Origin: Pelosinus fermentans DSM 17108
GTDB lineage: Bacteria > Bacillota > Negativicutes > DSM-13327
Assembly: GCF_000271485.2 (NCBI RefSeq)
Contig: NZ_AKVN02000001.1
Span: 62,001 to 126,000, forward strand
DNA: 64,000 nt
Direction: 5' to 3'
Part shown: positions 1 through 64,000 of the stretch, piece after piece
Position numbering within the stretch: position 1 is the first letter of the stretch
How the letters are laid out: each line of letters starts with the position of its first letter
Notes under the pieces: generated by a model
Told to the model about the DNA's origin: nothing
Database searches by the model: none
The model's input: only the letters and a program-made list of their open reading frames with translations
Made by a program: the position numbers and the translations under genes

Positions 1-573
1 ATTATACTTTGCCCAAATAGCAGCCTCAGCATTACGACTCACTGCACATTCTATACCACTTTGCTGCAAAATTTTTACCAATTGGTGAAGATTTGTTTCA
101 GCTCTTGGGTCTAAGTTTCCACTTCCAACAATGATCTTATTATATTTGTCCTTTTGCTCAATGATTCCCGGAGCAACCGCTTCTGACGTCACGTAAATAC
201 AACCATCTAAAACAATACCCTTGCCGAGTAAAGCCTTAAGTTTACTACTGCTGCCCACACCATTAAGTAACGGTATAACCAACGTATTATCTCCAACCAC
301 AGGCATAACGGACTGATAAGCCGTTTCAATGGAATAGCCTTTTACACAAACAAATACTGCGTCAACAATGCCAATCTCAGATCCATCTTGCGTTACCATT
401 CGAGGCTGTACAACAAAAGAACCATGTATATCACTATGCACCTGCAATCCTTTCGTACGTATCCTTTCCAGTGTTGCACCCCGTGCAATATAAGATACAT
501 CTTCTCCTGCTTTTGCCAACAGCCCGCCGATATATCCGCCGATTCCTCCTATGCCAATCACTGCTAATTTCAC
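1..573 (-). CDS. 2-dehydropantoate 2-reductase-like (ApbA/PanE) oxidoreductase, 3' end cut by window
   Basis: This is the N-terminal 191 codons of an NADPH-dependent ketopantoate-reductase-family enzyme; the C-terminal helical domain lies outside the window. The Rossmann glycine motif GIGGIGGYIG is at residues 7-16 after an MKLAVI strand. Segments resembling ApbA follow (YIARG near residue 32, FVCVKGY near 80, PLLNGVG near 103). I chose the GTG at 573 because AAGGAG lies nine bases upstream, while the in-frame ATG at 582 abuts that site. Family members reduce ketopantoate for pantothenate synthesis or act on other 2-keto acids; no pan genes are adjacent, so the substrate is open. Confidence 0.85.
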   Translation of the reverse strand, partial: MKLAVIGIGGIGGYIGGLLAKAGEDVSYIARGATLERIRTKGLQVHSDIHGSFVVQPRMVTQDGSEIGIVDAVFVCVKGYSIETAYQSVMPVVGDNTLVIPLLNGVGSSSKLKALLGKGIVLDGCIYVTSEAVAPGIIEQKDKYNKIIVGSGNLDPRAETNLHQLVKILQQSGIECAVSRNAEAAIWAKYN

Positions 574-600
574 TTCCAACATCTCCTTTTAAAAATCATA

Positions 601-1551
601 CTAGGAATTCCCACAAGCAACATTTTTAATCGGTGAAGCCGTGCAATTGATTATGATAATACTAATCAAAATCATGACCCCACCTATAATCTGGGCAGGA
701 AAAATAGTTTCTGCTAAGAAAAAATGACCGCTAAGTACACCAATAATAGATATCAGGCTTAAATAAAGTGTTGTGATCGTAACATCAAGTTTACTTAATG
801 CATAGATATATAAAAAATAGCCGAGAGCAGAGCAGCAAATCCCAAGGTATAAAATATTTCCCAGGGCATTCCATGAAAATAAATGCCATTGATGATATTC
901 AAGCAAGGAAAGAGGAATTAAAAACAGGGTCCCAAATAAAGTTTGATAGGTAGTCAAAAATAAACCAGAGTACTTACCATTTAGTGATTTATTAAGCAGT
1001 GTATACAAGGACCAGGAAATCATAGCCCCAACAATACAGAGATTTCCAATAAAAGTCTGAGAAGAAAAGTCTAGTTGACCATTGGCTGTAATTGCCAAAT
1101 ACGCTCCAGCCATCGCACCGATAATTCCCATGGATTGGATCAGCGGCAATTTAGTCTTAAATACAAGCACATCCAATGCAATCGTAAGAATTGGAAGGAT
1201 CGCCGTAATCAGGGCAGCGCTTGACGCTGTGGTGAGACTAATTCCCGTATTCTCAAGATAGAAATATAGAGTTATGCCGAAGAACCCTGCAATAGTCATT
1301 TTCCCCCAATCACAGCGTTGTAGCTTGGCAGCTGGTTCTTTCTTCTTTGTGATTGAGAATAAAATTGTGCTGGCAATCAAGAAACGTAACAAGGCCAATG
1401 TAATCGGAGGTACTTCGCTGACTGCGGTTTTGATACTGATAAATGACATCCCCCACAGGGTGACTGTGACAAGCATCGCCAGATTGGCAAGAACTTTATC
1501 AGCCATAAGAAATTTCATATTGTTTTTAATTTTTTCTAAGAATAATTGCAT
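601..1551 (-). CDS. EamA/DMT-family transporter (10 TM)
   Basis: Drug/metabolite transporter superfamily permease of about 316 residues, likely exporting a metabolite or amino acid. Two EamA repeats are visible. The first starts at VTVTLWGMSFISIK and contains the typical PP(I/L)TLALLRF signature. The second has MISWSLYTLLNKSL and ends with the GHFFLAETIFPAQIIGG segment found in the last helices of the family. The open frame extends to 1686, but the upstream part is charged and lacks a ribosome site. The ATG at 1551 follows GGAGG at 12 bases; ATG 1518 is the alternative. It lies 28 bases downstream of the ApbA-like start and may be an independent unit. Confidence 0.85.
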   Translation of the reverse strand: MQLFLEKIKNNMKFLMADKVLANLAMLVTVTLWGMSFISIKTAVSEVPPITLALLRFLIASTILFSITKKKEPAAKLQRCDWGKMTIAGFFGITLYFYLENTGISLTTASSAALITAILPILTIALDVLVFKTKLPLIQSMGIIGAMAGAYLAITANGQLDFSSQTFIGNLCIVGAMISWSLYTLLNKSLNGKYSGLFLTTYQTLFGTLFLIPLSLLEYHQWHLFSWNALGNILYLGICCSALGYFLYIYALSKLDVTITTLYLSLISIIGVLSGHFFLAETIFPAQIIGGVMILISIIIINCTASPIKNVACGNS

Positions 1552-1784
1552 TGATTTGTTATTCCTCCAAAGCGTGAAATTACTTCTCCAAAAGAAGCTA
1601 TATAGATGAGATAAATGATCATAATCACTCTTAAAGTCACTGATAGACTTATGTACTAGCATATTAAAACGAATTGCCCTTGTCAATAAAAGAGGTTGCT
1701 ATTATCAACTATTTTCATACTGCATTTCCGATACGATAAAAAACTCCCACACTATTAAAACATAACACCATCGCGATTATAAAA

Positions 1785-1817
1785 ATAAAAAAACCACCTA
1801 CCCGGAAGATAGACGGT
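1785..1817 (-). terminator. Rho-independent terminator of the zinc-ribbon microprotein
   Basis: On the minus strand ACCGTCTA pairs with TAGGTGGT (8 bp including two G-U pairs) around a 9-base loop, followed by seven T. It lies just downstream of the stop at 1822. Confidence 0.7.
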
Positions 1818-1821
1818 TCTT

Positions 1822-1929
1822 TTACTTATTGGATATTTGCACTTTGACTTTTTTGCCGCAATTAGGGCATTTCCCCCTGCCTTGAGGACTAAGAATAACG
1901 CTGCATCCGCATTGGGTATGAACCAACAA
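1822..1929 (-). CDS. 35-residue zinc-ribbon microprotein
   Basis: A short gene reading MLVHTQCGCSVILSPQGRG then KCPNCGKKVKVQISNK. It has a CxC pair (residues 7 and 9) and a CPNCG knuckle (C21, C24), the four ligands expected of a small zinc ribbon. The start is TTG at 1929, eight bases after a perfect AAGGAGGTG site, and a terminator follows the stop. The strong ribosome site, coherent cysteine pattern and terminator support a real gene despite its size. Function is unknown; such knuckles bind zinc and often nucleic acid or protein. It is monocistronic on present evidence. Confidence 0.7.
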   Translation of the reverse strand: MLVHTQCGCSVILSPQGRGKCPNCGKKVKVQISNK

Positions 1930-1949
1930 GTTCAACACCTCCTTATTTG

Positions 1950-2583
1950 GAGATTACTAAATAGCATCTGCTATTGGATTTATTATACTACACAATCATC
2001 AATAATGTTGTTAGCATCTTGTTAATTTTATAAACGACAAAACAGAGCGATATAGACATGGATGCTAGCGGTAGTGAATTTCTCAGCCGCTTCTATACCG
2101 ATCTGCCGTTTTACATTTTAAAATAAATATGTGACAAAATTGTGACGAATTAGAGTAGGCTATTTAAATTAAAGATAGGATGACTAAACATAATGTTATT
2201 ATGGTAACTTCAAAAAATTTAACAACAAATACTTAGTGACCTTACCAATTAAATAAAGCAAGATTTGGATCATTGGATAAATCATTATGCAAAACAAATT
2301 TACTTTTATCAGTTTTTTTGAAGGAAAAACAAAAACTCCGACGAATTTTTACAATAAAACCCTTTAATTACATTTTTATACTCAATATCCACTTTATAAT
2401 AATTTTATCTTTTTGGAAAATCATCGGAAACTAGATTGCCCTATAACTTATGACAATAATACTCTTTCTTATCCTGCCTGTGATCTTATGTGTCCATCGC
2501 TCTGAAAAGCCTATCTTAAAATCAGGCAGAATTTTTTTGGCAATTGTCGACAAACTGCTACAATTTACTGGGAGGAATGATTT
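1950..2583. other. AT-rich intergenic region, no gene seen
   Basis: About 630 bases between the microprotein and the carbamoyltransferase fusion gene. No convincing ORF, RNA gene or strong hairpin was recognised. It must hold the promoter of the 2584 gene, whose ribosome site GGAGGAATG begins near 2571. Confidence 0.5.
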
Positions 2584-5500
2584 ATGGGGACTTCAAATGA
2601 GCCAATGTATCATTTAGGAATTAACCTAGGACATGACCGTTCAGCAGCAATCGTAAGAAAAGGAAAAATCGAAGTAGCAATACAGCAAGAACGATTAGAC
2701 AGGACAAAAAACAGTATAGGTTTTTTACACCAATCATTAGGAGATTGTAGAAACATTCAGATTCCCCATGAAGCAATTCAATATTGTCTGCGAAAATACG
2801 ATATTAAAATAAATGATCTTTCCAGTATTACAGCAAATATGCCGGGAATAGATTATTCAAAAGATATCTTGCAAAGAATCTTTCCAAAAGAATTATCTGA
2901 TAAAATCTTTATGATTCCAAGTCATCATTTATCTCATGCTTACACAGCATACTGGCCATCCGGCTTTGAAGAAGCAATTATTCTTGTTGTCGACGCTTCA
3001 GGCAGCACTGATAAAGAGGGGTTTACAGAATCATATAGCTTGTATATTGCAAAAGGAACCGAGATAAAATTATTGCATAGTGAAAAGGTAAAAGCATATT
3101 TGGCATCACTTTCCACTCTTGGTTCTATCTATGAATTTATTACAAAATTAGCTGGTTTTTCAACTACTATCGGAAAAAACTTGGCAATACCAGAAGCGGG
3201 AAAACTTATGGGATTAGCTCCCTATGGAACCTATTGCGATCAATGGCATGAGTGGCTGCATACTAAATCGGAAAGTTACAGTATTGATATTTCTGCCTAT
3301 GACTTATTTCTGGAGGTGGAAGCACTAAAAAAATTACATGATGATGGTAAAGGAAAAGCTTACCTTAGACCATATATTGTAGATTTGGCATATAAAATTC
3401 AATCAGAATTGGAAAAGGCATTGTTACATATCGTTGAACTTGCAATTGAGCAAACAAACTGCAAAAAGCTTTGCTGCGCAGGAGGAGTGGCTTTAAATTC
3501 AGTTGTCAATTATAAACTTTTAACGAAACTTAATTTAGAAGACATCTTTATTTTCCCTGCAGCTGGAGACGCAGGTATCGCTGCAGGGAATGCACTTTGG
3601 GCATATCATAGCATTGAAAAGGGTAACCTTCGCCCCAAATTGGAGAAAGCAGATCTTGGTAGAGAGTATACTGAAAATGAACTCGAATCAGCTCTTCATA
3701 AGTTCGCAAATGAAATCATTATAGAAAAACTTTCTTATCAAGAAATGGTTGCAACTTGCGCATCGCAGATGTCCAAAGGAAATATCATTGCAAGGTTTGA
3801 AGGCGGATCAGAATTTGGCCCCAGAGCTTTAGGGCATCGATCCATCATTGCTGATCCAACTTTTAGAAAAATAAAAGACATCATGAATTATAGAGTGAAA
3901 TTCAGAGAAGCCTTTAGGCCATTTGCACCAGTCATACCGTTGGAAGAAATATCTACAATATTTGAACAAGCTACAGCATGCCCATTCATGCTTTTAGTTT
4001 CTAATATCAAAAAAGAATACCACGATCAAATTCCTTCTGTTACTCACCATGATGGTACAGGAAGGGTTCAAACAGTTACATCGGAACACAACACTTTTTT
4101 TTATGATTTGTGTTACAACATGGTTAAAGAAAGAGAAGGCTGTCCTGTTATTTTAAATACAAGCTTCAATATAGCTGGTCAACCAATTATTGAAACTCCA
4201 GAAGAAGCAATCAGCACTTTTCTTTCAACCGATATTGATTTTCTTAGTCTTGAAGATTATTGGATAAGGAAAAGACACTCACCTGTATTAAGTTATGAAG
4301 AGCACTTGGCCCAATTGCAGGAACCTGAGTATCCTCATGGTTTGGCAGAAAAAAGAATCGATGTTACTGACTTAATGAGGAAGCTAGATGAAGCAATTTT
4401 TTATGGCAATACAAAGAACTCATTTTGGTCAGCAAATGAATTAAAAAAGATTTCTTCCCAAGGAGCAATATATAAAGAAACATCTGTTCTCTTTGCTAAG
4501 AATCCACTTGGCAATCACTTTTCAGCACAATTAGGTAAAGATCTGCTACTCTTATTGGATCCACTGGGAATGTCAGAAATAAGGGATTTAACTGATCTAA
4601 TTCCTTCAACATATTATACATATGAAGAAATACGCCTAATAATACTTTGCTATAAAGGCACAGAAACTGAGCTTGAAGAATTGAGATTAGAGTTAAATTT
4701 ACCTGAAAAGGCATTTTGGGGGAAATTAGAGTGGGCTTCCAAACAGCTCAAGAGATACAAATTGCCTTATAAGATACTTAGAAGAGAAAACGACAGTATC
4801 AATAGTAAGCCTGCAAATATTACTCTGGGACAGTTTACCGATGAATCCTTTCGTTTATACAATACGCTTAAACAATTTAATGATAACCTTACACTGCATG
4901 GCTATTTGGAAAGTAATATTTGTAAATTGCTTGATATTGAGACCCTTCAAAGTATCGAACCAACTTATATCCATTACTATAACAAGCATAAACTTGGCCA
5001 CGGAAAGCTAGAAGACTTGCTCAGATTATTTTTGTTGCGCGATTCTTTAAGCAAAGAAAGAATTATAGAGATACTTGGAGAGTATTGTTTCCAGAATCTT
5101 TGCAACTTGGGGATCATTATTCCAAGGGGAAATTGGTTTGCCTCAAGAGTTGATATCTATTGTGTTAATGATTTTTTTATTGCTACCGACCATCGATACA
5201 TGATTTATGAAGAAGACATGATTCAAGAGAATCCAGTGATGTATATTGGGATGGATAGTTTAGGTTTGGTACATACGGTACCGAAGTATCCATCAAAAAA
5301 TACACTTGATTTATGTACAGGTTCCGGCATCCAGGCAATTACAGCCAGCTGCTATTCAAAGAAAGTTGTTGGGATAGACATCAATCCGCGTGCTATACGT
5401 TTTGCCAGATTTAATGCACAACTAAATGGAATATCAAATATAAAGTTTGTTGAGGGTAATCTTTACGCACCTATCGCTAATGAAAAGTTTGATACTATTT

Positions 5501-6393
5501 TAGCCAATCCACCTTTTGTTCCAAGCCCCGACAATAACTTAGATTTTAGAGATGGAGGCAAAAATGGCGAAAAGTTATTAAAAGTAATTATCAAAAATGC
5601 TGATTTACACCTGAGCAATGAAGGAAGGCTTTTTATTGTTTCTGATTTAGTGAATGTTCACCATTATGAGGAGAAATTGAACCAATGGTGGGGAAAAACA
5701 AAGGCAGATAAGTTAGTACTAACTACTGCTGATAGAAATGATATTTTATTTTCTATACCTCATTGCCATTACCCTTTTAAGCAGACAATTGAGCAATACA
5801 ACAATGAATTGGATATGTGGATACAGAATTTTAATTACTCAAATATATCGTCAGTAAACTTTGGATACATTTTAATTAAAAAAGGCGGCAATAGCTTTTA
5901 TTCAAAATCTATTTATAATCCTACTCAAGGGATTAATAAGAAGGTAACCGAATATTTTGAACAAATTAATATGCTGCACTCGGTAGAGTGGGAGAACTTA
6001 TCTCTATACCTGTCCGATGACCTGCATGTAAAAGCGGACTATTCGTTTAGTACTGCTAATGATAAAACATTCTATTTATATTCAACAAATCAATTTTATA
6101 GTGAATATTTAATTGATAAAAATTTATATAATATTCTGGAAAGAATTGCTGAAGAAGAACCAACATTAGAAGAACTTGCTGATAAAAATTATGTTGTTGA
6201 CCTAATCTATAAAGGCATAGTTAAAATTAAACTTAAAAAGCAGTACCCTAACTATTCTGATTGCTATGAATGCAAGGAAGTTGCTGCTACCTTAAGTCAT
6301 TCTGTGAATTCAGAAACCCGCAAAGACATCCACATTAAGGAGTTTCAAACAAAAACAACACCAACATGTCTTACATCCTATATAAGACAATAG
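2584..6393 (+). CDS. Carbamoyltransferase (NodU/CmcH/TobZ family) fused to a HemK-like class I methyltransferase
   Basis: A 1269-residue multidomain enzyme. Residues 8-590 are a full O-carbamoyltransferase: Kae1/TobZ-like metal site SHHLSHAY (113-120), DASG (137-140), CAGGVALN (298-305), GGSEFGPRALGHRS (407-420), RPFAPV (445-450) and LNTSFN (524-529). The family makes carbamoyl-adenylate from carbamoyl phosphate and ATP and transfers the carbamoyl group to a hydroxyl. Residues 600-860 show no recognised motif and look partly helical. Residues 905-1060 form a SAM-dependent methyltransferase with LDLCTGSGIQ (908-917), acidic GIDINPRA and catalytic-type NPPF (975-978), as in HemK/PrmC-like enzymes. 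Residues 1060-1269 are unassigned. The start follows GGAGG. No biosynthetic partner genes are adjacent, so the product is unknown; a tailoring role in a secondary metabolite or glycan is inference. Confidence 0.88.
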   Translation: MGTSNEPMYHLGINLGHDRSAAIVRKGKIEVAIQQERLDRTKNSIGFLHQSLGDCRNIQIPHEAIQYCLRKYDIKINDLSSITANMPGIDYSKDILQRIFPKELSDKIFMIPSHHLSHAYTAYWPSGFEEAIILVVDASGSTDKEGFTESYSLYIAKGTEIKLLHSEKVKAYLASLSTLGSIYEFITKLAGFSTTIGKNLAIPEAGKLMGLAPYGTYCDQWHEWLHTKSESYSIDISAYDLFLEVEALKKLHDDGKGKAYLRPYIVDLAYKIQSELEKALLHIVELAIEQTNCKKLCCAGGVALNSVVNYKLLTKLNLEDIFIFPAAGDAGIAAGNALWAYHSIEKGNLRPKLEKADLGREYTENELESALHKFANEIIIEKLSYQEMVATCASQMSKGNIIARFEGGSEFGPRALGHRSIIADPTFRKIKDIMNYRVKFREAFRPFAPVIPLEEISTIFEQATACPFMLLVSNIKKEYHDQIPSVTHHDGTGRVQTVTSEHNTFFYDLCYNMVKEREGCPVILNTSFNIAGQPIIETPEEAISTFLSTDIDFLSLEDYWIRKRHSPVLSYEEHLAQLQEPEYPHGLAEKRIDVTDLMRKLDEAIFYGNTKNSFWSANELKKISSQGAIYKETSVLFAKNPLGNHFSAQLGKDLLLLLDPLGMSEIRDLTDLIPSTYYTYEEIRLIILCYKGTETELEELRLELNLPEKAFWGKLEWASKQLKRYKLPYKILRRENDSINSKPANITLGQFTDESFRLYNTLKQFNDNLTLHGYLESNICKLLDIETLQSIEPTYIHYYNKHKLGHGKLEDLLRLFLLRDSLSKERIIEILGEYCFQNLCNLGIIIPRGNWFASRVDIYCVNDFFIATDHRYMIYEEDMIQENPVMYIGMDSLGLVHTVPKYPSKNTLDLCTGSGIQAITASCYSKKVVGIDINPRAIRFARFNAQLNGISNIKFVEGNLYAPIANEKFDTILANPPFVPSPDNNLDFRDGGKNGEKLLKVIIKNADLHLSNEGRLFIVSDLVNVHHYEEKLNQWWGKTKADKLVLTTADRNDILFSIPHCHYPFKQTIEQYNNELDMWIQNFNYSNISSVNFGYILIKKGGNSFYSKSIYNPTQGINKKVTEYFEQINMLHSVEWENLSLYLSDDLHVKADYSFSTANDKTFYLYSTNQFYSEYLIDKNLYNILERIAEEEPTLEELADKNYVVDLIYKGIVKIKLKKQYPNYSDCYECKEVAATLSHSVNSETRKDIHIKEFQTKTTPTCLTSYIRQ

Positions 6394-6724
6394 AATATCG
6401 TAATATCCACAGGATTGATAGAAAGCGAATGACCTTCTAGCAATCGGTGTATAATGGGTAAGTTTCTCCAATAATGTTAGAATGAGTTTTTTCAAGTATA
6501 TTTCAAAAACAGCATGATCACTAAACTTTGTAACATATAGACACCGCTTAGAAAGCTACCTGCTTTATTTGGGAGGCATTTTAAAATTATAACCTTGCTT
6601 ATCAAATGAAGCGCTTAATTTATATTTGTTTCAATTAACTGCTTCTAACAATGGCTCGCATTGTTGGGCAAGATTTTTTGTACTTTATATAATTTTGCAT
6701 TAGTATAATATTTGGAGGTTTCTT
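6394..6724. other. Intergenic region without recognised genes
   Basis: About 330 AT-rich bases between the fusion enzyme and the histidine kinase. No ORF with a ribosome site and no clear terminator was seen. The kinase ribosome site GGAGG is at its right end. Confidence 0.45.
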
Positions 6725-8494
6725 ATGTTACAACAACTTATAAAAAAATTAATCATGACTGAACAATTTAAACTTCATTCCCAATTTAAAATTATCACTA
6801 TTGTAAATAAAGACCTAAAGTGTCTTTATGTAAGTGAAATGGGAGCAAAATATCTAGGTTTAAAACCAATTGATATGATAGGTAAAAATTGGAGGGATCT
6901 TAATAGTGACTTACCATCTAAAGATTTTGAGCGATTGGATGAGAAAATAAAAGAGGTATTTAATACGGGGAAAATTGTATTTGATACTTATATAAGTATT
7001 TCTAATATAGAGGGACAACAGCATTCCTTTGAATATTTTATAAATCCAATTTTTACACCTAGCGGAGACATTGAAGCAGTTATATGCGATATTACGGATA
7101 TTACAGAAAGCCAATTATCAGAGATACCCATTTCTAATCAAATTACAGAAATCAGCGAGTTAGTTAAATTATGCCCAATAGCTATTTTCATAGTTGATAA
7201 AGAAGGAAGAATACTTACTGTAAATAAAAAATGTATAAAAGATTTTTCCTCTAGCCAAGCTGAGCTTATTGGTAAACAATATAGATTTGGCTATTCTGAG
7301 ATTAAAAATGACGAATCCGAGATTGCCAAAGCGTTGATTGAAGTAGAAACCAGCCAAGAAAACTTATCTTCATCAGAAAGAAAGTATCAAATAAGTAAGC
7401 AAGCGAATTTTGAGGGAAAGAGCCAGGAAAAACAACAACAGCTCTTAAACCAATATTTAACCGAAAACAAAAAACTAAACCAGTTAATTGAGTTATGCCC
7501 TTTGGGAATTGTTTTATATGATAATAAAGGTAATGTTATCGCATTAAATAAAGCTCATCGTGAACGTATATCAAATTTCCAAAAAGAAGAGTTTCTAGGT
7601 AAGCCAGGACGATATCTGTTAGAAGCACTAGGATTAGATTGGGAAAATTCACCTTGTAATCAAGCATTAAAGGGAATAGAAACTTTAGATTATTATCTGA
7701 AGAACGCATATGGAAATTGTTATTTACTGAATGCAATTCCACTTCGTAATTACGAGAATATGATTATTGGTGCCATGACAATCATCCATGATATTACTGA
7801 ATATGAAAAACTCAAGGAAGACATGACAAAACTTGACCGCTTAAATTTGGTAGGAGAAATGGCAGCTGGAGTAGCCCATGAAATCAGAAACCCTATGACA
7901 GTGATAAAAGGCTATCTGCAATTTCTTAGTAAAAATGTTTCAGCCAGTATGGTCGAACAGTTTTGTCTTATTTTATGTGAACTAGAACGAATCGAACAGA
8001 TTATTACTGATTTCTTATCTTTGGCCAGAAATAAGCTCGTAGAGAATAAAAAACAAGACTTAAATGCTATCATAAAAGGAATTATTCCACTTATAGCAAC
8101 AAACGCAATGGAGCGAGGTATTGAGCTGAAAGTAAATCTAACCGAAGGGCTACCTCATTTCTTACTAAATGAAAAAGAAATTAAGCAATTGTTTTTAAAT
8201 CTTGTAAGGAACGGCATCGAAGCTATGGATCATCACGGAACGCTAATTATTGAGAGTATCCTTGAGGGTGATATGGTATCCTTATCTGTTGCAGATTGCG
8301 GTTGTGGAATCTGTAAAGAGAATCAGGAAAAAATATTTGATCCATTTTTCACTACAAAGGAAAGCGGTACTGGGTTGGGACTTGCTGTTTGTGCAGGAAT
8401 CGTACGACGCCATAATGGGACTATAGAGGTACAATCGGAAGAAGGTAAGGGAACCCGATTCATAATTACTTTCAATACTTTAGACGCAAGATAA
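6725..8494 (+). CDS. PAS-domain sensor histidine kinase (KinA/KinE-like architecture)
   Basis: A cytoplasmic kinase of 589 residues with no membrane segment. Three PAS-like regions are visible (about 20-125, 145-200 and 250-365; the first and third end in DITDIT or DITEYE), followed by a short linker. HisKA has phospho-acceptor His385 in AGVAHEIRNPMTVIKGYL. The HATPase has an N box NLVRNGIEAM near 490, a DCGCGI G1 box, FFTTKESGTGLGL and a final GTRFIITF. The LVGEMAAGVAHEIRNP block resembles sporulation-phosphorelay kinases of Bacillus and Negativicutes. No response regulator is adjacent, so it is an orphan; feeding Spo0F or Spo0A is inference. GGAGG precedes the ATG. Confidence 0.9.
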   Translation: MLQQLIKKLIMTEQFKLHSQFKIITIVNKDLKCLYVSEMGAKYLGLKPIDMIGKNWRDLNSDLPSKDFERLDEKIKEVFNTGKIVFDTYISISNIEGQQHSFEYFINPIFTPSGDIEAVICDITDITESQLSEIPISNQITEISELVKLCPIAIFIVDKEGRILTVNKKCIKDFSSSQAELIGKQYRFGYSEIKNDESEIAKALIEVETSQENLSSSERKYQISKQANFEGKSQEKQQQLLNQYLTENKKLNQLIELCPLGIVLYDNKGNVIALNKAHRERISNFQKEEFLGKPGRYLLEALGLDWENSPCNQALKGIETLDYYLKNAYGNCYLLNAIPLRNYENMIIGAMTIIHDITEYEKLKEDMTKLDRLNLVGEMAAGVAHEIRNPMTVIKGYLQFLSKNVSASMVEQFCLILCELERIEQIITDFLSLARNKLVENKKQDLNAIIKGIIPLIATNAMERGIELKVNLTEGLPHFLLNEKEIKQLFLNLVRNGIEAMDHHGTLIIESILEGDMVSLSVADCGCGICKENQEKIFDPFFTTKESGTGLGLAVCAGIVRRHNGTIEVQSEEGKGTRFIITFNTLDAR

Positions 8495-8512
8495 AGCAAC
8501 TTTTTTATTAGA

Positions 8513-9709
8513 TTAACAAACAGTAAACTTTTCTTTATATATCGTATAATAAACCCAAAATCCGTTCACTAGCAACAACGCCGCCGTAACGAAAAATACA
8601 TAACGAATACCAAACGTGCCTGCCATTTGTCCACCTAGTACCGAGCCTAGAAATACACCCAAGAATTGCGCGGATTGATTATAGCCCAAAGCTCGACCTG
8701 TGATGAACTGTGGTGTACTTTGCGCAATAAGACTGTTAACGGAAGGTAATAAGCCTGCCGTAGCCAGCCCCAGCAAAAAGCGAAGTACTCCCAGCTCCCA
8801 AGGATGCTCTACAAAGGCCTGAGGAATGAACAATACCCCCGCTACAATCAATGCTGCTAATAACACCTTTTGGGGCCCAATCCGATCTGATATTTTTCCA
8901 AGCCGGGGAGCCGAGATTATACTTGCCAGACCGGAAGCAGCAAAAACCGCACCTGAAATGAGAGCAATATGATTCGTACCTGAAGATAATTGAGCAATGT
9001 AGACAGTAATAATCGGCTGTATGGACATGAGTGAAAGCTGCATAATCAAGGTAGTAATGAACAAACACACCGTTATCTTATGATTGGGAAGAAGCTCCCA
9101 AACCTCATGAAAGTTAAGGTTGCATTGCTTGTTTATAACAATCTTATTTTCCTTAATAAATAAGAAAGATGCAATAAAAGCAATAAAACACATACAGCCA
9201 ATTGCGATAAAGGTTGCTCGAAATCCTATTATTTCTGCTAAATACCCGCCAAATAAAGGACCAAGTAAGGTACCTCCGACTTGCCCGCTAAAAAGGATGC
9301 CCATTGCCCATCCCACTTGTTCATTTGGTGTTTGCGTCGCAACTAATGTAATGACTGCCGATTGAAAACCGGAAAGGGCTCCTTGAAAAATCCGCAAACC
9401 CGTTAGCTGATACACATTGTCCACAAACCCCATACAAGTCACGATTATAGATAACCAGAGACTTGCTCTTAGGATCATAGATTTTCGTCCATACTTGTCT
9501 GCAAACTTACCCCAAATAGGAGCAAAAATTGCCAAGCTTATAAAGTTACTCCCGAAAACGATTCCCGACCATTTGGCAATCGCCGCTGCACCATGGACAC
9601 CGAGATGTTCAATATAAAGGGGCAGCGACGGAGCCATCTGACTCATACCCGAAGAAACAATAAACACTGCAAACCAACAGACATATAAATTTTTCTTCCA
9701 AATCGCCAT
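8513..9709 (-). CDS. MFS efflux transporter, MdtG-like
   Basis: A 12-TM major facilitator of 398 residues, probably a drug:proton antiporter in the inner membrane. Motif A (GKFADKYGRKS, residues 67-77) follows TM2 and an equivalent (GKISDRIGPQKV) lies in the second half. The N-terminal FIVSSGMSQMAPSLPLYIEHLG pattern, split here by a short N-terminus, is typical of MdtG/YvgX-type multidrug exporters. The RIFQGALSGFQSAVITLVAT segment of TM4-5 resembles antiporter motif C regions. It converges with the histidine kinase 18 bases away. AGGTG precedes the ATG. The substrate cannot be read from the sequence. Confidence 0.85.
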   Translation of the reverse strand: MAIWKKNLYVCWFAVFIVSSGMSQMAPSLPLYIEHLGVHGAAAIAKWSGIVFGSNFISLAIFAPIWGKFADKYGRKSMILRASLWLSIIVTCMGFVDNVYQLTGLRIFQGALSGFQSAVITLVATQTPNEQVGWAMGILFSGQVGGTLLGPLFGGYLAEIIGFRATFIAIGCMCFIAFIASFLFIKENKIVINKQCNLNFHEVWELLPNHKITVCLFITTLIMQLSLMSIQPIITVYIAQLSSGTNHIALISGAVFAASGLASIISAPRLGKISDRIGPQKVLLAALIVAGVLFIPQAFVEHPWELGVLRFLLGLATAGLLPSVNSLIAQSTPQFITGRALGYNQSAQFLGVFLGSVLGGQMAGTFGIRYVFFVTAALLLVNGFWVYYTIYKEKFTVC

Positions 9710-9811
9710 AAAGCACCTGCGTTATTCTGCATTCTATTTTAAAGACTACTTTTAGTGTACTCTTCTCTATTCAATTAAATTCCCAGGTTTCCTTCACAAA
9801 AAGATCACCAT

Positions 9812-9853
9812 TGTGGATAACCCTGTTAATAAGGTGTGAATGTTTGTGGATAA
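9812..9853. promoter_or_regulatory. Two tandem DnaA boxes
   Basis: Exact TGTGGATAA boxes occur at 9812-9820 and 9845-9853, 33 bases apart (about three helical turns) in the same orientation, in the gap upstream of the MFS gene. The first is followed by CCCTGTTAATAAGG, similar to the sequence beside the boxes near 47630. Binding by DnaA is inferred from the consensus only. Confidence 0.5.
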
Positions 9854-9896
9854 CTTAATTACAACCTTATAGACGGTTCCTAAATCTAACGATATT

Positions 9897-10541
9897 TTAC
9901 CTGAGATTTTCTTTTTTAAAACCAATAACGAGCACCATGCTAACCATACACCAATAAACCATAAGTTCAGACCATTCTTCCAGCACCTGTGAATAAGGCT
10001 GTAATATCAGGATTAAGTTTCTTTCAAAAATAAGCTGTGAAGCTATGGCAGCCAGGATTAATAAAATTCCATCAACAGCCGATATACACAGTTTTTCTTT
10101 CATATTACCCCAGTTAAAATTACGCCATAGACCGGTCAGCGTGGTAATGATAATAAGAGTGAGAGCTGGATAGACGTATTGACCATACCACACTGCACGA
10201 ACGGAAGGAAACATAGGTCCCTCTGGTCCAGTGCTGACTGGATCAAAAAATACCCGTCCCCAACTTAGTTCGCGCCCCACCATGAGCAGCCAGACAAGTA
10301 TCGACCACAGCCACAGGTTCCGCATTTGTATATCATCCCAATTGCGGCGTGCCGCCAACCAGGATACAATTGCCCCGACAATCAGGATAACCACTTGCGT
10401 GTTTTCTATCGGACCATTTTCCCAGCCCCACCACCCTGGAAGAAAAAGACCAATGGGAATCAGCAACGCTGCCAATAGCACAGATACCCCAGTTGATGGG
10501 AACAATCGCCAAGTAAGTAGTTGTTTATTTGGGATTGACAC
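9897..10541 (-). CDS. Multi-pass membrane protein of unknown function
   Basis: About 214 residues with six predicted hydrophobic segments, the first at LFPSTGVSVLLAALLIPIG. Two loops carry conserved-looking polar motifs (WGWENGPIENTQ and GRELSWGRVFF), suggesting a structured periplasmic or active face. I do not recognise the family. The open frame reaches 10580, but the GTG at 10541 has AGGAG ten bases upstream. A GREL(S)WG motif occurs in some uncharacterised bacterial membrane proteins. It lies alone between the DnaA boxes and the L,D-transpeptidase gene. Confidence 0.7.
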   Translation of the reverse strand: MSIPNKQLLTWRLFPSTGVSVLLAALLIPIGLFLPGWWGWENGPIENTQVVILIVGAIVSWLAARRNWDDIQMRNLWLWSILVWLLMVGRELSWGRVFFDPVSTGPEGPMFPSVRAVWYGQYVYPALTLIIITTLTGLWRNFNWGNMKEKLCISAVDGILLILAAIASQLIFERNLILILQPYSQVLEEWSELMVYWCMVSMVLVIGFKKENLR

Positions 10542-10785
10542 TAGGCACCCTCTCCTCTGACAAAAAAATGAGATATACATTCTTAGGTAGTTGGGCTTTC
10601 ATACTACTGCCATGAACAGACAGCTTTCTAAAGTAATCTTCATTCTACGTGTTACACCTTGGAAAATGATTTGTGACAATGACAATGATTTAGATTGTGA
10701 TAATGATCCCTTGCCTCTATATGTTCTCTTCTTGAACCAAAAATGTACTCTTGCATAGAATAAATTTGAAGGAGATGAGCAACCA

Positions 10786-11127
10786 ATGAAAAAGCATATT
10801 GCCGTAAATCTTACCACTTTTCGTGCTTCTTATTATGAAGATGATAGGTTAATCAAAGAATATTCCGTAGGTATTGGTAAAGCCGCTACACCTACCCCGC
10901 CAGGAAATTATCAGATTATCGAAAAGCTGATATTTGAAAAGATAGCAGATGTAGACCTTGGCTCCCGAAGATTGGTCCTATCGTCTGATAAAACATGTCT
11001 GCATGGCTCATGGAATGGTCCGGTAGAAGGTTATGTCTCTGGCGGCTGTGTTCGAATGTATAATCAGGATATTGAAGAGTTATTTGAAAAAGTCGAAATT
11101 GGCACATCCGTAATTATGATACCATAG
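10786..11127 (+). CDS. Small L,D-transpeptidase (YkuD domain)
   Basis: 113 residues consisting of little more than a YkuD catalytic domain. The signature is His73 in CLHGSWNGP and SGGCVRM with catalytic Cys88 and Arg90. The family forms 3-3 peptidoglycan cross-links or attaches proteins to the wall. This protein has no signal peptide or LysM domain and starts MKKHIAVNLTTFRASYYEDD, the substrate-strand start seen in compact YkuD proteins. Lacking an export signal, it may act in the forespore/mother cell or be misassigned as a wall enzyme; that is inference. The ribosome site is GAAGGAG. Confidence 0.85.
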   Translation: MKKHIAVNLTTFRASYYEDDRLIKEYSVGIGKAATPTPPGNYQIIEKLIFEKIADVDLGSRRLVLSSDKTCLHGSWNGPVEGYVSGGCVRMYNQDIEELFEKVEIGTSVIMIP

Positions 11128-11172
11128 TCATATCTAATATTGTTCATAATTTTTGAAATGATCATAATGAAA

Positions 11173-11210
11173 TTGAGCATGCAAGATCATTGTCATCTCT
11201 GCATGCTCAA
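11173..11210. terminator. Bidirectional terminator between convergent genes
   Basis: An 11-bp perfect inverted repeat (TTGAGCATGCA ... TGCATGCTCAA) with a 16-base loop and AT-rich flanks. It separates the L,D-transpeptidase (+) and AraC (-) genes. Confidence 0.75.
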
Positions 11211-11221
11211 ATTTATTACGA

Positions 11222-12088
11222 TTATTTAGAGGAAAAATCAGAAATAAGATGTTTTCTATACTTTCCTGGAGACATGCCTATCGTTTTAGTAAAAATCAAA
11301 TTAAAGTAATTGGGATTGTCATGTCCTATCATGGCGGCTATTTTTGCTACGGAGAAATTTGTATTAATTAATAAGTTCTGTGCTTCACCAATCTTTCGAT
11401 TGATAATGTACTGCATCGGAGAATATCCTGTTTTTTTCTTAAATGAATGTATAAGATAATACTGGCTTATTCCTAAATCCTTAGATAAAGATTTGATACT
11501 TAATTTATTTAGAAAATTATCATCAATGTATTTTTTTATTCTTTCTCCTAGTTCAAATTCTTCTTCTGTCATTTCTTCTTTAGATAAGTCAACTAACCTA
11601 ATTAATATTGTTATAAGGCTTAAAAGAAGATAGTTTCCAGTTTCTTCAACACCCTTTTTATTTGAAAAGATTTCTGAATACATAATTTCAAAGATCTTCT
11701 CAATCGTGCTGAAATAATCACCACTATGTATTATGGGTCTGACATCATTCCCAATCAGAAAATTCCTTTCTAATCCTCTTATCTTTAAATCGGTAAAACC
11801 ACAAACATAGGTACTTATCGTAGCTTTCGGATTAGAACGCTCATCATGAAGCACGCCTTTATTATAAATAAGGATATCACCTTTTCGAGTTTCATACTTT
11901 CTGTTTCCGATTGTATAGGTTCCAGACCCCGCTTTGATCAGAACAACTTCCACCATATCATGATGCATATGCATGATTCTTGGAAACAGATTATCGTCCT
12001 GTTCAGCTTTACACACATGTAATAGTTTGGGAATATGATTATTTTCAAAAATTGATTTATAGTCGTTCTTCACAAAGCACTGAATCAT
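11222..12088 (-). CDS. AraC-family transcriptional regulator with N-terminal cupin
   Basis: A 288-residue regulator. The N-terminal half is a cupin sensor (PRIMHMHHDMVEVVLIKAGSGTY region, then RKGDILIYNKGVLHDE). The C-terminal 95 residues hold two helix-turn-helix motifs: LSIKSLSKDLGISQYYLIHSFKKK and the closing IAAMIGHDNPNYFNLIFTKTIGMSPGKYRK, both diagnostic of AraC/XylS. The ATG at 12088 is nine bases from AGGAG; two in-frame ATGs upstream overlap that site. It is adjacent to the sugar cluster (12.4-17.4 kb), whose control it may exert; the ligand is probably a sugar or polyol, by inference. Confidence 0.88.
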   Translation of the reverse strand: MIQCFVKNDYKSIFENNHIPKLLHVCKAEQDDNLFPRIMHMHHDMVEVVLIKAGSGTYTIGNRKYETRKGDILIYNKGVLHDERSNPKATISTYVCGFTDLKIRGLERNFLIGNDVRPIIHSGDYFSTIEKIFEIMYSEIFSNKKGVEETGNYLLLSLITILIRLVDLSKEEMTEEEFELGERIKKYIDDNFLNKLSIKSLSKDLGISQYYLIHSFKKKTGYSPMQYIINRKIGEAQNLLINTNFSVAKIAAMIGHDNPNYFNLIFTKTIGMSPGKYRKHLISDFSSK

Positions 12089-12338
12089 AATCATCATCTC
12101 CTAAAAAGTGTATTCTTTTCAAATGAAGCTAAACAGACCAACTTCTCATGGAAACGCAAATAACTGTACTTTCAGCCGGAACTGGATATCCTGGTGGTTG
12201 ATATGATTGTTATATTGCAAACGAATATACTGGTCAATAATTCCTATAAATTATACTAATCTTTTCAAATGAAATTGCCAAGAAAATTCTTCTTTATACT
12301 TTCTATAATTCTATTTTGAACGTAAGATGATTACAGAA

Positions 12339-12380
12339 AAAAGAAAATCAGTACTGGTATAAAAGTACTGATTTTCTTTT
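12339..12380 (-). terminator. Terminator of the sugar-porter/oxidoreductase/IolE-like unit
   Basis: A 16-bp near-perfect stem (AAAGAAAATCAGTACT / AGTACTGATTTTCTTT) with an 8-base loop and T-rich flank, downstream of the porter stop. Confidence 0.8.
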
Positions 12381-12399
12381 AATAGATCTTTTGAATTGG

Positions 12400-13628
12400 C
12401 TAGAATACTGACGTCTCCCCCGCCTTTTCCTGGAACATCTCTTCCAATTGTTCCAACGTTTTGTCCTTGGTTTCCGGCATGAATAATCGGATAAATAGTA
12501 TTGCGCATATACCGAGACCAACAAAAACAAAGAACGTTGAGGATAAACCAAATTTACTTAACAGTATCGGGAAGCTAAATCCTACAGCAAAATTTCCTAT
12601 CCATTGGAAACACACGGACAGCCCCATACCGGTGCCACGCATACGTAAAGGGAATATTTCTGAACACATGAGCCAAGTAATTGGCGAAACACAACTTTGC
12701 TGGAACGCTAAAAAAGTTACAGTCAAAGAGAGTACGAGATAAGGCAACAACGCTGAAGTACTCATCACATTAGAGATAATGGCAATCCCCAACATACATG
12801 ATGTTGTCCCAACTAAACCAGCCGTCAACATCGAGCGCCTTCCTATTTTACCTACCATATACAATCCTAAACCAGCACCAAGGACAGAAATCAAGCCATT
12901 GCCAATATTGCCTATCAAAGCTGCCTGTGTGCTAAAACCAGATTGTACCAGTATTTGTGAACCATAAAACATGATTGAATTTACACCGGTTATCTGCTGC
13001 GTAATCGATAATCCTATACCAAGCATCAACAGGCGGCGTATCCACGGTTGCTTTAAGTCACTAAGCACAAATTTCTTGCAATGGCTCTCTTCGCTCAGTA
13101 AACCTTGAATTTCATTGAGTTCAGCTATAGCCTGTTCTTTTGTGGAACGGGTTTTTTGTAATACATTCATTGCTTCACTTATCCGGCCTCTGGCTACAAG
13201 CCAACGAGGACTTTCATCGGTTTTCAGCATACCAATAAACAAGGCCACAGCAGGCAGAGCTGAGACACTATGCCGAGAAAAAAGCGGCAAACAATCATCA
13301 CGTTAGCACTTGGAGCTGCTGTACACCCCAGGGTAGCAAAGAAAAATAGTATAGACAGATATAATAGATTTTTCCGTCTGCCAAGACTATCAGCCAACCG
13401 TCCGCCAATAAGACACCCTAATGCAGCACCCAAGGCAATGGCCCCAACAACCGCACCTTCTAGTACCGGTGTCAAATTAAGCTGATCAGGCAATGCCATA
13501 AAAGGCAGGGCACCGTTAACAACACCAGTATCATAACCAAATAGTAAAGAGCCAAATGTAGCCACCAGACCTATTAATATAACATATTTTTTCGGATCAA
13601 CTGACTCTTGCTTTACCGATCCATTCAT
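12400..13628 (-). pseudogene. Sugar-porter MFS transporter, internal deletion and frameshift
   Basis: Two overlapping frames together read as one sugar:proton symporter (IolT/XylE-like). The first (13628-13224) carries FGYDTGVVNGALPF, GRLADSLGRRKN (motif A) and ends at CRFFLGI. The second (13290-12400) resumes at SALPAVALFIGM and carries TDESPRWLVARGR, QQITGVNSIMFY, EIFPLRMRGTGM and FMPETKDKTLEQLEE. Intact porters have roughly 65 residues between these points (TM4, the conserved PAERRG loop and TM5), and these are absent. The junction near 13270 also changes frame, so the product ends at residue 134. This is a pseudogene or an assembly error. Its position indicates that it once served the neighbouring sugar enzymes. 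Confidence 0.88.
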
Positions 13629-13701
13629 CGCATTTTCTCCCTCTGTTCTAAATTTTTAGAATATTACGATTTTTCGTTTTTTAAAAACGCAAATTTTTCG
13701 A

Positions 13702-13717
13702 AATACGTACACGTATT
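13702..13717. promoter_or_regulatory. Candidate operator palindrome upstream of sugar porter
   Basis: ATACG-TACA-CGTAT, a perfect 5-bp-arm palindrome, lies about 75 bases upstream of the porter start. A second palindrome, CGTTTTTTAAAAACG, lies about 20 bases nearer the start. The binder is unknown. Confidence 0.35.
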
Positions 13718-13801
13718 AGCCGCTTTGTTATGGGAATTGTTTCAACTGCAATATTTATAATATGTTATTATACCAGGTACACTTTTTGTCTAAAATAATT
13801 C

Positions 13802-14974
13802 TTATTCATAATCTACCCAGACAGACCCATTGTCCGCGGATCTAACACAATTTTCGATCCATCTAACGCCCTCAAATCCAGCATTAATATCAGGGTACCA
13901 AAAATCCTTTAAGAATTCACGATCGTTTCTATTGGCAGCATCCATTGCCACAGCAAATCGCCAATACAAATTTGACCATGCTTCAAACAATCCCTCTGGA
14001 TGTCCGCCCCCTATCCGGTCATCAGCAAGTGCATCATCATAAAGATAATCCATCCCCCTTTCTAATATCTGTGCTGGTTTGCCTTGAATCTCAAATCTTA
14101 ATTGGTTTGGCTGTTCATCCCACCATTCAAGACTTGCTTTGGAGCCGATTACTCTAACCTTCTGCCCATGCATGGAACCACAATTCACTGCACTAGCCCA
14201 TACTGTTCCAACCGCTCCATTCTCATAATTCATAATCACAAATGCGTTGTCTTCCAATGGCGCACGGCTTTTCACAAAGCTTTGTCTAGTACACATTAGA
14301 TTCTTTATTTTCATATTTGGCATCATTACTTCAGATAAATAAAGTGGATGAGTTCCAACATCTCCCAAGACATAACTTGGACCTGCAAACTTAGGGTCTA
14401 CTCTCCATTTTGTGGAAGGATTATCCTCCTCAACAGCGCTGGAATGAAATCCATGGGCGAACATCATATTCACAATACGAATTTCTCCTAATTCACCATT
14501 TTCAATCATCTTTTTCGCTTGATGAATAACCTGATGACCAGAATATCCGTAAGTTACCCCTACAATCAACTTATTCTTCTGGGCTAATTCCCTCATAATT
14601 GTTGCCTCTTCTACTGTAAAACACAGCGGTTTTTCACAGACAACATGAATTCCTGCCTCTAGTGCAGCTTTACAGATGCTAAAATGAGTTCCATTTGGTG
14701 TCGCAATCGATACTGCTTCAATACCATCCTCGCGTTTTTTTTCTTCCTCAAACATTGTTTTATAATCCGGGTAACATCTCTGTGCACTTACTCGTAAATT
14801 AATTCCAAACTCTCTGCCTCTATCAGCATCTATGTCAAAGGCACCTGCAACCAGCTGAAAACTATTATCTCGTAACGCTGCTGATCTATGAATATATCCA
14901 ATTTGACTGCCACGACCGCCTCCAATCATAGCCCAACGAATTGGACTTTTTAAACGTTTTTCTCCATTAATCAT
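13802..14974 (-). CDS. Gfo/Idh/MocA-family sugar/inositol oxidoreductase
   Basis: A 390-residue NAD(P)-dependent dehydrogenase. The N-terminal Rossmann fold starts WAMIGGGRGSQIGYIHRSAA, has ATPNGTHF and the family signature CEKPL (residues near 116) with its cofactor/substrate lysine. The C-terminal domain contains LGDVGTHPLYLSE, whose histidine matches the catalytic position of the family. The length and GGGRGSQIG start resemble polyol/scyllo-inositol dehydrogenase-type members more than glucose-fructose oxidoreductase. The ATG at 14974 follows AGGAG by nine bases; the upstream TTG is unlikely. It sits 21 bases after the IolE-like gene, clearly co-transcribed. Confidence 0.9.
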   Translation of the reverse strand: MINGEKRLKSPIRWAMIGGGRGSQIGYIHRSAALRDNSFQLVAGAFDIDADRGREFGINLRVSAQRCYPDYKTMFEEEKKREDGIEAVSIATPNGTHFSICKAALEAGIHVVCEKPLCFTVEEATIMRELAQKNKLIVGVTYGYSGHQVIHQAKKMIENGELGEIRIVNMMFAHGFHSSAVEEDNPSTKWRVDPKFAGPSYVLGDVGTHPLYLSEVMMPNMKIKNLMCTRQSFVKSRAPLEDNAFVIMNYENGAVGTVWASAVNCGSMHGQKVRVIGSKASLEWWDEQPNQLRFEIQGKPAQILERGMDYLYDDALADDRIGGGHPEGLFEAWSNLYWRFAVAMDAANRNDREFLKDFWYPDINAGFEGVRWIENCVRSADNGSVWVDYE

Positions 14975-14995
14975 TAAAAACAACTCCTCGCTAAT

Positions 14996-15919
14996 TTAAT
15001 AACCTACGCTTTTTAAATATTTATGACTTTGTGATACATCTTGTAAACTGGTTCCTGAATTTCTTGGATCTCTTTCTTGCTCTATCGTGATCCAGCCTTG
15101 ATAATTGATTTCTTTTAAAAGTGCATTTATACCACTATAATTTATAATTCCTTTACCAATTGGGCACATAACACCTTTAGCACAAGCATCAAAGAAATCA
15201 ATTTCCATCGCCATAACCTTATTATAAATATCCTTATCTATATCTTTGAAATGAATATAATCTAATCTTTCTGCATTGTCACGGATCCAGCTTACTGGAT
15301 CCATCCCAGAATAATACAGATGTCCAGTATCTAAGCAAAGTCCAGCAACACCATAAGGAATATCTTCAAGAACTTGTTTAATTTCGTCTTCAAATTCTAT
15401 ATAGCCTCCTGCATGGGGATGTATGACAGGCCGAACTCCGTATTTTTCCCAGGCTATTTTCGAAATTTCTTTTATATTTTCGATCATTCCATTCCATCTA
15501 TCTTTAGATAAACGAGGCGCTCTGTCATAATGCCCAGCTAACATGCTGCGCTCTTTATGTCCAAAATCCATAATAGTCAGGTACGGAGTTTGGAAATGTT
15601 GATTTTCAGCTTTAGAAGCTCGTGGTAACGCCCTAATCAATTTACATATATCTTCAGTCATTTTCAACAGATTATCCTTGTTTTCCGGACTAACTAAGTC
15701 ATCAAATATAGTTCCAACAATTACGGTAAGATCATTTTTTTTAAGTTCTTCCTTTACTACACTAATGTCCAAAGGCAAATATCCATAAGGACCTAGTTCA
15801 ATACCTTTATATCCTGCTTCCGCAGCTTCTTTTAATACGAGTCTCCAATTTGGAAGGTGGGGATTCTTGGGATCATCTACCCCCCAGCAACATGGACCAA
15901 TTCCTATTTTTATACTCAT
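14996..15919 (-). CDS. IolE-like TIM-barrel isomerase/dehydratase
   Basis: A 307-residue xylose-isomerase-like TIM barrel. Features shared with 2-keto-myo-inositol dehydratase (IolE) are the opening GPCCWGVDDP, ELGPYGYLP, HPHAGGYIE, LCLDTGHLYYSG, IHFKDID and GVMCPIGKG near the C-terminus. The acidic and histidine residues at strand ends (E and H of the HPHAGGYIE-ECLDTGH-IHFKD series) would bind the metal. AAGGAG precedes the ATG. It is first gene of the minus-strand unit with the oxidoreductase and broken porter. IolB, IolC, IolD and IolA are not in the window, so a complete inositol pathway is not shown. Confidence 0.85.
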   Translation of the reverse strand: MSIKIGIGPCCWGVDDPKNPHLPNWRLVLKEAAEAGYKGIELGPYGYLPLDISVVKEELKKNDLTVIVGTIFDDLVSPENKDNLLKMTEDICKLIRALPRASKAENQHFQTPYLTIMDFGHKERSMLAGHYDRAPRLSKDRWNGMIENIKEISKIAWEKYGVRPVIHPHAGGYIEFEDEIKQVLEDIPYGVAGLCLDTGHLYYSGMDPVSWIRDNAERLDYIHFKDIDKDIYNKVMAMEIDFFDACAKGVMCPIGKGIINYSGINALLKEINYQGWITIEQERDPRNSGTSLQDVSQSHKYLKSVGY

Positions 15920-16525
15920 CTAAATTCTCCTTACCATATTTTTTTGAAAAGCAATGCTAATCATGTTAACGATCACTATTTGCTATACCAGTTTATAATG
16001 CAATTTAGTTTCCAGTTGTATTATATTGAATTGTCTAAATAATCTCAATAAACTGAATTGCTTTTTATAATCCATTAATTCCGCCCTTTACATAGCCTAT
16101 TTTTTTAACAATTTAGTAAAAGTATAATAAATTGCTTTTATATGTTTATTTTGATAATATCTTTATAAATACCATGGCGTTTTCACCGAAACATAAATAA
16201 AATTTAATAATTTTTATGTAACATCAATGTTAACTCATGATCATATATCAGTTATAGAAATTGCTGTTAGTTCAACAATTAATCACAACTCTAGATGATG
16301 AGCTAATCGAAAATATCATTGCTTTGCAACATTATTTTCTAAACGAATGACCTCTTTCGTAAATAATCTAGCAATAAAAAAACTATTGACAATATTCTTA
16401 TAAAATGATAACTTACAATCAATAATTAACCAAAATATAATCATAATATAATTAAAATAATCAATTTTATATAAATGGTATATTATGATTTATAATTTTA
16501 AAATAAAAAGGAGAGGGTATTTTCT
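15920..16525. promoter_or_regulatory. Divergent intergenic region with a candidate promoter
   Basis: Six hundred very AT-rich bases between divergent sugar genes. TTGACA at 16386-16391 with TAACTT 17 bases downstream (16409-16414) is a plausible sigma-A promoter for the IolH-like gene. No ORF or strong hairpin was recognised. Confidence 0.45.
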
Positions 16526-17413
16526 ATGAAAATCGCGTTTGATGTTGATGTATTAGCAAAACAACTGAGTATTAATGACATGGTGCACCAAGTTGCAGAT
16601 TGGGGATATAAATATATCGAGCAATCTCCACATCCACGTATCAACCCTTTTTACAAACATCCGAAATTCAGCTGTGAATGCCAAGCTGAATATCAAAAAG
16701 CCTTAAAAGAAACCGGTGTGGAAATCTCCTCATTTATTGTTGTTTATCGTTGGTCTGGTCCATTTGAAGAACAACGTCAAATGGCGGTTAGAAATTGGAA
16801 AAGAATGATTGAAATCGCTGTTGATATGGGCGTATCAGTTATCAATACTGAGCTTTCTGGCGATCCTCAGCAACCGGAAATTTGCGAAGGCATGTGGTAC
16901 AAATCGATGGAAGAACTTCTTCCGATCATCGAAAGAGAAGGCATCCGCATTGAAATCCAATCCCATCCTTACGATTTCTGCGAAAACAACAACGAAACTG
17001 CCGATTTAGTAAAATCTCTCCGCAGTGATAACTTGAAATATCTTTATTGCGGCGCCCATACATTTTTCTATGATAATGGCAAGGGCGACGTAAGAAAAAT
17101 GATGGAATACGCCGGTAACGACCTCTCCCACGTATTATTCGCTGATACAATGAACCACACCATTGACTGTCGTTATATCGTTAACCCTCCAGGTGTAAAT
17201 GCAACGATTCATCAACATCTTGGCTTTGGCGAAGGTGAAGTCGATATCAGCGGTATGTTTGAACAACTTCGCAAAATGGACTTTGCCAACAGAACATTTA
17301 AAGTTGGCGGCGACTCTATTGCTTGTGTATCTTTATTTGGCTATCCTGAAAAAATAGCTGTTCAAGCTGTTGAATCCAGGGAAAGAATTGAACGGGAACT
17401 TCTACTGAAATAA
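16526..17413 (+). CDS. IolH-like sugar phosphate isomerase/epimerase (TIM barrel)
   Basis: A 295-residue AP-endonuclease-2/xylose-isomerase-type barrel. It has the pattern I associate with IolH of inositol clusters: QSPHPRINPFYKHPK, RWSGPFEEQRQMAVRNWKR, NTELSGDP, SMEELLPIIEREGI, AHTFFYD and PPGVNATIHQHLGFGEGEVD. Codon use is more GC-rich and regular than the surrounding intergenic DNA, suggesting high expression. AAGGAGAGGG precedes the ATG, and a terminator follows at 17451. It is transcribed divergently from the IolE-like unit. The physiological substrate is unproven; myo-inositol derivatives or a related polyol are most likely. Confidence 0.85.
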   Translation: MKIAFDVDVLAKQLSINDMVHQVADWGYKYIEQSPHPRINPFYKHPKFSCECQAEYQKALKETGVEISSFIVVYRWSGPFEEQRQMAVRNWKRMIEIAVDMGVSVINTELSGDPQQPEICEGMWYKSMEELLPIIEREGIRIEIQSHPYDFCENNNETADLVKSLRSDNLKYLYCGAHTFFYDNGKGDVRKMMEYAGNDLSHVLFADTMNHTIDCRYIVNPPGVNATIHQHLGFGEGEVDISGMFEQLRKMDFANRTFKVGGDSIACVSLFGYPEKIAVQAVESRERIERELLLK

Positions 17414-17450
17414 ATCACTTTATTTCAATCTCAAAGGTAATACAACAAAA

Positions 17451-17485
17451 AAACTGCCTCACTCAATTACGAGTAAGGCAGTTTT
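17451..17485 (+). terminator. Terminator of the IolH-like gene
   Basis: AAACTGCCT pairs with AGGCAGTTT around an inner ACTC/GAGT stem, then TT. Confidence 0.75.
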
Positions 17486-17618
17486 AATGTTGATAATCTT
17501 TGTTAGATTCCAGTACCAGATTTAATCTGACAGCAGCTTCTGATTGTTTCTATAATTTATTTTATGGATTTTTTTTCCTTTTTTGTTCTAAATTTCTATG
17601 ACAACGCATATATTTTAT

Positions 17619-17645
17619 AAGGGCAGAGTTTCGGCCTCTGCCCTT
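17619..17645 (+). other. Perfect hairpin upstream of the 29-residue peptide
   Basis: AAGGGCAGAG-TTTCGG-CCTCTGCCCTT folds into a 10-bp perfect stem in the leader of the small ORF at 17671, without a following T-run. Confidence 0.6.
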
Positions 17646-17670
17646 AAACCGAATATGGGAGGTGACTCTA

Positions 17671-17760
17671 ATGCGTCTAGAGACGAAGCGTTTCATTTTT
17701 AACGTCTCAGACTGGCTACTACTAGTCTTGCTACGCATTATTGCCGAATTGTTCACCTAA
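17671..17760 (+). CDS. 29-residue single-helix membrane peptide
   Basis: MRLETKRFIFNVSDW then LLLVLLRIIAELFT: a basic N-terminus followed by one hydrophobic helix. The ATG at 17671 is eight bases after a near-perfect GGGAGGTGA site. Perfect hairpins lie immediately before (17619-17645) and after (17781-17808). Size, topology and flanking structures resemble type I toxins or small phage membrane peptides, and it adjoins the lysis cassette; I do not recognise a named family. No antisense RNA promoter was identified. Confidence 0.5.
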   Translation: MRLETKRFIFNVSDWLLLVLLRIIAELFT

Positions 17761-17780
17761 TCGCTCCCATTATTCTACCC

Positions 17781-17808
17781 GATCGCCCTTGTTAACGCAA
17801 GGGCGATC
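17781..17808. terminator. Perfect hairpin after the 29-residue peptide
   Basis: GATCGCCCTTG-TTAACG-CAAGGGCGATC, an 11-bp perfect stem. There is no long T-run, so it may be an RNA stabiliser or a weak terminator. Confidence 0.55.
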
Positions 17809-17909
17809 AATGATTTATCATACGCTTAATCGATTCAAATTAGAACCTTCGCAAAAAATAAAAAGTACCCACCCTGCCAAAGGTAAGACTAGCCTTCCTT
17901 AAGACTTAT

Positions 17910-18533
17910 TTAGAACTTAAACCCTGCACCAACATAAGCAGCCGACTGACTGCCTGCCAGTTGATAAGCACCAATTTTACCAATACTGCCAGTGTAGCCA
18001 GCGGCAGGTTCAATCTTGCCTTTTATGAACATCCCACCGACTGTGATCACGTTGTGCCTTGTCAAATCAATCGTCGGTATCTCAGCTTTCATTGTGATTG
18101 TGCTGGTCTGTTTTAAATCGATCATATTTTTATCAAAGACAAATTGCTCATCATCCGTCTTAGCAAACTTGCCTACCTTGCCATTCACCATATAGATAAA
18201 TTTTTGTTTGCCAATATCAAATTTACCGTCTAACTTTGCAGGAATAGCACCAGGTGTATCGTTAGCCACTGGTTCTACTAAGACTTCTTTAACTTCCCCT
18301 GGTAAATAGACCGTTTGCCCTGGCACATACTGCAGTTTTGTATCTGTAACCGTCTTGACTGTCTCCTTTATAGCAGGAGGCTTATTCTTTTCTACCGCCA
18401 AGGCTTGCCTATCACCTTCTGCTAAGACGTGCCCTATGGCTAATCCTGTAACGATGCCAGTAATTAAGGAGATAACAGCAACGATTACGAGAGTTTTAAG
18501 AGTGTATTTTCCTGCGCCAATTTCCTCACTCAT
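17910..18533 (-). CDS. Phage-type lysis-cassette protein, N-terminal membrane anchor, unknown function
   Basis: About 207 residues. One transmembrane segment (TLVIVAVISLITGIVTGLAIG, shown in two parts: TLVIVAVISLI and TGIVTGLAIG) follows a short cytoplasmic tail. After it comes a soluble region with PGQTVYLPGEVKEVLVEP and a glycine-rich C-terminus ending AYVGAGFKF, a beta-strand end typical of outer-membrane-facing or envelope proteins. The start ATG at 18533 overlaps the amidase stop as ATGA, and AGGTGG lies upstream, so translation is coupled. Its position after endolysin and holin-like genes suggests a spanin-like or tail-associated role; that is inference only. A Negativicutes host would have an outer membrane. 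Confidence 0.7.
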   Translation of the reverse strand: MSEEIGAGKYTLKTLVIVAVISLITGIVTGLAIGHVLAEGDRQALAVEKNKPPAIKETVKTVTDTKLQYVPGQTVYLPGEVKEVLVEPVANDTPGAIPAKLDGKFDIGKQKFIYMVNGKVGKFAKTDDEQFVFDKNMIDLKQTSTITMKAEIPTIDLTRHNVITVGGMFIKGKIEPAAGYTGSIGKIGAYQLAGSQSAAYVGAGFKF

Positions 18534-19093
18534 TGCGCAGCCACCTGCCAATCCGTTACACCCCTAGCAATTGCTGCCGCAAACATACGCTTCCCCTCAT
18601 GACTTGCTAAAATAGCCTCTTCATCCGGATTTGAGATAAAAGCCAACTCAACCAGCACTGCAGGTGCATGGGTATTATTGAGGACATACAATCCTGCTTC
18701 CTTATCCACATCGCCGTCTGACCAATCACCGCGGATCGGCAGCGTGGGAAATTCCCCTGCCATTTGCGCCATGATATACGTGGCCAAACTATCAGCTCTG
18801 GTTTGCCCTCGACTAGTCCAGATCTCCATGCCAGTGGCTGAAGGAGCTGAAAAGGAATTACAATGGATACTTACTACTGCATCTGCTCCCCAGGCATTGG
18901 CTCGATGGCAAATATCCGGCAAGCTGTCCGACTGATATACAATAACCTCACTGCCAGCCGACCTTAAATAAACACAGACCATGACACCCACATCGACAGC
19001 AACATCCGATTCGCGCAATCCAGATGGTCCAACTGCTCCTGGATCAGGATATCCCTCTGGTGCATGCCCAGGATTAATAAATATTTTAGCCAT
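18530..19093 (-). CDS. N-acetylmuramoyl-L-alanine amidase (Amidase_3), phage-type endolysin
   Basis: A 187-residue zinc amidase cleaving the lactyl-L-Ala bond of peptidoglycan. Metal ligands are visible: His10 in FINPGHAPEG, Glu28 in GLRESDV, and the histidine of VSIHCNSF. The catalytic glutamate is in VLVELAFISNPDEE. It lacks a signal peptide and any wall-binding domain, as in holin-dependent endolysins. I chose the ATG at 19093 (GGAGG nine bases upstream) over the longer frame. It overlaps both neighbours by a few bases, forming a tight four-gene cassette. Confidence 0.9.
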   Translation of the reverse strand: MAKIFINPGHAPEGYPDPGAVGPSGLRESDVAVDVGVMVCVYLRSAGSEVIVYQSDSLPDICHRANAWGADAVVSIHCNSFSAPSATGMEIWTSRGQTRADSLATYIMAQMAGEFPTLPIRGDWSDGDVDKEAGLYVLNNTHAPAVLVELAFISNPDEEAILASHEGKRMFAAAIARGVTDWQVAAQ

Positions 19094-19439
19094 TAATGTT
19101 GTCCTCCCCATGTATATTTGGTGTATTTGCTGCCTTTTGCATCTTTCTTATTACCGCCACTTCTGTGTCAATTGCCCAGCCAATCAGTGCCTCAGGGATC
19201 ATAAATTTTCTCCACCTTAAAATATCGCTTATTTGCTGGATTGCAAATCTTTGCTTATCCTTATTTTCCATGCTGTCGGCAAATCGATCCAGCTCAAAGA
19301 TGATACTTCGAATCGATTCTTTTAGCCGTCCATCCCGAAGTTTCGCAAACAATACGAATAACCCCATAGCCAAAACATTAGCCGCCAGCAATATGCCAAA
19401 GGCTGCATAAATGATTTGTAAGTCACTTGTTGGTATCAT
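19086..19439 (-). CDS. Putative holin-type small membrane protein
   Basis: 117 residues with an N-terminal transmembrane helix (IIYAAFGILLAANVLAMGL), a charged helical middle and a C-terminal segment EALIGWAIDTEVAVIRKMQK reminiscent of phage holins of the LLH type. The assignment rests on topology, gene order next to an endolysin and this weak resemblance. Its stop overlaps the amidase start by 8 bases, and the next gene upstream ends at 19440, so the three are translationally coupled. Confidence 0.6.
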   Translation of the reverse strand: MIPTSDLQIIYAAFGILLAANVLAMGLFVLFAKLRDGRLKESIRSIIFELDRFADSMENKDKQRFAIQQISDILRWRKFMIPEALIGWAIDTEVAVIRKMQKAANTPNIHGEDNING

Positions 19440-19688
19440 CTAATGTACCCCCATTCCATCTAATCTTTTATGGGCTGATTTTGCCGATTCTTCCACAGCA
19501 ACAAGCCTTTTATCCATTCCCTTTTGATCTTGATCTAACCGAAAAAGCATATCTTTCATTTCGGTAATTGCCTCTTTTAGTGCTGTTATTGCTGTTTGCA
19601 AAGGCTTAACGATTAAAAATTTTATTAATCCTGCTGTAAAACTAATGATTGTAATGAGCTGTACCGTATTGCTAAGATTTAATTCCAA
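19440..19688 (-). CDS. XhlA-like holin/hemolysin-type protein
   Basis: About 82 residues. A transmembrane helix (IITIISFTAGLIKFLIV) is followed by a coiled coil ending RLDQDQKGMDKRLVAVEESA, the layout of phage XhlA-type and related lysis proteins, though with the helix at the opposite end from classic XhlA. The start is uncertain: TTG at 19688 has GGGGG seven bases upstream, while TTG at 19709 has none. It is the first gene of the lysis cassette. Confidence 0.6.
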   Translation of the reverse strand: MELNLSNTVQLITIISFTAGLIKFLIVKPLQTAITALKEAITEMKDMLFRLDQDQKGMDKRLVAVEESAKSAHKRLDGMGVH

Positions 19689-19871
19689 TGCCCCACCCCC
19701 AAAAATCAATTCTCATTTATCTACATTCCAGATTTAAAATAAATTAAACCCCTCTCTTTTTATCCGTACAATTACCGCCAGATTGAGGTAGGTATAAAAG
19801 CACTAAATTTAACTAAACAGAGACTGCATTACACTGCTAAATACAAGGTTCTCTTGATACGAGGTCAAAGT

Positions 19872-19903
19872 AAAAAGCCTTCCGACTAAACGCCGGAAGG
19901 CTT
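19872..19903 (-). terminator. Terminator of the BKACE/aminotransferase operon
   Basis: AAGCCTTCCG pairs with CGGAAGGCTT, then TTTT on the minus strand. Nearly the same hairpin recurs at 25021. Confidence 0.8.
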
Positions 19904-19945
19904 AACTACGTCTTTGGTATCTCCTATGACAAGATACTCATTAGG

Positions 19946-20761
19946 CTATTCTGTTATACCCCATATTCTTCTTACCTCTTCTGGAGTTGCGATTTCCCGC
20001 CCCATAGCCTTTGCAATATTAGCAATACGCTCTACCAAAGCAACATTAGTTGCCAATACACCTTTACTATAATATACGTTATCCTCAATTCCTACCCGCA
20101 CATGTCCGCCCAGTGCCATTGCCATTACGGATAAATTGACATGTTGAGGACCAATGACGGAGACGCTCCAAACTGCATTATGCGGTAAACTTTCATACAG
20201 AAAAAAGAGGTTTTTAGGAGTTGCCGGCAAAGAACCTTTAACTCCTAATACAAAGTTGAATAACAAAGGTTCCTTAATCAGTCCCGCCTGCTCTAAACGA
20301 ATAGAATTGCTAATCATCGCCGTATCAAACACTTCTATTTCCGGTTTAATATTTCTTTCCAGCATGGTTTTCGCCAGATATTCAACAAGCTTTGGCTCAT
20401 TGGCATTAATACTCGTGGGAAAATTAGAGGATCCGGAAGATAGACTAGCAGAAAGTGGATTTAACACTAATGCTTCTGCCCTGGCCTCTCCTGATTTTCC
20501 GCCTCGTGCACCAGTGGATATTTGTTTTACAATAGGACATCCCGCCTCATCCAGTAACCGAACGGTTTGCGCAAAATATTGTAAATCACAAGTTGGGACT
20601 CCCTCCCCGTCTCTTGCATGTATGTGAGCTACAGAAGCACCCTTCTCATAACAAGCGACAAGATCGTTAGCAATTTCCTCTGGCGTCACAGGAACATGAG
20701 GCGTCATACTTTTCGTTGGCACATTACCAGTCGGTGCGATTGTGATAATTAGTTTTTCCAT
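19946..20761 (-). CDS. BKACE-family beta-keto acid cleavage enzyme (Kce-like)
   Basis: A 271-residue TIM-barrel enzyme of the family whose reference member is 3-keto-5-aminohexanoate cleavage enzyme of lysine fermentation. It condenses a beta-keto acid with acetyl-CoA to give acetoacetate and a new acyl-CoA. Zinc ligands His46 and His48 are in SVAHIHARD. Other family marks are SSGSSNFPTSINANEP, PEIEVFDT, GVKGSLPATP and ALGGHVRVGIEDN. The ATG at 20761 follows GAGGTG; an upstream GTG lies in that site. It is 13 bases downstream of the aminotransferase, which probably supplies its beta-keto substrate. Other lysine-fermentation genes are absent. Confidence 0.9.
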   Translation of the reverse strand: MEKLIITIAPTGNVPTKSMTPHVPVTPEEIANDLVACYEKGASVAHIHARDGEGVPTCDLQYFAQTVRLLDEAGCPIVKQISTGARGGKSGEARAEALVLNPLSASLSSGSSNFPTSINANEPKLVEYLAKTMLERNIKPEIEVFDTAMISNSIRLEQAGLIKEPLLFNFVLGVKGSLPATPKNLFFLYESLPHNAVWSVSVIGPQHVNLSVMAMALGGHVRVGIEDNVYYSKGVLATNVALVERIANIAKAMGREIATPEEVRRIWGITE

Positions 20762-20773
20762 TCTGCTCACCTC

Positions 20774-22111
20774 TTATTTCATTGATCCAATATTTTTATC
20801 AAATTCAATAAATCCGGCTACCATGCCTTCGATCAATTCATCGGCCTGGTTCTTTGTGATAATCAGTGGTGGCGCGAGAAGGAACTGATCCCCATTTTCT
20901 CCATCCGCATTACCGTTACCCGGATATACAATCACCCCATGCTTTATTAATGTACTGGTAAGCTTTTCTGCCATTCCCATTTTAACTGGGAAAGGTTCTT
21001 TCGTTACTTTGTCTTTTACAATTTCCACACCAAGCATCAATCCCTTGCCCCGTACATCCCCCACATAAGAAAAGGGCAATAACTTTTCCTTTAATTGTGT
21101 CAGCAGATACTCCCCAACAATCCGAGAATTTTCTACTATCTTATCTTCTACCAATGTTTTCACTACGGCCAATGCAACCGCTGCTGATAAAGGATTTCCC
21201 CCATAGGTGTGACCATGAACAAATACGCCAGAGCCTTGTTTAAAGGTATTGTAAATTTCCTCTTTTGCAATGACAGCGCCTAATGGAGAATATCCGGCAC
21301 TCATACCTTTAGCAGCACAAATCATATCCGGGACAACGCCCCAATCCTCAATACTAAACATCGATCCTGTCCGGCCAAAACCAGCCATTACTTCATCAGC
21401 TATAAATAAAATATCATAATGATCACAAATTTCTCGAATAATTTTAAAATAATCTTTATGAGGAACAATCGCACCACAGGCTGCGCCGCCTACTGATTCT
21501 GCAATAAAGGCGGCAACATGATCCGCTCCCTCCATTTTAAGGGTCCGTTCCAAATCAAGAGCACAATCCACGTTACAGGTGTCCTGGCTTTTACCAAAAG
21601 GACAGCGATAACAATATGCAGGCGCAATATGAGGAAAATTTAAAAGCAGCGGCGTATATTTCCCACGCCTTTTATCGCCTGTCATGGACAAGGAGCCAAT
21701 GGTATTTCCATGGAAACTCTTCCAGCGGGAAATAATTCGATATTTTCCTGTTTTTCCATCTCGCTCCATATAGTACTGCCGTGCCATCTTTAGTGCTGAT
21801 TCAGTTGCTTCTGAACCGCCAGATACCAAATACAGCTTACTCAAGGAACCTGGAGCCAAGCTTGCTATTAAATCTGCCAATTCTTGAATGGGAGTCGATG
21901 TCCAGCGTGATAAATGGCTAAAGGCTACCGATTTTGCTTGTTGCACCATCGCATCAATAATCCGGAGATGAGCGTGGCCTAAATTTGATACAGCCGCTCC
22001 TGAACAAGCATCAATATACTTGTTGCCTTCTTTATCATATAGATAAATCCCCTCACCATGATCGACCTCAAGATAGTTTTTATTTACATTACGATAAAAT
22101 ACATTACTCAT
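20774..22111 (-). CDS. Class III aminotransferase (PLP-dependent)
   Basis: A 445-residue fold-type I aminotransferase. Features are YIDACSGAAVSNLGHAH, the GGSEATESALKMARQY segment, LFIADEVMAGFGRTG with the PLP-ring aspartate, and AAKGMSAGYSPLGAV with Schiff-base Lys268. It belongs to the omega-amino acid/beta-alanine/diamine:pyruvate group, so it likely converts an amino acid or amine with a distal or beta amino group to a keto compound. It is cotranscribed with the BKACE enzyme and divergent from a LysR regulator. An inserted YCYRCPFGKSQDTCNVDC loop with four cysteines (near residues 170-185) is seen in a subset of these enzymes. Confidence 0.9.
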   Translation of the reverse strand: MSNVFYRNVNKNYLEVDHGEGIYLYDKEGNKYIDACSGAAVSNLGHAHLRIIDAMVQQAKSVAFSHLSRWTSTPIQELADLIASLAPGSLSKLYLVSGGSEATESALKMARQYYMERDGKTGKYRIISRWKSFHGNTIGSLSMTGDKRRGKYTPLLLNFPHIAPAYCYRCPFGKSQDTCNVDCALDLERTLKMEGADHVAAFIAESVGGAACGAIVPHKDYFKIIREICDHYDILFIADEVMAGFGRTGSMFSIEDWGVVPDMICAAKGMSAGYSPLGAVIAKEEIYNTFKQGSGVFVHGHTYGGNPLSAAVALAVVKTLVEDKIVENSRIVGEYLLTQLKEKLLPFSYVGDVRGKGLMLGVEIVKDKVTKEPFPVKMGMAEKLTSTLIKHGVIVYPGNGNADGENGDQFLLAPPLIITKNQADELIEGMVAGFIEFDKNIGSMK

Positions 22112-22289
22112 TTACTTATCATCCCTTTTATTTATATTTATTTCTGTTTTACACCCGTTCCATGGTTATCAGAAAAATGCACTGGGGCAAGAGAATCTCA
22201 TTAGAATGATCCCCTATCTTTTTTTAAAAAGCATATAGACTTATTTTTGACGACAGTATATCATATAATTATCAATAGGAAAAACGATT

Positions 22290-22320
22290 GTTTTATATGA
22301 TCATGATCACTTTTTTATAT
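22290..22320. promoter_or_regulatory. Candidate LysR operator in divergent region
   Basis: TATATGATCATGATCAC is a dyad in the gap between the LysR and aminotransferase genes. Related ATGATCAT-rich dyads lie at 24978-25018 upstream of the symporter. Binding is inferred. Confidence 0.35.
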
Positions 22321-22341
22321 GGTTAAGAGGAGATGAAGGGT

Positions 22342-23223
22342 ATGGAATTACGCCAGTTACAGATATTTTACGTTGCCGCCCAAACACTTAACTTCACAAA
22401 AGCAGGTTTGAAGCTAGGTTACGCGCAATCCAACATTACCGGTCAAGTTCGTCAACTCGAAGAGGAACTAAAAGTGAAACTATTTGATCGGATAGGACGG
22501 AGAATTCAGCTAACAAGCGACGGTAAGAAACTTCTAAACCATGCCAAGTGTATATTAGATCTATATGAAAAAGCTAAAGATGATTTTGTACCTCAAGGCA
22601 TTCGCGGCGTCCTAAACATTGGTGCCGCTGAAACCGTCTGCGTTTATCGTCTTCCTCAAATCTTAACTGAATACCGCAAACTCTATCCCCAGGTTGAAAT
22701 ACGAGTTCAAACGGAAAGCTGTGAACATTTTTTTGAATTAATCAAGGCCAACACTATTGATATCGCTCTGGTACTGACCGACAAAATAAAATCTGCGGAA
22801 ATGGTGGTACAAACACTGCATGATGAGGCAATGACAGTTGTGGCAAGCCCGCTTCATCCTCTGGCACATAAGAAAAATATTAAACCTCATGATTTTACCG
22901 ATGAATGTTTAATCATCACATTACCAGGCTGCGGCTATCGCCCTATGGTCCTCTCTTTGTTTAAAGAAAAGCATGTTAAACCTGGAGCACTTATGGAACT
23001 TTCCAGCATTGGTGCCATACGACAATGTACCATCTGCGGTTTAGGCGCTGCCATCTTACCCAAAATTGCTGTTCAAGATGATTTAGAACGAGGTAAACTT
23101 GTCGAGTTGGACTGGACCGGACCTAAGATTGACGTAAAAACTCAACTAATTTACCACCATGAAAAATGGCTGACGCCAGCAATGCGTGCTTTTTTAGAAC
23201 TATGTGGCTCTATGAAGCAATAA
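22342..23223 (+). CDS. LysR-family transcriptional regulator
   Basis: A 293-residue LTTR. The N-terminal winged helix reads MELRQLQIFYVAAQTLNFTKA, split as MELRQLQIFYVAA and QTLNFTKAG, followed by YAQSNITGQVRQLEEELKVKLFDR. A type-2 periplasmic-binding-like sensor domain follows (LNIGAAETVCVYRLPQIL). This CysL/YwfK-like subgroup often controls metabolism of small acids. The ATG at 22342 has AGGAG nine bases upstream; the ATG at 22333 overlaps it. It is divergent from the aminotransferase/BKACE operon and probably activates it. Confidence 0.9.
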   Translation: MELRQLQIFYVAAQTLNFTKAGLKLGYAQSNITGQVRQLEEELKVKLFDRIGRRIQLTSDGKKLLNHAKCILDLYEKAKDDFVPQGIRGVLNIGAAETVCVYRLPQILTEYRKLYPQVEIRVQTESCEHFFELIKANTIDIALVLTDKIKSAEMVVQTLHDEAMTVVASPLHPLAHKKNIKPHDFTDECLIITLPGCGYRPMVLSLFKEKHVKPGALMELSSIGAIRQCTICGLGAAILPKIAVQDDLERGKLVELDWTGPKIDVKTQLIYHHEKWLTPAMRAFLELCGSMKQ

Positions 23224-23330
23224 ATATATAAACCGGTTAGAGCAGTATAAAGATATTATTACTTCACGATACTGCACCCGGGATTAATCATTCATCAAGG
23301 TCAGCTGCATTCCATTGTTTCTATAGCAGA

Positions 23331-23388
23331 GCGGATGAAGAGAGCTCTTACGGCAAATCCGTACTCCAGAGCTCCTTACCATCCGTTT
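23331..23388. terminator. Long imperfect hairpin between convergent LysR and symporter genes
   Basis: GCGGATG...CATCCGT arms with an inner AGAGCTC/GAGCTC pairing and a CGGCAAATCCG tip, ending in TTTT on the plus strand. Probably a bidirectional terminator. Confidence 0.6.
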
Positions 23389-23435
23389 TGTGCTGAAAAT
23401 AGGTTTACTTCTCCTCGTAACTTGTTCTAGTTACG

Positions 23436-24722
23436 TTAAGCCTGCATCTCGTTAAATTGTCTAGGAGCATCAGGGTTTCCAAAGAAACGGTTCAGAAGCA
23501 GAGCAACAAAGGTATTGCCAAATACATTAACAACCGTACGCCCCATATCCATGAGGCGATCCACGCCAGCTAGAATAGCGATCGCTTCGGCTGGCAGCCC
23601 TATGGTAGTCAATATAACGGCCATTACAACAAGTGATGCTGATGGAACGTTAGCTGTTCCTTTATTTGCAATCAAAGTAGTCAGCAGAATGGTCGCAAGC
23701 GCCCCCATGGAAAGATGCAGACCATAAGCATCGGCGATGAAACAAATTGCCAGTGACTGATATAAAGCAGATCCGTCAAGGTTAAAGGTGTACCCAAGAG
23801 GCAGGCAAAACGCGGGTATCTTCGTCGGTATACCCATTTTTTCAAGTGCTTTATACAGAACTGGCAGCGCCGGTTCGGAGGAGCAGGTAGCAAATCCCAG
23901 AAGTAAAGCATCGGCTATGGTTTTCACCATCTTTATCGGCTTGTATCCTAACATGGCAACTAAAGCCAAAAATATAAGTCCGAATACAAATAGACCAACA
24001 TATAAGGTAAGGATTAACTTGGATAGCGCAATAATCATTGCCATGCCCTGTGATGCAAAAACCCAGGCCATAATACCTGCCACTGCCACCGGGGTCACAC
24101 GTAAGATGCCGTTAACAATTTTTATCGTGGCTTCGAATAAGGTTTCCAATATATCGATAATTGGCTTAGCTTTTTCCTTCATCGTCCCAAGCGCCACTCC
24201 AAATGCAATACAGAACGTTAGAAAGGGCAGAATTTTTCCAGCGGCAGCAGTTGCCAATACGTTCTCAGGAATTAGGTCCAGAAAAAACTTCACCCAATCA
24301 ATTGATTTTGCCAAGTCTTGGGGGATAACGCCAGTGGCGGTCATAGCAACTCCGAGCCCCGGATGAAAGACTTGGTTAAGCGCAATACCTAACAGTGAAG
24401 CCATACCTGTAGCAAAGTAAAACCATGCGAAAGTAACAGCTGCCATTTTCCCTAGCTGTTTCATGTCACTAGCCATATGATAAATGCCCATGACGACTGA
24501 TGAAAACACCAAAGGAATGATAATCATCTTAATGGACTTGATAAATGCAGTGCCTACGGGTGCTAGAGTCTTGCCGAAATCAGGCCACAAACTTCCCACC
24601 ACTACGCCTACGATAAGGCCGACTATCATTTGCTGCCACAAAGGAACTTTGGCCTCCAGCTTATCGAAAAAGCCCATCTCATTTTTCGCCTTAATCGCCT
24701 CTTGAAGTTGTATACTATCCAT
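23436..24722 (-). CDS. Dicarboxylate/amino acid:cation symporter (DAACS family)
   Basis: A 428-residue GltP/DctA-type transporter with eight helices and two re-entrant loops. It has GTAFIKSIKMIIIPLVFSSV at TM3, the serine-rich loop TCSSEPALPVLY (HP1), the LPLGYTFNLDGSALYQS substrate/cation motif (TM7) and NKGTANVPSASLVV (HP2). It would import an acidic or neutral amino acid or dicarboxylate with Na+ or H+. The ATG at 24722 follows GGGAGG by nine bases. It is probably the uptake arm of the aminotransferase/BKACE pathway. A structured leader with a terminator precedes it. Confidence 0.9.
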   Translation of the reverse strand: MDSIQLQEAIKAKNEMGFFDKLEAKVPLWQQMIVGLIVGVVVGSLWPDFGKTLAPVGTAFIKSIKMIIIPLVFSSVVMGIYHMASDMKQLGKMAAVTFAWFYFATGMASLLGIALNQVFHPGLGVAMTATGVIPQDLAKSIDWVKFFLDLIPENVLATAAAGKILPFLTFCIAFGVALGTMKEKAKPIIDILETLFEATIKIVNGILRVTPVAVAGIMAWVFASQGMAMIIALSKLILTLYVGLFVFGLIFLALVAMLGYKPIKMVKTIADALLLGFATCSSEPALPVLYKALEKMGIPTKIPAFCLPLGYTFNLDGSALYQSLAICFIADAYGLHLSMGALATILLTTLIANKGTANVPSASLVVMAVILTTIGLPAEAIAILAGVDRLMDMGRTVVNVFGNTFVALLLNRFFGNPDAPRQFNEMQA

Positions 24723-24831
24723 CTTCAAATTCCTCCCACAATTAAATTTTGCAACACCCAACTCGTTAGCACAATGAAGCGTAAATCACCTCCCAACAGC
24801 AGCATTCTGTCACTTTTGGTAAATAACTAAT

Positions 24832-24951
24832 AAAAAAAAAGAAGACTCATTTCAATTGAATGAAAAGAGTCTTCTTTGACTGCTAAACATTTACGATTGC
24901 ATTTACCTGTTCAGCAATCATAAGTATGATTTTTTCCTTGGTCACAGTATA
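24832..24951 (-). promoter_or_regulatory. Structured leader with terminator upstream of symporter (candidate attenuator)
   Basis: On the minus strand a TATACT -10 element (24946-24951) is followed by a GATTGC...GCAATC stem-loop (24895-24919), a competing CTGAACA/TGTTTAG pairing and a strong terminator (GAAGACTC/GAGTCTTC with a nine-T tail, 24832-24876), 110 bases before the symporter start. It matches no riboswitch class I recognise. Confidence 0.5.
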
Positions 24952-25020
24952 GCATGTGCATATCATTATTAAAAATCACCATTCATGATTACGATCATCA
25001 TTCATGATGATGAATCATCC

Positions 25021-25053
25021 AAAAAAGCCTTCCGACGAAATGCCGGAAGGCTT
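25021..25053 (-). terminator. Terminator of the lipoprotein gene
   Basis: AAGCCTTCCG ... CGGAAGGCTT then six T on the minus strand. It is almost identical to the hairpin at 19872. Confidence 0.8.
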
Positions 25054-25060
25054 CTAATTT

Positions 25061-25094
25061 ACTGAAGCGGGTAAAGGATTTGAACCCTCGAACT
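25061..25094 (-). repeat. Decayed tRNA-Gly 3' end (att-scar candidate)
   Basis: The segment ACTGAAGCGGGTAAAGGATT followed by TGAACCCTCGAACT matches the 3' end and T-arm of the intact tRNA-Gly at 37183-37257 in about 28 of 34 positions with one deletion. No remaining tRNA body is present. Confidence 0.65.
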
Positions 25095-25443
25095 ATTTTT
25101 GTCTTATAAATTTATGTCCACTCATTAGCAAATAATCGCCATCTTTTACGTGAGATATAGTAATTGATTCTGATCCTGTATTTACAGTCAGGACACCATC
25201 TTTAAAAATCCCAGGATGTTCTGTCGTTTTCTTTTCTCCATTTTTAACGACTTTATCGACTAAAGTAGGAGTACTTCGAATTACACTAAAACTCTCTCCA
25301 TTCCGCTTAATTTCGATGGATTCTGCGGTCCTATCATTATTTACCCATTTGCCGACAAATTCATTTCCTGTGATATTCCCACATCCTGTTGCAAACGTTC
25401 CCATTAAAACTATTAAGAATAGAATTGCGGCTATACGTCTCAT
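25093..25443 (-). CDS. Small lipoprotein of unknown function
   Basis: A 116-residue lipoprotein. The signal peptide MRRIAAILFLIVLMGTFATGC has a lipobox ending at Cys21, followed by GNITGNEFVGKWVN. The mature part looks like a small beta-barrel (EFVGKWVN...IEIKRNG...GIFKDGVLTVNTG...DYLLMSGHKFIRQ), the pattern of lipocalin-like domains in Firmicutes lipoproteins. Its stop codon lies within the decayed tRNA fragment, so the last residues may derive from an integration junction. Confidence 0.75.
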   Translation of the reverse strand: MRRIAAILFLIVLMGTFATGCGNITGNEFVGKWVNNDRTAESIEIKRNGESFSVIRSTPTLVDKVVKNGEKKTTEHPGIFKDGVLTVNTGSESITISHVKDGDYLLMSGHKFIRQK

Positions 25444-25651
25444 AATACCTCCTATATGTCTTGGCTATATATAAGCTATTCTGCAAGAAGGTACGATTAC
25501 CCTTTATACTTGCCCTACCGCAACAACTATATAATACCTTAACAATTATTCTTTCTTGATTTAATACTCCAAACCGCCGTTCCACTGCATATTCACCGTA
25601 GCTGCTCGATCATCATATGTTAGATATTATACGTTAATTAGAGGTGCGTTT

Positions 25652-25921
25652 ATGGAAAATGATTTATTACAGCAATCAATAATTGATCTCGGTCCAGACG
25701 TTGTCGATGCAATAGAGGTTTTTCTGTATAGAAACCTAAGTGCAATAATTTCTCCTGACCCATCTATAATATTAACTCCTGCTTTTCGAGCAGCACTTCA
25801 AACTGCTCTGAACGATGTAGGTATACGCCATAACATAGGTTTACCAGATGACCTTAAGGATGTTTTAGATATATTTATTACAAATAATGCTGGCAGTATA
25901 ACCATCAGTACCACACCATAA
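25652..25921 (+). CDS. Small hypothetical protein (89 aa)
   Basis: A soluble, acidic, mostly helical protein beginning MENDLLQQSIIDLGPDVVDA, with FRAALQTALNDVG and a short hydrophobic C-terminal tail ending ITISTTP. A GAGGTG site lies seven bases before the ATG. I recognise no family. It is monocistronic in the accessory island. Confidence 0.6.
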   Translation: MENDLLQQSIIDLGPDVVDAIEVFLYRNLSAIISPDPSIILTPAFRAALQTALNDVGIRHNIGLPDDLKDVLDIFITNNAGSITISTTP

Positions 25922-26147
25922 TTTTCATCAACTGCTATGGGTTGGCATTCTTATCTATCTGATTGGATCTTATTTTGGATATTCTATCAATTTCATAAAG
26001 GGTTACAATTAAATAAGTTATCGAAATAACTCATCCCGCCTTTACGCTCTAATAAATACCTATTATTTTAATATATGAATCATTTTTAATATCCTACCAT
26101 CTCACAAAATCAATACTTGCATATACTGCTTGTAGAGGTGAAACGCT

Positions 26148-26414
26148 ATGAGCTTTTGGAGTACAAACGCATTTGCACTAGCCATAATAGGAGCGGCAAT
26201 CGGTCTTCTACTTATTGCAATTCTCGACGATAAAGATAAAGAGAATGTTTTGGGGAATTTCCTTGTTGGTATCGGCTGTATTTTATTAATTACTGCTTCT
26301 CAGCAGGAAGCTTTAGATAACCGTAATGAACCGGATATCACTGATGAAATTAACCAACTAAAGAAAAAACTGGCCGAACTAGAAAATAAGATTAATAACC
26401 ATTATCCCGATTAA
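26148..26414 (+). CDS. Small membrane protein with C-terminal coiled coil (88 aa)
   Basis: Two transmembrane helices (FALAIIGAAIGLLLIAIL and NFLVGIGCILLITAS) separated by a charged DDKDKEN turn, then a coiled coil (EINQLKKKLAELENKINN). GAGGTG lies upstream of the ATG. The topology recalls phage lysis or small envelope proteins, but no family is recognised. Confidence 0.65.
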   Translation: MSFWSTNAFALAIIGAAIGLLLIAILDDKDKENVLGNFLVGIGCILLITASQQEALDNRNEPDITDEINQLKKKLAELENKINNHYPD

Positions 26415-26758
26415 ACTTTTCCGTAATCAGCATACATATAACTACCAAACATGTCCTCTATTGTTGCATACTGATGATTTGGATAACTCCTTGCCATCTT
26501 ATCTGCAGTATCTTTCCGGTAGTTTAAGTCACAGCGTTTGAGTTATACTGGTGCAAATAGGTTAATCTGCATCTGTTTTAGTTCTGATGTGTATAAATCC
26601 TACTTATGGGGCATACTATTGTTAGCGACTTCCCTAGTCGCTAAATCTCTCCATATTCTTTTCTCTTAGCTCTCTTTCAGAGGGCTTTTTCTTTTGTGCT
26701 AAATATACTTTACATGTAATAAAAAACTAGGGGAAAACTAGTATTAGGAGGTGATTTT
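26415..26758. other. Intergenic region with two hairpins, no ORF
   Basis: TTAGCGAC-TTCCCTA-GTCGCTAA (26622-26644) is a perfect 8-bp stem. AGCTCTC...GAGGGCT plus a T-run (26668-26695) is a plus-strand terminator. Together they could end the upstream transcript or form the 3' part of a small RNA. Confidence 0.45.
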
Positions 26759-26929
26759 ATGGATGAAAAAACGATAATAGATGGCTCCTATACGCGTTAT
26801 AGAATGCCTACTGAAAAGGGTCTAGCAAAGGATCTAGAAAATGGAGACATTGAAAAAGAAGTGTCTCATAAAACAAGTCCTAAAAGCACTACGGAATCCT
26901 ACGTATTCGAACATAATTCTGTAAAGTGA
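26759..26929 (+). CDS. Small hypothetical protein (56 aa)
   Basis: A charged, apparently disordered protein beginning MDEKTIIDGSYTRYRMPTEK and ending YVFEHNSVK. It has an excellent AGGAGGTGA site and a terminator directly after the stop. No family is recognised. The strong ribosome site and terminator argue that it is expressed. Confidence 0.6.
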   Translation: MDEKTIIDGSYTRYRMPTEKGLAKDLENGDIEKEVSHKTSPKSTTESYVFEHNSVK

Positions 26930-26936
26930 TTCTCTA

Positions 26937-26965
26937 AAAGGTCAGCCAAGTGACTGGCCTTTTTA
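26937..26965 (+). terminator. Terminator of the 56-residue ORF
   Basis: AAGGTCAG ... CTGGCCTT with five T. Confidence 0.75.
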
Positions 26966-27051
26966 ATTACTACCTCTCAACTTTAAGTTTTACTTACCAC
27001 GTCCCGCTTAGTAAGCTTTTCTGCTTTCTGGCTACTCCGCTGCCGATTTTT

Positions 27052-27110
27052 TACTGGAGCAGTTGGAAGGGGTTCGAATCCTTGGACCAAGGATTGAGAA
27101 GGCGGGGATT
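27052..27110 (-). pseudogene. Degenerate tRNA-Gly copy
   Basis: The segment beginning ACTGGAGCAGTTGGAAGG aligns over about 55 bases, with scattered changes, to the intact tRNA-Gly at 37183, including the T-arm (GGTTCGAATCC) and the anticodon-arm region. The D-arm and 5' acceptor strand are gone. It is a second scar of a tRNA-Gly integration site. Confidence 0.6.
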
Positions 27111-27193
27111 AAATTAGAAATTTCAATATCCTGTCTTGCAATTATAAATTATTAGAGCCATAATTTAATGATGTAGTAAATTATTTTCACTCA

Positions 27194-27217
27194 TAAAAAA
27201 ACCAGACCGAAGTCTGG
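27194..27217 (-). terminator. UUCG-loop terminator of the 38-residue membrane peptide
   Basis: On the minus strand CCAGAC-TTCG-GTCTGG is followed by seven T. Confidence 0.85.
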
Positions 27218-27236
27218 GGATAAAATAAAAAGCCGC

Positions 27237-27353
27237 TTAACCATCAAACATTTTAAATGTGAATAATGCAAATAAGAGCACCATTAACAGAAGAATCGGT
27301 ATCGGAGTTCGGTCATCGGTACGGTGGATTTTAAATAAATCAGTAAAGGACAT
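27237..27353 (-). CDS. 38-residue single-TM peptide
   Basis: MSFTDLFKIHRTDDRTP followed by a hydrophobic helix IPILLLMVLLFALFTF and KMFDG. AGGGAGG lies nine bases before the ATG, and a textbook terminator follows the stop, so it is probably an expressed gene. Function is unknown. Confidence 0.65.
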   Translation of the reverse strand: MSFTDLFKIHRTDDRTPIPILLLMVLLFALFTFKMFDG

Positions 27354-27674
27354 CGCAGCAATCCTCCCTTAAAATATTTCGTTTAAATTAAACATATCAT
27401 GACTATATAGTCAATGTTTTTAAATTTTTGTAAATTTATCTGTACCGATAGTTTACAATCAGATTCTGAAAAAAACTAAAAAGAACACTGGTATAGCTCT
27501 AATAAAAAATACACAAAAGCCACACACCATGCCGAACTCGTTAGGAAGCAAAATATCATTGTGTGGATAAATAATCTTCCCTTGACGCTCCACGAATTGT
27601 AGGATAGCCCCCTCTTAGCTAGGAGCTTGTACAGCTACTTCTCTGACTGTTCAACTATAATGAGAAAAGCGCCG
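27354..27674. other. Intergenic region with one DnaA box
   Basis: About 320 bases without a convincing ORF. It contains the palindrome GACTATATAGTC near 27400 and an exact TGTGGATAA DnaA box at 27562-27570. Confidence 0.4.
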
Positions 27675-27833
27675 CTAGGGCGCTTTTTTATTATTTTCTA
27701 CTATAATCTTACTGGTATCAGAATTAATACTGGTTTTTGCATTCAATGCGGCATAGGCAGTTGTAATGTTAGGGAAGACATTCCTTTTCGCAGCTTTAGC
27801 AATAGCATCATCTGATGATTTCTGTTCAGACAT
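27675..27833 (-). CDS. Small hypothetical protein (52 aa)
   Basis: A soluble peptide beginning MSEQKSSDDAIAKAAKRNVF and ending NNKKAP, with a strong AGGAGGTG site seven bases before the ATG. The stop lies inside a GC-rich hairpin (GCGCC-GCTA-GGGCGC) that acts as a terminator. No family is recognised. Confidence 0.55.
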   Translation of the reverse strand: MSEQKSSDDAIAKAAKRNVFPNITTAYAALNAKTSINSDTSKIIVENNKKAP

Positions 27834-27918
27834 ACTCGCACCTCCTAGTAAGAGTGTTTACTGCGTTTTTAAAAACTATTCAGTTATTATAGAATACGGA
27901 CAAAGAGAAAAAGAAGAA

Positions 27919-27978
27919 AACACGGGGACAGGGACTATGTTTCATTGTTGAAAACAATATCCCTGTGCCCATGTTTCA
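27919..27978. repeat. REP-like palindrome, copy 1
   Basis: ACACGGGGACAGGGACTATG ... TGTGCCCATGTTTCA: arms pair around TTCATTGTTGAAAA. The same element recurs at 28611 and 29480. Confidence 0.75.
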
Positions 27979-28038
27979 CGCATCTTGTAATAATGTGAAT
28001 CGGTCCGCAAATATAGTACACTCTATTGTACATCTAAC

Positions 28039-28356
28039 TTATAACAGCCAGCTATACTCCTGCCGTGTATCCAAAACTGCATCCACATACACAGTATTTT
28101 CTTTAATTTGATAAACTAAAAGGTACTTTTTTTCAAGCAAAAGTTTTCGATATTTCCCTTCAGAAATCATCGGGTCAGTCAACCACGGACGCCTTTCAGG
28201 AAATTGTTCTAACGATCTAGTCTATTGCTGAAAAGCATCAATAAGCCCCAACGCTGCTGTTTCACTAACCTGTGCCAGAAACCGGGTATGAGAACATAAC
28301 ATATGTGTGGCTTCATCAGAAATAACAACCGTATATCTTTTATTTTCGCTGCCCAT
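28039..28356 (-). pseudogene. ParE/RelE-family toxin with in-frame amber codon
   Basis: A 105-codon RelE/ParE-type toxin frame starting MGSENKRYTVVISDEATHML. It has the family segments SLEQFPERRPWL, GKYRKLLLEKKYLLVYQI and VYVDAVLDTRQEYSWLL. Codon 45 (28222-28224) is TAG, so the frame is interrupted between FQQ and TRSLEQ. It overlaps the antitoxin gene by 17 bases, the normal arrangement. Without suppression it gives a 44-residue fragment. Confidence 0.8.
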
Positions 28357-28615
28357 CCAGAACCTCCTGGACAGCAGCTTTCATCATCGTAGATACTTCG
28401 TCTATGGAGTGACCAGACCTTCCTTTCAGCCTGCCTTCCTCAACAGCAAGCAAATTTTCTCGCAGTCGTAACATGCTTTCCCATCTTGCAAAAGCTTCAA
28501 TATCCATAACCACAAGATCACCCTCACCATTCTTCGTCAGATAAACAGGCTCCCCCGAACGTTTACACAGCGCAGATATTTCATTGTAGTTCTTACGAAT
28601 TGCCGTGGAGAACAC
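28340..28615 (-). pseudogene. Phd/YefM-family antitoxin with start region replaced by repeat
   Basis: A 91-codon frame with the YefM/Phd pattern NYNEISALCKRSGEPVYLTK, then NGEGDLVVMDIEAF, and a basic C-terminus that would bind the toxin. Family members normally begin with about ten extra residues (M-x-IRPSADLR type). Here that part is missing, and the only start, GTG at 28615, lies in REP-like copy 2 without a ribosome site. The gene is probably silent or poorly translated. Confidence 0.7.
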
Positions 28616-28669
28616 GGGGACAGGGACTATGTTTCAATATTGAAAACAACATTCCTCTCCCCGTGTTTC
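28611..28669. repeat. REP-like palindrome, copy 2
   Basis: ACACGGGGACAGGGACTATG ... CTCTCCCCGTGTTTC. It lies exactly at the 5' end of the antitoxin gene and at the stop codon of the thioesterase gene. Confidence 0.75.
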
Positions 28670-29103
28670 TATTTAGCTTGTAGTTTATTAAATTTTTCCA
28701 ATATTTCTCTTTCTTCCTCTGTTATTGGCTCATCAAGCACGATGTTGTGAGGTATTTTTTTCTTGTTGCCATCGATGCAGACAAAGGTTGAAAAACCCTC
28801 TGCAAGTTTAATCTCTGTATTGTTTCTAAGAGCCTTCGTATAAACTGTAAGACTTGTCTTTCCAGCTTTCACTCCTGTTGATACAAATCTAATCATATCT
28901 CCATTAAAAGAAGGTCGCAAGAATTTCATCGAATGAGTTTCAACTGCAACTAAATGATCCGTCTCACCATATTTGCCATATAAGTTGGAGGCCCCTAGAA
29001 AAGTTGCTTCAGTAAACCACTCAGCCATTCTGGCTGCAAATAAAGTATCGTGATGATTCATATCTTGACCTGTCACTAATCTTGATGTTTCGTAACTTTT
29101 CAT
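28669..29103 (-). CDS. Acyl-CoA thioesterase, hotdog fold
   Basis: A 144-residue YciA/BFIT-like acyl-CoA hydrolase. It has the pattern VTGQDMNHHDTLFAARMAEW with the catalytic-type Asn-His-x-Asp segment, GDMIRFVSTGVKAGKTSLTVYTKA and a terminal EEEREILEKF helix. It hydrolyses acyl-CoA to free acid and CoA; chain length cannot be read. AGGAGG precedes the ATG. Its stop codon is at the edge of REP-like copy 2, so the last residues may be altered. It lies between REP copies 2 and 3, as if the pair bracketed it. Confidence 0.85.
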   Translation of the reverse strand: MKSYETSRLVTGQDMNHHDTLFAARMAEWFTEATFLGASNLYGKYGETDHLVAVETHSMKFLRPSFNGDMIRFVSTGVKAGKTSLTVYTKALRNNTEIKLAEGFSTFVCIDGNKKKIPHNIVLDEPITEEEREILEKFNKLQAK

Positions 29104-29196
29104 ATTTTTCCTCCTGTCTTATGTTCCACTCTACTGCTCGCTGTTTCTCAGCTAGCACCATACATTTATTATACCATAAACCTCCCTCTTCCCAGC

Positions 29197-29237
29197 AAGA
29201 AAAAATCCCGAGACGGAATGATCCATCTCAGGATTTT
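29197..29237 (-). terminator. Terminator-like hairpin
   Basis: AAAATCCTGAGA ... TCTCGGGATTTTTT on the minus strand, downstream of the 29282 fragment. Confidence 0.65.
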
Positions 29238-29281
29238 GAGAGAAATAGTGCAAAAAAGGGGAAACAGATTCTTTTCATGAA

Positions 29282-29479
29282 TTAAGTCAAACTTAGTATT
29301 AACGTCATGGTTAAAAACTCTTCTTGTGACTCGTCCAGCATTTTAACCTTGGTTTCATCAGTGGAGATAATATCGATAATTTCCCATCCACAACAAACTC
29401 CAAAGTGTCTCAATTTCCCTGGCCATTCGTCTGAAGCAAAAGTATCACTCTTTATATATTCGAAATGGCGTGATTTATA
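29282..29479 (-). pseudogene. C-terminal fragment of an unidentified protein
   Basis: The frame from REP copy 3 to 29282 reads like genuine protein (YKSRHFEYIKSDTFASDEW ... DETKVKMLDESQEEFL) but begins inside the repeat with no ribosome site. It is the tail of a gene cut by the repeat. The family is unrecognised. Confidence 0.45.
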
Positions 29480-29551
29480 AACACGGGGACTAAACAGGGG
29501 ACAGGGACTGTGTTTCATTATTGAAAACAACATCCCTGTCCCCGTGTTTCC
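29480..29551. repeat. REP-like palindrome, copy 3 (with short internal duplication)
   Basis: ACACGGGGACTAAACAGGGG then ACAGGGACTGTGTTTCATTA ... CCCTGTCCCCGTGTTTC. The left arm has an extra 12 bases that look like a partial duplication of GGGGACA. Confidence 0.75.
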
Positions 29552-29563
29552 AATCCTAAATGT

Positions 29564-30148
29564 TTAATATTTAATACAAGCTAATAAAGCTACATTGCGG
29601 GGACGAGTTTCGGCGCCACCTGTCTGATAAGTATTTGCAACAACACCATTATATGGAGAGGGATTTGCCTCAATTGATTTACTCCATACTGTATCACCAT
29701 CATTTAATACAACATCATTACCTGGTAAACTAGTAAATGTTTTTAAATTATGAGCATGGCTTTTTAATTCTTCAGATTGCATACTGCCAAGTTGTCGATC
29801 AACATCAATACCCCTACCACAATCGATGCCACGTATAAATTCTCCTCGTAAATCAGGTAAGCTAAATGTATTAGTTCCGTTACCGCTTCCAAATGTCGTT
29901 CCAATTGACACAAAAAGCCTACTATATTTTTCTCTTGATACTTCCGAGCCATCTGCAATTAACCAGCCTTCAGGAGCTAATTGCAATGCGAAATATTGAA
30001 TTGCACCAGTTGGAAATACAAGGGGCATCTCTGGAATAACACTTACGTGAAACTTACCATTTGCCCCTAACATAGCCATCTTACCTGTATCTTCTTCACC
30101 ATGAGACACTACAATAATTTCGTCTGTGATATTTATTGTTCTACCCAT
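29564..30148 (-). CDS. Phage tail-collar-domain protein (MdpB-like)
   Basis: About 194 residues with a tail-collar domain in the middle: FPTGAIQYFALQLAPEGWLI, then ADGSEVSREKYSRLF, GTTFGSGNGTNTFSLPDLRGEFIRG and a C-terminal ETRPRNVALLACIKY. The pattern occurs in phage tail fibres and the microcystin-dependent MdpB family. I use the ATG at 30148 with AAAGG ten bases upstream. There are no other tail genes nearby, so it is cargo or a prophage remnant. Confidence 0.85.
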   Translation of the reverse strand: MGRTINITDEIIVVSHGEEDTGKMAMLGANGKFHVSVIPEMPLVFPTGAIQYFALQLAPEGWLIADGSEVSREKYSRLFVSIGTTFGSGNGTNTFSLPDLRGEFIRGIDCGRGIDVDRQLGSMQSEELKSHAHNLKTFTSLPGNDVVLNDGDTVWSKSIEANPSPYNGVVANTYQTGGAETRPRNVALLACIKY

Positions 30149-30166
30149 TAAAGCACAACCTTTCAA

Positions 30167-30510
30167 CTTTTTGTAAAACCAATAGAATCAAGAAACTCTT
30201 ATTATAATTGTGTGTTTCCTGTATATCGGCTTTCACTGATATACATTCTTATGGTAATGACATATAAACGGGGAAGATATAATTATTTAGGGCATAAGAA
30301 AAGCACCCCGAAGGATGCGTTACTTCAATCTTTTTTAACTTACTATCATTTTATCACAGCTAAAATCAAAAAATGTCTAGTTTTCCAATTCACTCGGATG
30401 TCATATATAATATTTCATGTTAATTCTTAATCGTAGGGTTGCAGTATGGGTGTGCTAATTGTGCGTTATCATATGCTCCGGTGCCCCGCCATTCTTACGT
30501 ATTATGTGAT
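30167..30510. other. Intergenic region, includes terminator of the Cro-like gene
   Basis: About 340 bases with no convincing ORF. A UUCG-loop hairpin (GCATCC-TTCG-GGGTGC plus T-run, 30295-30318, minus strand) terminates transcription from the Xre gene at 30720. Confidence 0.5.
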
Positions 30511-30720
30511 CTAGCCATCATTATCTAGAAAAATTTCTTTGGGGTGTTCACACCCTAAAAAATTGGCAATCTTATATGCTTCAGTAACATCTACTCTATC
30601 TGCTTCCCCACTTTCTATTCGTCCATATCTTTGCCTATCAATCCCAGCTTCTTTCGCAACAGTTTTTTTAGAATAACCTAATTTTTCACGAGCAAGGATA
30701 AGTCCAATTCTTTTGGCCAC
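30511..30720 (-). CDS. Xre/Cro-type small HTH regulator
   Basis: A 69-residue single HTH_3 domain: KLGYSKKTVAKEAGIDRQRY then GRIESGEADRVDVTEAYKIA. The GTG start at 30720 is preceded by AAGGAGGTGATGAG. It is divergent from the CI-like repressor at 30868 with a 147-base control region that is AT-rich and contains repeated TTTATA(A/G)ACA-like sequences. The pair looks like a Cro/CI-type switch. Confidence 0.85.
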   Translation of the reverse strand: MAKRIGLILAREKLGYSKKTVAKEAGIDRQRYGRIESGEADRVDVTEAYKIANFLGCEHPKEIFLDNDG

Positions 30721-30867
30721 CTCATCACCTCCTTATCTATTTTATAAACACATTATAATGTTTATTTTATAGACAATCAACTATTTTTCAAACAATATTC
30801 TATTTTCTAAACAAATTCCGCTATTATATAAACATAGATCAACAGAATTAACAAAGGAGGGCGTTTT
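30721..30867. promoter_or_regulatory. Divergent control region with repeated operator-like motifs
   Basis: Four related segments (TTTTATAAACA, TTTATTTTATAGACA, TTTTCTAAACA, TATATAAACA) lie in 110 bases between the divergent Xre genes. They resemble repressor half-sites. Confidence 0.45.
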
Positions 30868-31230
30868 TTGATAGCTAAAAATAATTTTTTTAAAGATCGT
30901 ATTGCCGATTTATTTGAACTTGAAAAAGATCGCAATCCTAAGATTACTCAAGAAGAATTTGCTAAAAAATGTGGTGCCTCTAGAAGTCAGTTTACTGGGT
31001 GGCTCTCAGGTAATGGTTCTCCAAATCCTGATATGCTACGCCAAATAGCAATTGTATGGAATGTATCTGTTGATTGGCTTGTTGGTAAAACAGATATTAA
31101 GAGACCTATTGAGATAAATGCAGCACACCGAGCTGACGATCTTATATCTGACTTACCTCCTGAGGCTATAGAACGCATTGAAGAGTTTAAAGAATTAATG
31201 CGGATGAAATATGGTAAGAAACCTACTTAA
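30868..31230 (+). CDS. CI-like XRE repressor
   Basis: 120 residues: an N-terminal HTH (ITQEEFAKKCGASRSQFTGW then LSGNGSPNPDMLRQIA and DWLVGKTD) and a short C-terminal helical tail PEAIERIEEFKELMRMKYGK. The TTG start at 30868 follows AAAGGAGGG. It is immediately upstream of an ImmA-type protease gene, the normal partner that cleaves such repressors in ICE or prophage induction. Here the partner is frameshifted. Confidence 0.88.
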   Translation: MIAKNNFFKDRIADLFELEKDRNPKITQEEFAKKCGASRSQFTGWLSGNGSPNPDMLRQIAIVWNVSVDWLVGKTDIKRPIEINAAHRADDLISDLPPEAIERIEEFKELMRMKYGKKPT

Positions 31231-31248
31231 TATTCGGAAGGTGACACC

Positions 31249-31676
31249 GTGCCAGATACTATGCTACAATTTGCAGAAGACGAAGCAATTGCAGTTGATT
31301 CTTTAATTTTCTTGCACCAATACGAGGTATTTATTTTACAGAACAATGTTTACCTCCAATCATTGGATTGGACAACTCCTTACCTCATGACACGTCCCTG
31401 CTCCGCTGTATCTTAGCAGAAGAGTTAGGGCATCACTTTACAACCGTCTGGTATTATATCCCTCGAGAATTCTACAATTATAGTGACCGCTTACATATTA
31501 GCAAAATTGAGTACAAAGCCATGCGCTGGGCAGCAGAATACCTAGTGCCTGAAAACGATCTCCTAGATGTTATCGGCAGTGGTTTGTACGAACCTTGGGA
31601 GATAGCAGAGCACTTTACTATTACTGAAGAGTTTGCCACTTTTAGAATGCGACTTTTCGGAGCCAATAAAATATGA
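31249..31676 (+). pseudogene. ImmA/IrrE-type metallopeptidase, frameshifted
   Basis: The start frame (GTG 31249, MPDTMLQFAEDEAIAVDSLIFL) breaks near 31312 and continues one frame over as PIRGIYFTEQCLPPIIGLDN then DTSLLRCILAEELGHHFTTV, with the zinc motif (EELGHH), ending at 31676. Supplying one base after TTGC restores LPPIRG and a continuous protein of about 141 residues. Without it, translation stops after about 55 residues. This is a natural pseudogene or a sequencing error. Confidence 0.8.
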
Positions 31677-31686
31677 CGACGTAGCA

Positions 31687-31736
31687 AAAGACACAGCACT
31701 ATTCCACTTTTAACATGGACTTGCTGTGTCTTTTTA
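31687..31736 (+). terminator. Terminator of the repressor/ImmA unit
   Basis: AAAGACACAGCA ... TGCTGTGTCTTTTT: a 12-bp perfect stem with T-run. Confidence 0.85.
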
Positions 31737-31778
31737 TAAAAAGCTGGCAATATTTGATTACAAAGGGGAGTGTCAAGA

Positions 31779-32693
31779 ATGTTTTTGGAACGTATTAAGG
31801 ACATTACTACAAATGACGGGGCAACTTTTACTCTTTATGCACTTAAGGTTACAAAATCCAAATTACTCGCAACGAGAATAACAATGGAACCAGAAGATCT
31901 CTCCCTCTTTTCTAAAGAATGTTTAAAATATTTGGTTGAAAAGCAATATCATCAGAAAGATATAAAAGAATATCCCCATGGTATACCAAAAGATCACATT
32001 GAAACATTAACTGCCACATCAACACTTGTTTCAGCAAGATATCAAGAGTTACTAACAGCTGTATCTTCACCCGAAACAAACAATATTGATATTAGTAATT
32101 ATAATGCTTATGTTATTGTAAGTACGATTGGCACTAAACGTACATTCTTTATAACCATGAAAAAACCCCTTAAGAACTATAAACATTCGACTTTTCTTGG
32201 CATGGAGACCTCTAGCAATAAGTTCCAAAAAATAAATAATAAATTGCTAAACCTTGTTTTCCATTTTGACTGCATTATTTCTGAAAATACATGTCATTTT
32301 ATAACTCTAGCTGCTGAACCCGTATTTAATCTACACCAATTTCATGAAAGGCAAACTGCGGCTTGCAAAGAACTCTTATTAACCGGTGATGTTGTAGACA
32401 CACCTGGTATGATGATTATAGAAAACTACCTTAAAAAACCTGGTAAATATCGTTCTCTTTGTAATTTTGATCAACAAAAAGTAGAGCTTTTTTCACAAGT
32501 CAATCCTACCAACAAAGCTGCATTTGAAGCTAAATATAGACTATCTTTTGTTGATAACAGTAATGGGACATGTAGTGTTGACATTTCAACAGAAGAAAAG
32601 TTAAGGGCTTTTATTGCAACTATAACATCTAAGCGAGCTATAGACTTTGACAATAATTTAGTAGAAACCCCAGTTCCATTTAAGGCTGTATAA
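31779..32693 (+). CDS. KwaB-like (DUF4868-type) protein, candidate Kiwa defence effector
   Basis: A 304-residue soluble protein. The length, the central region (KFQKINNKLLNLVFHFDCII, then FITLAAEPVFNLHQFHERQT) and the C-terminal region with LRAFIATITSKRAIDFDNNL resemble my memory of the DUF4868 family that includes KwaB of Kiwa anti-phage systems. No catalytic motif is diagnostic by eye, so the call is tentative. The ATG at 31779 follows GGGGAG by eight bases. The stop TAA abuts the stop of the convergent 4-TM gene. Kiwa KwaB associates with KwaA at the membrane; that role here is inferred. Confidence 0.5.
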   Translation: MFLERIKDITTNDGATFTLYALKVTKSKLLATRITMEPEDLSLFSKECLKYLVEKQYHQKDIKEYPHGIPKDHIETLTATSTLVSARYQELLTAVSSPETNNIDISNYNAYVIVSTIGTKRTFFITMKKPLKNYKHSTFLGMETSSNKFQKINNKLLNLVFHFDCIISENTCHFITLAAEPVFNLHQFHERQTAACKELLLTGDVVDTPGMMIIENYLKKPGKYRSLCNFDQQKVELFSQVNPTNKAAFEAKYRLSFVDNSNGTCSVDISTEEKLRAFIATITSKRAIDFDNNLVETPVPFKAV

Positions 32694-33251
32694 TTACTCG
32701 TCAATTTCATTATACCTTTCAGCAGCAAAAATACCTTCCTCTATTTTATAAATACGCATGCTATTCTCGCCAGTAAAATATAGTTGGTTACCATCTTTTA
32801 CTATTATATCTGCATGTATAAGCTTATCATTTATTTTGATATCGCACTCCAAAATCTTATAAGCCAAAATATCAAATAATGGAGTATATAAAAACATTCT
32901 ATTATTAGTAAATATTATTAAAAATAATACTATAAGAGTACATAATATATAGACACCGTCGCGGCCCGAGGAAATAAAAGAAATAAAAGGTAAAACATAA
33001 TAACTTATTGCACCACTTACAAAAACATCCTTGCGTTTTATATTTAAAATAACAGCTTTCTCATTATCATTCCTATAAAAAGTCTTAATTTTACGAAAAA
33101 AATATAAACCAGAAGAAGTTGTTATTAAAAAAAAGAATATGGAAAACCCAAAAACGATATTATCATCCTTTTCATAATTTAAAAACAAATTAATTAATGC
33201 TATTGGCATGCAACCTGATAAGAAAGCCGTACTACTAAGAAAAGTGTACAT
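32694..33251 (-). CDS. Four-TM protein with cytoplasmic C-terminal domain, KwaA-like candidate
   Basis: 185 residues. Hydrophobic segments at about 5-25, 33-52, 78-95 and 98-116 are followed by a soluble C-terminal domain (YTPLFDILAYKILECDIKIN ... RIYKIEEGIFAAERYNE). The YYVLPFISF motif in TM3 and the P-x-x-x-x-L-A/G-Y-x-(I/L) linker after TM4 match the plan I associate with KwaA. It lies tail to tail with the KwaB-like gene, with zero spacing between stop codons. Kiwa genes normally share a strand, so either this is an unusual layout or the assignment is wrong. Confidence 0.5.
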   Translation of the reverse strand: MYTFLSSTAFLSGCMPIALINLFLNYEKDDNIVFGFSIFFFLITTSSGLYFFRKIKTFYRNDNEKAVILNIKRKDVFVSGAISYYVLPFISFISSGRDGVYILCTLIVLFLIIFTNNRMFLYTPLFDILAYKILECDIKINDKLIHADIIVKDGNQLYFTGENSMRIYKIEEGIFAAERYNEIDE

Positions 33252-33508
33252 ATCTACCCCTCCTGCTAAAAGTATATCATAGTTAGAAAAGACTTCTAAA
33301 GATAAAATAATAGAGGGATGATCCTTTAAGTTGATTTGGTTATTATTTAATATACTCGACTGCTAACATTCATGGACAGACTGTGTCTTTATGTACGTAA
33401 ACTAAATAAAAACTCACTGATCAGTGCAATTATTTATTAATGTTATCTCTAAAAAGTAGTAATGTCCTCAGTATTTTATATAATACTATCTTTAGGAGGC
33501 TACAAATT

Positions 33509-34645
33509 ATGGAAATACCATGGATAATTGATGAACACACGCGAGTTAAACACGCCCTTTTAAAGCAATATATTGATGCATGGATGACAATATTATTTAG
33601 TGCGCAATCCAAACTGCGCAAACCAGAGAAATTAATATATATAGACGGATTTGCTGGTCCTGGAGTTTATTATGAAAATAAAATAAAAGATGAAACTTGT
33701 ATAGGTTCTCCTTTAATTGTCGCAGAAGCCGCAAATAAATATATAGATTCTAAACCAGGACGAGAAGTTCATATCTATTGCACTGAAAATAACGATTCTT
33801 GTGCAGAACTTTTATATAATAATTTGATAAATCAAAATAAGCATAAACAAAACTGGGTTGTATATAATCAAGAATTTTCCATTAAGGCACATGAATTACT
33901 AGATGAGCTGGAAGCAAAAAAGCTTACTGAGCAACCAATATTCTTTTTTATAGATCCTTTTGGTTATAGTGGATATCCAATTTCTTTACTAAAAAGAATT
34001 CTACAATACCCGCGGGCTGAAGTTTTTATCAACTTTATGATTTATGATATTGCTAGATTTTATAAAGAAGAGCTATTTGAAAAAAAGATGGTTAATCTAT
34101 TTGGAAACTTTCAATTTAAAAAAGATAATTTGTCAAAAAAACCCGAGGAAACTTATTCGTTTCTAAAGAATCTTTATTGTGAAAATCTAAAAAAAATAGC
34201 TAATGTTAATTTTATTATGCCATTTAGAATAAACACTCCTGGACAAGGTACTCGTCCAAGATACTATATGATACATGCTTCAAACAACTATAAAGCTCTA
34301 TTTGAAATGAAAAATACAATGGCTCGAGTTAGTGAATCATCATATCGTTTTGAAGCTATTGGAATTGATTCCCGCCAGATTAGCCTATTCGATGATCCAG
34401 ATAAAATAAATTTAATAGAACGAGTTAAAGAATTCTGTCAGGATAAACGTCAGGTTTCTTATGATGATCTAGAATATTGGGCATATGTTAATACCAATGG
34501 TATCTCCAGAACTATTAAAGAAGCATTGCTACAACTTGAAAAAGATAATTATATTAAGATACTGCGGCAATCAAGACAAAGATCAAATACAGTTACTACA
34601 GGAGCAACAATTTTAGCTAATGAACCTCCCCTATCTCTTTTTTAA
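33509..34645 (+). CDS. tcmP: Three-Cys-motif partner protein TcmP
   Basis: A 378-residue protein of the TcmP family. It has an opening helix pair (DEHTRVKHALLKQYIDAW), the SAM-pocket-like YIDGFAGPGVY, HIYCTENNDSC, FFFIDPFGYSGYPISLLKRI and a C-terminal winged-helix-like region with SRTIKEALLQLEKDNYIKIL. The family occurs almost only next to three-Cys (Gp37/Gp68) proteins, as here (34710). Its biochemical role is not established; methyltransferase-like or nuclease-like folds have been suggested. The ATG at 33509 follows AGGAGG; the frame is open further upstream without a ribosome site. Confidence 0.85.
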   Translation: MEIPWIIDEHTRVKHALLKQYIDAWMTILFSAQSKLRKPEKLIYIDGFAGPGVYYENKIKDETCIGSPLIVAEAANKYIDSKPGREVHIYCTENNDSCAELLYNNLINQNKHKQNWVVYNQEFSIKAHELLDELEAKKLTEQPIFFFIDPFGYSGYPISLLKRILQYPRAEVFINFMIYDIARFYKEELFEKKMVNLFGNFQFKKDNLSKKPEETYSFLKNLYCENLKKIANVNFIMPFRINTPGQGTRPRYYMIHASNNYKALFEMKNTMARVSESSYRFEAIGIDSRQISLFDDPDKINLIERVKEFCQDKRQVSYDDLEYWAYVNTNGISRTIKEALLQLEKDNYIKILRQSRQRSNTVTTGATILANEPPLSLF

Positions 34646-34709
34646 AAGCTTAGAATGTAGTATAATAAAGTTAACAAACAAACGTTCGTAGACTGTGAGG
34701 TGATTTTTT

Positions 34710-35468
34710 ATGGCTGGAAAATCTAAAATAGAATGGACTGAGGCAACATGGAATCCAGTAACTGGTTGTACTAAAATCAGTGCAGGATGTACTAATTGTT
34801 ATGCAGAGCGCTTAGCCATGCGTCTTAAAGCCATGGGACAATTAAAATATCGTAATGGATTTAAAGTAACCTTACAAGAAAAAGCACTAGATTATCCGCT
34901 CTTGCTAAAGACACCGAAAATTATATTTGTTAATTCAATGAGCGATTTATTTCATGAAGATGTTCCATTTGAATATATAAAGAAAATTTTCGATATAATG
35001 AAGCAAGCATCTTGGCATCGGTTCCAAGTGCTTACAAAACGTTCAGAAAGATTAGCTGAACTATCATCTTTATTAGAATGGAGCCCAAATATTTGGTTGG
35101 GCGTGACTGTTGAAAATAATGATTGTATCTTTAGAATTGATCATTTGCGAGAAACAAATGCTCATATCAAATTTTTATCACTAGAACCGTTAATAGGTCC
35201 TCTTCCTGATATTAATTTAACAAATATTGATTGGGTAATCGTTGGTGGCGAATCAGGACCTGGATCTCGACCAATGAAAGAAGAGTGGGTTCACTCTATT
35301 AGAGACTCTTGTCAAAGAGGCCATATACCATTTTTCTTCAAACAGTGGGGTGGAGTTAATAAAAAGAAGGCCGGAAGAATACTCGATGGCAGGACGTGGG
35401 ATGAAATACCGAATTATGCTCGATTAGATAAGCACGTACCTATACCTTTTTCATTAGAATTTAATTAA
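34710..35468 (+). CDS. Phage Gp37/Gp68-family (DUF5131) three-Cys protein
   Basis: A 252-residue protein starting [15 protein letters not shown], with the three-cysteine motif Cys20-x6-Cys27-x2-Cys30-Tyr-Ala-Glu that gives the partnership its name. It continues with [61 protein letters not shown] and FFFKQWGG. The cluster resembles a radical-SAM-type iron-sulfur ligand set on a TIM-barrel-like fold. It follows TcmP by 64 bases and GAGGTGA precedes the ATG. Found on phages and islands; function unknown, defence or DNA modification suspected. Confidence 0.88.
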
Positions 35469-35490
35469 AGCGGCTAACGCCGTTTTTTTC
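35469..35490 (+). terminator. Terminator of the TcmP/Gp37 unit
   Basis: CGGC-TAAC-GCCG with seven T. Confidence 0.75.
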
Positions 35491-35546
35491 TTTAGCTTCA
35501 AGCTTCTTATTAAAATAAATAACCCTTACATTAAGGAGGCATTTAA

Positions 35547-36614
35547 ATGTTTTTCTTCTTTCCAGATAATCCAAATACAGGCGATGGTATAGAAACTCCC
35601 TCAAATGAGTTAAATGATATTATCTTATATCAGGGTGCCAATGGCAATGTGAGAGTAGAAATATATTTTCAAGATGAAACGTTCTGGCTGAATCAAAAGA
35701 AAATCTCCGAATTATTTGGTAAAGATATTCGTACTATTAGCGAACATCTTAATAATATTTATTCCGAAGAAGAATTGACTAAAGAAGCAACTATCCGGAA
35801 ATTCCGGATAGTTCAAAAAGAAGGTAATAGAAACGTTACGCGAGATGTTGATTTCTATAATCTTGATGCTGTTATCGCCGTAGGCTATAGAGTAAACAGC
35901 CGTGAAGCTACTCAATTTCGAATTTGGACTACAAAAGTATTAAAAGAATTCATCGTTAAAGGATTCGTCTTAGATGATGAAAGATTAAAACAAGGAAAAC
36001 GCTTCGGCAAAGACTACTTTGATGAACTTTTGGAACGCATTCGTGAAATTCGCGCTTCCGAAAGACGATTTTATGAAAAAATCACGGATATTTATGCGCA
36101 ATGTAGCATTGATTATATTCCTAATTCAGAGATAACAATTCGATTCTACCAAACTGTACAAAATAAATTACATTGGGCAATTACCGGAAAGACAGCCGCT
36201 GAGATTATTGCAGATCGAGCAGATTCAAATAAAGAACATATGGGATTACAAACATGGAAGAATGCTCCGGATGGGAAGATACTACAATCAGATACCACAG
36301 TTGCTAAAAATTATTTACAGCAACCAGAAATTAAAGAGTTAGAACGGATTGTCAGTATGTATCTTGATTACGCTGAAAATCAAGCAGCAAGACAAATCCC
36401 TATGAAAATGCAAGACTGGATACAAAAACTAGATGCTTTTTTGCAGTTTAACGAATACGAAGTCTTACAAAACGCCGGGAAAATAACCCGTCAATTAGCT
36501 GATGAATCGGCAAAAATGGAGTATCAGAAATTTCGAGTCATCCAAGATCGCTCCTATTTGTCAGACTTTGATAAAGAAGTAAAAAAAATAACGCAAAAAA
36601 ATAAAAAGAAATGA
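35547..36614 (+). CDS. RhuM-family protein
   Basis: A 355-residue protein of the RhuM family named after a Salmonella SPI-3 gene. Features are VEIYFQDETFWLNQKKISEL, FGKDIRTISEHLNNIYSEEE, the NVTRDVDFYNLDAVIAVGYR segment, REATQFRIWTTKVLKEFIV and the C-terminal NKLHWAITGKTAAEIIADRA block. The N-terminal part resembles a DNA-binding antirepressor-type (Bro-N-like) domain. The biochemical function is not known; members frequently travel with restriction, Fic/Doc and island genes. AAGGAGG precedes the ATG. It is the last intact gene before the integrase stub. Confidence 0.88.
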   Translation: MFFFFPDNPNTGDGIETPSNELNDIILYQGANGNVRVEIYFQDETFWLNQKKISELFGKDIRTISEHLNNIYSEEELTKEATIRKFRIVQKEGNRNVTRDVDFYNLDAVIAVGYRVNSREATQFRIWTTKVLKEFIVKGFVLDDERLKQGKRFGKDYFDELLERIREIRASERRFYEKITDIYAQCSIDYIPNSEITIRFYQTVQNKLHWAITGKTAAEIIADRADSNKEHMGLQTWKNAPDGKILQSDTTVAKNYLQQPEIKELERIVSMYLDYAENQAARQIPMKMQDWIQKLDAFLQFNEYEVLQNAGKITRQLADESAKMEYQKFRVIQDRSYLSDFDKEVKKITQKNKKK

Positions 36615-36649
36615 TCCATCTGCTTGATAGCCTAAAAGGAGTGAAGCCA

Positions 36650-36891
36650 CTTGGCTACCAACAAAAAATAAGCCTAAACGTCGTAATAAGCAAGGCAGTA
36701 TATACTACGATGAAGCCACCAGAAAGTATAGAGCAGCTATTACGATGGAAGATGGCAAGCGTACCAGTAAACGTTTTGAAAAGGAATCTGAAGCAGAGGA
36801 CTGGGTAGCTTTAAAACGTGCTGAAATGGGACTAGGTACATTCATTGCACCGTCGGGAGTAATCCATCCTTTCCAATACCGCGCTGAGTAA
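36650..36891 (+). pseudogene. Tyrosine integrase N-terminal stub, frameshifted and truncated
   Basis: After AAGGAG a TTG codon begins LATNKK and stops at once. One frame over the DNA encodes KPKRRNKQGSIYYDEATRKY then RAAITMEDGKRTSKRFEKES and EAEDWVALKRAEMGLGTF, the AP2-like arm-binding start of a phage or ICE integrase. The frame ends at 36891 after unrelated residues; catalytic domain and Arg-His-Arg-Tyr residues are missing. It lies 290 bases from the tRNA-Gly, the expected integrase position. Confidence 0.8.
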
Positions 36892-37015
36892 TCGCACCGA
36901 ATCATCTGCAGGGATCATATCTCCGATGTCCATGGGCAAGACCAGTTGATATATATTTCCGTCTGATGTATAATTTGATTGTAAATTTTCTGTTTGCACA
37001 AACTGATTTTACAAC

Positions 37016-37060
37016 AAAAGACGACTTCCGGCTACTGCCGGTTGTCGTCTTTTGTTTTTT
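37016..37060 (+). terminator. Strong hairpin between integrase stub and tRNA-Gly
   Basis: AAAAGACGAC ... GTCGTCTTTT with an inner CCGGC/GCCGG stem and T-run on the plus strand. The 36892-37182 gap otherwise holds only a direct repeat of TTGCACCA. Confidence 0.75.
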
Positions 37061-37182
37061 ATTGGGCTCGCTTAACGCGACAGCCCCTTATTTTAAACCG
37101 ATTCTAGCACTTGTTGCACCACCGTTGCACCATGTTGACCACTGTACAGGATTGCACCACACGCTAAAACACGCTATTTTAC

Positions 37183-37257
37183 TGGAGCGGGTGAAGGGAT
37201 TCGAACCCTCGACCCACGGCTTGGGAAGCCGGTACTCTACCACTGAGCTACACCCGC
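37183..37257 (-). tRNA. tRNA-Gly(CCC)
   Basis: The full cloverleaf is visible: acceptor GCGGGTG/CACCCGC, D-arm GCTCAGTGGTAGAG, anticodon loop TTCCCAA (CCC), T-arm CGAGGGTTCGAATCCCTT, and CCA encoded. Its 3' end faces the island and serves as integration site; two decayed copies of that end lie at 25061 and 27052. Confidence 0.95.
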
Positions 37258-37418
37258 ACACTATATAAAAAGATTGAGGTACTGCTAGAGCTTCTTTGCT
37301 CTGTTATGACTGCTTCGTATCCCAACGCTAATTATTATACCATATGCGTATAATAATAGCAATGAGTGGCGATAAATTCCTATTTACATCACATGCTGTG
37401 CATTTCTATTGATTTAGG

Positions 37419-39131
37419 TTAAACCTTAAACTTAACAATTTCCAATTGCAGTTTTTCAGCTAATTGTGATAATGCGTCACTGGCAATAGCAATTTCTTCA
37501 ATGGATGCGGTTTGTTCCTCTGTGGAAGCAGATACTGTCTGCGTCTTGCTCGCAGTTTCATCGCTAACCCCGTCCAGTACTACCATGGATGATGCCACCT
37601 GCTTTGCTCCTTCTGCTATATCGTGAATTGCAGCGACGGTTCTTTGAATCTCATCGGTTACGTGGTTTATTAATGTAGCAATTTCAGCAAAAGTATCTCC
37701 TGTTGCATTCATATTTTCTGTTCCTTGCTTAACCGCCAATGTACCTTCATCCATCGCATGTACCGCTTTTTCAGTGTCTTGCTGAATTTCACTAATCAAT
37801 TGTCTGATTTGCTCTGAGGCAGTTTCAGATTGCTCCGCTAATTTTCTTACCTCCTCTGCTACTACAGCGAAGCCTTTACCATGCTCACCGGCCCGTGCAG
37901 CTTCAATAGCAGCATTTAGTGCAAGCAGGTTGGTTTGGTTTGCAATATTGGCTATCGTACTTACAATTTGCCCGATTTCCTTAGACCTGTCCCCCAATTT
38001 GTCAACGAGGCCCGCTGAATTTATAACAGTTCTCTCAATATCATTCATCTGACCGATCGTAGCCTTGATAGATATCACACCATCTTTTGCTGCATTAGCC
38101 GTCTGCTCAGATCGTTCCGCCGCCAAATTGGTATTATGAACAGCCTGTTTCACACTCTGGGACATGTTCTCAACGATTTCTACTACATGATTAGTTGTAC
38201 TATGCTGTTGATCCGCTGCAGCCGCTACTTCTGTAAGGACAGCTGCAATTTGATTCGCCACCTCCGAAGATTGGCTGGCACTTGCAGTCAGTTCTTCCGA
38301 TGATGCTGATACTTGTTCTGTTGTTACTGCCACTTGGCGAATAAGCTGGGCTAAGTTTTGCGTCATATCATTTACGGTGTCTGCCAGCTCTCCTAGTTCA
38401 TCCTTACTACTGACTTGAATTCTCTGGGTCAAATCCCCGCCGCTATTGGCAATCTCCCTTATTTTCTCTATGATATTCTGCAGAGGAGCTACGATTGTTT
38501 TTCGTGAGAATAAATATGCAAATACTAATGATATAAGCATGAGAAGTACATTGATCATAATAATGCCATTGATCTCACCGGCAATGGCTTTTTCCACATC
38601 GTCGATATAGACTCCCGTGCAAATAATCCAACCCCAAGGCTGAAACAATTTCACGTAACCTCGTTTCATAGAAGCCTCAGTTTCATTTGGCTTGGGAAAC
38701 CAAAAGCTGCTGTAGTAGCCCGAGTCTTTGTGCTGCAATGCTCCTTCTATATAATTCTTAACCATATAATTGCCCTTTGCATCCTGGGTGTTGCTCCTAT
38801 TTTCTCCTACGGTTTCAGGCTTAGTGGCATGCATCAGATTAATATACTGATCATTATCAATCCAGAAATAACCATCACTGCCGTAGCGCATTTTACCGAT
38901 CACTTCTTTTGCTCGTTCTTGGGCATCTTGATCTGCCATTACACCTGACTTAGAAAGGGTGTAATAATATTCTGCGGTGGAATGCGCTATTTCTACATTA
39001 TTTTTTATTTGAATATCCTTTTGCAAGTAAATGTTTTCTTTTGTTTTCGGAATGATATAAAAACAACTTATGAGAACAAATAATATGGTAGGTATGACGC
39101 TTAAAAACATTAATTTTTTGTTTAATTTCAT
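37419..39131 (-). CDS. Methyl-accepting chemotaxis protein with single Cache sensor
   Basis: A 570-residue chemoreceptor. TM1 is at about 7-27, an sCache ligand domain at 30-185 ([45 protein letters not shown]), TM2 at 188-208, HAMP at 210-262, and a long cytoplasmic coiled coil with signalling tip [20 protein letters not shown] near 405. sCache domains of this type bind small carboxylates, though the ligand cannot be assigned. Its start overlaps the cyclase stop (ATGA), so it is the third gene of a c-di-GMP riboswitch-controlled operon. Confidence 0.92.
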
Positions 39132-40192
39132 GCTATGATTCCTCTCCCATCAACTTCTAAAATGTCTAGTTCATCAATCCACGAGGTAACTCTATTTTTT
39201 CCGGTTATCTTGCTTTGGTACATGGCACGATCTGCCTGCTGTAATAGTTCAAATACGGTATCACCATCTTCTGGAAAACACGATATGCCAGCGCTAAAGG
39301 TAATATGATTTTCACTGTTGCCTCTTCCTATAAAGGTACTATTTTCAACACTTTTTCGTATTTTATTAGCAAATGCTACGGCCTTTTTTTTATTGGTGTG
39401 TGGCGCTAATATTACAAATTCTTCTCCGCCAAACCGCCCTACAGAATCTGATTTTCTACAATTTTTCTTTAAGGTTTGCGCAAAATCACACAAAAGCTTA
39501 TCACCTAAAAGATGCCCATGAGTATCATTAAACATTTTAAAATTATCAATATCAATAAAAATTACACTCATCGCGCTAGAATATCTTTTTGACAATGATA
39601 ATGTTTTCTCGAGTACTGAGTTTAAAGCATTCTTATTATAAATTCGTGTCAAATAATCATACATCGCCTGTTGCTGTAGTGAATTAACTAATTTAACAAT
39701 CTTTATGGCTTCACTAGCTTGTAAGCCAAACATATTCAGAAGGAATACTTCTTGCTCCGTAAAGGGCTCTACCTTTTTTCTCATAACAGTGATAGCTCCC
39801 GTGCTGCTTTCCTTCCCCTTTAATGGAACACATACTATGGAGTGTACCCCTTCCTTACTGGCAAGCCCGTTAGTATTCCATTCAGCCGCTTGAGAGATGT
39901 CGCTATGTATGTAAGGCTTACTTTCCGATACGACACAGCCAATTACCCCCTCCTCAAGACGAATCGGGGGTTCATTGATATAGCTTTTTGAAAGTCCATA
40001 GCTTTTCACAATTGTAAGGTGTCCGCTTGCAAGATTAAAATCTCTTATTACAACTGCATCAGCTCTTGTGATAGTAAGAGCTGTTTTGGCAATATACTCC
40101 CATATATCATCCACTCCATCGTAGCTCGTTAGGCGTTGTGAAATGAAAAATATTTTTTCCAGAATCTCCTCACTAGGTAAGGTAGAAAGCAT
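39128..40192 (-). CDS. GAF-GGDEF diguanylate cyclase
   Basis: 354 residues: a GAF domain at 10-170 ([38 protein letters not shown]) and a GGDEF domain at 185-340. The active site GGEEF (about 253-257) is intact, with metal-binding [12 protein letters not shown] upstream. An RKSD I-site lies five residues before it, the known spacing for c-di-GMP product inhibition. It makes c-di-GMP from two GTP. It lies between a 49-residue gene and a chemoreceptor, downstream of a c-di-GMP riboswitch, suggesting feedback at both enzyme and transcript level. Confidence 0.92.
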
Positions 40193-40287
40193 CTCTTACA
40201 CCCCTAAATCCCTATACTTCTTTGCTATTGCCCCGCCCGGCGAATGGGTATGGCTACAATGCAAAGAAAACGAAAATCCCTATAGCA

Positions 40288-40437
40288 TCAAGTTTTCTTT
40301 ACATCTGGAATATCATTAATAACTAGCTGTTCTTTATTAATAGCTTTAATGTCTTGGAGAATCTCAAAAATATCACAAATTAGTTCATCTAATTCCTTTC
40401 CAATACCACCAATTTCCAAATTCTCCTCTTCTTTCAT
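40288..40437 (-). CDS. Small hypothetical protein (49 aa), first gene after the c-di-GMP riboswitch
   Basis: MKEEENLEIGGIGKELDELI then CDIFEILQDIKAINKEQLVI: an acidic, mainly helical peptide likely to form a short coiled coil. GGGGG lies seven bases before the ATG and 95 bases separate it from the cyclase, so it is the first translated gene of the riboswitch transcript. It resembles no family I can name; Spo0E-like peptides are similar in size, but the SxxxD motif is absent. A partner of the cyclase is inference. Confidence 0.6.
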   Translation of the reverse strand: MKEEENLEIGGIGKELDELICDIFEILQDIKAINKEQLVINDIPDVKKT

Positions 40438-40456
40438 AAAAAATCCCCCTCAATAT

Positions 40457-40566
40457 AAAAAAACTGACAGGTACATCAAATAAACATGATGCAACCTGGC
40501 AGTCATAGAACAATTGTATCGTTAGACCCAAGGCTTTGCGTCCCTGACTTTCGGCAGGTTTGCTTA
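40457..40566 (-). ncRNA. c-di-GMP-I (GEMM) riboswitch with overlapping terminator
   Basis: On the minus strand the conserved elements occur in order: GCAAACC (40557-40563), a CTGCC-GAAAG-TCAG hairpin with a GNRA tetraloop, GGGACGCAAAGCC, GGTCTAA, a TATGA receptor-like segment and CCAGGTTGC. The 3' strand (ACTGCCAGGTTGCATCA) also pairs with TGATGTACCTGTCAGT followed by seven T (40457-40503), a terminator exclusive with the aptamer. Ligand binding should therefore favour read-through into the 49-residue gene, cyclase and chemoreceptor. Confidence 0.88.
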
Positions 40567-40730
40567 TAATTCTAATGTATAGCTGTTCATGTCATTTTGC
40601 GATGTATGCAAGTTTTTCTGATGGAAATATTTGACGAAAAATTAGAATTACACTACTATTGGCTACTCTATAAGTATAGTCTAGTAGTAAGGGATATTCT
40701 ATTATCTCCATAAGCTAAATTTCCAATAAA

Positions 40731-40767
40731 AAAATATCTTATCGTTATCCCTATAAGATATTTTAGT
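40731..40767 (-). terminator. Terminator of the PAS/PucR-type gene
   Basis: AAAATATCTTAT / ATAAGATATTTT with T-run on the minus strand. Confidence 0.8.
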
Positions 40768-40774
40768 TATGCAT

Positions 40775-42424
40775 TTAGTTTGCTTTAATCACTTGATTTA
40801 CAAGATGCAATTTCAGCGCTACCCCAAGGGCGAGTCTTGTTTCAAAAGAATCAAGGGATACTCCTAATATTTTTTCAATACGCTGCTTGCGAAAAACAAC
40901 TGTTTTGGGGTGTAGAAACATTTTTTCCGCAGTCTTTTTTAAATTGGAATGCTGCAAGATCTCCTCTAAGGTAGTTACAAGGTTGGTTCCCTTCTCTTCG
41001 TCATAACGAATAAGAGTACCTATTTGCTCTTTAACAAATTCCTTTGCACCTTCATTACCAATATTTTTAACTAAAAGCTGTAGAATTCCCAAGTCTTTAT
41101 AATGAAAAATACCATCTTCCCTGCCTTGGCATTGTGCCGCCACCGTGGCACTCCATCCTTGCCAGTACGTCTTCCTAACACTATTTAGGCCTGTTTGTAC
41201 ATTACTGATTCCAATCACGAGTTTTAGTTGAGGGTTATATCGATAGATCTTCTCTAGTAAAGCATGAGCAAACCTCATACTGCTTTCCACTGCTAACTCA
41301 GCATTCCCCCCTTGATATAAAACGCCTATATCATTTCTGCAATTCCATACAATAGAGCCTTTCTCATTGCCCAGCACTTCAATAATATTATTCTGTTCTT
41401 TTTCCCTGCCAATAAAGTCCTTGCTAACTAATAAACAACAGATTAGGGGACGAGAAAAATCCAATCCTAACGTATGCATATAATCTTGTATTCGTTCATC
41501 TACGATGGTAGTTCCCATTACGATATCATTTAAAAAATCACTTCTGCGTCTAAGCTCATAGGCTAAATGAAGCATTTTCTCGGTTTTTCTTTGAACTGTA
41601 ATATCATGTAAGGTACCTAAGGTACCGGAGATATTCCCATATTGATCCTTTGTAAGTCGAGCGTATACCTCAATCCAGCGAAATTCACCATTTTTAGTAG
41701 AATAACGAATTTCATACCGACTATATGACCGTTTCTCTTCGATGATGGATTGAAACTGTTTATAATGGAATTCCTGATCATCTGCATACACATAATTCAA
41801 AAAAAATTTTCCGATGCTTTCCTCTATCGAAAAACCCGTAATTTTTGTCCATATCGGACTTAAGAACGTCCAGCATCCTGCTTTATTGGTTTGAAATATG
41901 ACTCCTTTTACATTATCAATAATTGCTTTATGCTTCTTCTCTAAATACAGCAGCTTGCTTTCTAGGTTATCAATATATTTTAGTAATTCTGTATTGCTCA
42001 ATTTATATTGTTTTTCTGCTCCTTTATCAAAGGATTTATCTTTTAATTGATTTTCTTTTTCAAAAATAGAAGCATTCTGAGAGATTACCGTTTGATAAAA
42101 ATAGGGGAATAGTACACTCTTTCCGATACCTAACTCACGTATGATTTTTTCATAGTTATGATGTAAAATAGCCGCTTCACGTTTGAATTCTTCAGTAAGA
42201 ACCTTTTTTACATTTCCCAAAGATATGTCCCTCCCCATTATGATACTCTGTTCCCTTGAATTAGCAACCATTCCTGTCTCTACCAGCACTGCAAGTATTT
42301 TAACTGTATCTAGCCGATCTCCCTTCCTTGTCGTAAGATAAGAACCAGCCATCCTCAGATGCAGTTTTCCTACATCATTATGGATTAAATTACAAAATAT
42401 CTCATATTTATAATAGTATACCAT
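40775..42424 (-). CDS. PAS-containing PucR/CdaR-type transcriptional regulator
   Basis: 549 residues. An N-terminal helical region (to about 160), a PAS domain at 165-285 (GVIFQTNKAGCWTFLSPIWT, then FRWIEVYARLTKD and TLHDITVQRKTE), a GGDEF-like CdaR domain (300-470) and a C-terminal HTH_30 with LQHSNLKKTAEKMFLHPKTV, the PucR/CdaR DNA-binding motif. Such proteins control catabolic or sporulation-linked operons in response to a metabolite. The start is uncertain: ATG 42424 has no clear ribosome site and ATG 42349 (MAGSYLTT) is an alternative. The effector and targets are unknown. Confidence 0.8.
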   Translation of the reverse strand: MVYYYKYEIFCNLIHNDVGKLHLRMAGSYLTTRKGDRLDTVKILAVLVETGMVANSREQSIIMGRDISLGNVKKVLTEEFKREAAILHHNYEKIIRELGIGKSVLFPYFYQTVISQNASIFEKENQLKDKSFDKGAEKQYKLSNTELLKYIDNLESKLLYLEKKHKAIIDNVKGVIFQTNKAGCWTFLSPIWTKITGFSIEESIGKFFLNYVYADDQEFHYKQFQSIIEEKRSYSRYEIRYSTKNGEFRWIEVYARLTKDQYGNISGTLGTLHDITVQRKTEKMLHLAYELRRRSDFLNDIVMGTTIVDERIQDYMHTLGLDFSRPLICCLLVSKDFIGREKEQNNIIEVLGNEKGSIVWNCRNDIGVLYQGGNAELAVESSMRFAHALLEKIYRYNPQLKLVIGISNVQTGLNSVRKTYWQGWSATVAAQCQGREDGIFHYKDLGILQLLVKNIGNEGAKEFVKEQIGTLIRYDEEKGTNLVTTLEEILQHSNLKKTAEKMFLHPKTVVFRKQRIEKILGVSLDSFETRLALGVALKLHLVNQVIKAN

Positions 42425-42486
42425 CCTGCCTTACTTTTCTATAGTTCCCTGATTAAGGTTTCTCTCTCTTTTGTTAATTTAAGGCT

Positions 42487-42522
42487 AGCAAAAGAACTCT
42501 GCCCCTAGAGGCAGAGTTCTTT
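42487..42522 (-). terminator. Terminator of the 4HB chemoreceptor
   Basis: A 13-bp perfect stem AAAGAACTCTGCC / GGCAGAGTTCTTT, then TT on the minus strand. Confidence 0.85.
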
Positions 42523-42541
42523 AGTAATACCTGAATTTTCG

Positions 42542-44239
42542 TTATACCTTAAACTTCTTTACAATCTCCATCATTTCCGTCGCTAACTGAGCTAATTTAG
42601 CTGCATTCGTATCGATCTCATGCATACCAGCCGTCTGCTCTTCAGCCGAAGCTGCAACGACTTCAGAACTTGCCGAGGTGGCATGAGCCACTGTCGTAAT
42701 ATTTTCCACACTGGCTACGACGGTCTGGATACCCAGGGAAGTTTCATGCATGGAAGCGGCCACATGTTCAATTTCATTTTTTACCATATCCATTTTCTCT
42801 ACAATTACATCAAAGCCTTTTTGCGCTGCAATGGTAGAGCTTTTTCCCTTGTCAACTTCCTGATTTGCTTTCTTTACAGTAGAAACGGCAAAGTTAATAT
42901 CATTTCCCATATTATCAATAATCTTGGCAATCTCATCCGTTGCACTAGCACTTTGTTCCGCCAGCTTTCGTACTTCTTCAGCCACAACTGCAAAACCACG
43001 GCCAGCTTCCCCTGCCCGCGCCGCCTCAATGGCAGCATTTAATGCTAAAAGATTAGTTTGAGCAGCAATACTGTTAATTAAATCTACAATTCCCTTTATC
43101 TTTACCGATCCTTGGTCCAGATTTGTAGTAACTGTCGTAATCTGATTCATGGAGGAGGTAATCGATTCATTTTGCGTAACGGTTTGTGCCAGCAGCCCCA
43201 TTGCGTTCGCGGCTTCTACTACTGCATTTTGAGCATTGTTATTGGCTTCCGCAGTACTAGCATTAATTTCTTCAGAGCTTGCTGAGATTTCTTCCATCGT
43301 AGCAGAAATATTACTAATATTATCTGCATTCTGAGAAGATCCAGCAGCAATGTTGGTTACACTTTCAGCTACAGTTTCTACTGCTCTTAATTGTTCACTC
43401 ACAGAATCACTTAATTCGATACTCGTCGAGCTTAGTATCTGGCTGCTGTTGGTAAGCTGGGAAACGAAACCTTTAAGAGATTTTTTCATCTCAATGACGA
43501 TATATCCCATATCACCAATTTCATCATTACGGGTAGGATAAACATCTTTTCCTGTAAGATTCAGATTTCCGACCTCAGCTAATTCGCTGTTGATATTTTT
43601 AAGGCGGCTCGCTAAGTTTCTGCTGTACCAGATACCCATGCAGACCACGATACAGGCTATAACAATACTATAAATAAGAGAATTCCTGCCAGTAGCTGTT
43701 GCATCCTGCAGTACTGCATCTGCTCTTTCATTTATGTATTTTTGTTGTCGTACATCTAACTTACGAAACTGTTCATCAATATCTTTTACTAAATTTCGTC
43801 CTTGGGTTGTGAGCTGCGTCAAATTCGGAGCATTTGCCTTTTTGGCAGCAATGACTTTATCACCTAATACTACATAATCATTTACTAATTTCGCCAGCAG
43901 GATTCCATCCTCTTTTGTTTCTGCCATCTTGGAAGTATCACTATATTCTTTGGCCAATTCACTGCTCTTCTTAATCTTCTCACGATATCCCTGTTCATAA
44001 ACTGCGCCATCAGGATAAAAGAGGAAACCTCTCATATCAAGTAATGCTCCCGTAAATTCCAAGTGGCCTGATTTTACAAGGTTAGCGCTTACTACATTGT
44101 GTTTTACCAGTTCCTCGGTGGTCTGACCGCTTGATATAAGCTTATACACCGTAAAACCCAATACAGATACTAATAAAAATATAACGAGAATAAACATACA
44201 GGTAAGTTGTAACACGATCGGCAGCCTTTTCTTTTCCAT
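42542..44239 (-). CDS. Methyl-accepting chemotaxis protein, 4-helix-bundle sensor
   Basis: A 565-residue receptor. TM1 at about 12-32 ([20 protein letters not shown]), a periplasmic four-helix bundle at 35-185 (LRF-type helices with [17 protein letters not shown]), TM2 at about 188-205, HAMP near 207-260, and a signalling domain with [20 protein letters not shown]. It ends MEIVKKFKV, close to the IVKFKV end of the other receptor in this window. No chemotaxis cytoplasmic genes are adjacent. The ligand is unknown. Confidence 0.92.
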
Positions 44240-44401
44240 TTCTCTTCCTCCATTTAGATAAAAGTTCGAAAACTCTCTCTATTCTCTTTTTTCTAAATTT
44301 ATCTACAGTAATATATTCTATGTAAAATTACATAATCCTCCAAATATTACATGAATTGTTCATAACTTTTTATCTAATTTGTCGGATTCCATCAGAATAA
44401 A

Positions 44402-44434
44402 CAAGAAAACCTCACGTTTTATCAACGTGAGGTT
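44402..44434 (-). terminator. Terminator of the tRNA operon
   Basis: AACCTCACGTT / AACGTGAGGTT around TTGAT-like loop, then TTCTTGT on the minus strand. Confidence 0.85.
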
Positions 44435-44444
44435 AATTTACAAT

Positions 44445-44520
<76 letters not shown>

Positions 44521-44524
44521 GAAT

Positions 44525-44599
44525 TGGTGACCCGTGGGGGAATCGAACCCCCGTTATCGCCGTGAAAGGGCGGTGTCTTGACCGCTTGACCAACGGGCC
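44525..44599 (-). tRNA. tRNA-Glu(TTC)
   Basis: Acceptor GGCCCGT/ACGGGTC, anticodon loop CTTTCAC (TTC), CCA encoded. A second copy is at 44947. Confidence 0.96.
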
Positions 44600-44604
44600 A
44601 TAAA

Positions 44605-44680
44605 TGGTGGCTCACCCGCGGCTCGAACGCGGGACACCCTGATTAAAAGTCAGGTGCTCTACCAACTGAGCTAGTGAACC
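44605..44680 (-). tRNA. tRNA-Lys(TTT)
   Basis: Acceptor GGTTCAC/GTGAGCC, anticodon loop CTTTTAA (TTT), CCA encoded. It differs from the copy at 45028 only in the acceptor stem. Confidence 0.96.
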
Positions 44681-44685
44681 GGAAA

Positions 44686-44761
<76 letters not shown>

Positions 44762-44765
44762 ATAA

Positions 44766-44841
44766 TGGCGACCCAGATCGGATTTGAACCGACGACCTCC
44801 GCCGTGACAGGGCGGCATTCTAACCGCTAAACTACTGGGCC
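44766..44841 (-). tRNA. tRNA-Asp(GTC)
   Basis: Acceptor GGCCCAG/CTGGGTC, anticodon loop CTGTCAC (GTC), G discriminator, CCA encoded. Confidence 0.96.
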
Positions 44842-44865
44842 ATGCTTTGTTGTAAGAGGTAATGG

Positions 44866-44941
<76 letters not shown>

Positions 44942-44946
44942 GTGTT

Positions 44947-45021
44947 TGGTGACCCGTGGGGGAATCGAACCCCCGTTATCGCCGTGAAAGGGCGGTGTCT
45001 TGACCGCTTGACCAACGGGCC
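44947..45021 (-). tRNA. tRNA-Glu(TTC), second copy
   Basis: Identical to the tRNA at 44525, including the TTTCAC anticodon loop and encoded CCA. Confidence 0.96.
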
Positions 45022-45027
45022 GTAAAA

Positions 45028-45103
45028 TGGTGACCCACCCGCGGCTCGAACGCGGGACACCCTGATTAAAAGTCAGGTGCTCTACCAACTGAGCTAGTGG
45101 ATC
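45028..45103 (-). tRNA. tRNA-Lys(TTT), second copy
   Basis: Acceptor GATCCAC/GTGGGTC, otherwise as the copy at 44605. It is the first tRNA of the minus-strand operon. Confidence 0.96.
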
Positions 45104-45234
45104 ATCTCGCTCTCACAAGATATGATTATATAGGAATATTCGATTACTGTCAACTTCTTTTTATTGTTAATTTCATCTGCTGCGTCAAATAGATCCTATT
45201 TTCGACAAACTATTATTCGATTTTCTGTACTGCC

Positions 45235-46164
45235 TCAATCCGGCGTATTTCCCAAACAGAACTTTCTTTGTTTTTCAATAAAGTCTTCCACGGCATTATA
45301 GCCCGATTTATTGAGTCGGTAATTCATTGCTGCCACTTCAATAATATTAGATAAATTCCGTCCAGGACGGACAGGAATGGTTTTGCAAGGCAGTCCGACT
45401 CCTAAAATCTCATGGTGCTCTTCATCAAGACCCAGACGATCATAAGCCTTGGTTTGATCCCACTCTTCTAACTGAATGACAAGATGAATTTTTTGATTTG
45501 GTCTGACAGCACCAATACCAAACAATGCCTTAACATTTAAAATACCAAGCCCTCTAACTTCCATTACATGACGCAATACTTCTGGCGCCGTACCGGTCAG
45601 TACATTCTCTTCCGTACGGGTGACTTCTACGGCATCATCTGCCACCAGACGGTGTCCCCTTTTAATCAGATCCAGTGCAGTTTCACTCTTTCCGATGCCA
45701 CTTTCTCCAATAATTAAAGTTCCTACACCATGCACGTCCACTAGAACTGCATGAAGAGTCGTACTTGGTGCAAGCTTATGCTCTAGATAATTAGTTAGCT
45801 GAGCAATGAAACGAGTCGTAGCTAAACGGGTACGAAAAACTGGCAATTGGCGGTGTGCCGCCAATTGCAGCCAACGTTCAGGAAGTATAATATTGCGAGT
45901 GATCACTAAACAGGGAAAATGCAGATTAATAAATGACAGCCACCGCTCATTTGCCAAATTTTCGCTTAAGGTCTCTAGAAATGCCGATTCTGCTGTGCCA
46001 ATTACTTGAATGCGCTGCTCATCAAAATGCTGCAGATAACCTGCTAAAGCCAGCCCCGGTCGATTGATGTCAGACACTTCTACCGGAACGTTAAGATTAC
46101 AATTTTTATCCACGACCGTAAGACAAAAAGAATCAACAATTTCTTTTAACAACAAGGCTGCCAT
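45235..46164 (-). CDS. hprK: HPr kinase/phosphorylase
   Basis: A 309-residue bifunctional enzyme that phosphorylates and dephosphorylates Ser46 of HPr and Crh, the key of Firmicutes carbon catabolite control. The P-loop GESGIGKS is at 153-160, followed by LVADDAVEV, and the signature LEVRGLGILNVKALFGIGAV region (MEVRGLGILNVK here) near 205. The RPGRNLSNIIEVAAMNYRL block closes the C-terminal domain. It is 36 bases downstream of purA and probably in the same transcript. Confidence 0.96.
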   Translation of the reverse strand: MAALLLKEIVDSFCLTVVDKNCNLNVPVEVSDINRPGLALAGYLQHFDEQRIQVIGTAESAFLETLSENLANERWLSFINLHFPCLVITRNIILPERWLQLAAHRQLPVFRTRLATTRFIAQLTNYLEHKLAPSTTLHAVLVDVHGVGTLIIGESGIGKSETALDLIKRGHRLVADDAVEVTRTEENVLTGTAPEVLRHVMEVRGLGILNVKALFGIGAVRPNQKIHLVIQLEEWDQTKAYDRLGLDEEHHEILGVGLPCKTIPVRPGRNLSNIIEVAAMNYRLNKSGYNAVEDFIEKQRKFCLGNTPD

Positions 46165-46200
46165 CTATATCACCTACATGCTAAATTATTCCCTTGCTAT

Positions 46201-47487
46201 TTATCCAAAAATCTCGTGCATTACAATGGTCTGATCACGACCAGGACCAACCGATACAATACCAAGCTTAATGTCTGCAACTTCACTTAAACGTTCTAAA
46301 TAAAGACGTGCATTCAAAGGCAGATCAGCATAGTTACGAATGCCAGTGGTATCACTTTGCCAGCCTGGCAGTTCTTCATAGATAGGTTCTACTTCTGCTA
46401 GTGCTTTTAAACTGGCAGGAAACTCTTCCAATAACTTGCCTTTATATTTATAGCCAACACATAACTTTACTGCTTTTAACTCATCTAGAATGTCCAAGCG
46501 AGTGATTGCCATATAATCAATACCACTTAATCGGCCAGCATAACCTACTACACTGGCATCCAGCCAACCGCAACGGCGAGGGCGGCCGGTAACTGTACCA
46601 TACTCATGACCTCTATCTCGGATGTGATCGCCAACTTCATCAAATAATTCTGTAGGGAACGGACCTTCTCCTACACGAGTCGTATAGGCTTTCACTACGC
46701 CAATTACTTTGTCAATTTTAGTAGGTCCAATACCTGCACCTACGCACACTCCGCCAGCAATGGGGTTGGATGAAGTAACATATGGATAGGTTCCATGATC
46801 CAAATCCAATAAGGTTGCTTGCGCGCCTTCAAATAATACTTTTTCTCCATTTTTTAATGCTTTGTTTAAAGCTGCCGATGTATCGCAAACATAAGCACGT
46901 AATTCATCTGCATAACCTAAATATTCTTTTCTTACGGTTTCATAATCAAAGCCTTCCAGACCGTAAACAGCTTTTAGCAAATGATTTTTAGCCTCGAGAT
47001 TTCGCTTGAGTTTATCTGAGAACTCTTCCTCATCCAATAAGTCTACGATACGAATTCCACATCTAGAGTTTTTATCCATATAGCATGGACCAATGCCTCT
47101 TTTGGTCGTACCAATCTTATGATCACCACGATAGGTTTCTTCTGCTTCATCCAATAAACGATGATATGGCATAATAACATGAGCCCGGTTAGAAATTTTT
47201 AAACCTGAGGTATCAATTCCCTGACTCTGCATTCCCTTAATTTCCTTAAGTATGACGCCTGGATCAACTACCACACCATTACCAACAACGCAAGTCTTGC
47301 CTTTATATAAAATTCCTGATGGCAATAGCTGCAATTTAAATTGTTTCCCCTCTACTACCACAGTATGACCTGCGTTATTACCACCTTGGTATCGAGCAAC
47401 AACATCTGCTTTTTCTGCCAAATAATCTACGATCTTTCCTTTTCCTTCATCGCCCCACTGAGTTCCCATTACTACTACTGCTGGCAT
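46201..47487 (-). CDS. purA: Adenylosuccinate synthetase
   Basis: A 428-residue GTP-dependent enzyme converting IMP and aspartate to adenylosuccinate in AMP synthesis. It starts [20 protein letters not shown], with P-loop GDEGKGK and catalytic Asp. [50 protein letters not shown] and [10 protein letters not shown] are all present. The GTG/ATG frame extends upstream to 47562, but the ATG at 47487 has AAGGGTGA and gives the standard N-terminus. It lies downstream of dnaB across a region with DnaA boxes. Confidence 0.97.
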
Positions 47488-47615
47488 AATATTCACCCTT
47501 CCCATCTTTTTAAAATACTTTTGCCAAAAGTTCTTTTCTCTCTTTTTAACTTCTGGTATCATTTTACTTTAGAATCTATTTCTACTTATAAACCAAACCT
47601 AATGTACCTAACCAG

Positions 47616-47636
47616 TTATCCACAAACTGTGGATAA
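47616..47636. promoter_or_regulatory. Head-to-head DnaA boxes upstream of purA
   Basis: TTATCCACA (47616-47624) and TGTGGATAA (47628-47636) form a perfect dyad with a three-base spacer, followed by CTTTGTTAATAAG. Both boxes are exact consensus. Confidence 0.6.
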
Positions 47637-47886
47637 CTTTGTTAATAAGTTGTTTATAATTAGGCATGCTTATTTTATCCCTAGACTATAAAATTCACTC
47701 ACCATCTTAGTACTCATTCAATTTAAATTTAAAGTCTAGATTTTTTCCCTCATATAGCATAGCACTTAGTACTAAAAGTGTCAATGTATTTTCGAATGTT
47801 TTTCATGTTTGTCCACCCATTGTTCGGATTTTCTTGCAAAACTTCTATTTATTTTTAATAGAAGTACTGATTTTTCCGCAAAACAT

Positions 47887-47922
47887 CATAAAAATAGAGG
47901 AGATATCATCTACCTCCTCTAT
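47887..47922 (-). terminator. Terminator overlapping the dnaB stop
   Basis: ATAGAGGAG ... CTCCTCTAT, then TTTTTATG on the minus strand. Confidence 0.8.
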
Positions 47923-49253
47923 CCTGGCAATTTCGACAAATCACTAAACTTCGTAAATTGTTTGTGGAAGAATAGTTGAACGGTGTCAACTGGACCATTA
48001 CGATGTTTGGCAATAATAACTTCCGTAATATTTTTCTGCTCACTATCAGGATTGTAATAGTCATCCCGATAGAGAAAAGCCACAATATCCGCATCCTGTT
48101 CTAATGATCCAGATTCTCGAAGATCGCTCAGCATCGGTTTCTTTACCTGTCTGGACTCTACACTACGACTAAGCTGAGACAAGGCGATAACAGGGACATT
48201 AATTTCCCTGGCCAAAGCCTTTAGAGAACGGGAAATTTCTGAAATCTCCTGCTGACGATTCTCGCTCCCTTTCCCCTTTCCACTGCCTTGCATAAGCTGC
48301 AGATAGTCAATAATAATTAAGCTCAAGTTATGCTCTATCTTTAAGCGTCTTGCTTTTGAGCGCATTTCCATTACGGTAATACCTGCTGTATCATCGATAA
48401 AAATAGGTGCTGCAGACAATCTGTCTGCCCCGCTGACGAGTTTCGTCCAATCTTTAGCTTCCAGCTCACCAATTCGCAATCGCTGAGAATCAATGGCGGA
48501 TTCTGCACACAACATACGTTGAACCAATTGCTCTTTGGACATTTCCAGACTGAAGAATGCCACTGCCTTTTTCTCGGCAATTCCAATATGCTGGGCAATA
48601 TTCAGTACAAACGCCGTTTTTCCCATACTCGGACGAGCTGCGATCAGAATCAAATCAGAGGGCTGCAGACCTGAAGTTAGCTTATCTAAGTCTTTAAATC
48701 CAGTGGAAAGACCGGTTATACTGCCTTTTGAAGCATATAGCTGTTCAATTTTATTAAATGCATCAAAGATAATACTCTTAATGGGAGTAAATTCTCCCCC
48801 CATTTTTCGGCTGGATACAGATAGTATCATTTTTTCAGCGCTATCTAAAATAGTAGCTACTTCTTCACTGCCTTCATATCCCATGCCGGCAATATTGGTA
48901 GCAGCGTTAATCAATTGACGCAGCAGTGCTTTTTCTTCTACGATTCTTGCATGATACAATACATTAGCAGCAGTCGGTACACTATTTGCCAGGGAGGTTA
49001 CATAAGCAATCCCGCCCGCTGCTTCCAGCTTGTCTTCTTTGCGCAGAAACTCAATAACAGTAACCATATCCACTGCATCATTTTTATTAAAAAGTTCCAG
49101 CATAGCATTATAGATTAAGCGATGAGCTTCGCGATAACAATCTTCCGGCCGCAATAACTCAGCAACCTTAGAAATTGCCTCCCGCTCAATCAGCATGGCG
49201 CCAAGTACTGCCTGCTCAGCTTCCATATTTTGTGGTGGTATTCTATCTAACAA
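47919..49253 (-). CDS. dnaB: Replicative DNA helicase
   Basis: A 444-residue hexameric 5'-3' helicase (named DnaC in Bacillus). The N-terminal helical domain starts RIPPQNMEAEQAVLGAMLIE; the RecA-like domain has Walker A ARPSMGKTAF (205-213 region), Walker B LIIIDYLQLMQG, the DnaB signature ALSQLSRSVESRQVKKPMLS and a C-terminal FLYRDDYYNP. No intein is present. It lies 24 bases after LonC, a typical Negativicutes order. Confidence 0.96.
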   Translation of the reverse strand: MLDRIPPQNMEAEQAVLGAMLIEREAISKVAELLRPEDCYREAHRLIYNAMLELFNKNDAVDMVTVIEFLRKEDKLEAAGGIAYVTSLANSVPTAANVLYHARIVEEKALLRQLINAATNIAGMGYEGSEEVATILDSAEKMILSVSSRKMGGEFTPIKSIIFDAFNKIEQLYASKGSITGLSTGFKDLDKLTSGLQPSDLILIAARPSMGKTAFVLNIAQHIGIAEKKAVAFFSLEMSKEQLVQRMLCAESAIDSQRLRIGELEAKDWTKLVSGADRLSAAPIFIDDTAGITVMEMRSKARRLKIEHNLSLIIIDYLQLMQGSGKGKGSENRQQEISEISRSLKALAREINVPVIALSQLSRSVESRQVKKPMLSDLRESGSLEQDADIVAFLYRDDYYNPDSEQKNITEVIIAKHRNGPVDTVQLFFHKQFTKFSDLSKLPG

Positions 49254-49277
49254 TCAGCTTGCCTCCTCCCCATCTTG

Positions 49278-51206
49278 CTATGCACTTTTTTGCTCTGTAT
49301 CAGACAATAGAATGGCTAGTGCTTCTTCTACGTTATCTACAGGACAGATTTCTAAGCCCAAATGCCCTTGGGGAATATCTTTTTCATTTTCTTTCGGAAT
49401 AATCATAGTCGTAATACCGGCCTGCTTAGCACCATAGGCTTTCTCAAAGACACCACCGACAGCCTTCACTTTACCCTGAATGGAAATTTCACCTGTCACT
49501 GCAACATCCTGGCGAATGGGACGCTCGGTAATAGCAGAAATAATTGCCGCCAAAATGCCCGTCCCAGCGGAAGGACCATCAATGCGTCCGCCGCCAATAA
49601 TGTTGATGTGAATGTCATAGTTGCCTAAATCTTCACCTGTTATCTTTCTGACTACAGCCGCAGCATTAAAGACCGAATCTTTCGCCATACTGCCCGCTGT
49701 ATCATTAAAGCGCATACGTCCCTTACCCTTTTCTCCTGCTGCAAAGGATACAGCTTCAATTTCTAATACAGAACCAAGATAACCAGCCACACCCAGACCA
49801 AAGACTTTACCAACTTCACCAATATTAGCCGCCTTAAGATTTACAAAAGGAGTTAGACGGCTAACCTGTACTACTTTATATACATCCTCATGAGTAATGA
49901 CGACCTTTTCCTGATCACTGGACCGATATAAAGCGATACCAAAGGCATCGGATAAGATATTAACAGCCTTACGGCCTTCAATGGTATATTCACTAATCAA
50001 AGCAGCTACATCAGATTCTAAAGCCACATCTAATTTGACTGCCGCATTATAAACAATTTCTTCTATATGCTTTGGCGTCAAAGGCTCGAAGTAAATTTCA
50101 GCACAGCGTGACCGTATCGCAGGATTAATTTCCGACGCATCTCTTGTGGTCGCACCAATCAGAATAAAATCGGCGGGCGCACCATCTTCAAAAAGCTTTC
50201 TAATGTACTTGGGAACATTCGGATCAGAAGGATCATAATAGGCGGATTCAAAAGATACTCGCTTGTCTTCTAATACCTTTAGCAGCTTATTTTGTAGCAT
50301 TGCATCCATTTCACCAATTTCATCAATAAATAAAATACCACCATGAGCATCTGTAGCTAAGCCTGGCTTCGGTTCTGGCACACCCGTCTCAGCTAAATCT
50401 CGCCGCGCTCCTTGGTAAATAGGATCATGAACAGAACCCAAAAGAGGGTTGGTCATCCCTCGGGAATCCCACCGCAATGTGGTTCCGTCCACCTCGATAA
50501 AAGGAGCCTCTTGTGCAAATGGCGTAAATTTAAGCGCCTTTGCCGCTTCTAATACTAAGCGGGCAGCCGTTGTTTTACCAACCCCCGGCGGACCATAAAG
50601 AATCAGATGCTGAGGATAGGGTGATGCCAATTTAGAACGAAGGGCATCTACAGCTCTTTCTTGCCCTACAATTTCCCCTAATGTTTCTGGACGAGTGATC
50701 TCCATAGCTGACTTAGTCAGCTTTTTCTGCTCTAACACTTCCAGCATGGCATATTTTTTTAAGGTTTGAGGATTCTCAACATTGTTTTCTTCCTCTTTGA
50801 GAACCTGCATTTTAATTTCTCTTACATACTCTTGATGGCGTTCTTCCATCTTATCATTAATCTTCTTTTCTAACCGATCTTCCAGGGACCGACGAGCCAT
50901 TAAACTAGCTATCTCTTCTTCAATCGCAACTAAAATTGCCGGTATCTCTTGCAATGTAGGTATTTTTTCCATGGTTGGATCTTCAAATACCAGCTTTTGC
51001 AGCGCTAATACTCGCTCACCTGTGTTTTCAGAATTCATTAAAGATAAAGCATCTAGTTTTACAGCTTTTAGCACCACTTTATCTGGACCAAAAATACCTG
51101 CATACATTTCATATAATGCTGTTGTTTGGTGCTTCAGCTGTTCATTGACCCTTGCCCTGCTAGGCAACGGCCGTCTAGGAATAAATTTGTTAAAAAAGTT
51201 TTTCAT
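49278..51206 (-). CDS. LonC-type ATP-dependent protease
   Basis: 642 residues from the ATG at 51206 (AAAGGA upstream; the frame is open to 51251). The N-terminal helical/coiled-coil region (about 60-170) replaces the Lon substrate domain. The AAA+ module has Walker A GPPGVGKTT, Walker B GGILFIDEIGEM and a sensor region IGATTRDASEINPAIRSR. The C-terminal protease has catalytic Ser546 in GPSAGTG and Lys594 in YGAKQAG, the Ser-Lys dyad. This matches the spore-associated Lon C subfamily of Clostridia and Negativicutes; exact substrates are not known. Confidence 0.93.
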   Translation of the reverse strand: MKNFFNKFIPRRPLPSRARVNEQLKHQTTALYEMYAGIFGPDKVVLKAVKLDALSLMNSENTGERVLALQKLVFEDPTMEKIPTLQEIPAILVAIEEEIASLMARRSLEDRLEKKINDKMEERHQEYVREIKMQVLKEEENNVENPQTLKKYAMLEVLEQKKLTKSAMEITRPETLGEIVGQERAVDALRSKLASPYPQHLILYGPPGVGKTTAARLVLEAAKALKFTPFAQEAPFIEVDGTTLRWDSRGMTNPLLGSVHDPIYQGARRDLAETGVPEPKPGLATDAHGGILFIDEIGEMDAMLQNKLLKVLEDKRVSFESAYYDPSDPNVPKYIRKLFEDGAPADFILIGATTRDASEINPAIRSRCAEIYFEPLTPKHIEEIVYNAAVKLDVALESDVAALISEYTIEGRKAVNILSDAFGIALYRSSDQEKVVITHEDVYKVVQVSRLTPFVNLKAANIGEVGKVFGLGVAGYLGSVLEIEAVSFAAGEKGKGRMRFNDTAGSMAKDSVFNAAAVVRKITGEDLGNYDIHINIIGGGRIDGPSAGTGILAAIISAITERPIRQDVAVTGEISIQGKVKAVGGVFEKAYGAKQAGITTMIIPKENEKDIPQGHLGLEICPVDNVEEALAILLSDTEQKSA

Positions 51207-51269
51207 ATAATAGTCCTTTCTATAATCCCCGTTAGAGGACAGCAAAAGCATACATAACCAATGCTCTTG

Positions 51270-51716
51270 CTATTTAGCAATAATGTGTACCTGTATCTTA
51301 GCACTAATCTCAGGGTGCAGTTTAATGGATACAGGGTATGTACCTAATGCTTTGATCGCATCTTTCAAATCAATTTTGCGTTTATCCATTTCGATTTTAT
51401 GTTGAGCATAAAGAGCATCGGCAATATCTTTACTCGCAACAGAACCAAATAATTTGCCGCCTTCGCCCATTTTCACACCAATGGTTACTTCGACTTTGGA
51501 CATTTGCGCTGCTAACAGATTGGCTTCATCCAGTGCTCTTTGCTGCTTGCGTTCTTCTGATGCCTTTTGCTGACTTGCCTGATTGACATTCGAAGCAGTT
51601 GCAGGTATCGCTAATTTCTGCGCTAATAAATAATTCCGAGCATAGCCTTCTGAAACCTCTATAATATCGCCTTTTTTGCCTAATTTTTTAACCTCTTGCT
51701 GTAGAATTACTTTCAT
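51270..51716 (-). CDS. rplI: 50S ribosomal protein L9
   Basis: 148 residues starting MKVILQQEVKKLGKKGDIIE and VSEGYARNYLLAQKLA, the L9 N-terminal rRNA-binding domain. A long connecting helix follows, then the C-terminal domain with VGVKMGEGGKLFGSVASKDI (TIGVKMGEGG here) and LHPEISAKIQVHII. The ATG at 51716 is the canonical start; GTG 51725 is less likely. It overlaps the gdpP stop by 29 bases, so the two are coupled. Confidence 0.96.
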   Translation of the reverse strand: MKVILQQEVKKLGKKGDIIEVSEGYARNYLLAQKLAIPATASNVNQASQQKASEERKQQRALDEANLLAAQMSKVEVTIGVKMGEGGKLFGSVASKDIADALYAQHKIEMDKRKIDLKDAIKALGTYPVSIKLHPEISAKIQVHIIAK

Positions 51717-53694
51717 TTTCTGCACTCTCCTCTATATATTTTGCGCTCAGTTCTATCACTTGGCGCTTTACTTCCTCCATAGTACCTTTTTTAACCTGAG
51801 CACCAGCTACTGTCTGGTGTCCGCCGCCGCCCAGCTCTTCCATAATAACTTGTACGTTGAAAGCTCCGTTGGATCGTGCGCTAACGCCGATGCCGCCATC
51901 TTCAAGAAAGAACAATACAAAGCTGATTTGTACTCCTTCTACTCCCAGCAGCATATCAGCAACTTGGGCTGCTACAATTTGAGCATTTTTTATATTATCG
52001 GGACAACCTGCTACAACTACACCGCCAGGTAACATGATTGCCTGATTCAAAATTTCAGCCCGTGACTTAACGGTCTCAAAGTCTAAACGGAACATTTGAC
52101 GAACTAAAGCCGGATCAGCTCCTGAACGCCTTAAATAGGCTGCGGCATCAAAGGTACGCACTCCACTTTGTACCGAAAACTGCTTCGTATCAACAACAAT
52201 GCCAGCATACAAGGCCGTGGCATCCATTTTATTAAACTCTAGGTAATCATCAAAGTACATCAGCAGTTCTGTAACCAATTCACAAGTAGAAGACGCTGAT
52301 GGTTCAAGGTATACTAATAGCGGATTTGCAATGAATTTTTCAGAGCGGCGATGGTGATCAATGACAACCACCCGATCGACTTTACTTAATAATTCTGGTG
52401 CTGCAGATAATTCTGGATGATGAACATCCACTACAAAGAGTAAGGTTTGGGGCGTGATCAGCGGCATCGCCTGAGCTGATGTGATAAATAAATCTTGATA
52501 TTCTTCATAATCGGCCAAGATTTCCTGCAGCTTACTTAATGAAACCCCTGGCTGGCTAACGACGATGTGCAATTCTTTTCCTAAATGGCGAGCCATAATA
52601 CCCACGCCTATAGCAGCACCTAAGCTGTCAAAATCCTCATTGGTATGACCCATGACCAGAACCATATCCGCATCATCAATAATCTCCCGCAATGCCTGGG
52701 CTACAATCCGTGCCTTAACTCTTGTATTTTTTTCTACAGCCTTTGCTTTGCCTCCATAAAATTGCAGCTTGCCTCCTACATGAACAGCCACCTGATCGCC
52801 GCCTCGGCCTAATGCCAAATCCAGACCGGCTTGGGCCCGTTCTCCCAATATAGCTACAGAATCTTCATCAGCTGCAACTCCCATACTTAAGGTCACGGGA
52901 ATTTTATTGCCAATATGAATGGCACGTACCCGATCAAGAATGTCAAACTTCTCCTGCAGGCATTTATTTAAGTTCTGCCGGTTAAGCACCGCAAGATACA
53001 TGTCGTCTGCATATTTCTTTAATACAGCCTCATTCTCTGCCACCCATTCTGCGAGAAGCTTATTGACTTCTGCGACTACAGACGTTCGCTGACCTTCACT
53101 CAATCCTTGCAATACATCATCATAATTATCAATTTGGATGTAAGCCATAACCGGTACAGAATTTACACATTCAGCTCTTACTGTTTCACTGGCTGTAATA
53201 TCACTAATATAAGCAATCGTTAACTCTTCATGATCCATTTTATGAATTACCGGCTCATGAATCACATCATAATATTTATCCTCTGTCGAAAATACTTCCC
53301 GACCGGATTTGCCCCATACCTTATCCAAAGGAAATTCGGGACAAATATCCATAATTGACTCTCCTAGTACGACCTCATCACCAAACCAGTCACTAAGAAC
53401 ATCATTATGCCAATACAATTTTCCCTCTTTGTCAATGATCATCATAACCAAAGGCAAACTTTTCAACGCGTAGGATGCTCCCTCTTCAATGCAGTTACTC
53501 ATCGTATATAAGTAGCTGTCCAACGCCTTCTGCCGCTCTTTGTGGCGCTCGCGCCCATATAAATACAAAGAGCCTAACAAAATTGCACCTAATACTGCTA
53601 CATAGGGATTATAAAAAACAATCACCACTAATAAAGCTGTGGCAACAGCAAGATAAATTCTTGTATCAAACCAAAAAGACGGACCTTGCGGCAT
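51688..53694 (-). CDS. gdpP: Cyclic-di-AMP phosphodiesterase GdpP (DHH/DHHA1)
   Basis: 668 residues from the ATG at 53694 (AAGGAGGAG upstream). Two N-terminal TM segments (about 12-30 and 32-48), a degenerate PAS domain, a degenerate GGDEF-like domain, then a DHH domain (MVLVMGHTNEDFDSLGAAIG and VVVIDHHRRSEKF) and a DHHA1 domain with SARSNGAFNVQVIMEELGGG then GHQTVAGAQV. It hydrolyses c-di-AMP to pApA and controls wall and osmotic homeostasis. Gene order gdpP-rplI-lonC-dnaB is conserved among Firmicutes. Confidence 0.95.
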   Translation of the reverse strand: MPQGPSFWFDTRIYLAVATALLVVIVFYNPYVAVLGAILLGSLYLYGRERHKERQKALDSYLYTMSNCIEEGASYALKSLPLVMMIIDKEGKLYWHNDVLSDWFGDEVVLGESIMDICPEFPLDKVWGKSGREVFSTEDKYYDVIHEPVIHKMDHEELTIAYISDITASETVRAECVNSVPVMAYIQIDNYDDVLQGLSEGQRTSVVAEVNKLLAEWVAENEAVLKKYADDMYLAVLNRQNLNKCLQEKFDILDRVRAIHIGNKIPVTLSMGVAADEDSVAILGERAQAGLDLALGRGGDQVAVHVGGKLQFYGGKAKAVEKNTRVKARIVAQALREIIDDADMVLVMGHTNEDFDSLGAAIGVGIMARHLGKELHIVVSQPGVSLSKLQEILADYEEYQDLFITSAQAMPLITPQTLLFVVDVHHPELSAAPELLSKVDRVVVIDHHRRSEKFIANPLLVYLEPSASSTCELVTELLMYFDDYLEFNKMDATALYAGIVVDTKQFSVQSGVRTFDAAAYLRRSGADPALVRQMFRLDFETVKSRAEILNQAIMLPGGVVVAGCPDNIKNAQIVAAQVADMLLGVEGVQISFVLFFLEDGGIGVSARSNGAFNVQVIMEELGGGGHQTVAGAQVKKGTMEEVKRQVIELSAKYIEESAENESNSTARG

Positions 53695-53735
53695 AAACAA
53701 CTCCTCCTTGAAGGCTAATCTCACACATCCATTCT

Positions 53736-54698
53736 TTACTCTTTGGATTGAGGCCCTCGCAAACGTCGATAATCCATAACCATATCAATTGCACCCGCAA
53801 CTATCAAGATCTGCGCAAAAAAACCATTTGTCAATATCAAGAACAGTATAAGTCCTTTAATCATTTTTGACAAATTGTATTTATCGGCAAAGTAGTTAAA
53901 TAACGCCAAACCTTGCACTAAAATAAGGGTACTCGTGATCACTTGAAGATTCATGCCAACCTGAGTCAACAAGCTGATTTCCCTGCTGTTACCCCAATAG
54001 ATCATGACTAAGGCTAATGCAAAAAGGTACACAATGTGATATGGCAAGGACCATTCTTTAAATGCTGGAAAGTTAGGAACATTATGCCCCAGCTTTCTTA
54101 ATACCGTTTTGGCAATCAGAAAATTTAGCCACGTATCAAGTACCGACGCCATAATAAAACCTGCCGGTAATATAATCTTCATTAATTCAATCATGGACTT
54201 CATAGACTCAGACATCTTAGCCAGTTCCTGCTCTGCCATACCAAAGTCCCGGTATACTTCAATGGCCTGGGCTACAGCATTATTCATTACATCAGTTTGC
54301 ATAGTAAGAGGATTCACACCGAGTACCAATGCGCTGATCGTCAATAATGCAGCTTTAGAAACCAAAGAAGCAGCCGTTCCCCACAACATGGTTTTAACAG
54401 CACTAAAATTCATACGAAAGGCATAGCCTAACACAATACCAATTAAACCAAATCCAACAACCACACTAAGAGAATGCAGCGGATGCATTAACATGGCGAT
54501 CATAACACCAGAAACAACTGTCGCCATAATGCTCCACTTATAGCCATGACGAACACCTAATAAAATAATGGGCACGGGCCACATTAAATTAACAAAAGGT
54601 CCAATCAGAGGAAGATAAGCACTAATCAAGGCAAATAGTATGGCAATCCCTGATAATATCCCACCCTCTACCATAGGCCTGAGCCGTGTCTGTCTCAT
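53736..54698 (-). CDS. YybS-family membrane protein (DUF2232)
   Basis: 320 residues with about eight transmembrane helices. The opening MVEGGILSGIAILFALISAY and PFVNLMWPVPIILLGVRHGY are the DUF2232/YybS pattern. It is related to S-component-like integral membrane proteins, but substrate and function are unknown. It sits between the MazG-like gene and gdpP, as in Bacillus and other Firmicutes. GGGGTGA precedes the ATG. Confidence 0.9.
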   Translation of the reverse strand: MRQTRLRPMVEGGILSGIAILFALISAYLPLIGPFVNLMWPVPIILLGVRHGYKWSIMATVVSGVMIAMLMHPLHSLSVVVGFGLIGIVLGYAFRMNFSAVKTMLWGTAASLVSKAALLTISALVLGVNPLTMQTDVMNNAVAQAIEVYRDFGMAEQELAKMSESMKSMIELMKIILPAGFIMASVLDTWLNFLIAKTVLRKLGHNVPNFPAFKEWSLPYHIVYLFALALVMIYWGNSREISLLTQVGMNLQVITSTLILVQGLALFNYFADKYNLSKMIKGLILFLILTNGFFAQILIVAGAIDMVMDYRRLRGPQSKE

Positions 54699-54702
54699 TC
54701 AT

Positions 54703-55011
54703 TCACCCCTTTTGGCGGAGATGACGCTGGTACTCACTAGAGTCACCAAACCATTTCTCCACTTCTCGTTCTTTTTTTATATCTTGCTCTACTTGCATTA
54801 AAACCGACTTATCTAATGATTCAAAGCTAATCCCCAGTCGTCTTCCTAAAATATAGCAAGAAACGACTACGGCAGCCAATCCTTCAGCAATCGCCTGTTC
54901 ACTATTCTTTGCCATGGCTTGGTATAGTTGACCAATATGGGTAATCAACTCTGCCTTTAGCCACTCTATCAAACGCATTTTGCGTAAAATATCCGACTCA
55001 TTCGAAAACAA
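54703..55011 (-). CDS. MazG-like family protein
   Basis: About 102 residues of the MazG-like family (all-alpha NTP pyrophosphohydrolase-related). It has DILRKMRLIEWLKAELITHI and a helix SEQAIAEGLAAVVVSCYILG, with the acidic pattern typical of the group reduced; catalytic activity is doubtful. The start is uncertain: TTG at 55011 has GGGGGGAG eight bases upstream, and GTG 55020 overlaps that site. It precedes yybS by four bases. Confidence 0.8.
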   Translation of the reverse strand: MFSNESDILRKMRLIEWLKAELITHIGQLYQAMAKNSEQAIAEGLAAVVVSCYILGRRLGISFESLDKSVLMQVEQDIKKEREVEKWFGDSSEYQRHLRQKG

Positions 55012-55136
55012 AACAGCCACTCCCCCCCTTTTTACTATATCTGATATAGTATTCGCAAATCAATAGTCTGTTTCCTGCTTTATCATAAAGTATATCCCAG
55101 ATAAGAAGTTACGATGATCCATTCTTAGCAGAATAA

Positions 55137-55167
55137 AATAAAAGAGAGGTTACGTAACCTCTCTTTT
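55137..55167 (-). terminator. Terminator after rpsR
   Basis: A perfect palindrome AAAGAGAGGTTAC / GTAACCTCTCTTT, then T-rich sequence on the minus strand. Confidence 0.85.
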
Positions 55168-55170
55168 GTT

Positions 55171-55401
55171 TTATTCTGCTGTGAATGGCAACAATGCAAC
55201 AATACGTGCACGTTTTATCGCCAAAGTAACACTACGTTGATGTTTTGCGCAGTTACCAGAAATACGGCGAGGCAATATTTTGCCGCGTTCCGTAGTGTAA
55301 CGACGGATTTTACCAACTTCTTTATAATCGATCGTTTCTACTTTATCCACGCAGAAACTGCAAATCTTTTTCTTAGGTTTTCTTCCTCTTTCACGTTTCA
55401 C
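55171..55401 (-). CDS. rpsR: 30S ribosomal protein S18
   Basis: 76 residues: basic N-terminus [20 protein letters not shown] with a CxxC pair, then [20 protein letters not shown] and [20 protein letters not shown], all S18 signatures. GTG start at 55401 after GGGAGG. The two further cysteines are reduced to one, giving a partial zinc-type (C+) N-terminus. Confidence 0.96.
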
Positions 55402-55416
55402 TGATAATACCTCCCT

Positions 55417-55830
55417 TTAAAATGGAATCTCTTCTTCAGGGAAGACCTCTGTACCAAAGGAACTGACATCATATCCGGATGATTTTGCAGGACTAGCAGC
55501 AGTACTGCCACCGCTTACAGCTTGTTGCTTCGTATCCAAAAATTCAATATTTTGGGCTACGACATCAGCTGCACGCCGTTTTTGTCCATCTTTCTCATAA
55601 TCACGAATTTGCAAACGTCCTTCAACTAGTACACGACGACCCTTGGTAAGATTGTTGCCACAAACTTCGGCCAGCTTATCCCATACTACTACAGGAATAA
55701 AATCAGCTCGCTTATTCTCACCATAACCGGTATCAACTGCTACACTGAAAGATGCTACTGCCTTACCAGTCTGTGTATATCGAACTTCCGGATCACGAGT
55801 CAAACGACCGACTATTATAACCTTATTCAT
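55417..55830 (-). CDS. ssb: Single-stranded DNA-binding protein
   Basis: 137 residues. The OB fold starts MNKVIIVGRLTRDPEVRYTQ, with TGKAVASFSVAVD, DFIPVVVWDKLAEVCGNNLT and KGRRVLVEGRLQIRDYEKDG. A disordered linker is followed by the acidic tip EEEIPF that recruits repair and replication partners. It lies between rpsF and rpsR in the conserved operon. Confidence 0.96.
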   Translation of the reverse strand: MNKVIIVGRLTRDPEVRYTQTGKAVASFSVAVDTGYGENKRADFIPVVVWDKLAEVCGNNLTKGRRVLVEGRLQIRDYEKDGQKRRAADVVAQNIEFLDTKQQAVSGGSTAASPAKSSGYDVSSFGTEVFPEEEIPF

Positions 55831-55848
55831 GGTTTAATTCCCCCTGGT

Positions 55849-56133
55849 CTATTCGTCTACTTTAATAATCATAAATTTCAAAATATCTTCAGTAATCTTC
55901 ATTATACGATCAAGCTCAAGAATCGTCGCTGGTACAGCTGTAAAAGTAGTCAGGCAGTAAAAACCTTCAGTAAAGTCTTTTACTATATAAGCCAAACGCT
56001 TTTTGCCCCAACGGTCAATTTTTTCTACTTGACCACCGTTGTTATTAATCAGATTTTCAAATTTGGTAATTACCGCATTTGTCGCTTCTTCTTCCAACGG
56101 TTTAACAATAAACATGACTTCGTACTTTCTCAC
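55849..56133 (-). CDS. rpsF: 30S ribosomal protein S6
   Basis: 94 residues: MRKYEVMFIVKPLEEEATNA, then DRWGKKRLAYIVKDFTEGFY and a hydrophobic end LKFMIIKVDE. The GTG start at 56133 follows GAGGAGGTGA. A GCTCCC-ACAA-GGGAGC hairpin (56162-56179) lies in its leader, possibly for autogenous control, though the S6:S18 consensus motif is not evident. Confidence 0.96.
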   Translation of the reverse strand: MRKYEVMFIVKPLEEEATNAVITKFENLINNNGGQVEKIDRWGKKRLAYIVKDFTEGFYCLTTFTAVPATILELDRIMKITEDILKFMIIKVDE

Positions 56134-56293
56134 GAAATCACCTCCTCCTGTGGACTAATGGCTCCCTTGTGGGAGCAGGGAAGGTTTGTAAACATTTATA
56201 AACATTTTCTCAAACCTCTCTAGGCTACCCTAGACTGACACATTATATCATTAATAGCAATACAAATGCAACTATAATATATTAAAAGAAATA

Positions 56294-57400
56294 TTATACA
56301 TTAAATCTAAAGTACGTAACATCCCCATCTTGCATAATATATTCTTTACCTTCCAACCGAACCAATCCCTTTTCACGAGCTGCATTGGAGCTGCCTGTCA
56401 GCACAAGATCATTATAGGAGACAATTTCTGCACGAATAAAGCCACGCTCAATATCAGAATGAATCTTGCCTCCGGCCTGAGGTGCTTTTGTACCTTTCTT
56501 TATTGTCCAAGCACGTACTTCCTGCTCACCAGCCGTTAAGAACGTCACTAAACCTAAAAGTTTATAGGATGCTTTAATGAGTTTATCCAATCCTGACTCT
56601 TTTAGACCAAGCTCTGCTAAAAACTCCTTAGCGTCCTCCGCTGGAAGTTCAGCAATTTCTGACTCAACCTTGGCCGATACTGCAATGACTTCTGCGCCTT
56701 CTTCTACTGCATATTTTTTCACAATTTTAACATACTCATTATCTTCCGCATTGGCTACTTCGTCTTCGCTAACATTAGCAATAAACAATACCGGTTTTAA
56801 CGTCATCAAGTTTAGATCACCAATGAGTCCAGCTTCATCTTCTGTCATATCAACGCGCCGTGCAGGCAAGGCTTGCTCTAAAAGTTCTTTAATTTTTACC
56901 AGTACCGCCATTTCGTTTGGTGCTTTCTTATCACCAGTTTTGATTAGCTTCTGAACACGCTCCATACGCTTCTCTAATGTGTCTAAATCAGCTAGGCATA
57001 GTTCTGTATTAATGATCTCAATATCCCGCAAAGGGTTTAATGCTCCCTCAACGTGAGTGATATTTTCATCTTCAAAACAGCGTACCACTTGAGCGACCGC
57101 ATCTACTTGGCGAATGTGAGCTAAAAACTTATTGCCTAAGCCTTCTCCTTTAGACGCACCTTTCACCAATCCAGCAATATCAACAAAACGCATTGCTGTC
57201 GGGATACAGCGTTTTGTTTTATACATTTCCACCAAATGGGGTAATCGCTCATCCGGAACATCTACGACACCCACATTTGGCTCTATTGTGCAAAAAGGAT
57301 AATTAGCAGCTTCTGCACCTGCTTTTGTAATCGCATTAAACAATGTACTTTTACCTACATTCGGCAAACCAACAATACCCACTTCTAAATTTGTGCTCAT
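56294..57400 (-). CDS. ychF: Ribosome-binding Obg-like ATPase YchF
   Basis: 368 residues. G1 GLPNVGKS at 11-18, the family signature NYPFCTIEPNVGVVDVPDER, FVDIAGLVKGASKGEGLGNK and the G4-equivalent NVSED (ATP specificity), then a coiled coil and a C-terminal TGS domain ending GKEYIMQDGDVTYFRFNV. It is an ATPase that binds ribosomes and modulates stress responses. Confidence 0.96.
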   Translation of the reverse strand: MSTNLEVGIVGLPNVGKSTLFNAITKAGAEAANYPFCTIEPNVGVVDVPDERLPHLVEMYKTKRCIPTAMRFVDIAGLVKGASKGEGLGNKFLAHIRQVDAVAQVVRCFEDENITHVEGALNPLRDIEIINTELCLADLDTLEKRMERVQKLIKTGDKKAPNEMAVLVKIKELLEQALPARRVDMTEDEAGLIGDLNLMTLKPVLFIANVSEDEVANAEDNEYVKIVKKYAVEEGAEVIAVSAKVESEIAELPAEDAKEFLAELGLKESGLDKLIKASYKLLGLVTFLTAGEQEVRAWTIKKGTKAPQAGGKIHSDIERGFIRAEIVSYNDLVLTGSSNAAREKGLVRLEGKEYIMQDGDVTYFRFNV

Positions 57401-57481
57401 TCATCTATTCCACCTTACTTACAATTTCTTTTTAGCATGTCTTATTGTAGATGATTCTTCCCCTATTTTCAAGCAGGCACT

Positions 57482-57670
57482 TTACTCTTCTCCATGTTCA
57501 CGGCGATAAGCAATGGCATTCTTCAATCTTGCCGTACCTAATAACAACATAATAGAGCCTATGATAACACCCACTGTTAGATTGATTTTATTACCAAAAT
57601 CGGTTCCCATTGCAATGAGTACAATCCCCGTCACCAAGGTCATGCCTCCTACAATAAACTGATACTTCAC
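57482..57670 (-). CDS. Small two-TM membrane protein
   Basis: 62 residues with hydrophobic segments FIVGGMTLVTGIVLIAMG and LTVGVIIGSIMLLLGTARL, and a charged C-terminus AYRREHGEE. GTG start after GGAGGG, three bases from the DUF951 stop, so co-transcribed with it. No family function is known. Confidence 0.75.
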   Translation of the reverse strand: MKYQFIVGGMTLVTGIVLIAMGTDFGNKINLTVGVIIGSIMLLLGTARLKNAIAYRREHGEE

Positions 57671-57672
57671 AT

Positions 57673-57879
57673 TTATCCCTCCTCTTGCGTACCTTTGCGT
57701 GTTACGATTTCTTTTACACCTTTTTCAAACTTTACGCGTGGCACCAGGACAAAACGCCCGCAGCCTTGACATTTCAAACCAAAATCAATTCCTGTCCGTG
57801 TAATTTCCCACAGAGCGGCTCCACAAGGATGGTTCTTCTTCATTCTTACAATATCACCAATTTCATAACGTACCATCAT
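57673..57879 (-). CDS. DUF951 family protein
   Basis: 68 residues: MVRYEIGDIVRMKKNHPCGA, then ALWEITRTGIDFGLKCQGCG with a CxxC knuckle and RVKFEKGVKEIV. This is the DUF951 pattern found in most Firmicutes, usually next to the mechanosensitive channel gene, with which its start overlaps here (ATGA). Biochemical function is unknown. Confidence 0.9.
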   Translation of the reverse strand: MMVRYEIGDIVRMKKNHPCGAALWEITRTGIDFGLKCQGCGRFVLVPRVKFEKGVKEIVTRKGTQEEG

Positions 57880-58712
57880 CTAACACCTTCTTGCCTTTTA
57901 CTAATATCTATCACGGGCTGGGGAATCTTCGCTTCATTAAATAACCGTTTTACTGTGTAACGAAGAGCATTTTCCACCTTTCCTTGCTGCAAAGGCACAG
58001 TCTTCGCTACGATACGTACCATTAGCATCTGAGCACCAAGGTCTACTACACCTAATACGTTCGGTCCCTCTAAGACCTCTTCCAGCTCTTTGCCTACCAA
58101 GACACAGGCCTCGTTTAATAATAGAAGCACCTTATCCAAATCAGCCTCATAAGCAACAGGTATATTGACTATAGCCTGCATATGGCCTCTTGTATAATTA
58201 CTAATCCTAGATATTGCCCCATGGGGAATAATATGCAGCACACCATTGCCATCCCGCAATTTCGTTACCCGCAAACCAATGTCTTCCACAGTACCTGCCA
58301 TATCACCACTGACAATGTAATCCCCGACAGCAAACTGATTTTCCAATACAATGAAAAAACCAGTCACAAAATCCCGGATCAAACTCTGAGAGCCAACACC
58401 AAGAGCCAATCCTATAATACCAGCTCCAGCGACAAGTGAAGTGGTATCAATATGGAATTCTTGCAGCACCATGAGGATTGTAATAAAATAAATAAAATAT
58501 CGAATAATGCTTTGCAGCATTCCCCCTACTGTTCTAGCACGTCTTTCATCAAAAGAAAAGGTACTAATGCCAACTTTAGGGATAAACATTTTATTTACCA
58601 TGAGGGAGAATAGATGCAATATAAGCGCTGACCCTAATAAAATAGCTAAAAGACGTACTATTTTATTAGCCGCTGCTAATAAAAATTCCGGCGTGAGCAA
58701 CATGGTCATCAT
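57876..58712 (-). CDS. Small-conductance mechanosensitive channel (MscS family)
   Basis: 278 residues with three N-terminal helices. The pore helix region is GAGIIGLALGVGSQSLIRDF with the typical Gly/Ala packing, followed by the beta domain (QFAVGDYIVSGDMAGTVEDI, GLRVTKLRDGNGVLHIIPHG, ISNYTRG) and the C-terminal domain (VPVAYEADLDKVLLLLNEAC). It releases solutes on hypo-osmotic shock. It resembles YkuT-type MscS of Bacillus. Confidence 0.93.
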   Translation of the reverse strand: MMTMLLTPEFLLAAANKIVRLLAILLGSALILHLFSLMVNKMFIPKVGISTFSFDERRARTVGGMLQSIIRYFIYFITILMVLQEFHIDTTSLVAGAGIIGLALGVGSQSLIRDFVTGFFIVLENQFAVGDYIVSGDMAGTVEDIGLRVTKLRDGNGVLHIIPHGAISRISNYTRGHMQAIVNIPVAYEADLDKVLLLLNEACVLVGKELEEVLEGPNVLGVVDLGAQMLMVRIVAKTVPLQQGKVENALRYTVKRLFNEAKIPQPVIDISKRQEGVR

Positions 58713-58894
58713 TCAGTTTCCTTTCACGATCATCATTTTACTTTTCATGATCATTTCCAGCTTTCTATAATTGCATATATATTATACGTGATTATGAAAA
58801 AATCCTTCTACTTAAGTCTTTCTTAAATAAAGAAGAGCAAATGCACTGCCTCCGGCATATAATGTTGCACCAACGCTAAAGTGAGGCGACTATC

Positions 58895-59608
58895 ATGTCA
58901 GATACTAATCAAAATCCTCAACCTATTATTGACCTGATATTGGCTGATATAAACGCAGTTATTCCTAATCTTTCTTCTTTAGTAGCTTCGTATCGTCTGC
59001 TTGTAGGTGCCTCTGAAGAAATTCATCGTACACCAGAAATTTGTCCTGAAGTCTTCGAGCGGGCAGTAAGGCGTGCTGATAACACTGGAACATTGATCGA
59101 TATCTTCCTTGAATTACTCTGCTGCAAAGTAGCTTTTAGCAGCGATTTTTTGAAGATTTCTTGTGCGCCAGTGGATTTATTCCGGTTATTAGCCAATAAG
59201 TCTCCTACAACAGATGTTCCTTTTCACACAGCCGAGCAGGTCGTTGAGATGGAGGCCTTACGGCGTCTCCTGGAGTGTTGCCATCATCGGGGCTCCTGCC
59301 TTCCAGACAAGGAAGTTCTCTGCCCCAGACCAGAAGGAGCTCCTGAGCCACCTGCTCCAGAACCGTCGTCAAACTCAGATATCGAAGAAGTTCAAGCTGT
59401 TGCCCTGCAGCAATTAATCAATACCTTTAGTGCACGAACCGATGAAGAAGCAGCCCCGGAAACTCCATCTGCTTCCTCAGCAAATCCTGCCCCTTCAGAA
59501 AGCAAAGAGGCCTCCGTCGATAGTGGCAGCTCGGAGAAATTTGACACTGAACGTGAAAGTCGTGTCCGTTGCAAGCATTTATATACGTTTCATAATAAAA
59601 AAAAGTAG
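58895..59608 (+). CDS. Hypothetical protein with helical N-terminus and Pro/Ser/Glu-rich tail
   Basis: 237 residues. The first 140 are hydrophobic-helical (IIDLILADINAVIPNLSSLV, TLIDIFLELLCCKVAF) with a cysteine-rich stretch LECCHHRGSC; 150-225 is low-complexity (APEPPAPEPSS ... ASSANPAPSES); the end is basic (RCKHLYTFHNKKK). No family is recognised. The composition recalls spore-coat or surface-exposed proteins, but this is inference. GAGG lies upstream of the ATG; a terminator follows at 59634. Confidence 0.6.
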   Translation: MSDTNQNPQPIIDLILADINAVIPNLSSLVASYRLLVGASEEIHRTPEICPEVFERAVRRADNTGTLIDIFLELLCCKVAFSSDFLKISCAPVDLFRLLANKSPTTDVPFHTAEQVVEMEALRRLLECCHHRGSCLPDKEVLCPRPEGAPEPPAPEPSSNSDIEEVQAVALQQLINTFSARTDEEAAPETPSASSANPAPSESKEASVDSGSSEKFDTERESRVRCKHLYTFHNKKK

Positions 59609-59633
59609 TTCAAAGGAAATTGACAAAAAAAAT

Positions 59634-59668
59634 AAGCAAGAATCCCAAATGATTCTTGCTTATTTTTC
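59634..59668. terminator. Bidirectional terminator between the 58895 gene and CDF exporter
   Basis: AAGCAAGAATC / GATTCTTGCTT with ATTTTT on the plus strand. Confidence 0.85.
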
Positions 59669-60576
59669 TATTCATCAAGAGGACATGCCCCTAGTTCTTT
59701 AAGATGATCACATGGCTCCAGATGGATGACCACATCGCAGGAACCTAGCTTTTGCTTTATTTCAGCTTCAATCTGATCACAGATATCGTGAGCCTCATTT
59801 AAATGCATATCTTTGTACAAAATGAGATGCATATCAATTAAACGCCAACTGCCGGAACGCCGGGTGCGGAGCTGATGAAAGGAAATGACCTCCTTATGAC
59901 TTTGAATGATATCAATGATCATCTGTTCTTCATGTTCCGGCAAGCTAATATCCGTTAACTCATATAGACTCTTCTTTGTCATGCCATAACCAGCTTTAAA
60001 CACAATGCCAGCTACAATGATTGCAATCACAGGATCAAGCCAGGCAAGACCAGTTACATGAATAATCACCAATCCTACCAACACTCCAACAGAAGTCCAT
60101 ATATCCGCCCGCAGATGCAAGCCATCTGCTTCTAAGGCATGAGAACCAGTCTGTTTCGCCACCTTAAATAGTCTTTCTGATACCCAGTAATTAATAGCAA
60201 TTGAAATGATCATAATAGCAATACCATATTCTAAAAAACCTGGAACCACAGCGGAATTCATTTTACTCCCGGCTTCATATACAATCCATATTGCTGCCCC
60301 GATAATCAATATCGCTTCGATGGCGCCTGATAAATTTTCAAATTTGCCATGACCATAGGCATGATTGTCATCAGGAGGGGTATCCGCTTTGCGGACCGCA
60401 TAAAAGGCAATCACAGATGCAAGTAGATCAAAGCCAGAGTGAGCAGCTTCTGAAATAATACTGACGGCCCCAGTATAAAATCCCACGATCAATTTCAATA
60501 CAACCAAAACCGTATTAGAAATAACGGACAGCCTAGCAGTACGCTCCTTTAAATTACTATCCACATATCCAATCAT
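59668..60576 (-). CDS. Cation diffusion facilitator metal exporter (CzcD-like)
   Basis: 302 residues from the ATG at 60576 (AGGTAGGAGG upstream; frame open to 60627). Six TM helices with metal-site His and Asp in EAAHSGFDLLA (TM2) and GLHLRADIWTS (TM5), and a cytoplasmic C-terminal ferredoxin-like domain (HQLRTRRSGSWRLIDMHLIL). It exports divalent cations in exchange for protons. The upstream NiCo riboswitch indicates Ni2+/Co2+ as the physiological signal. Confidence 0.92.
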   Translation of the reverse strand: MIGYVDSNLKERTARLSVISNTVLVVLKLIVGFYTGAVSIISEAAHSGFDLLASVIAFYAVRKADTPPDDNHAYGHGKFENLSGAIEAILIIGAAIWIVYEAGSKMNSAVVPGFLEYGIAIMIISIAINYWVSERLFKVAKQTGSHALEADGLHLRADIWTSVGVLVGLVIIHVTGLAWLDPVIAIIVAGIVFKAGYGMTKKSLYELTDISLPEHEEQMIIDIIQSHKEVISFHQLRTRRSGSWRLIDMHLILYKDMHLNEAHDICDQIEAEIKQKLGSCDVVIHLEPCDHLKELGACPLDE

Positions 60577-60735
60577 ACTACCTCCTACCTTTTGCTCAGC
60601 AGCTCTATTCTTTGTTATAACCTTCAATAGCCTACACTATTCATACGACCTATAAAAGGTACCAATTTCAGCTCATTTTAAGCAGGTGCTACAAGCCCAT
60701 AAATGACCCATGTGCCTTATAATAAGATGACATAA

Positions 60736-60832
60736 CAAAAAAGCCTGCAGGCCCTCTCTCTAAGGTCCCGCAGGCATTCATACATACCTGCTGCTTTCCG
60801 CCCGGCTGCGCCATAATGGCCGCCTGTTCCTA
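60736..60832 (-). ncRNA. NiCo (czcD) riboswitch with overlapping terminator
   Basis: The minus strand carries the elements of the czcD motif in order: AACAGGCGGCC, GGCGCAGCCGGGCGG, AAGCAGCAGG and CCTGCGGGACC, with internal hairpins forming a four-way junction. A TATAAT box lies just upstream (60835-60840). The 3' segment GCCTGCGGGACC instead pairs with GGGCCTGCAGGC, then six T (60736-60775), a terminator exclusive with the aptamer. Ni2+ or Co2+ binding should allow read-through into the CDF exporter, 160 bases downstream. Confidence 0.85.
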
Positions 60833-60922
60833 GCATTATATTCTATATAGTACCACATTGGGAAATTACTTGTAAATATCTTTAAGGATCGATTGCTAAA
60901 GAACATGACAGGCAGGCTTAAC

Positions 60923-61570
60923 TCATGACTTAATATGTACCACGTGGCTAATGGGGTATCCTTTAGCAGCAAGGACCTTTTCTAATTCTTCCGTATCAAT
61001 AATATCGGCCCGTATAATCATCTCAATTTTTCCATCGGGTAAGGCATAACTAACCATACTGGTAATATTGATATTCATTGCCAGAAATACCTCTGAAATT
61101 TCATGAAGCAATCCAATTTTATCAGTCACATCAAGGGTGAGACGAGTCTTCCCATCCACTAGACCCATAATATCAACAAAACTTTTAAAAATATCCGTTT
61201 CCGTAATGATGCCGGCGACTGTTCCTTGCTCATCTACTACTACCAAACCGCCAATGCGGTGGTTGTACATTAAAATTGCAGCTTCTTCCACTGTAGCCCC
61301 GGTATTAATGCTAATCACTTCTTTTTGCATGATATCCTTAATTTTCATCTTTGCCAATAAGTAATTAAGTTCAAAAATAGAAAGAGCAGTTGCTGGCGAT
61401 GCCGATACCGCACGAAGATCTCTGTCTGTTACAATACCAACTAATTTTCCACCCTCAACCACTGGAAGACGGCGAAATTTATTATTACGCATAATCTCCG
61501 ATGCATCAGCAATTGTTGTAGTCGAACTGATTGTAATTGGGTTAGCTGTCATCCTGCTTTCTACAAACAT
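60923..61570 (-). CDS. CBS-ACT domain protein, AcuB-like
   Basis: 215 residues from the ATG at 61570 (GGAG nine bases upstream). Two CBS domains (RMTANPITISSTTTIADASE with RRLPVVEGGKLVGIVTDRDL; then DIMQKEVISINTGATVEEAA with GGLVVVDEQGTVAGIITETD) and a C-terminal ACT domain (RLTLDVTDKIGLLHEISEVF). AcuB-type proteins are linked to acetoin/acetate metabolism in Bacillus; ACT suggests amino-acid sensing and CBS adenylate sensing. Partner unknown. It is upstream of the CDF region and downstream of livF. Confidence 0.9.
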   Translation of the reverse strand: MFVESRMTANPITISSTTTIADASEIMRNNKFRRLPVVEGGKLVGIVTDRDLRAVSASPATALSIFELNYLLAKMKIKDIMQKEVISINTGATVEEAAILMYNHRIGGLVVVDEQGTVAGIITETDIFKSFVDIMGLVDGKTRLTLDVTDKIGLLHEISEVFLAMNINITSMVSYALPDGKIEMIIRADIIDTEELEKVLAAKGYPISHVVHIKS

Positions 61571-61604
61571 TTTCATCATCTCCGTTGATTTTTTATTAAA
61601 GAAA

Positions 61605-61700
61605 ACGCACTAAAGATTCCATGTCAGAAATTATGAACAATACAATTTAGGAATTCACCTTTTGTCTTTCATAACACTGTCATTACTATCTTTAGTGCGT
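61605..61700. repeat. Long imperfect inverted repeat between livF and AcuB-like gene
   Basis: Arms ACGCACTAAAGAT (61605-61617) and ATCTTTAGTGCGT (61688-61700) are perfect 13-mers; inner segments ATGTCAGAAATTATGAA and TTTCATAACACTGTCAT also pair imperfectly. On the minus strand the outer arm is followed by TTTTC, so it could be a terminator for livF. Confidence 0.55.
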
Positions 61701-61708
61701 CTTATTGA

Positions 61709-62413
61709 TTAACCACCCAAATAGGCTTTACGTATTTCTTCACTTGCAGCCAACTCTTTCGCATCGCCGGAAAGAGTGATACGTCCTGTTTCCAGTACAT
61801 AAGCTCTATGGGCAATGGATAATGCCATATGAGCATTTTGTTCTACCAGCAAAACCGTAGTCCCGCTAGCATTAATTTCTTTAATAATAGAAAAAATTTC
61901 TTTTACCAGCAATGGTGCAAGACCCATAGATGGCTCATCCAAGAGCAATAGCCGTGGACGGCTCATTAAGGCACGCCCCATAGCCAACATCTGCTGCTCA
62001 CCGCCTGACAACGTACCGGCTAATTGACTGCGCCGTTCCGACAAGCGAGGGAACTTTACAAAGACATTCTCCATATCTTCCTGAATCCCTTTTTTGTCAT
62101 TACGGATATAAGCACCTAACTCTAGATTTTCTAGAACAGACATATTCGCAAAAACCCTTCGGCCTTCCGGTACTTGAGAAATGCCAAGCTTTACAATATC
62201 TTGAGCAACTACGCCAGCAATACTCTTTCCTTCAAAATTAATTTGACCTGCTTTCGGTTTTAACAATCCGGAAATCGTACGTAAAATAGTACTTTTACCA
62301 GCACCATTCGCACCAATCAAGGTAACAATTTCCCCTTCATTTACCTCTGCACTAATACCTTTTAAGGCATGTATCGCACCATAATATACATCAATATTCT
62401 CGATTTTTAACAT
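61709..62413 (-). CDS. livF: Branched-chain amino acid ABC transporter ATPase LivF
   Basis: 234 residues: Walker A GANGAGKST, Q loop near SQVPEGRRVFANMSVLENLE, signature LSGGEQQMLAMGRAL, Walker B LLLLDEPSMGLAP and H loop VLLVEQNAHMAL. The EGRRVF motif is typical of LivF. The start overlaps livG by one base. It is the last gene of the liv operon in this window. Confidence 0.95.
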   Translation of the reverse strand: MLKIENIDVYYGAIHALKGISAEVNEGEIVTLIGANGAGKSTILRTISGLLKPKAGQINFEGKSIAGVVAQDIVKLGISQVPEGRRVFANMSVLENLELGAYIRNDKKGIQEDMENVFVKFPRLSERRSQLAGTLSGGEQQMLAMGRALMSRPRLLLLDEPSMGLAPLLVKEIFSIIKEINASGTTVLLVEQNAHMALSIAHRAYVLETGRITLSGDAKELAASEEIRKAYLGG

Positions 62414-63180
62414 TATTCAACCTCCTCTCCGAGGTAGGCCTCAATAACCCGTGGGTTATTCTTGATTTCCTCAGGTGTTCCTTGAGCGATTATACTGCCG
62501 TATTCTAATACATAAATACGTTCACACACATTCATAACCAATTGCATGTCATGTTCTATTAATAAAATAGTTAAATCAAATTCGTCTTTTATCCATTTTA
62601 TCATTTGCATTAGTTGCTGAGTTTCCTGAGGATTCATGCCAGCCGCAGGTTCATCTAATAATAATAATTTAGGCTGAGCCGCTAGTGCTCTGGCAATTTC
62701 CAAACGCCGCTGCTCACCATAAGGTAAGTTTTTAGCAATTTCATCTTTTTTATCGCCTAATTTAAAAATTTCTAATAGCTTGATCGCTCTTTCTTCAATC
62801 TCTTTTTCTTCTTGATGGTATCTGCCCATACGCAAAACAGATTCTAATATTCCGTATTTCACATGAAAATGATACGCGATCTTAACATTATCTAACACGG
62901 ATAGTTCAGAAAAGAGGCGAATATTTTGGAAGGTTCTGGCTACCCCTTTTTGAGTGATCTGAAAAGGTTTAAGTCCAAGAATGCTTTTATCATCAAAATC
63001 AATTTCACCAGTTGTCGGTTGATATACACCCGTCAGTAAGTTAAAGGCGGTTGTTTTTCCTGCTCCATTAGGACCAATCAATCCAATTAACTCGCCTTTG
63101 CCAAGCTCGATGGAAAAATCGGATACGGCCTTAAGTCCGCCAAATACTTTGGAAAGTTTAGTTGCCTTGAGTATTGCCAC
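62413..63180 (-). CDS. livG: Branched-chain amino acid ABC transporter ATPase LivG
   Basis: 255 residues: Walker A GPNGAGKTT, the LivG marker GVARTFQNIRLFSELSVLDN, signature LPYGEQRRLEIARAL, Walker B LLLLDEPAAGMNPQE and H loop ILLIEHDMQLVM. The start overlaps livM by 23 bases, indicating coupled translation. It forms an ATPase heterodimer with LivF. Confidence 0.95.
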   Translation of the reverse strand: MAILKATKLSKVFGGLKAVSDFSIELGKGELIGLIGPNGAGKTTAFNLLTGVYQPTTGEIDFDDKSILGLKPFQITQKGVARTFQNIRLFSELSVLDNVKIAYHFHVKYGILESVLRMGRYHQEEKEIEERAIKLLEIFKLGDKKDEIAKNLPYGEQRRLEIARALAAQPKLLLLDEPAAGMNPQETQQLMQMIKWIKDEFDLTILLIEHDMQLVMNVCERIYVLEYGSIIAQGTPEEIKNNPRVIEAYLGEEVE

Positions 63181-64000
63181 GCTTATTACCTCCCATCAAA
63201 CGGCCAAAGATTTTAAGGCTGATTTCCTTATTGCCAAATAATCCTTGGGGCCGATACAACATTAATACAATCAGCATTAATGAATAAATAATCATACGCC
63301 ACTCAGGATAGCTAGCTAAAGCTGCAGAAACAAAAGTCAATAATATAGCCGCAGTAATCGATCCACTAATACTACCTAAACCACCCAATACTACAATGGT
63401 CAAAATATCAAAAGACTTCATAAAAGTAAAGGATGCAGGGTGAGCGATATAAAAGTAATGAGAGAATAGGGTTCCTGCTACACCAGCAAAAGCAGCACCA
63501 ATCGTGAAAGCCATTACTTTATATTTTGTAGTATCAATTCCCATTGCCTCAGCTGCAATTTGATTCTCTCGAATCGAAATACACGCTCGGCCATGGGTAG
63601 AGTTAATGAAATTTCTAATAAAGAATACCGTGAAAACAGTGGCAAAGAATACCCACGTAAAGTTACTAAAACGAGGTATACCCATAAAACCAGATGCGCC
63701 GCCTACATAAGGAATATTCAAAATGGTAATTCGGATGATTTCTCCTAAGCCTAAGGTGGCAATGGCAAGATAATCGCCATCTAAACGCAATGTTGGTAAA
63801 CCAATTACAAATCCTAAGAAACCAGCAGCTGCTGCTCCACCTAAAATAGCAACAATAAAAGGCAATTGCAGTTTAACAGTGAGTACAGCGCCGAGATAAG
63901 CTCCCACCGCCATAAATCCTGCGTGACCGATAGAAAACTGACCTGTAAAACCATTAATAAGATTTAAGCTTACCGCCAGAATCACATTAATACAGATTAA
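63158..64000 (-). CDS. livM: Branched-chain amino acid ABC permease LivM, 5' end outside window
   Basis: 281 codons of the permease with 8-9 TM helices: NVILAVSLNLINGFTGQFSI, GHAGFMAVGAYLGAVL, the LPTLRLDGDYLAIATLGLGE motif (PTLRLDGDYLAI) and RPQGLFG at the C-terminus. The frame is open to the window edge with no valid start, and family members have about 20-40 more residues upstream. livH and the binding protein should follow outside the window. The product imports leucine, isoleucine and valine or related amino acids. Confidence 0.93.
   Translation of the reverse strand, partial: LICINVILAVSLNLINGFTGQFSIGHAGFMAVGAYLGAVLTVKLQLPFIVAILGGAAAAGFLGFVIGLPTLRLDGDYLAIATLGLGEIIRITILNIPYVGGASGFMGIPRFSNFTWVFFATVFTVFFIRNFINSTHGRACISIRENQIAAEAMGIDTTKYKVMAFTIGAAFAGVAGTLFSHYFYIAHPASFTFMKSFDILTIVVLGGLGSISGSITAAILLTFVSAALASYPEWRMIIYSLMLIVLMLYRPQGLFGNKEISLKIFGRLMGGNKRGNTQGN

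Follow-up and report, generated by a model that had tools for sequence, protein, structure and literature searches.

Encoded within a 64,000-nucleotide stretch of the Pelosinus fermentans DSM 17108 genome (hereafter called the window) is a protein in which a carbamoyltransferase is fused to a methyltransferase. As read from the sequence, the fused gene and an adjacent gene for a soluble PAS histidine kinase appear to make up a two-gene cassette, and the pair is kept in a distant genome, G444. We propose, with a probability of about 60%, that this is a tailoring and sensing cassette uniting carbamoylation, N-methylation, sigma-H control and a PAS kinase in one unit. The combination of carbamoyl and methyl groups in a single molecule is characteristic of antibiotics and signals, and the enzymes that add them are normally separate proteins encoded in scaffold-building clusters. 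Here the two activities are fused, a sensor kinase comes with them and the promoter is of a sporulation type, features that point to a compact system for a signal or a toxin; the fused pair could also offer a way into the function of the DUF7059-MTS-DUF7782 methyltransferases. A preliminary description of this DNA had proposed a bifunctional carbamoyl- and methyl-tailoring enzyme, a claim that the sequence supports well; the partner kinase, the cassette borders, the sigma-H promoter and the conserved C-terminal tail are new here. The features are as follows (window coordinates; residues of the fused protein).

about 2155..8500, unstranded: cassette without a counterpart at the locus of near relative G004 (blastn of window 1-12000 against G004)
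2320..2348, plus strand: sigma-H-type promoter, RNAGGAWWW-N11-RNNGAATWW, 235 nt before the ATG
2584..6393, plus strand: fused carbamoyltransferase-methyltransferase, 1269 aa, ATG start, no internal stop
2839..3597, plus strand: carbamoyltransferase N-terminal (Kae1-like) domain, residues 86-338 (PF02543 Carbam_trans_N, E 3.1e-33)
3760..4272, plus strand: carbamoyltransferase C-terminal (YrdC-like) domain, residues 393-563 (PF16861 Carbam_trans_C, E 2.1e-61)
4291..4803, plus strand: unassigned region, residues 570-740 (no significant Pfam/NCBIfam match)
4876..5130, plus strand: DUF7059-like N-terminal part of the methyltransferase, residues 765-849 (hhalign)
5266..5703, plus strand: class I methyltransferase (MTS) domain, residues 895-1040 (PF05175, E 9.4e-19)
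5704..5982, plus strand: methyltransferase-family extension, residues 1041-1133 (alignment with free-standing methyltransferases)
5983..6231, plus strand: possible winged helix in the DUF7782/PqqD-like place, residues 1134-1216 (position and weak alignment only)
6232..6339, plus strand: variable linker, residues 1217-1252 (25 of the 74 columns before the tail identical in four orthologues)
6340..6390, plus strand: conserved C-terminal tail EFQTKTTPTCLTSYIRQ, residues 1253-1269 (16 of 17 identical in four orthologues)
6725..8494, plus strand: PAS histidine kinase, 589 aa (Pfam: three PAS stretches, HisKA, HATPase_c)

The fused gene is one intact frame that holds the domains and motifs of both enzymes, as first described. 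Four full-length orthologues were found, three in Pelosinus and one in G444, which belongs to another order and has 81% identity. The fusion is no sequencing artefact, because near-equal length (1267-1269 residues) and the same domain order recur in P. fermentans JBW45, P. propionicus and G444; a frameshift was rejected on the same lengths. By sequence comparison, then, the fusion is present in two bacterial orders. It is rare, with only 4 of 300 genomes of the class carrying it in full. A phylum-wide search scored two candidates per genome.

The first half is a predicted O-carbamoyltransferase of the NodU/TobZ/GdmN type (residues 86-563), with PF02543 and PF16861 both above cut-off and a GdmN match that covers residues 10-569. 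Its motifs, in window-protein numbering, are HHxxH at 114, VxDASG at 135, EFGPRALGHRS at 410, VKFREAFRPFAP at 438, HxDGTGRVQ at 488 and LNTSFN at 524. All are kept in the four full-length orthologues, in line with the O-carbamoyltransferase core previously placed at 113-529. The equivalog cut-off for NodU proper (NF041651) was missed, at 114 bits against 1000. A tRNA-like acceptor, also suggested in the preliminary description, found no support: the TsaD match in the Pfam search is weak and below threshold, and TsaD-like tRNA modification was rejected. GdmN, NovN, TobZ and NodU share with the Pelosinus protein the whole 560-residue carbamoyltransferase with its checked motifs; the Pelosinus protein differs by a fused 700-residue extension containing a methyltransferase. 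It differs also in surroundings, since macrolide, aminocoumarin, aminoglycoside and Nod-factor genes were not seen near it. No scaffold-making genes were seen next to the fused gene, which agrees with the earlier remark that no biosynthetic genes adjoin it.

The second half retains the class I methyltransferase with NPPF that had been recognized at 908-978. LDLCTGSG lies at residue 908 and NPPF at residue 975 (5506-5517), and both catalytic motifs are kept in all four full-length orthologues. The label HemK-like stands for the NPPF motif and fails on family scores, which fall below the HemK and PrmC cut-offs (TIGR03534, 74 versus 199.1 bits; TIGR00536, 68.7 versus 115.5 bits). The closest family seen by sequence is DUF7059-MTS-DUF7782, common in actinobacteria: residues 765-1133 align with its free-standing members (hhalign E 9.9e-38), which share the NPPFV motif. 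PF23186 by itself scores 0.046 for residues 765-849, below cut-off. We compared the members from Tsukamurella, Nonomuraea and G514, leaving out a Gemmatirosa relative. Unlike the Pelosinus protein, none of the three is fused to a carbamoyltransferase, and all end at the winged-helix position and lack the tail. The Tsukamurella relative matches DUF7782 (1.7e-30) and PqqD (2.7e-4, below cut-off); the Nonomuraea methyltransferase has no DUF7782 match. Residues 1134-1216 of the Pelosinus protein gave no direct match to the DUF7782 or PqqD models and lie outside the hhalign alignment. The alignment of 765-1133 accounts for about one third of the sequence once listed as unassigned (about 600-860 and 1060-1269): that listing gives way for 170 of 471 residues, which belong to the methyltransferase family, and holds for 570-740, which has no Pfam or NCBIfam match and none to the C-terminal part of a Deinococcus carbamoyltransferase. 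The solved structure closest to the methyltransferase core is the gentamicin N-methyltransferase (GenN, PDB 5tyq). GenN shares that core; it has NSPT in place of NPPF and no carbamoyltransferase part.

The kinase adjoins the fused gene wherever the full fusion was found in our survey, that is in four of four genomes, G444 included. The genes beside the pair in G444 match none of the window's flanking genes. At E values up to 1e-150 the kinase occurs in exactly three of the eight genus genomes, those that hold the full fused gene; G009 holds a fragment of the fused gene on a contig that ends inside it, and gave no kinase match. The kinase has no strongly hydrophobic segment by hydropathy and we call it soluble. 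Related PAS kinases are numerous (55-78 first-look candidates per genus genome), and the kinase could serve something other than the fused enzyme.

The borders of the cassette come from G004 (L085), in which blastn of window 1-12000 matches only 1-2154, 8501-9891 and 9893-11218, at 93-96% in the flanks (G004 is 83% complete and has a 135-base run of N near the right border). The cassette is AT-rich, with a GC content of 33.7% against 38% in the flanks, and 36.4 against 44.2% in the other host. Repeats of at least 10 bases were absent from its ends in the two stretches compared. Phage carbamoyltransferases exist; a phage origin was rejected, as every phage record falls short of 80% query coverage and a viral-contig scan, limited to close relatives, was empty.

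Sigma-H promoters have 11 bases between their hexamers. A consensus built on the hexamers given in PMC8510167 has two matches in the window against 0.08 expected, and 41 genome-wide against 5 for the reversed control. A perfect element is present in all five genomes that carry the fused gene or its fragment. The fused gene is probably under sigma-H control, and the cassette seems to be turned on around starvation or spore formation. Among 30 sigma-H-match loci read by eye, one holds a SpoIIAA-like gene and the others are mostly not classic targets. Two short frames over the promoter element are each alike in three of the four genomes, as conserved DNA would give; read by eye, no small peptide gene beside the pair is alike in all four. 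With a Spo0A box consensus, a TGTCGAA was found before the kinase in G444 and none in Pelosinus. Window 2143 has a TGACGAA with counterparts upstream in JBW45 and P. propionicus, but this site is beyond the cassette border and is shared with G004. Riboswitch and RNA element models gave two matches in 1500-9000, far below gathering scores.

From these elements we infer a mechanism. The YrdC-like domain would make carbamoyl-adenylate from carbamoyl phosphate and ATP, and the Kae1-like domain would move the carbamoyl group onto an acceptor hydroxyl. The fused NPPF methyltransferase would then methylate the acceptor with SAM as donor, a nitrogen being the likeliest site; NPPF standing where the gentamicin enzyme has NSPT was counted in favour of this explanation. 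An attractive candidate is the nitrogen of the newly formed carbamate, which in its chemistry resembles the glutamine amide that PrmC methylates; a literature search on N-methyl carbamates found nothing relevant to it. That the gentamicin enzyme itself acts on an aminoglycoside was counted against the explanation. Sigma-H would turn the gene on as cells enter stationary phase or sporulation, and the adjacent soluble kinase, as part of the cassette, probably feeds a phosphorelay. The cassette brings no scaffold-making gene, and the acceptor may be a common molecule of the host or, alternatively, the conserved tail of the protein itself.

The tail has the consensus EFQTKTTPTCLTSYI[RK]Q over the four orthologues, and includes five Thr, one Ser, one Tyr and one Cys among 17 residues. 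Such conservation has P 3e-7 when set against the rate in the 74 columns before it. A role of the tail as a DNA element is disfavoured: over four genomes, third-codon identity at identical residues is 0.69 against 0.60 overall. Among the three Pelosinus genomes, however, the tail DNA is identical at 50 of 51 bases and third codon positions agree at 16 of 17, compared with 799 of 1047 for the gene outside the tail. A search of 300 class genomes at E up to 0.5 matched eight, namely the four full-length orthologues and four weak matches (E 0.006-0.35) no better than chance at that number of genomes, and a wider tail peptide family was rejected. Plasmids gave no match to the tail. A TTPTC codon pattern, sought elsewhere in the genome, gave four matches against four in the reversed control and was also rejected.

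What the tail does bears on the acceptor. The reading that comes nearest to even odds gives the tail a docking or folding role, in which it might bind the kinase or close an active site, and takes a small metabolite of the host as the acceptor. In four of four full-length cases the tail is found with both the enzyme and the kinase, and many proteins have a conserved tail behind a linker. A possible but clearly less probable acceptor is a spore or cell-surface glycan tailored late in growth, as NodU acts on Nod factors. The NodU/GdmN/TobZ-type domain and the sigma-H-type promoter fit such a role, but glycan genes were not seen in the cassette and the NodU match is far below its equivalog cut-off.

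We consider it unlikely that the protein is its own substrate, the tail being a RiPP-like core that is carbamoylated, methylated and cut off to become a signal with the PAS kinase as its partner; in detail, the possible PqqD-like region would present the tail through the linker. The tail is conserved and set apart behind a variable linker, the three free-standing methyltransferases end before it, and no substrate gene was seen in the cassette. Three sources lend it support: crocagin, a RiPP, uses a carbamoyltransferase (CgnI) and an N-methyltransferase (CgnL) on one scaffold (PMC10070186); RRE domains fused to carbamoyltransferases are on record (PMC12710340); and borosins of types I-III, such as OphMA, carry the core peptide at the C-terminus of the methyltransferase (PMC11285071). 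The crocagin enzymes, compared by description, are separate proteins with a separate precursor, unlike the Pelosinus fusion. The borosin methyltransferase family also differs: no borosin-type model is among the matches listed, which are MTS/HemK-like. A conserved peptide does stand at the C-terminus of the enzyme, but 174 of 1254 17-residue windows in the fused protein are equally conserved, conserved tails may also serve in docking or folding, and the near-identical tail DNA would allow a role at the DNA level. Moreover, the cassette holds no protease, exporter or separate peptide, and an RRE fold search of the fused protein gave no model match, the region in question being outside the hhalign alignment.

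Seven contexts of related carbamoyltransferases were examined. Radical-SAM genes, which would suit a self-modified peptide, stand in two of them (Deinococcus CP1, with TldD/PmbA, and G120) and are missing from five. The Streptomyces NBC_00998 relative lies among phenazine-type genes, that of Metabacillus beside 2OG-Fe oxygenase and MFS genes, and those of G384 and G163 near nothing telling. In Mycetohabitans rhizoxinica (pBRH01) the carbamoyltransferase gene overlaps an NPPF methyltransferase gene that is followed by an NRPS gene. There the two genes are separate, with 32% identity over half the query, and no adjoining kinase is among the genes listed, though one for a PAS protein is found some 7 kb upstream. 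For huimycin, the carbamoyltransferase gene is reported to be outside the seven genes found sufficient. The fullest form of the self-substrate reading, an all-in-one peptide signal in which a mobile 6-kb cassette supplies both enzymes, their own 17-residue substrate tail and a dedicated cytoplasmic kinase at the onset of sporulation, we hold to be slightly more doubtful still. A chance fusion of two ordinary genes without joint function is very improbable: each half does occur singly in other genomes, but the checked motifs, promoter, kinase and tail are all kept at 81% identity across two orders.

A single open frame spans window 2584-6393 (+) and carries both enzyme types that the preliminary description had assigned to it, a carbamoyltransferase and a methyltransferase in 1269 residues. 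Pfam places three domains in this fused protein, whose residue numbers are used throughout:

residues 86-338, carbamoyltransferase N-terminus
residues 393-563, carbamoyltransferase C-terminus
residues 895-1040, small methyltransferase domain

Both halves are members of known families. Among solved structures, the carbamoyltransferase part is closest to GdmN (residues 10-569), the novobiocin carbamoyltransferase and TobZ, and the methyltransferase core to the gentamicin methyltransferase. Although the halves are known, we found no description in the open-access literature of the fused protein with the C-terminal tail, kinase and promoter described below, and the combination is apparently undescribed there.

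Two stretches (residues ~600-860 and 1060-1269, 471 residues in all) had been considered unassigned domains. This now holds in part. Residues 765-1133 align to three free-standing relatives in a profile comparison (E 9.9e-38), and this methyltransferase-family alignment explains 170 of the 471 residues; residues 570-740 have no significant match in Pfam and NCBIfam searches. The free-standing relatives from Nonomuraea and Tsukamurella both contain DUF7059 and MTS, and the Tsukamurella protein additionally has DUF7782 and matches PqqD at 2.7e-4, below the PqqD cut-off. Residues 1134-1216 occupy the position of this PqqD-like domain, a likeness by position.

The fusion is rare and scattered in occurrence. 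At family level, 4 of 10 genomes (own included) gave matches, three full-length and one fragment, all within one genus of eight genomes (Pelosinus, class Negativicutes, according to the named records). Identity to the fused protein is 90% in P. fermentans JBW45 and 89% in P. propionicus; the fragment (genome G009) comprises residues 1-184, and its neighbouring gene also begins at a contig end. A search of 300 genomes of the class with the methyltransferase half (E up to 1e-12) returned nine matches: four full fusions, one free-standing frame of ~498 residues (G514) and four short frames of 248-294 residues. The full fusions are those of three Pelosinus genomes and of G444, a host from another family and order, where identity is 81% across the whole protein; in that order, 1 of 28 genomes has the fusion. 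Across the phylum (398 genomes, whole protein, E up to 1e-60) there were four matches, our own genome among them, and the other three were restricted to the carbamoyltransferase part. No plasmid or phage record covered 80% of the query.

Downstream of the fused gene lies a histidine kinase gene (6725-8494, +) with three PAS stretches; no part of the kinase is strongly hydrophobic, mean hydropathy peaking at 1.5 in 19-residue windows. At E up to 1e-150 the kinase occurs in exactly three of the eight genus genomes, the same three that hold the full fused gene; G009 has no match at this threshold. The kinase also adjoins the fused gene in G444, where, in the 20 kb read, the other frames of at least 100 residues do not match the window genes flanking the cassette, and two partly match other window genes (one kinase at 24%, and one gene at 37-39 kb). 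A near relative, G004, matches the flanks at 93-96%, yet has no counterpart of window 2155-8500 and carries a different, transporter-like frame at that position, although this genome is 83% complete and has a 135-base N run near one border. Cassette GC is below flank GC in both hosts. Because the pair recurs in G444 amid other flanks, is absent from G004 and is low in GC, we infer that it probably moved horizontally as a two-gene unit.

Further observations concern these surroundings. In G444 a Spo0A-box-like sequence, TTTTGTCGAATTT, precedes the kinase in the interval after the fused gene (locus L033), and none was seen in the Pelosinus counterparts. G008, a genome without the fused enzyme, encodes a PAS kinase (locus L087, 6679-8157) that shares 48% identity with the cassette kinase and adjoins the local equivalent of the flanking MFS gene. 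At window 12400-13628 (-), two overlapping frames look by eye like the two parts of a single sugar-porter MFS transporter gene that may be broken.

A predicted promoter, a perfect match to a sigma-H-type pattern with an 11-base spacer, lies 235 nt upstream of the fused-gene start (window 2320-2348, +). The element recurs 167-242 nt upstream of the start in all five genomes with the gene or its fragment. The pattern, built on RNAGGAWWW and RNNGAATWW (PMC8510167), occurs twice in the window against 0.08 expected, and 41 times in the genome against 5 for the reversed pattern. Inspection of 30 of these 41 matches found a downstream frame for 24; one resembles by eye SpoIIAA, a classic sigma-H target, and most others are unlike classic targets. 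The second match in the window (44313-44341, -) lies 73 nt upstream of a 475-residue stretch of a frame that looks chemoreceptor-like by eye.

What might this enzyme modify? In the carbamoyltransferase family, carbamoyl-adenylate forms in the YrdC-like half, and the Kae1-like half then passes its carbamoyl group on to a hydroxyl. Methyltransferases with an NPPF/NPPY motif generally act on planar nitrogens; for PrmC the target is a glutamine amide. Since a carbamate nitrogen resembles that amide chemically, we propose that carbamoylation would come first and N-methylation second, on one acceptor, with the carbamate nitrogen as the methylated atom. Biosynthetic genes had been thought absent nearby; indeed, we saw no scaffold gene beside the pair, nor any peptide gene there that looked alike across the four genomes. 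The acceptor would therefore be either a common cellular molecule or the enzyme's own tail.

The tail, EFQTKTTPTCLTSYI[RK]Q, comprises the last 17 residues, 16 of which are identical in four orthologues, compared with 25 of the 74 preceding columns (P 3e-7 relative to the rate in those columns). Where residues are identical across the four genomes, the third codon position is conserved to about the same degree in the tail as elsewhere (0.69 versus 0.60), which points to selection on the tail as a peptide. In the three Pelosinus genomes, however, the DNA encoding the tail is almost invariant (50 of 51 bases identical; 16/17 third positions, versus 799/1047 outside the tail), which leaves a DNA-level role of the tail conceivable, if less likely. 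Equally conserved 17-residue windows are common in the protein (174 of 1254); the distinguishing feature of the tail is its isolation rather than conservation as such. The three compared free-standing methyltransferases stop short of it, and 300 class genomes plus plasmids gave no match above chance elsewhere.

On a bold reading, the tail could be a built-in substrate, because carbamoyltransferases occur in RiPP settings, RRE domains fused to them were reported in 2025 (PMC12710340), and in borosins of types I-III the precursor is fused to the methyltransferase (PMC11285071). Crocagin combines the carbamoyltransferase CgnI with the N-methyltransferase CgnL (PMC10070186), and two of the seven contexts examined have radical-SAM genes next to a carbamoyltransferase. 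Against a built-in substrate, however, stand its invariant core, the putative nature of any RRE fold in the fused protein, and the fact that no protease or exporter was seen.

Three carbamoyltransferase loci from other genomes were noted. Locus L071 (genome G120, 2210-11948) has four radical SAM-matching frames, whose listed matches to named maturases fall below NCBIfam cut-offs, with a PseC-like aminotransferase and a carbamoyltransferase. A row of genes in Deinococcus radiodurans CP1 (3974-12586) resembles a RiPP-type cluster: two radical SAM genes on either side of a small unknown gene, then a carbamoyltransferase of 703 aa, TldD/PmbA, another unknown gene and an MFS gene. A candidate cluster for a carbamoylated and methylated peptide occupies 15013-31484 on plasmid pBRH01 of Mycetohabitans rhizoxinica, where a carbamoyltransferase gene and an NPPF methyltransferase gene overlap and an NRPS frame of 4512 residues follows immediately downstream.
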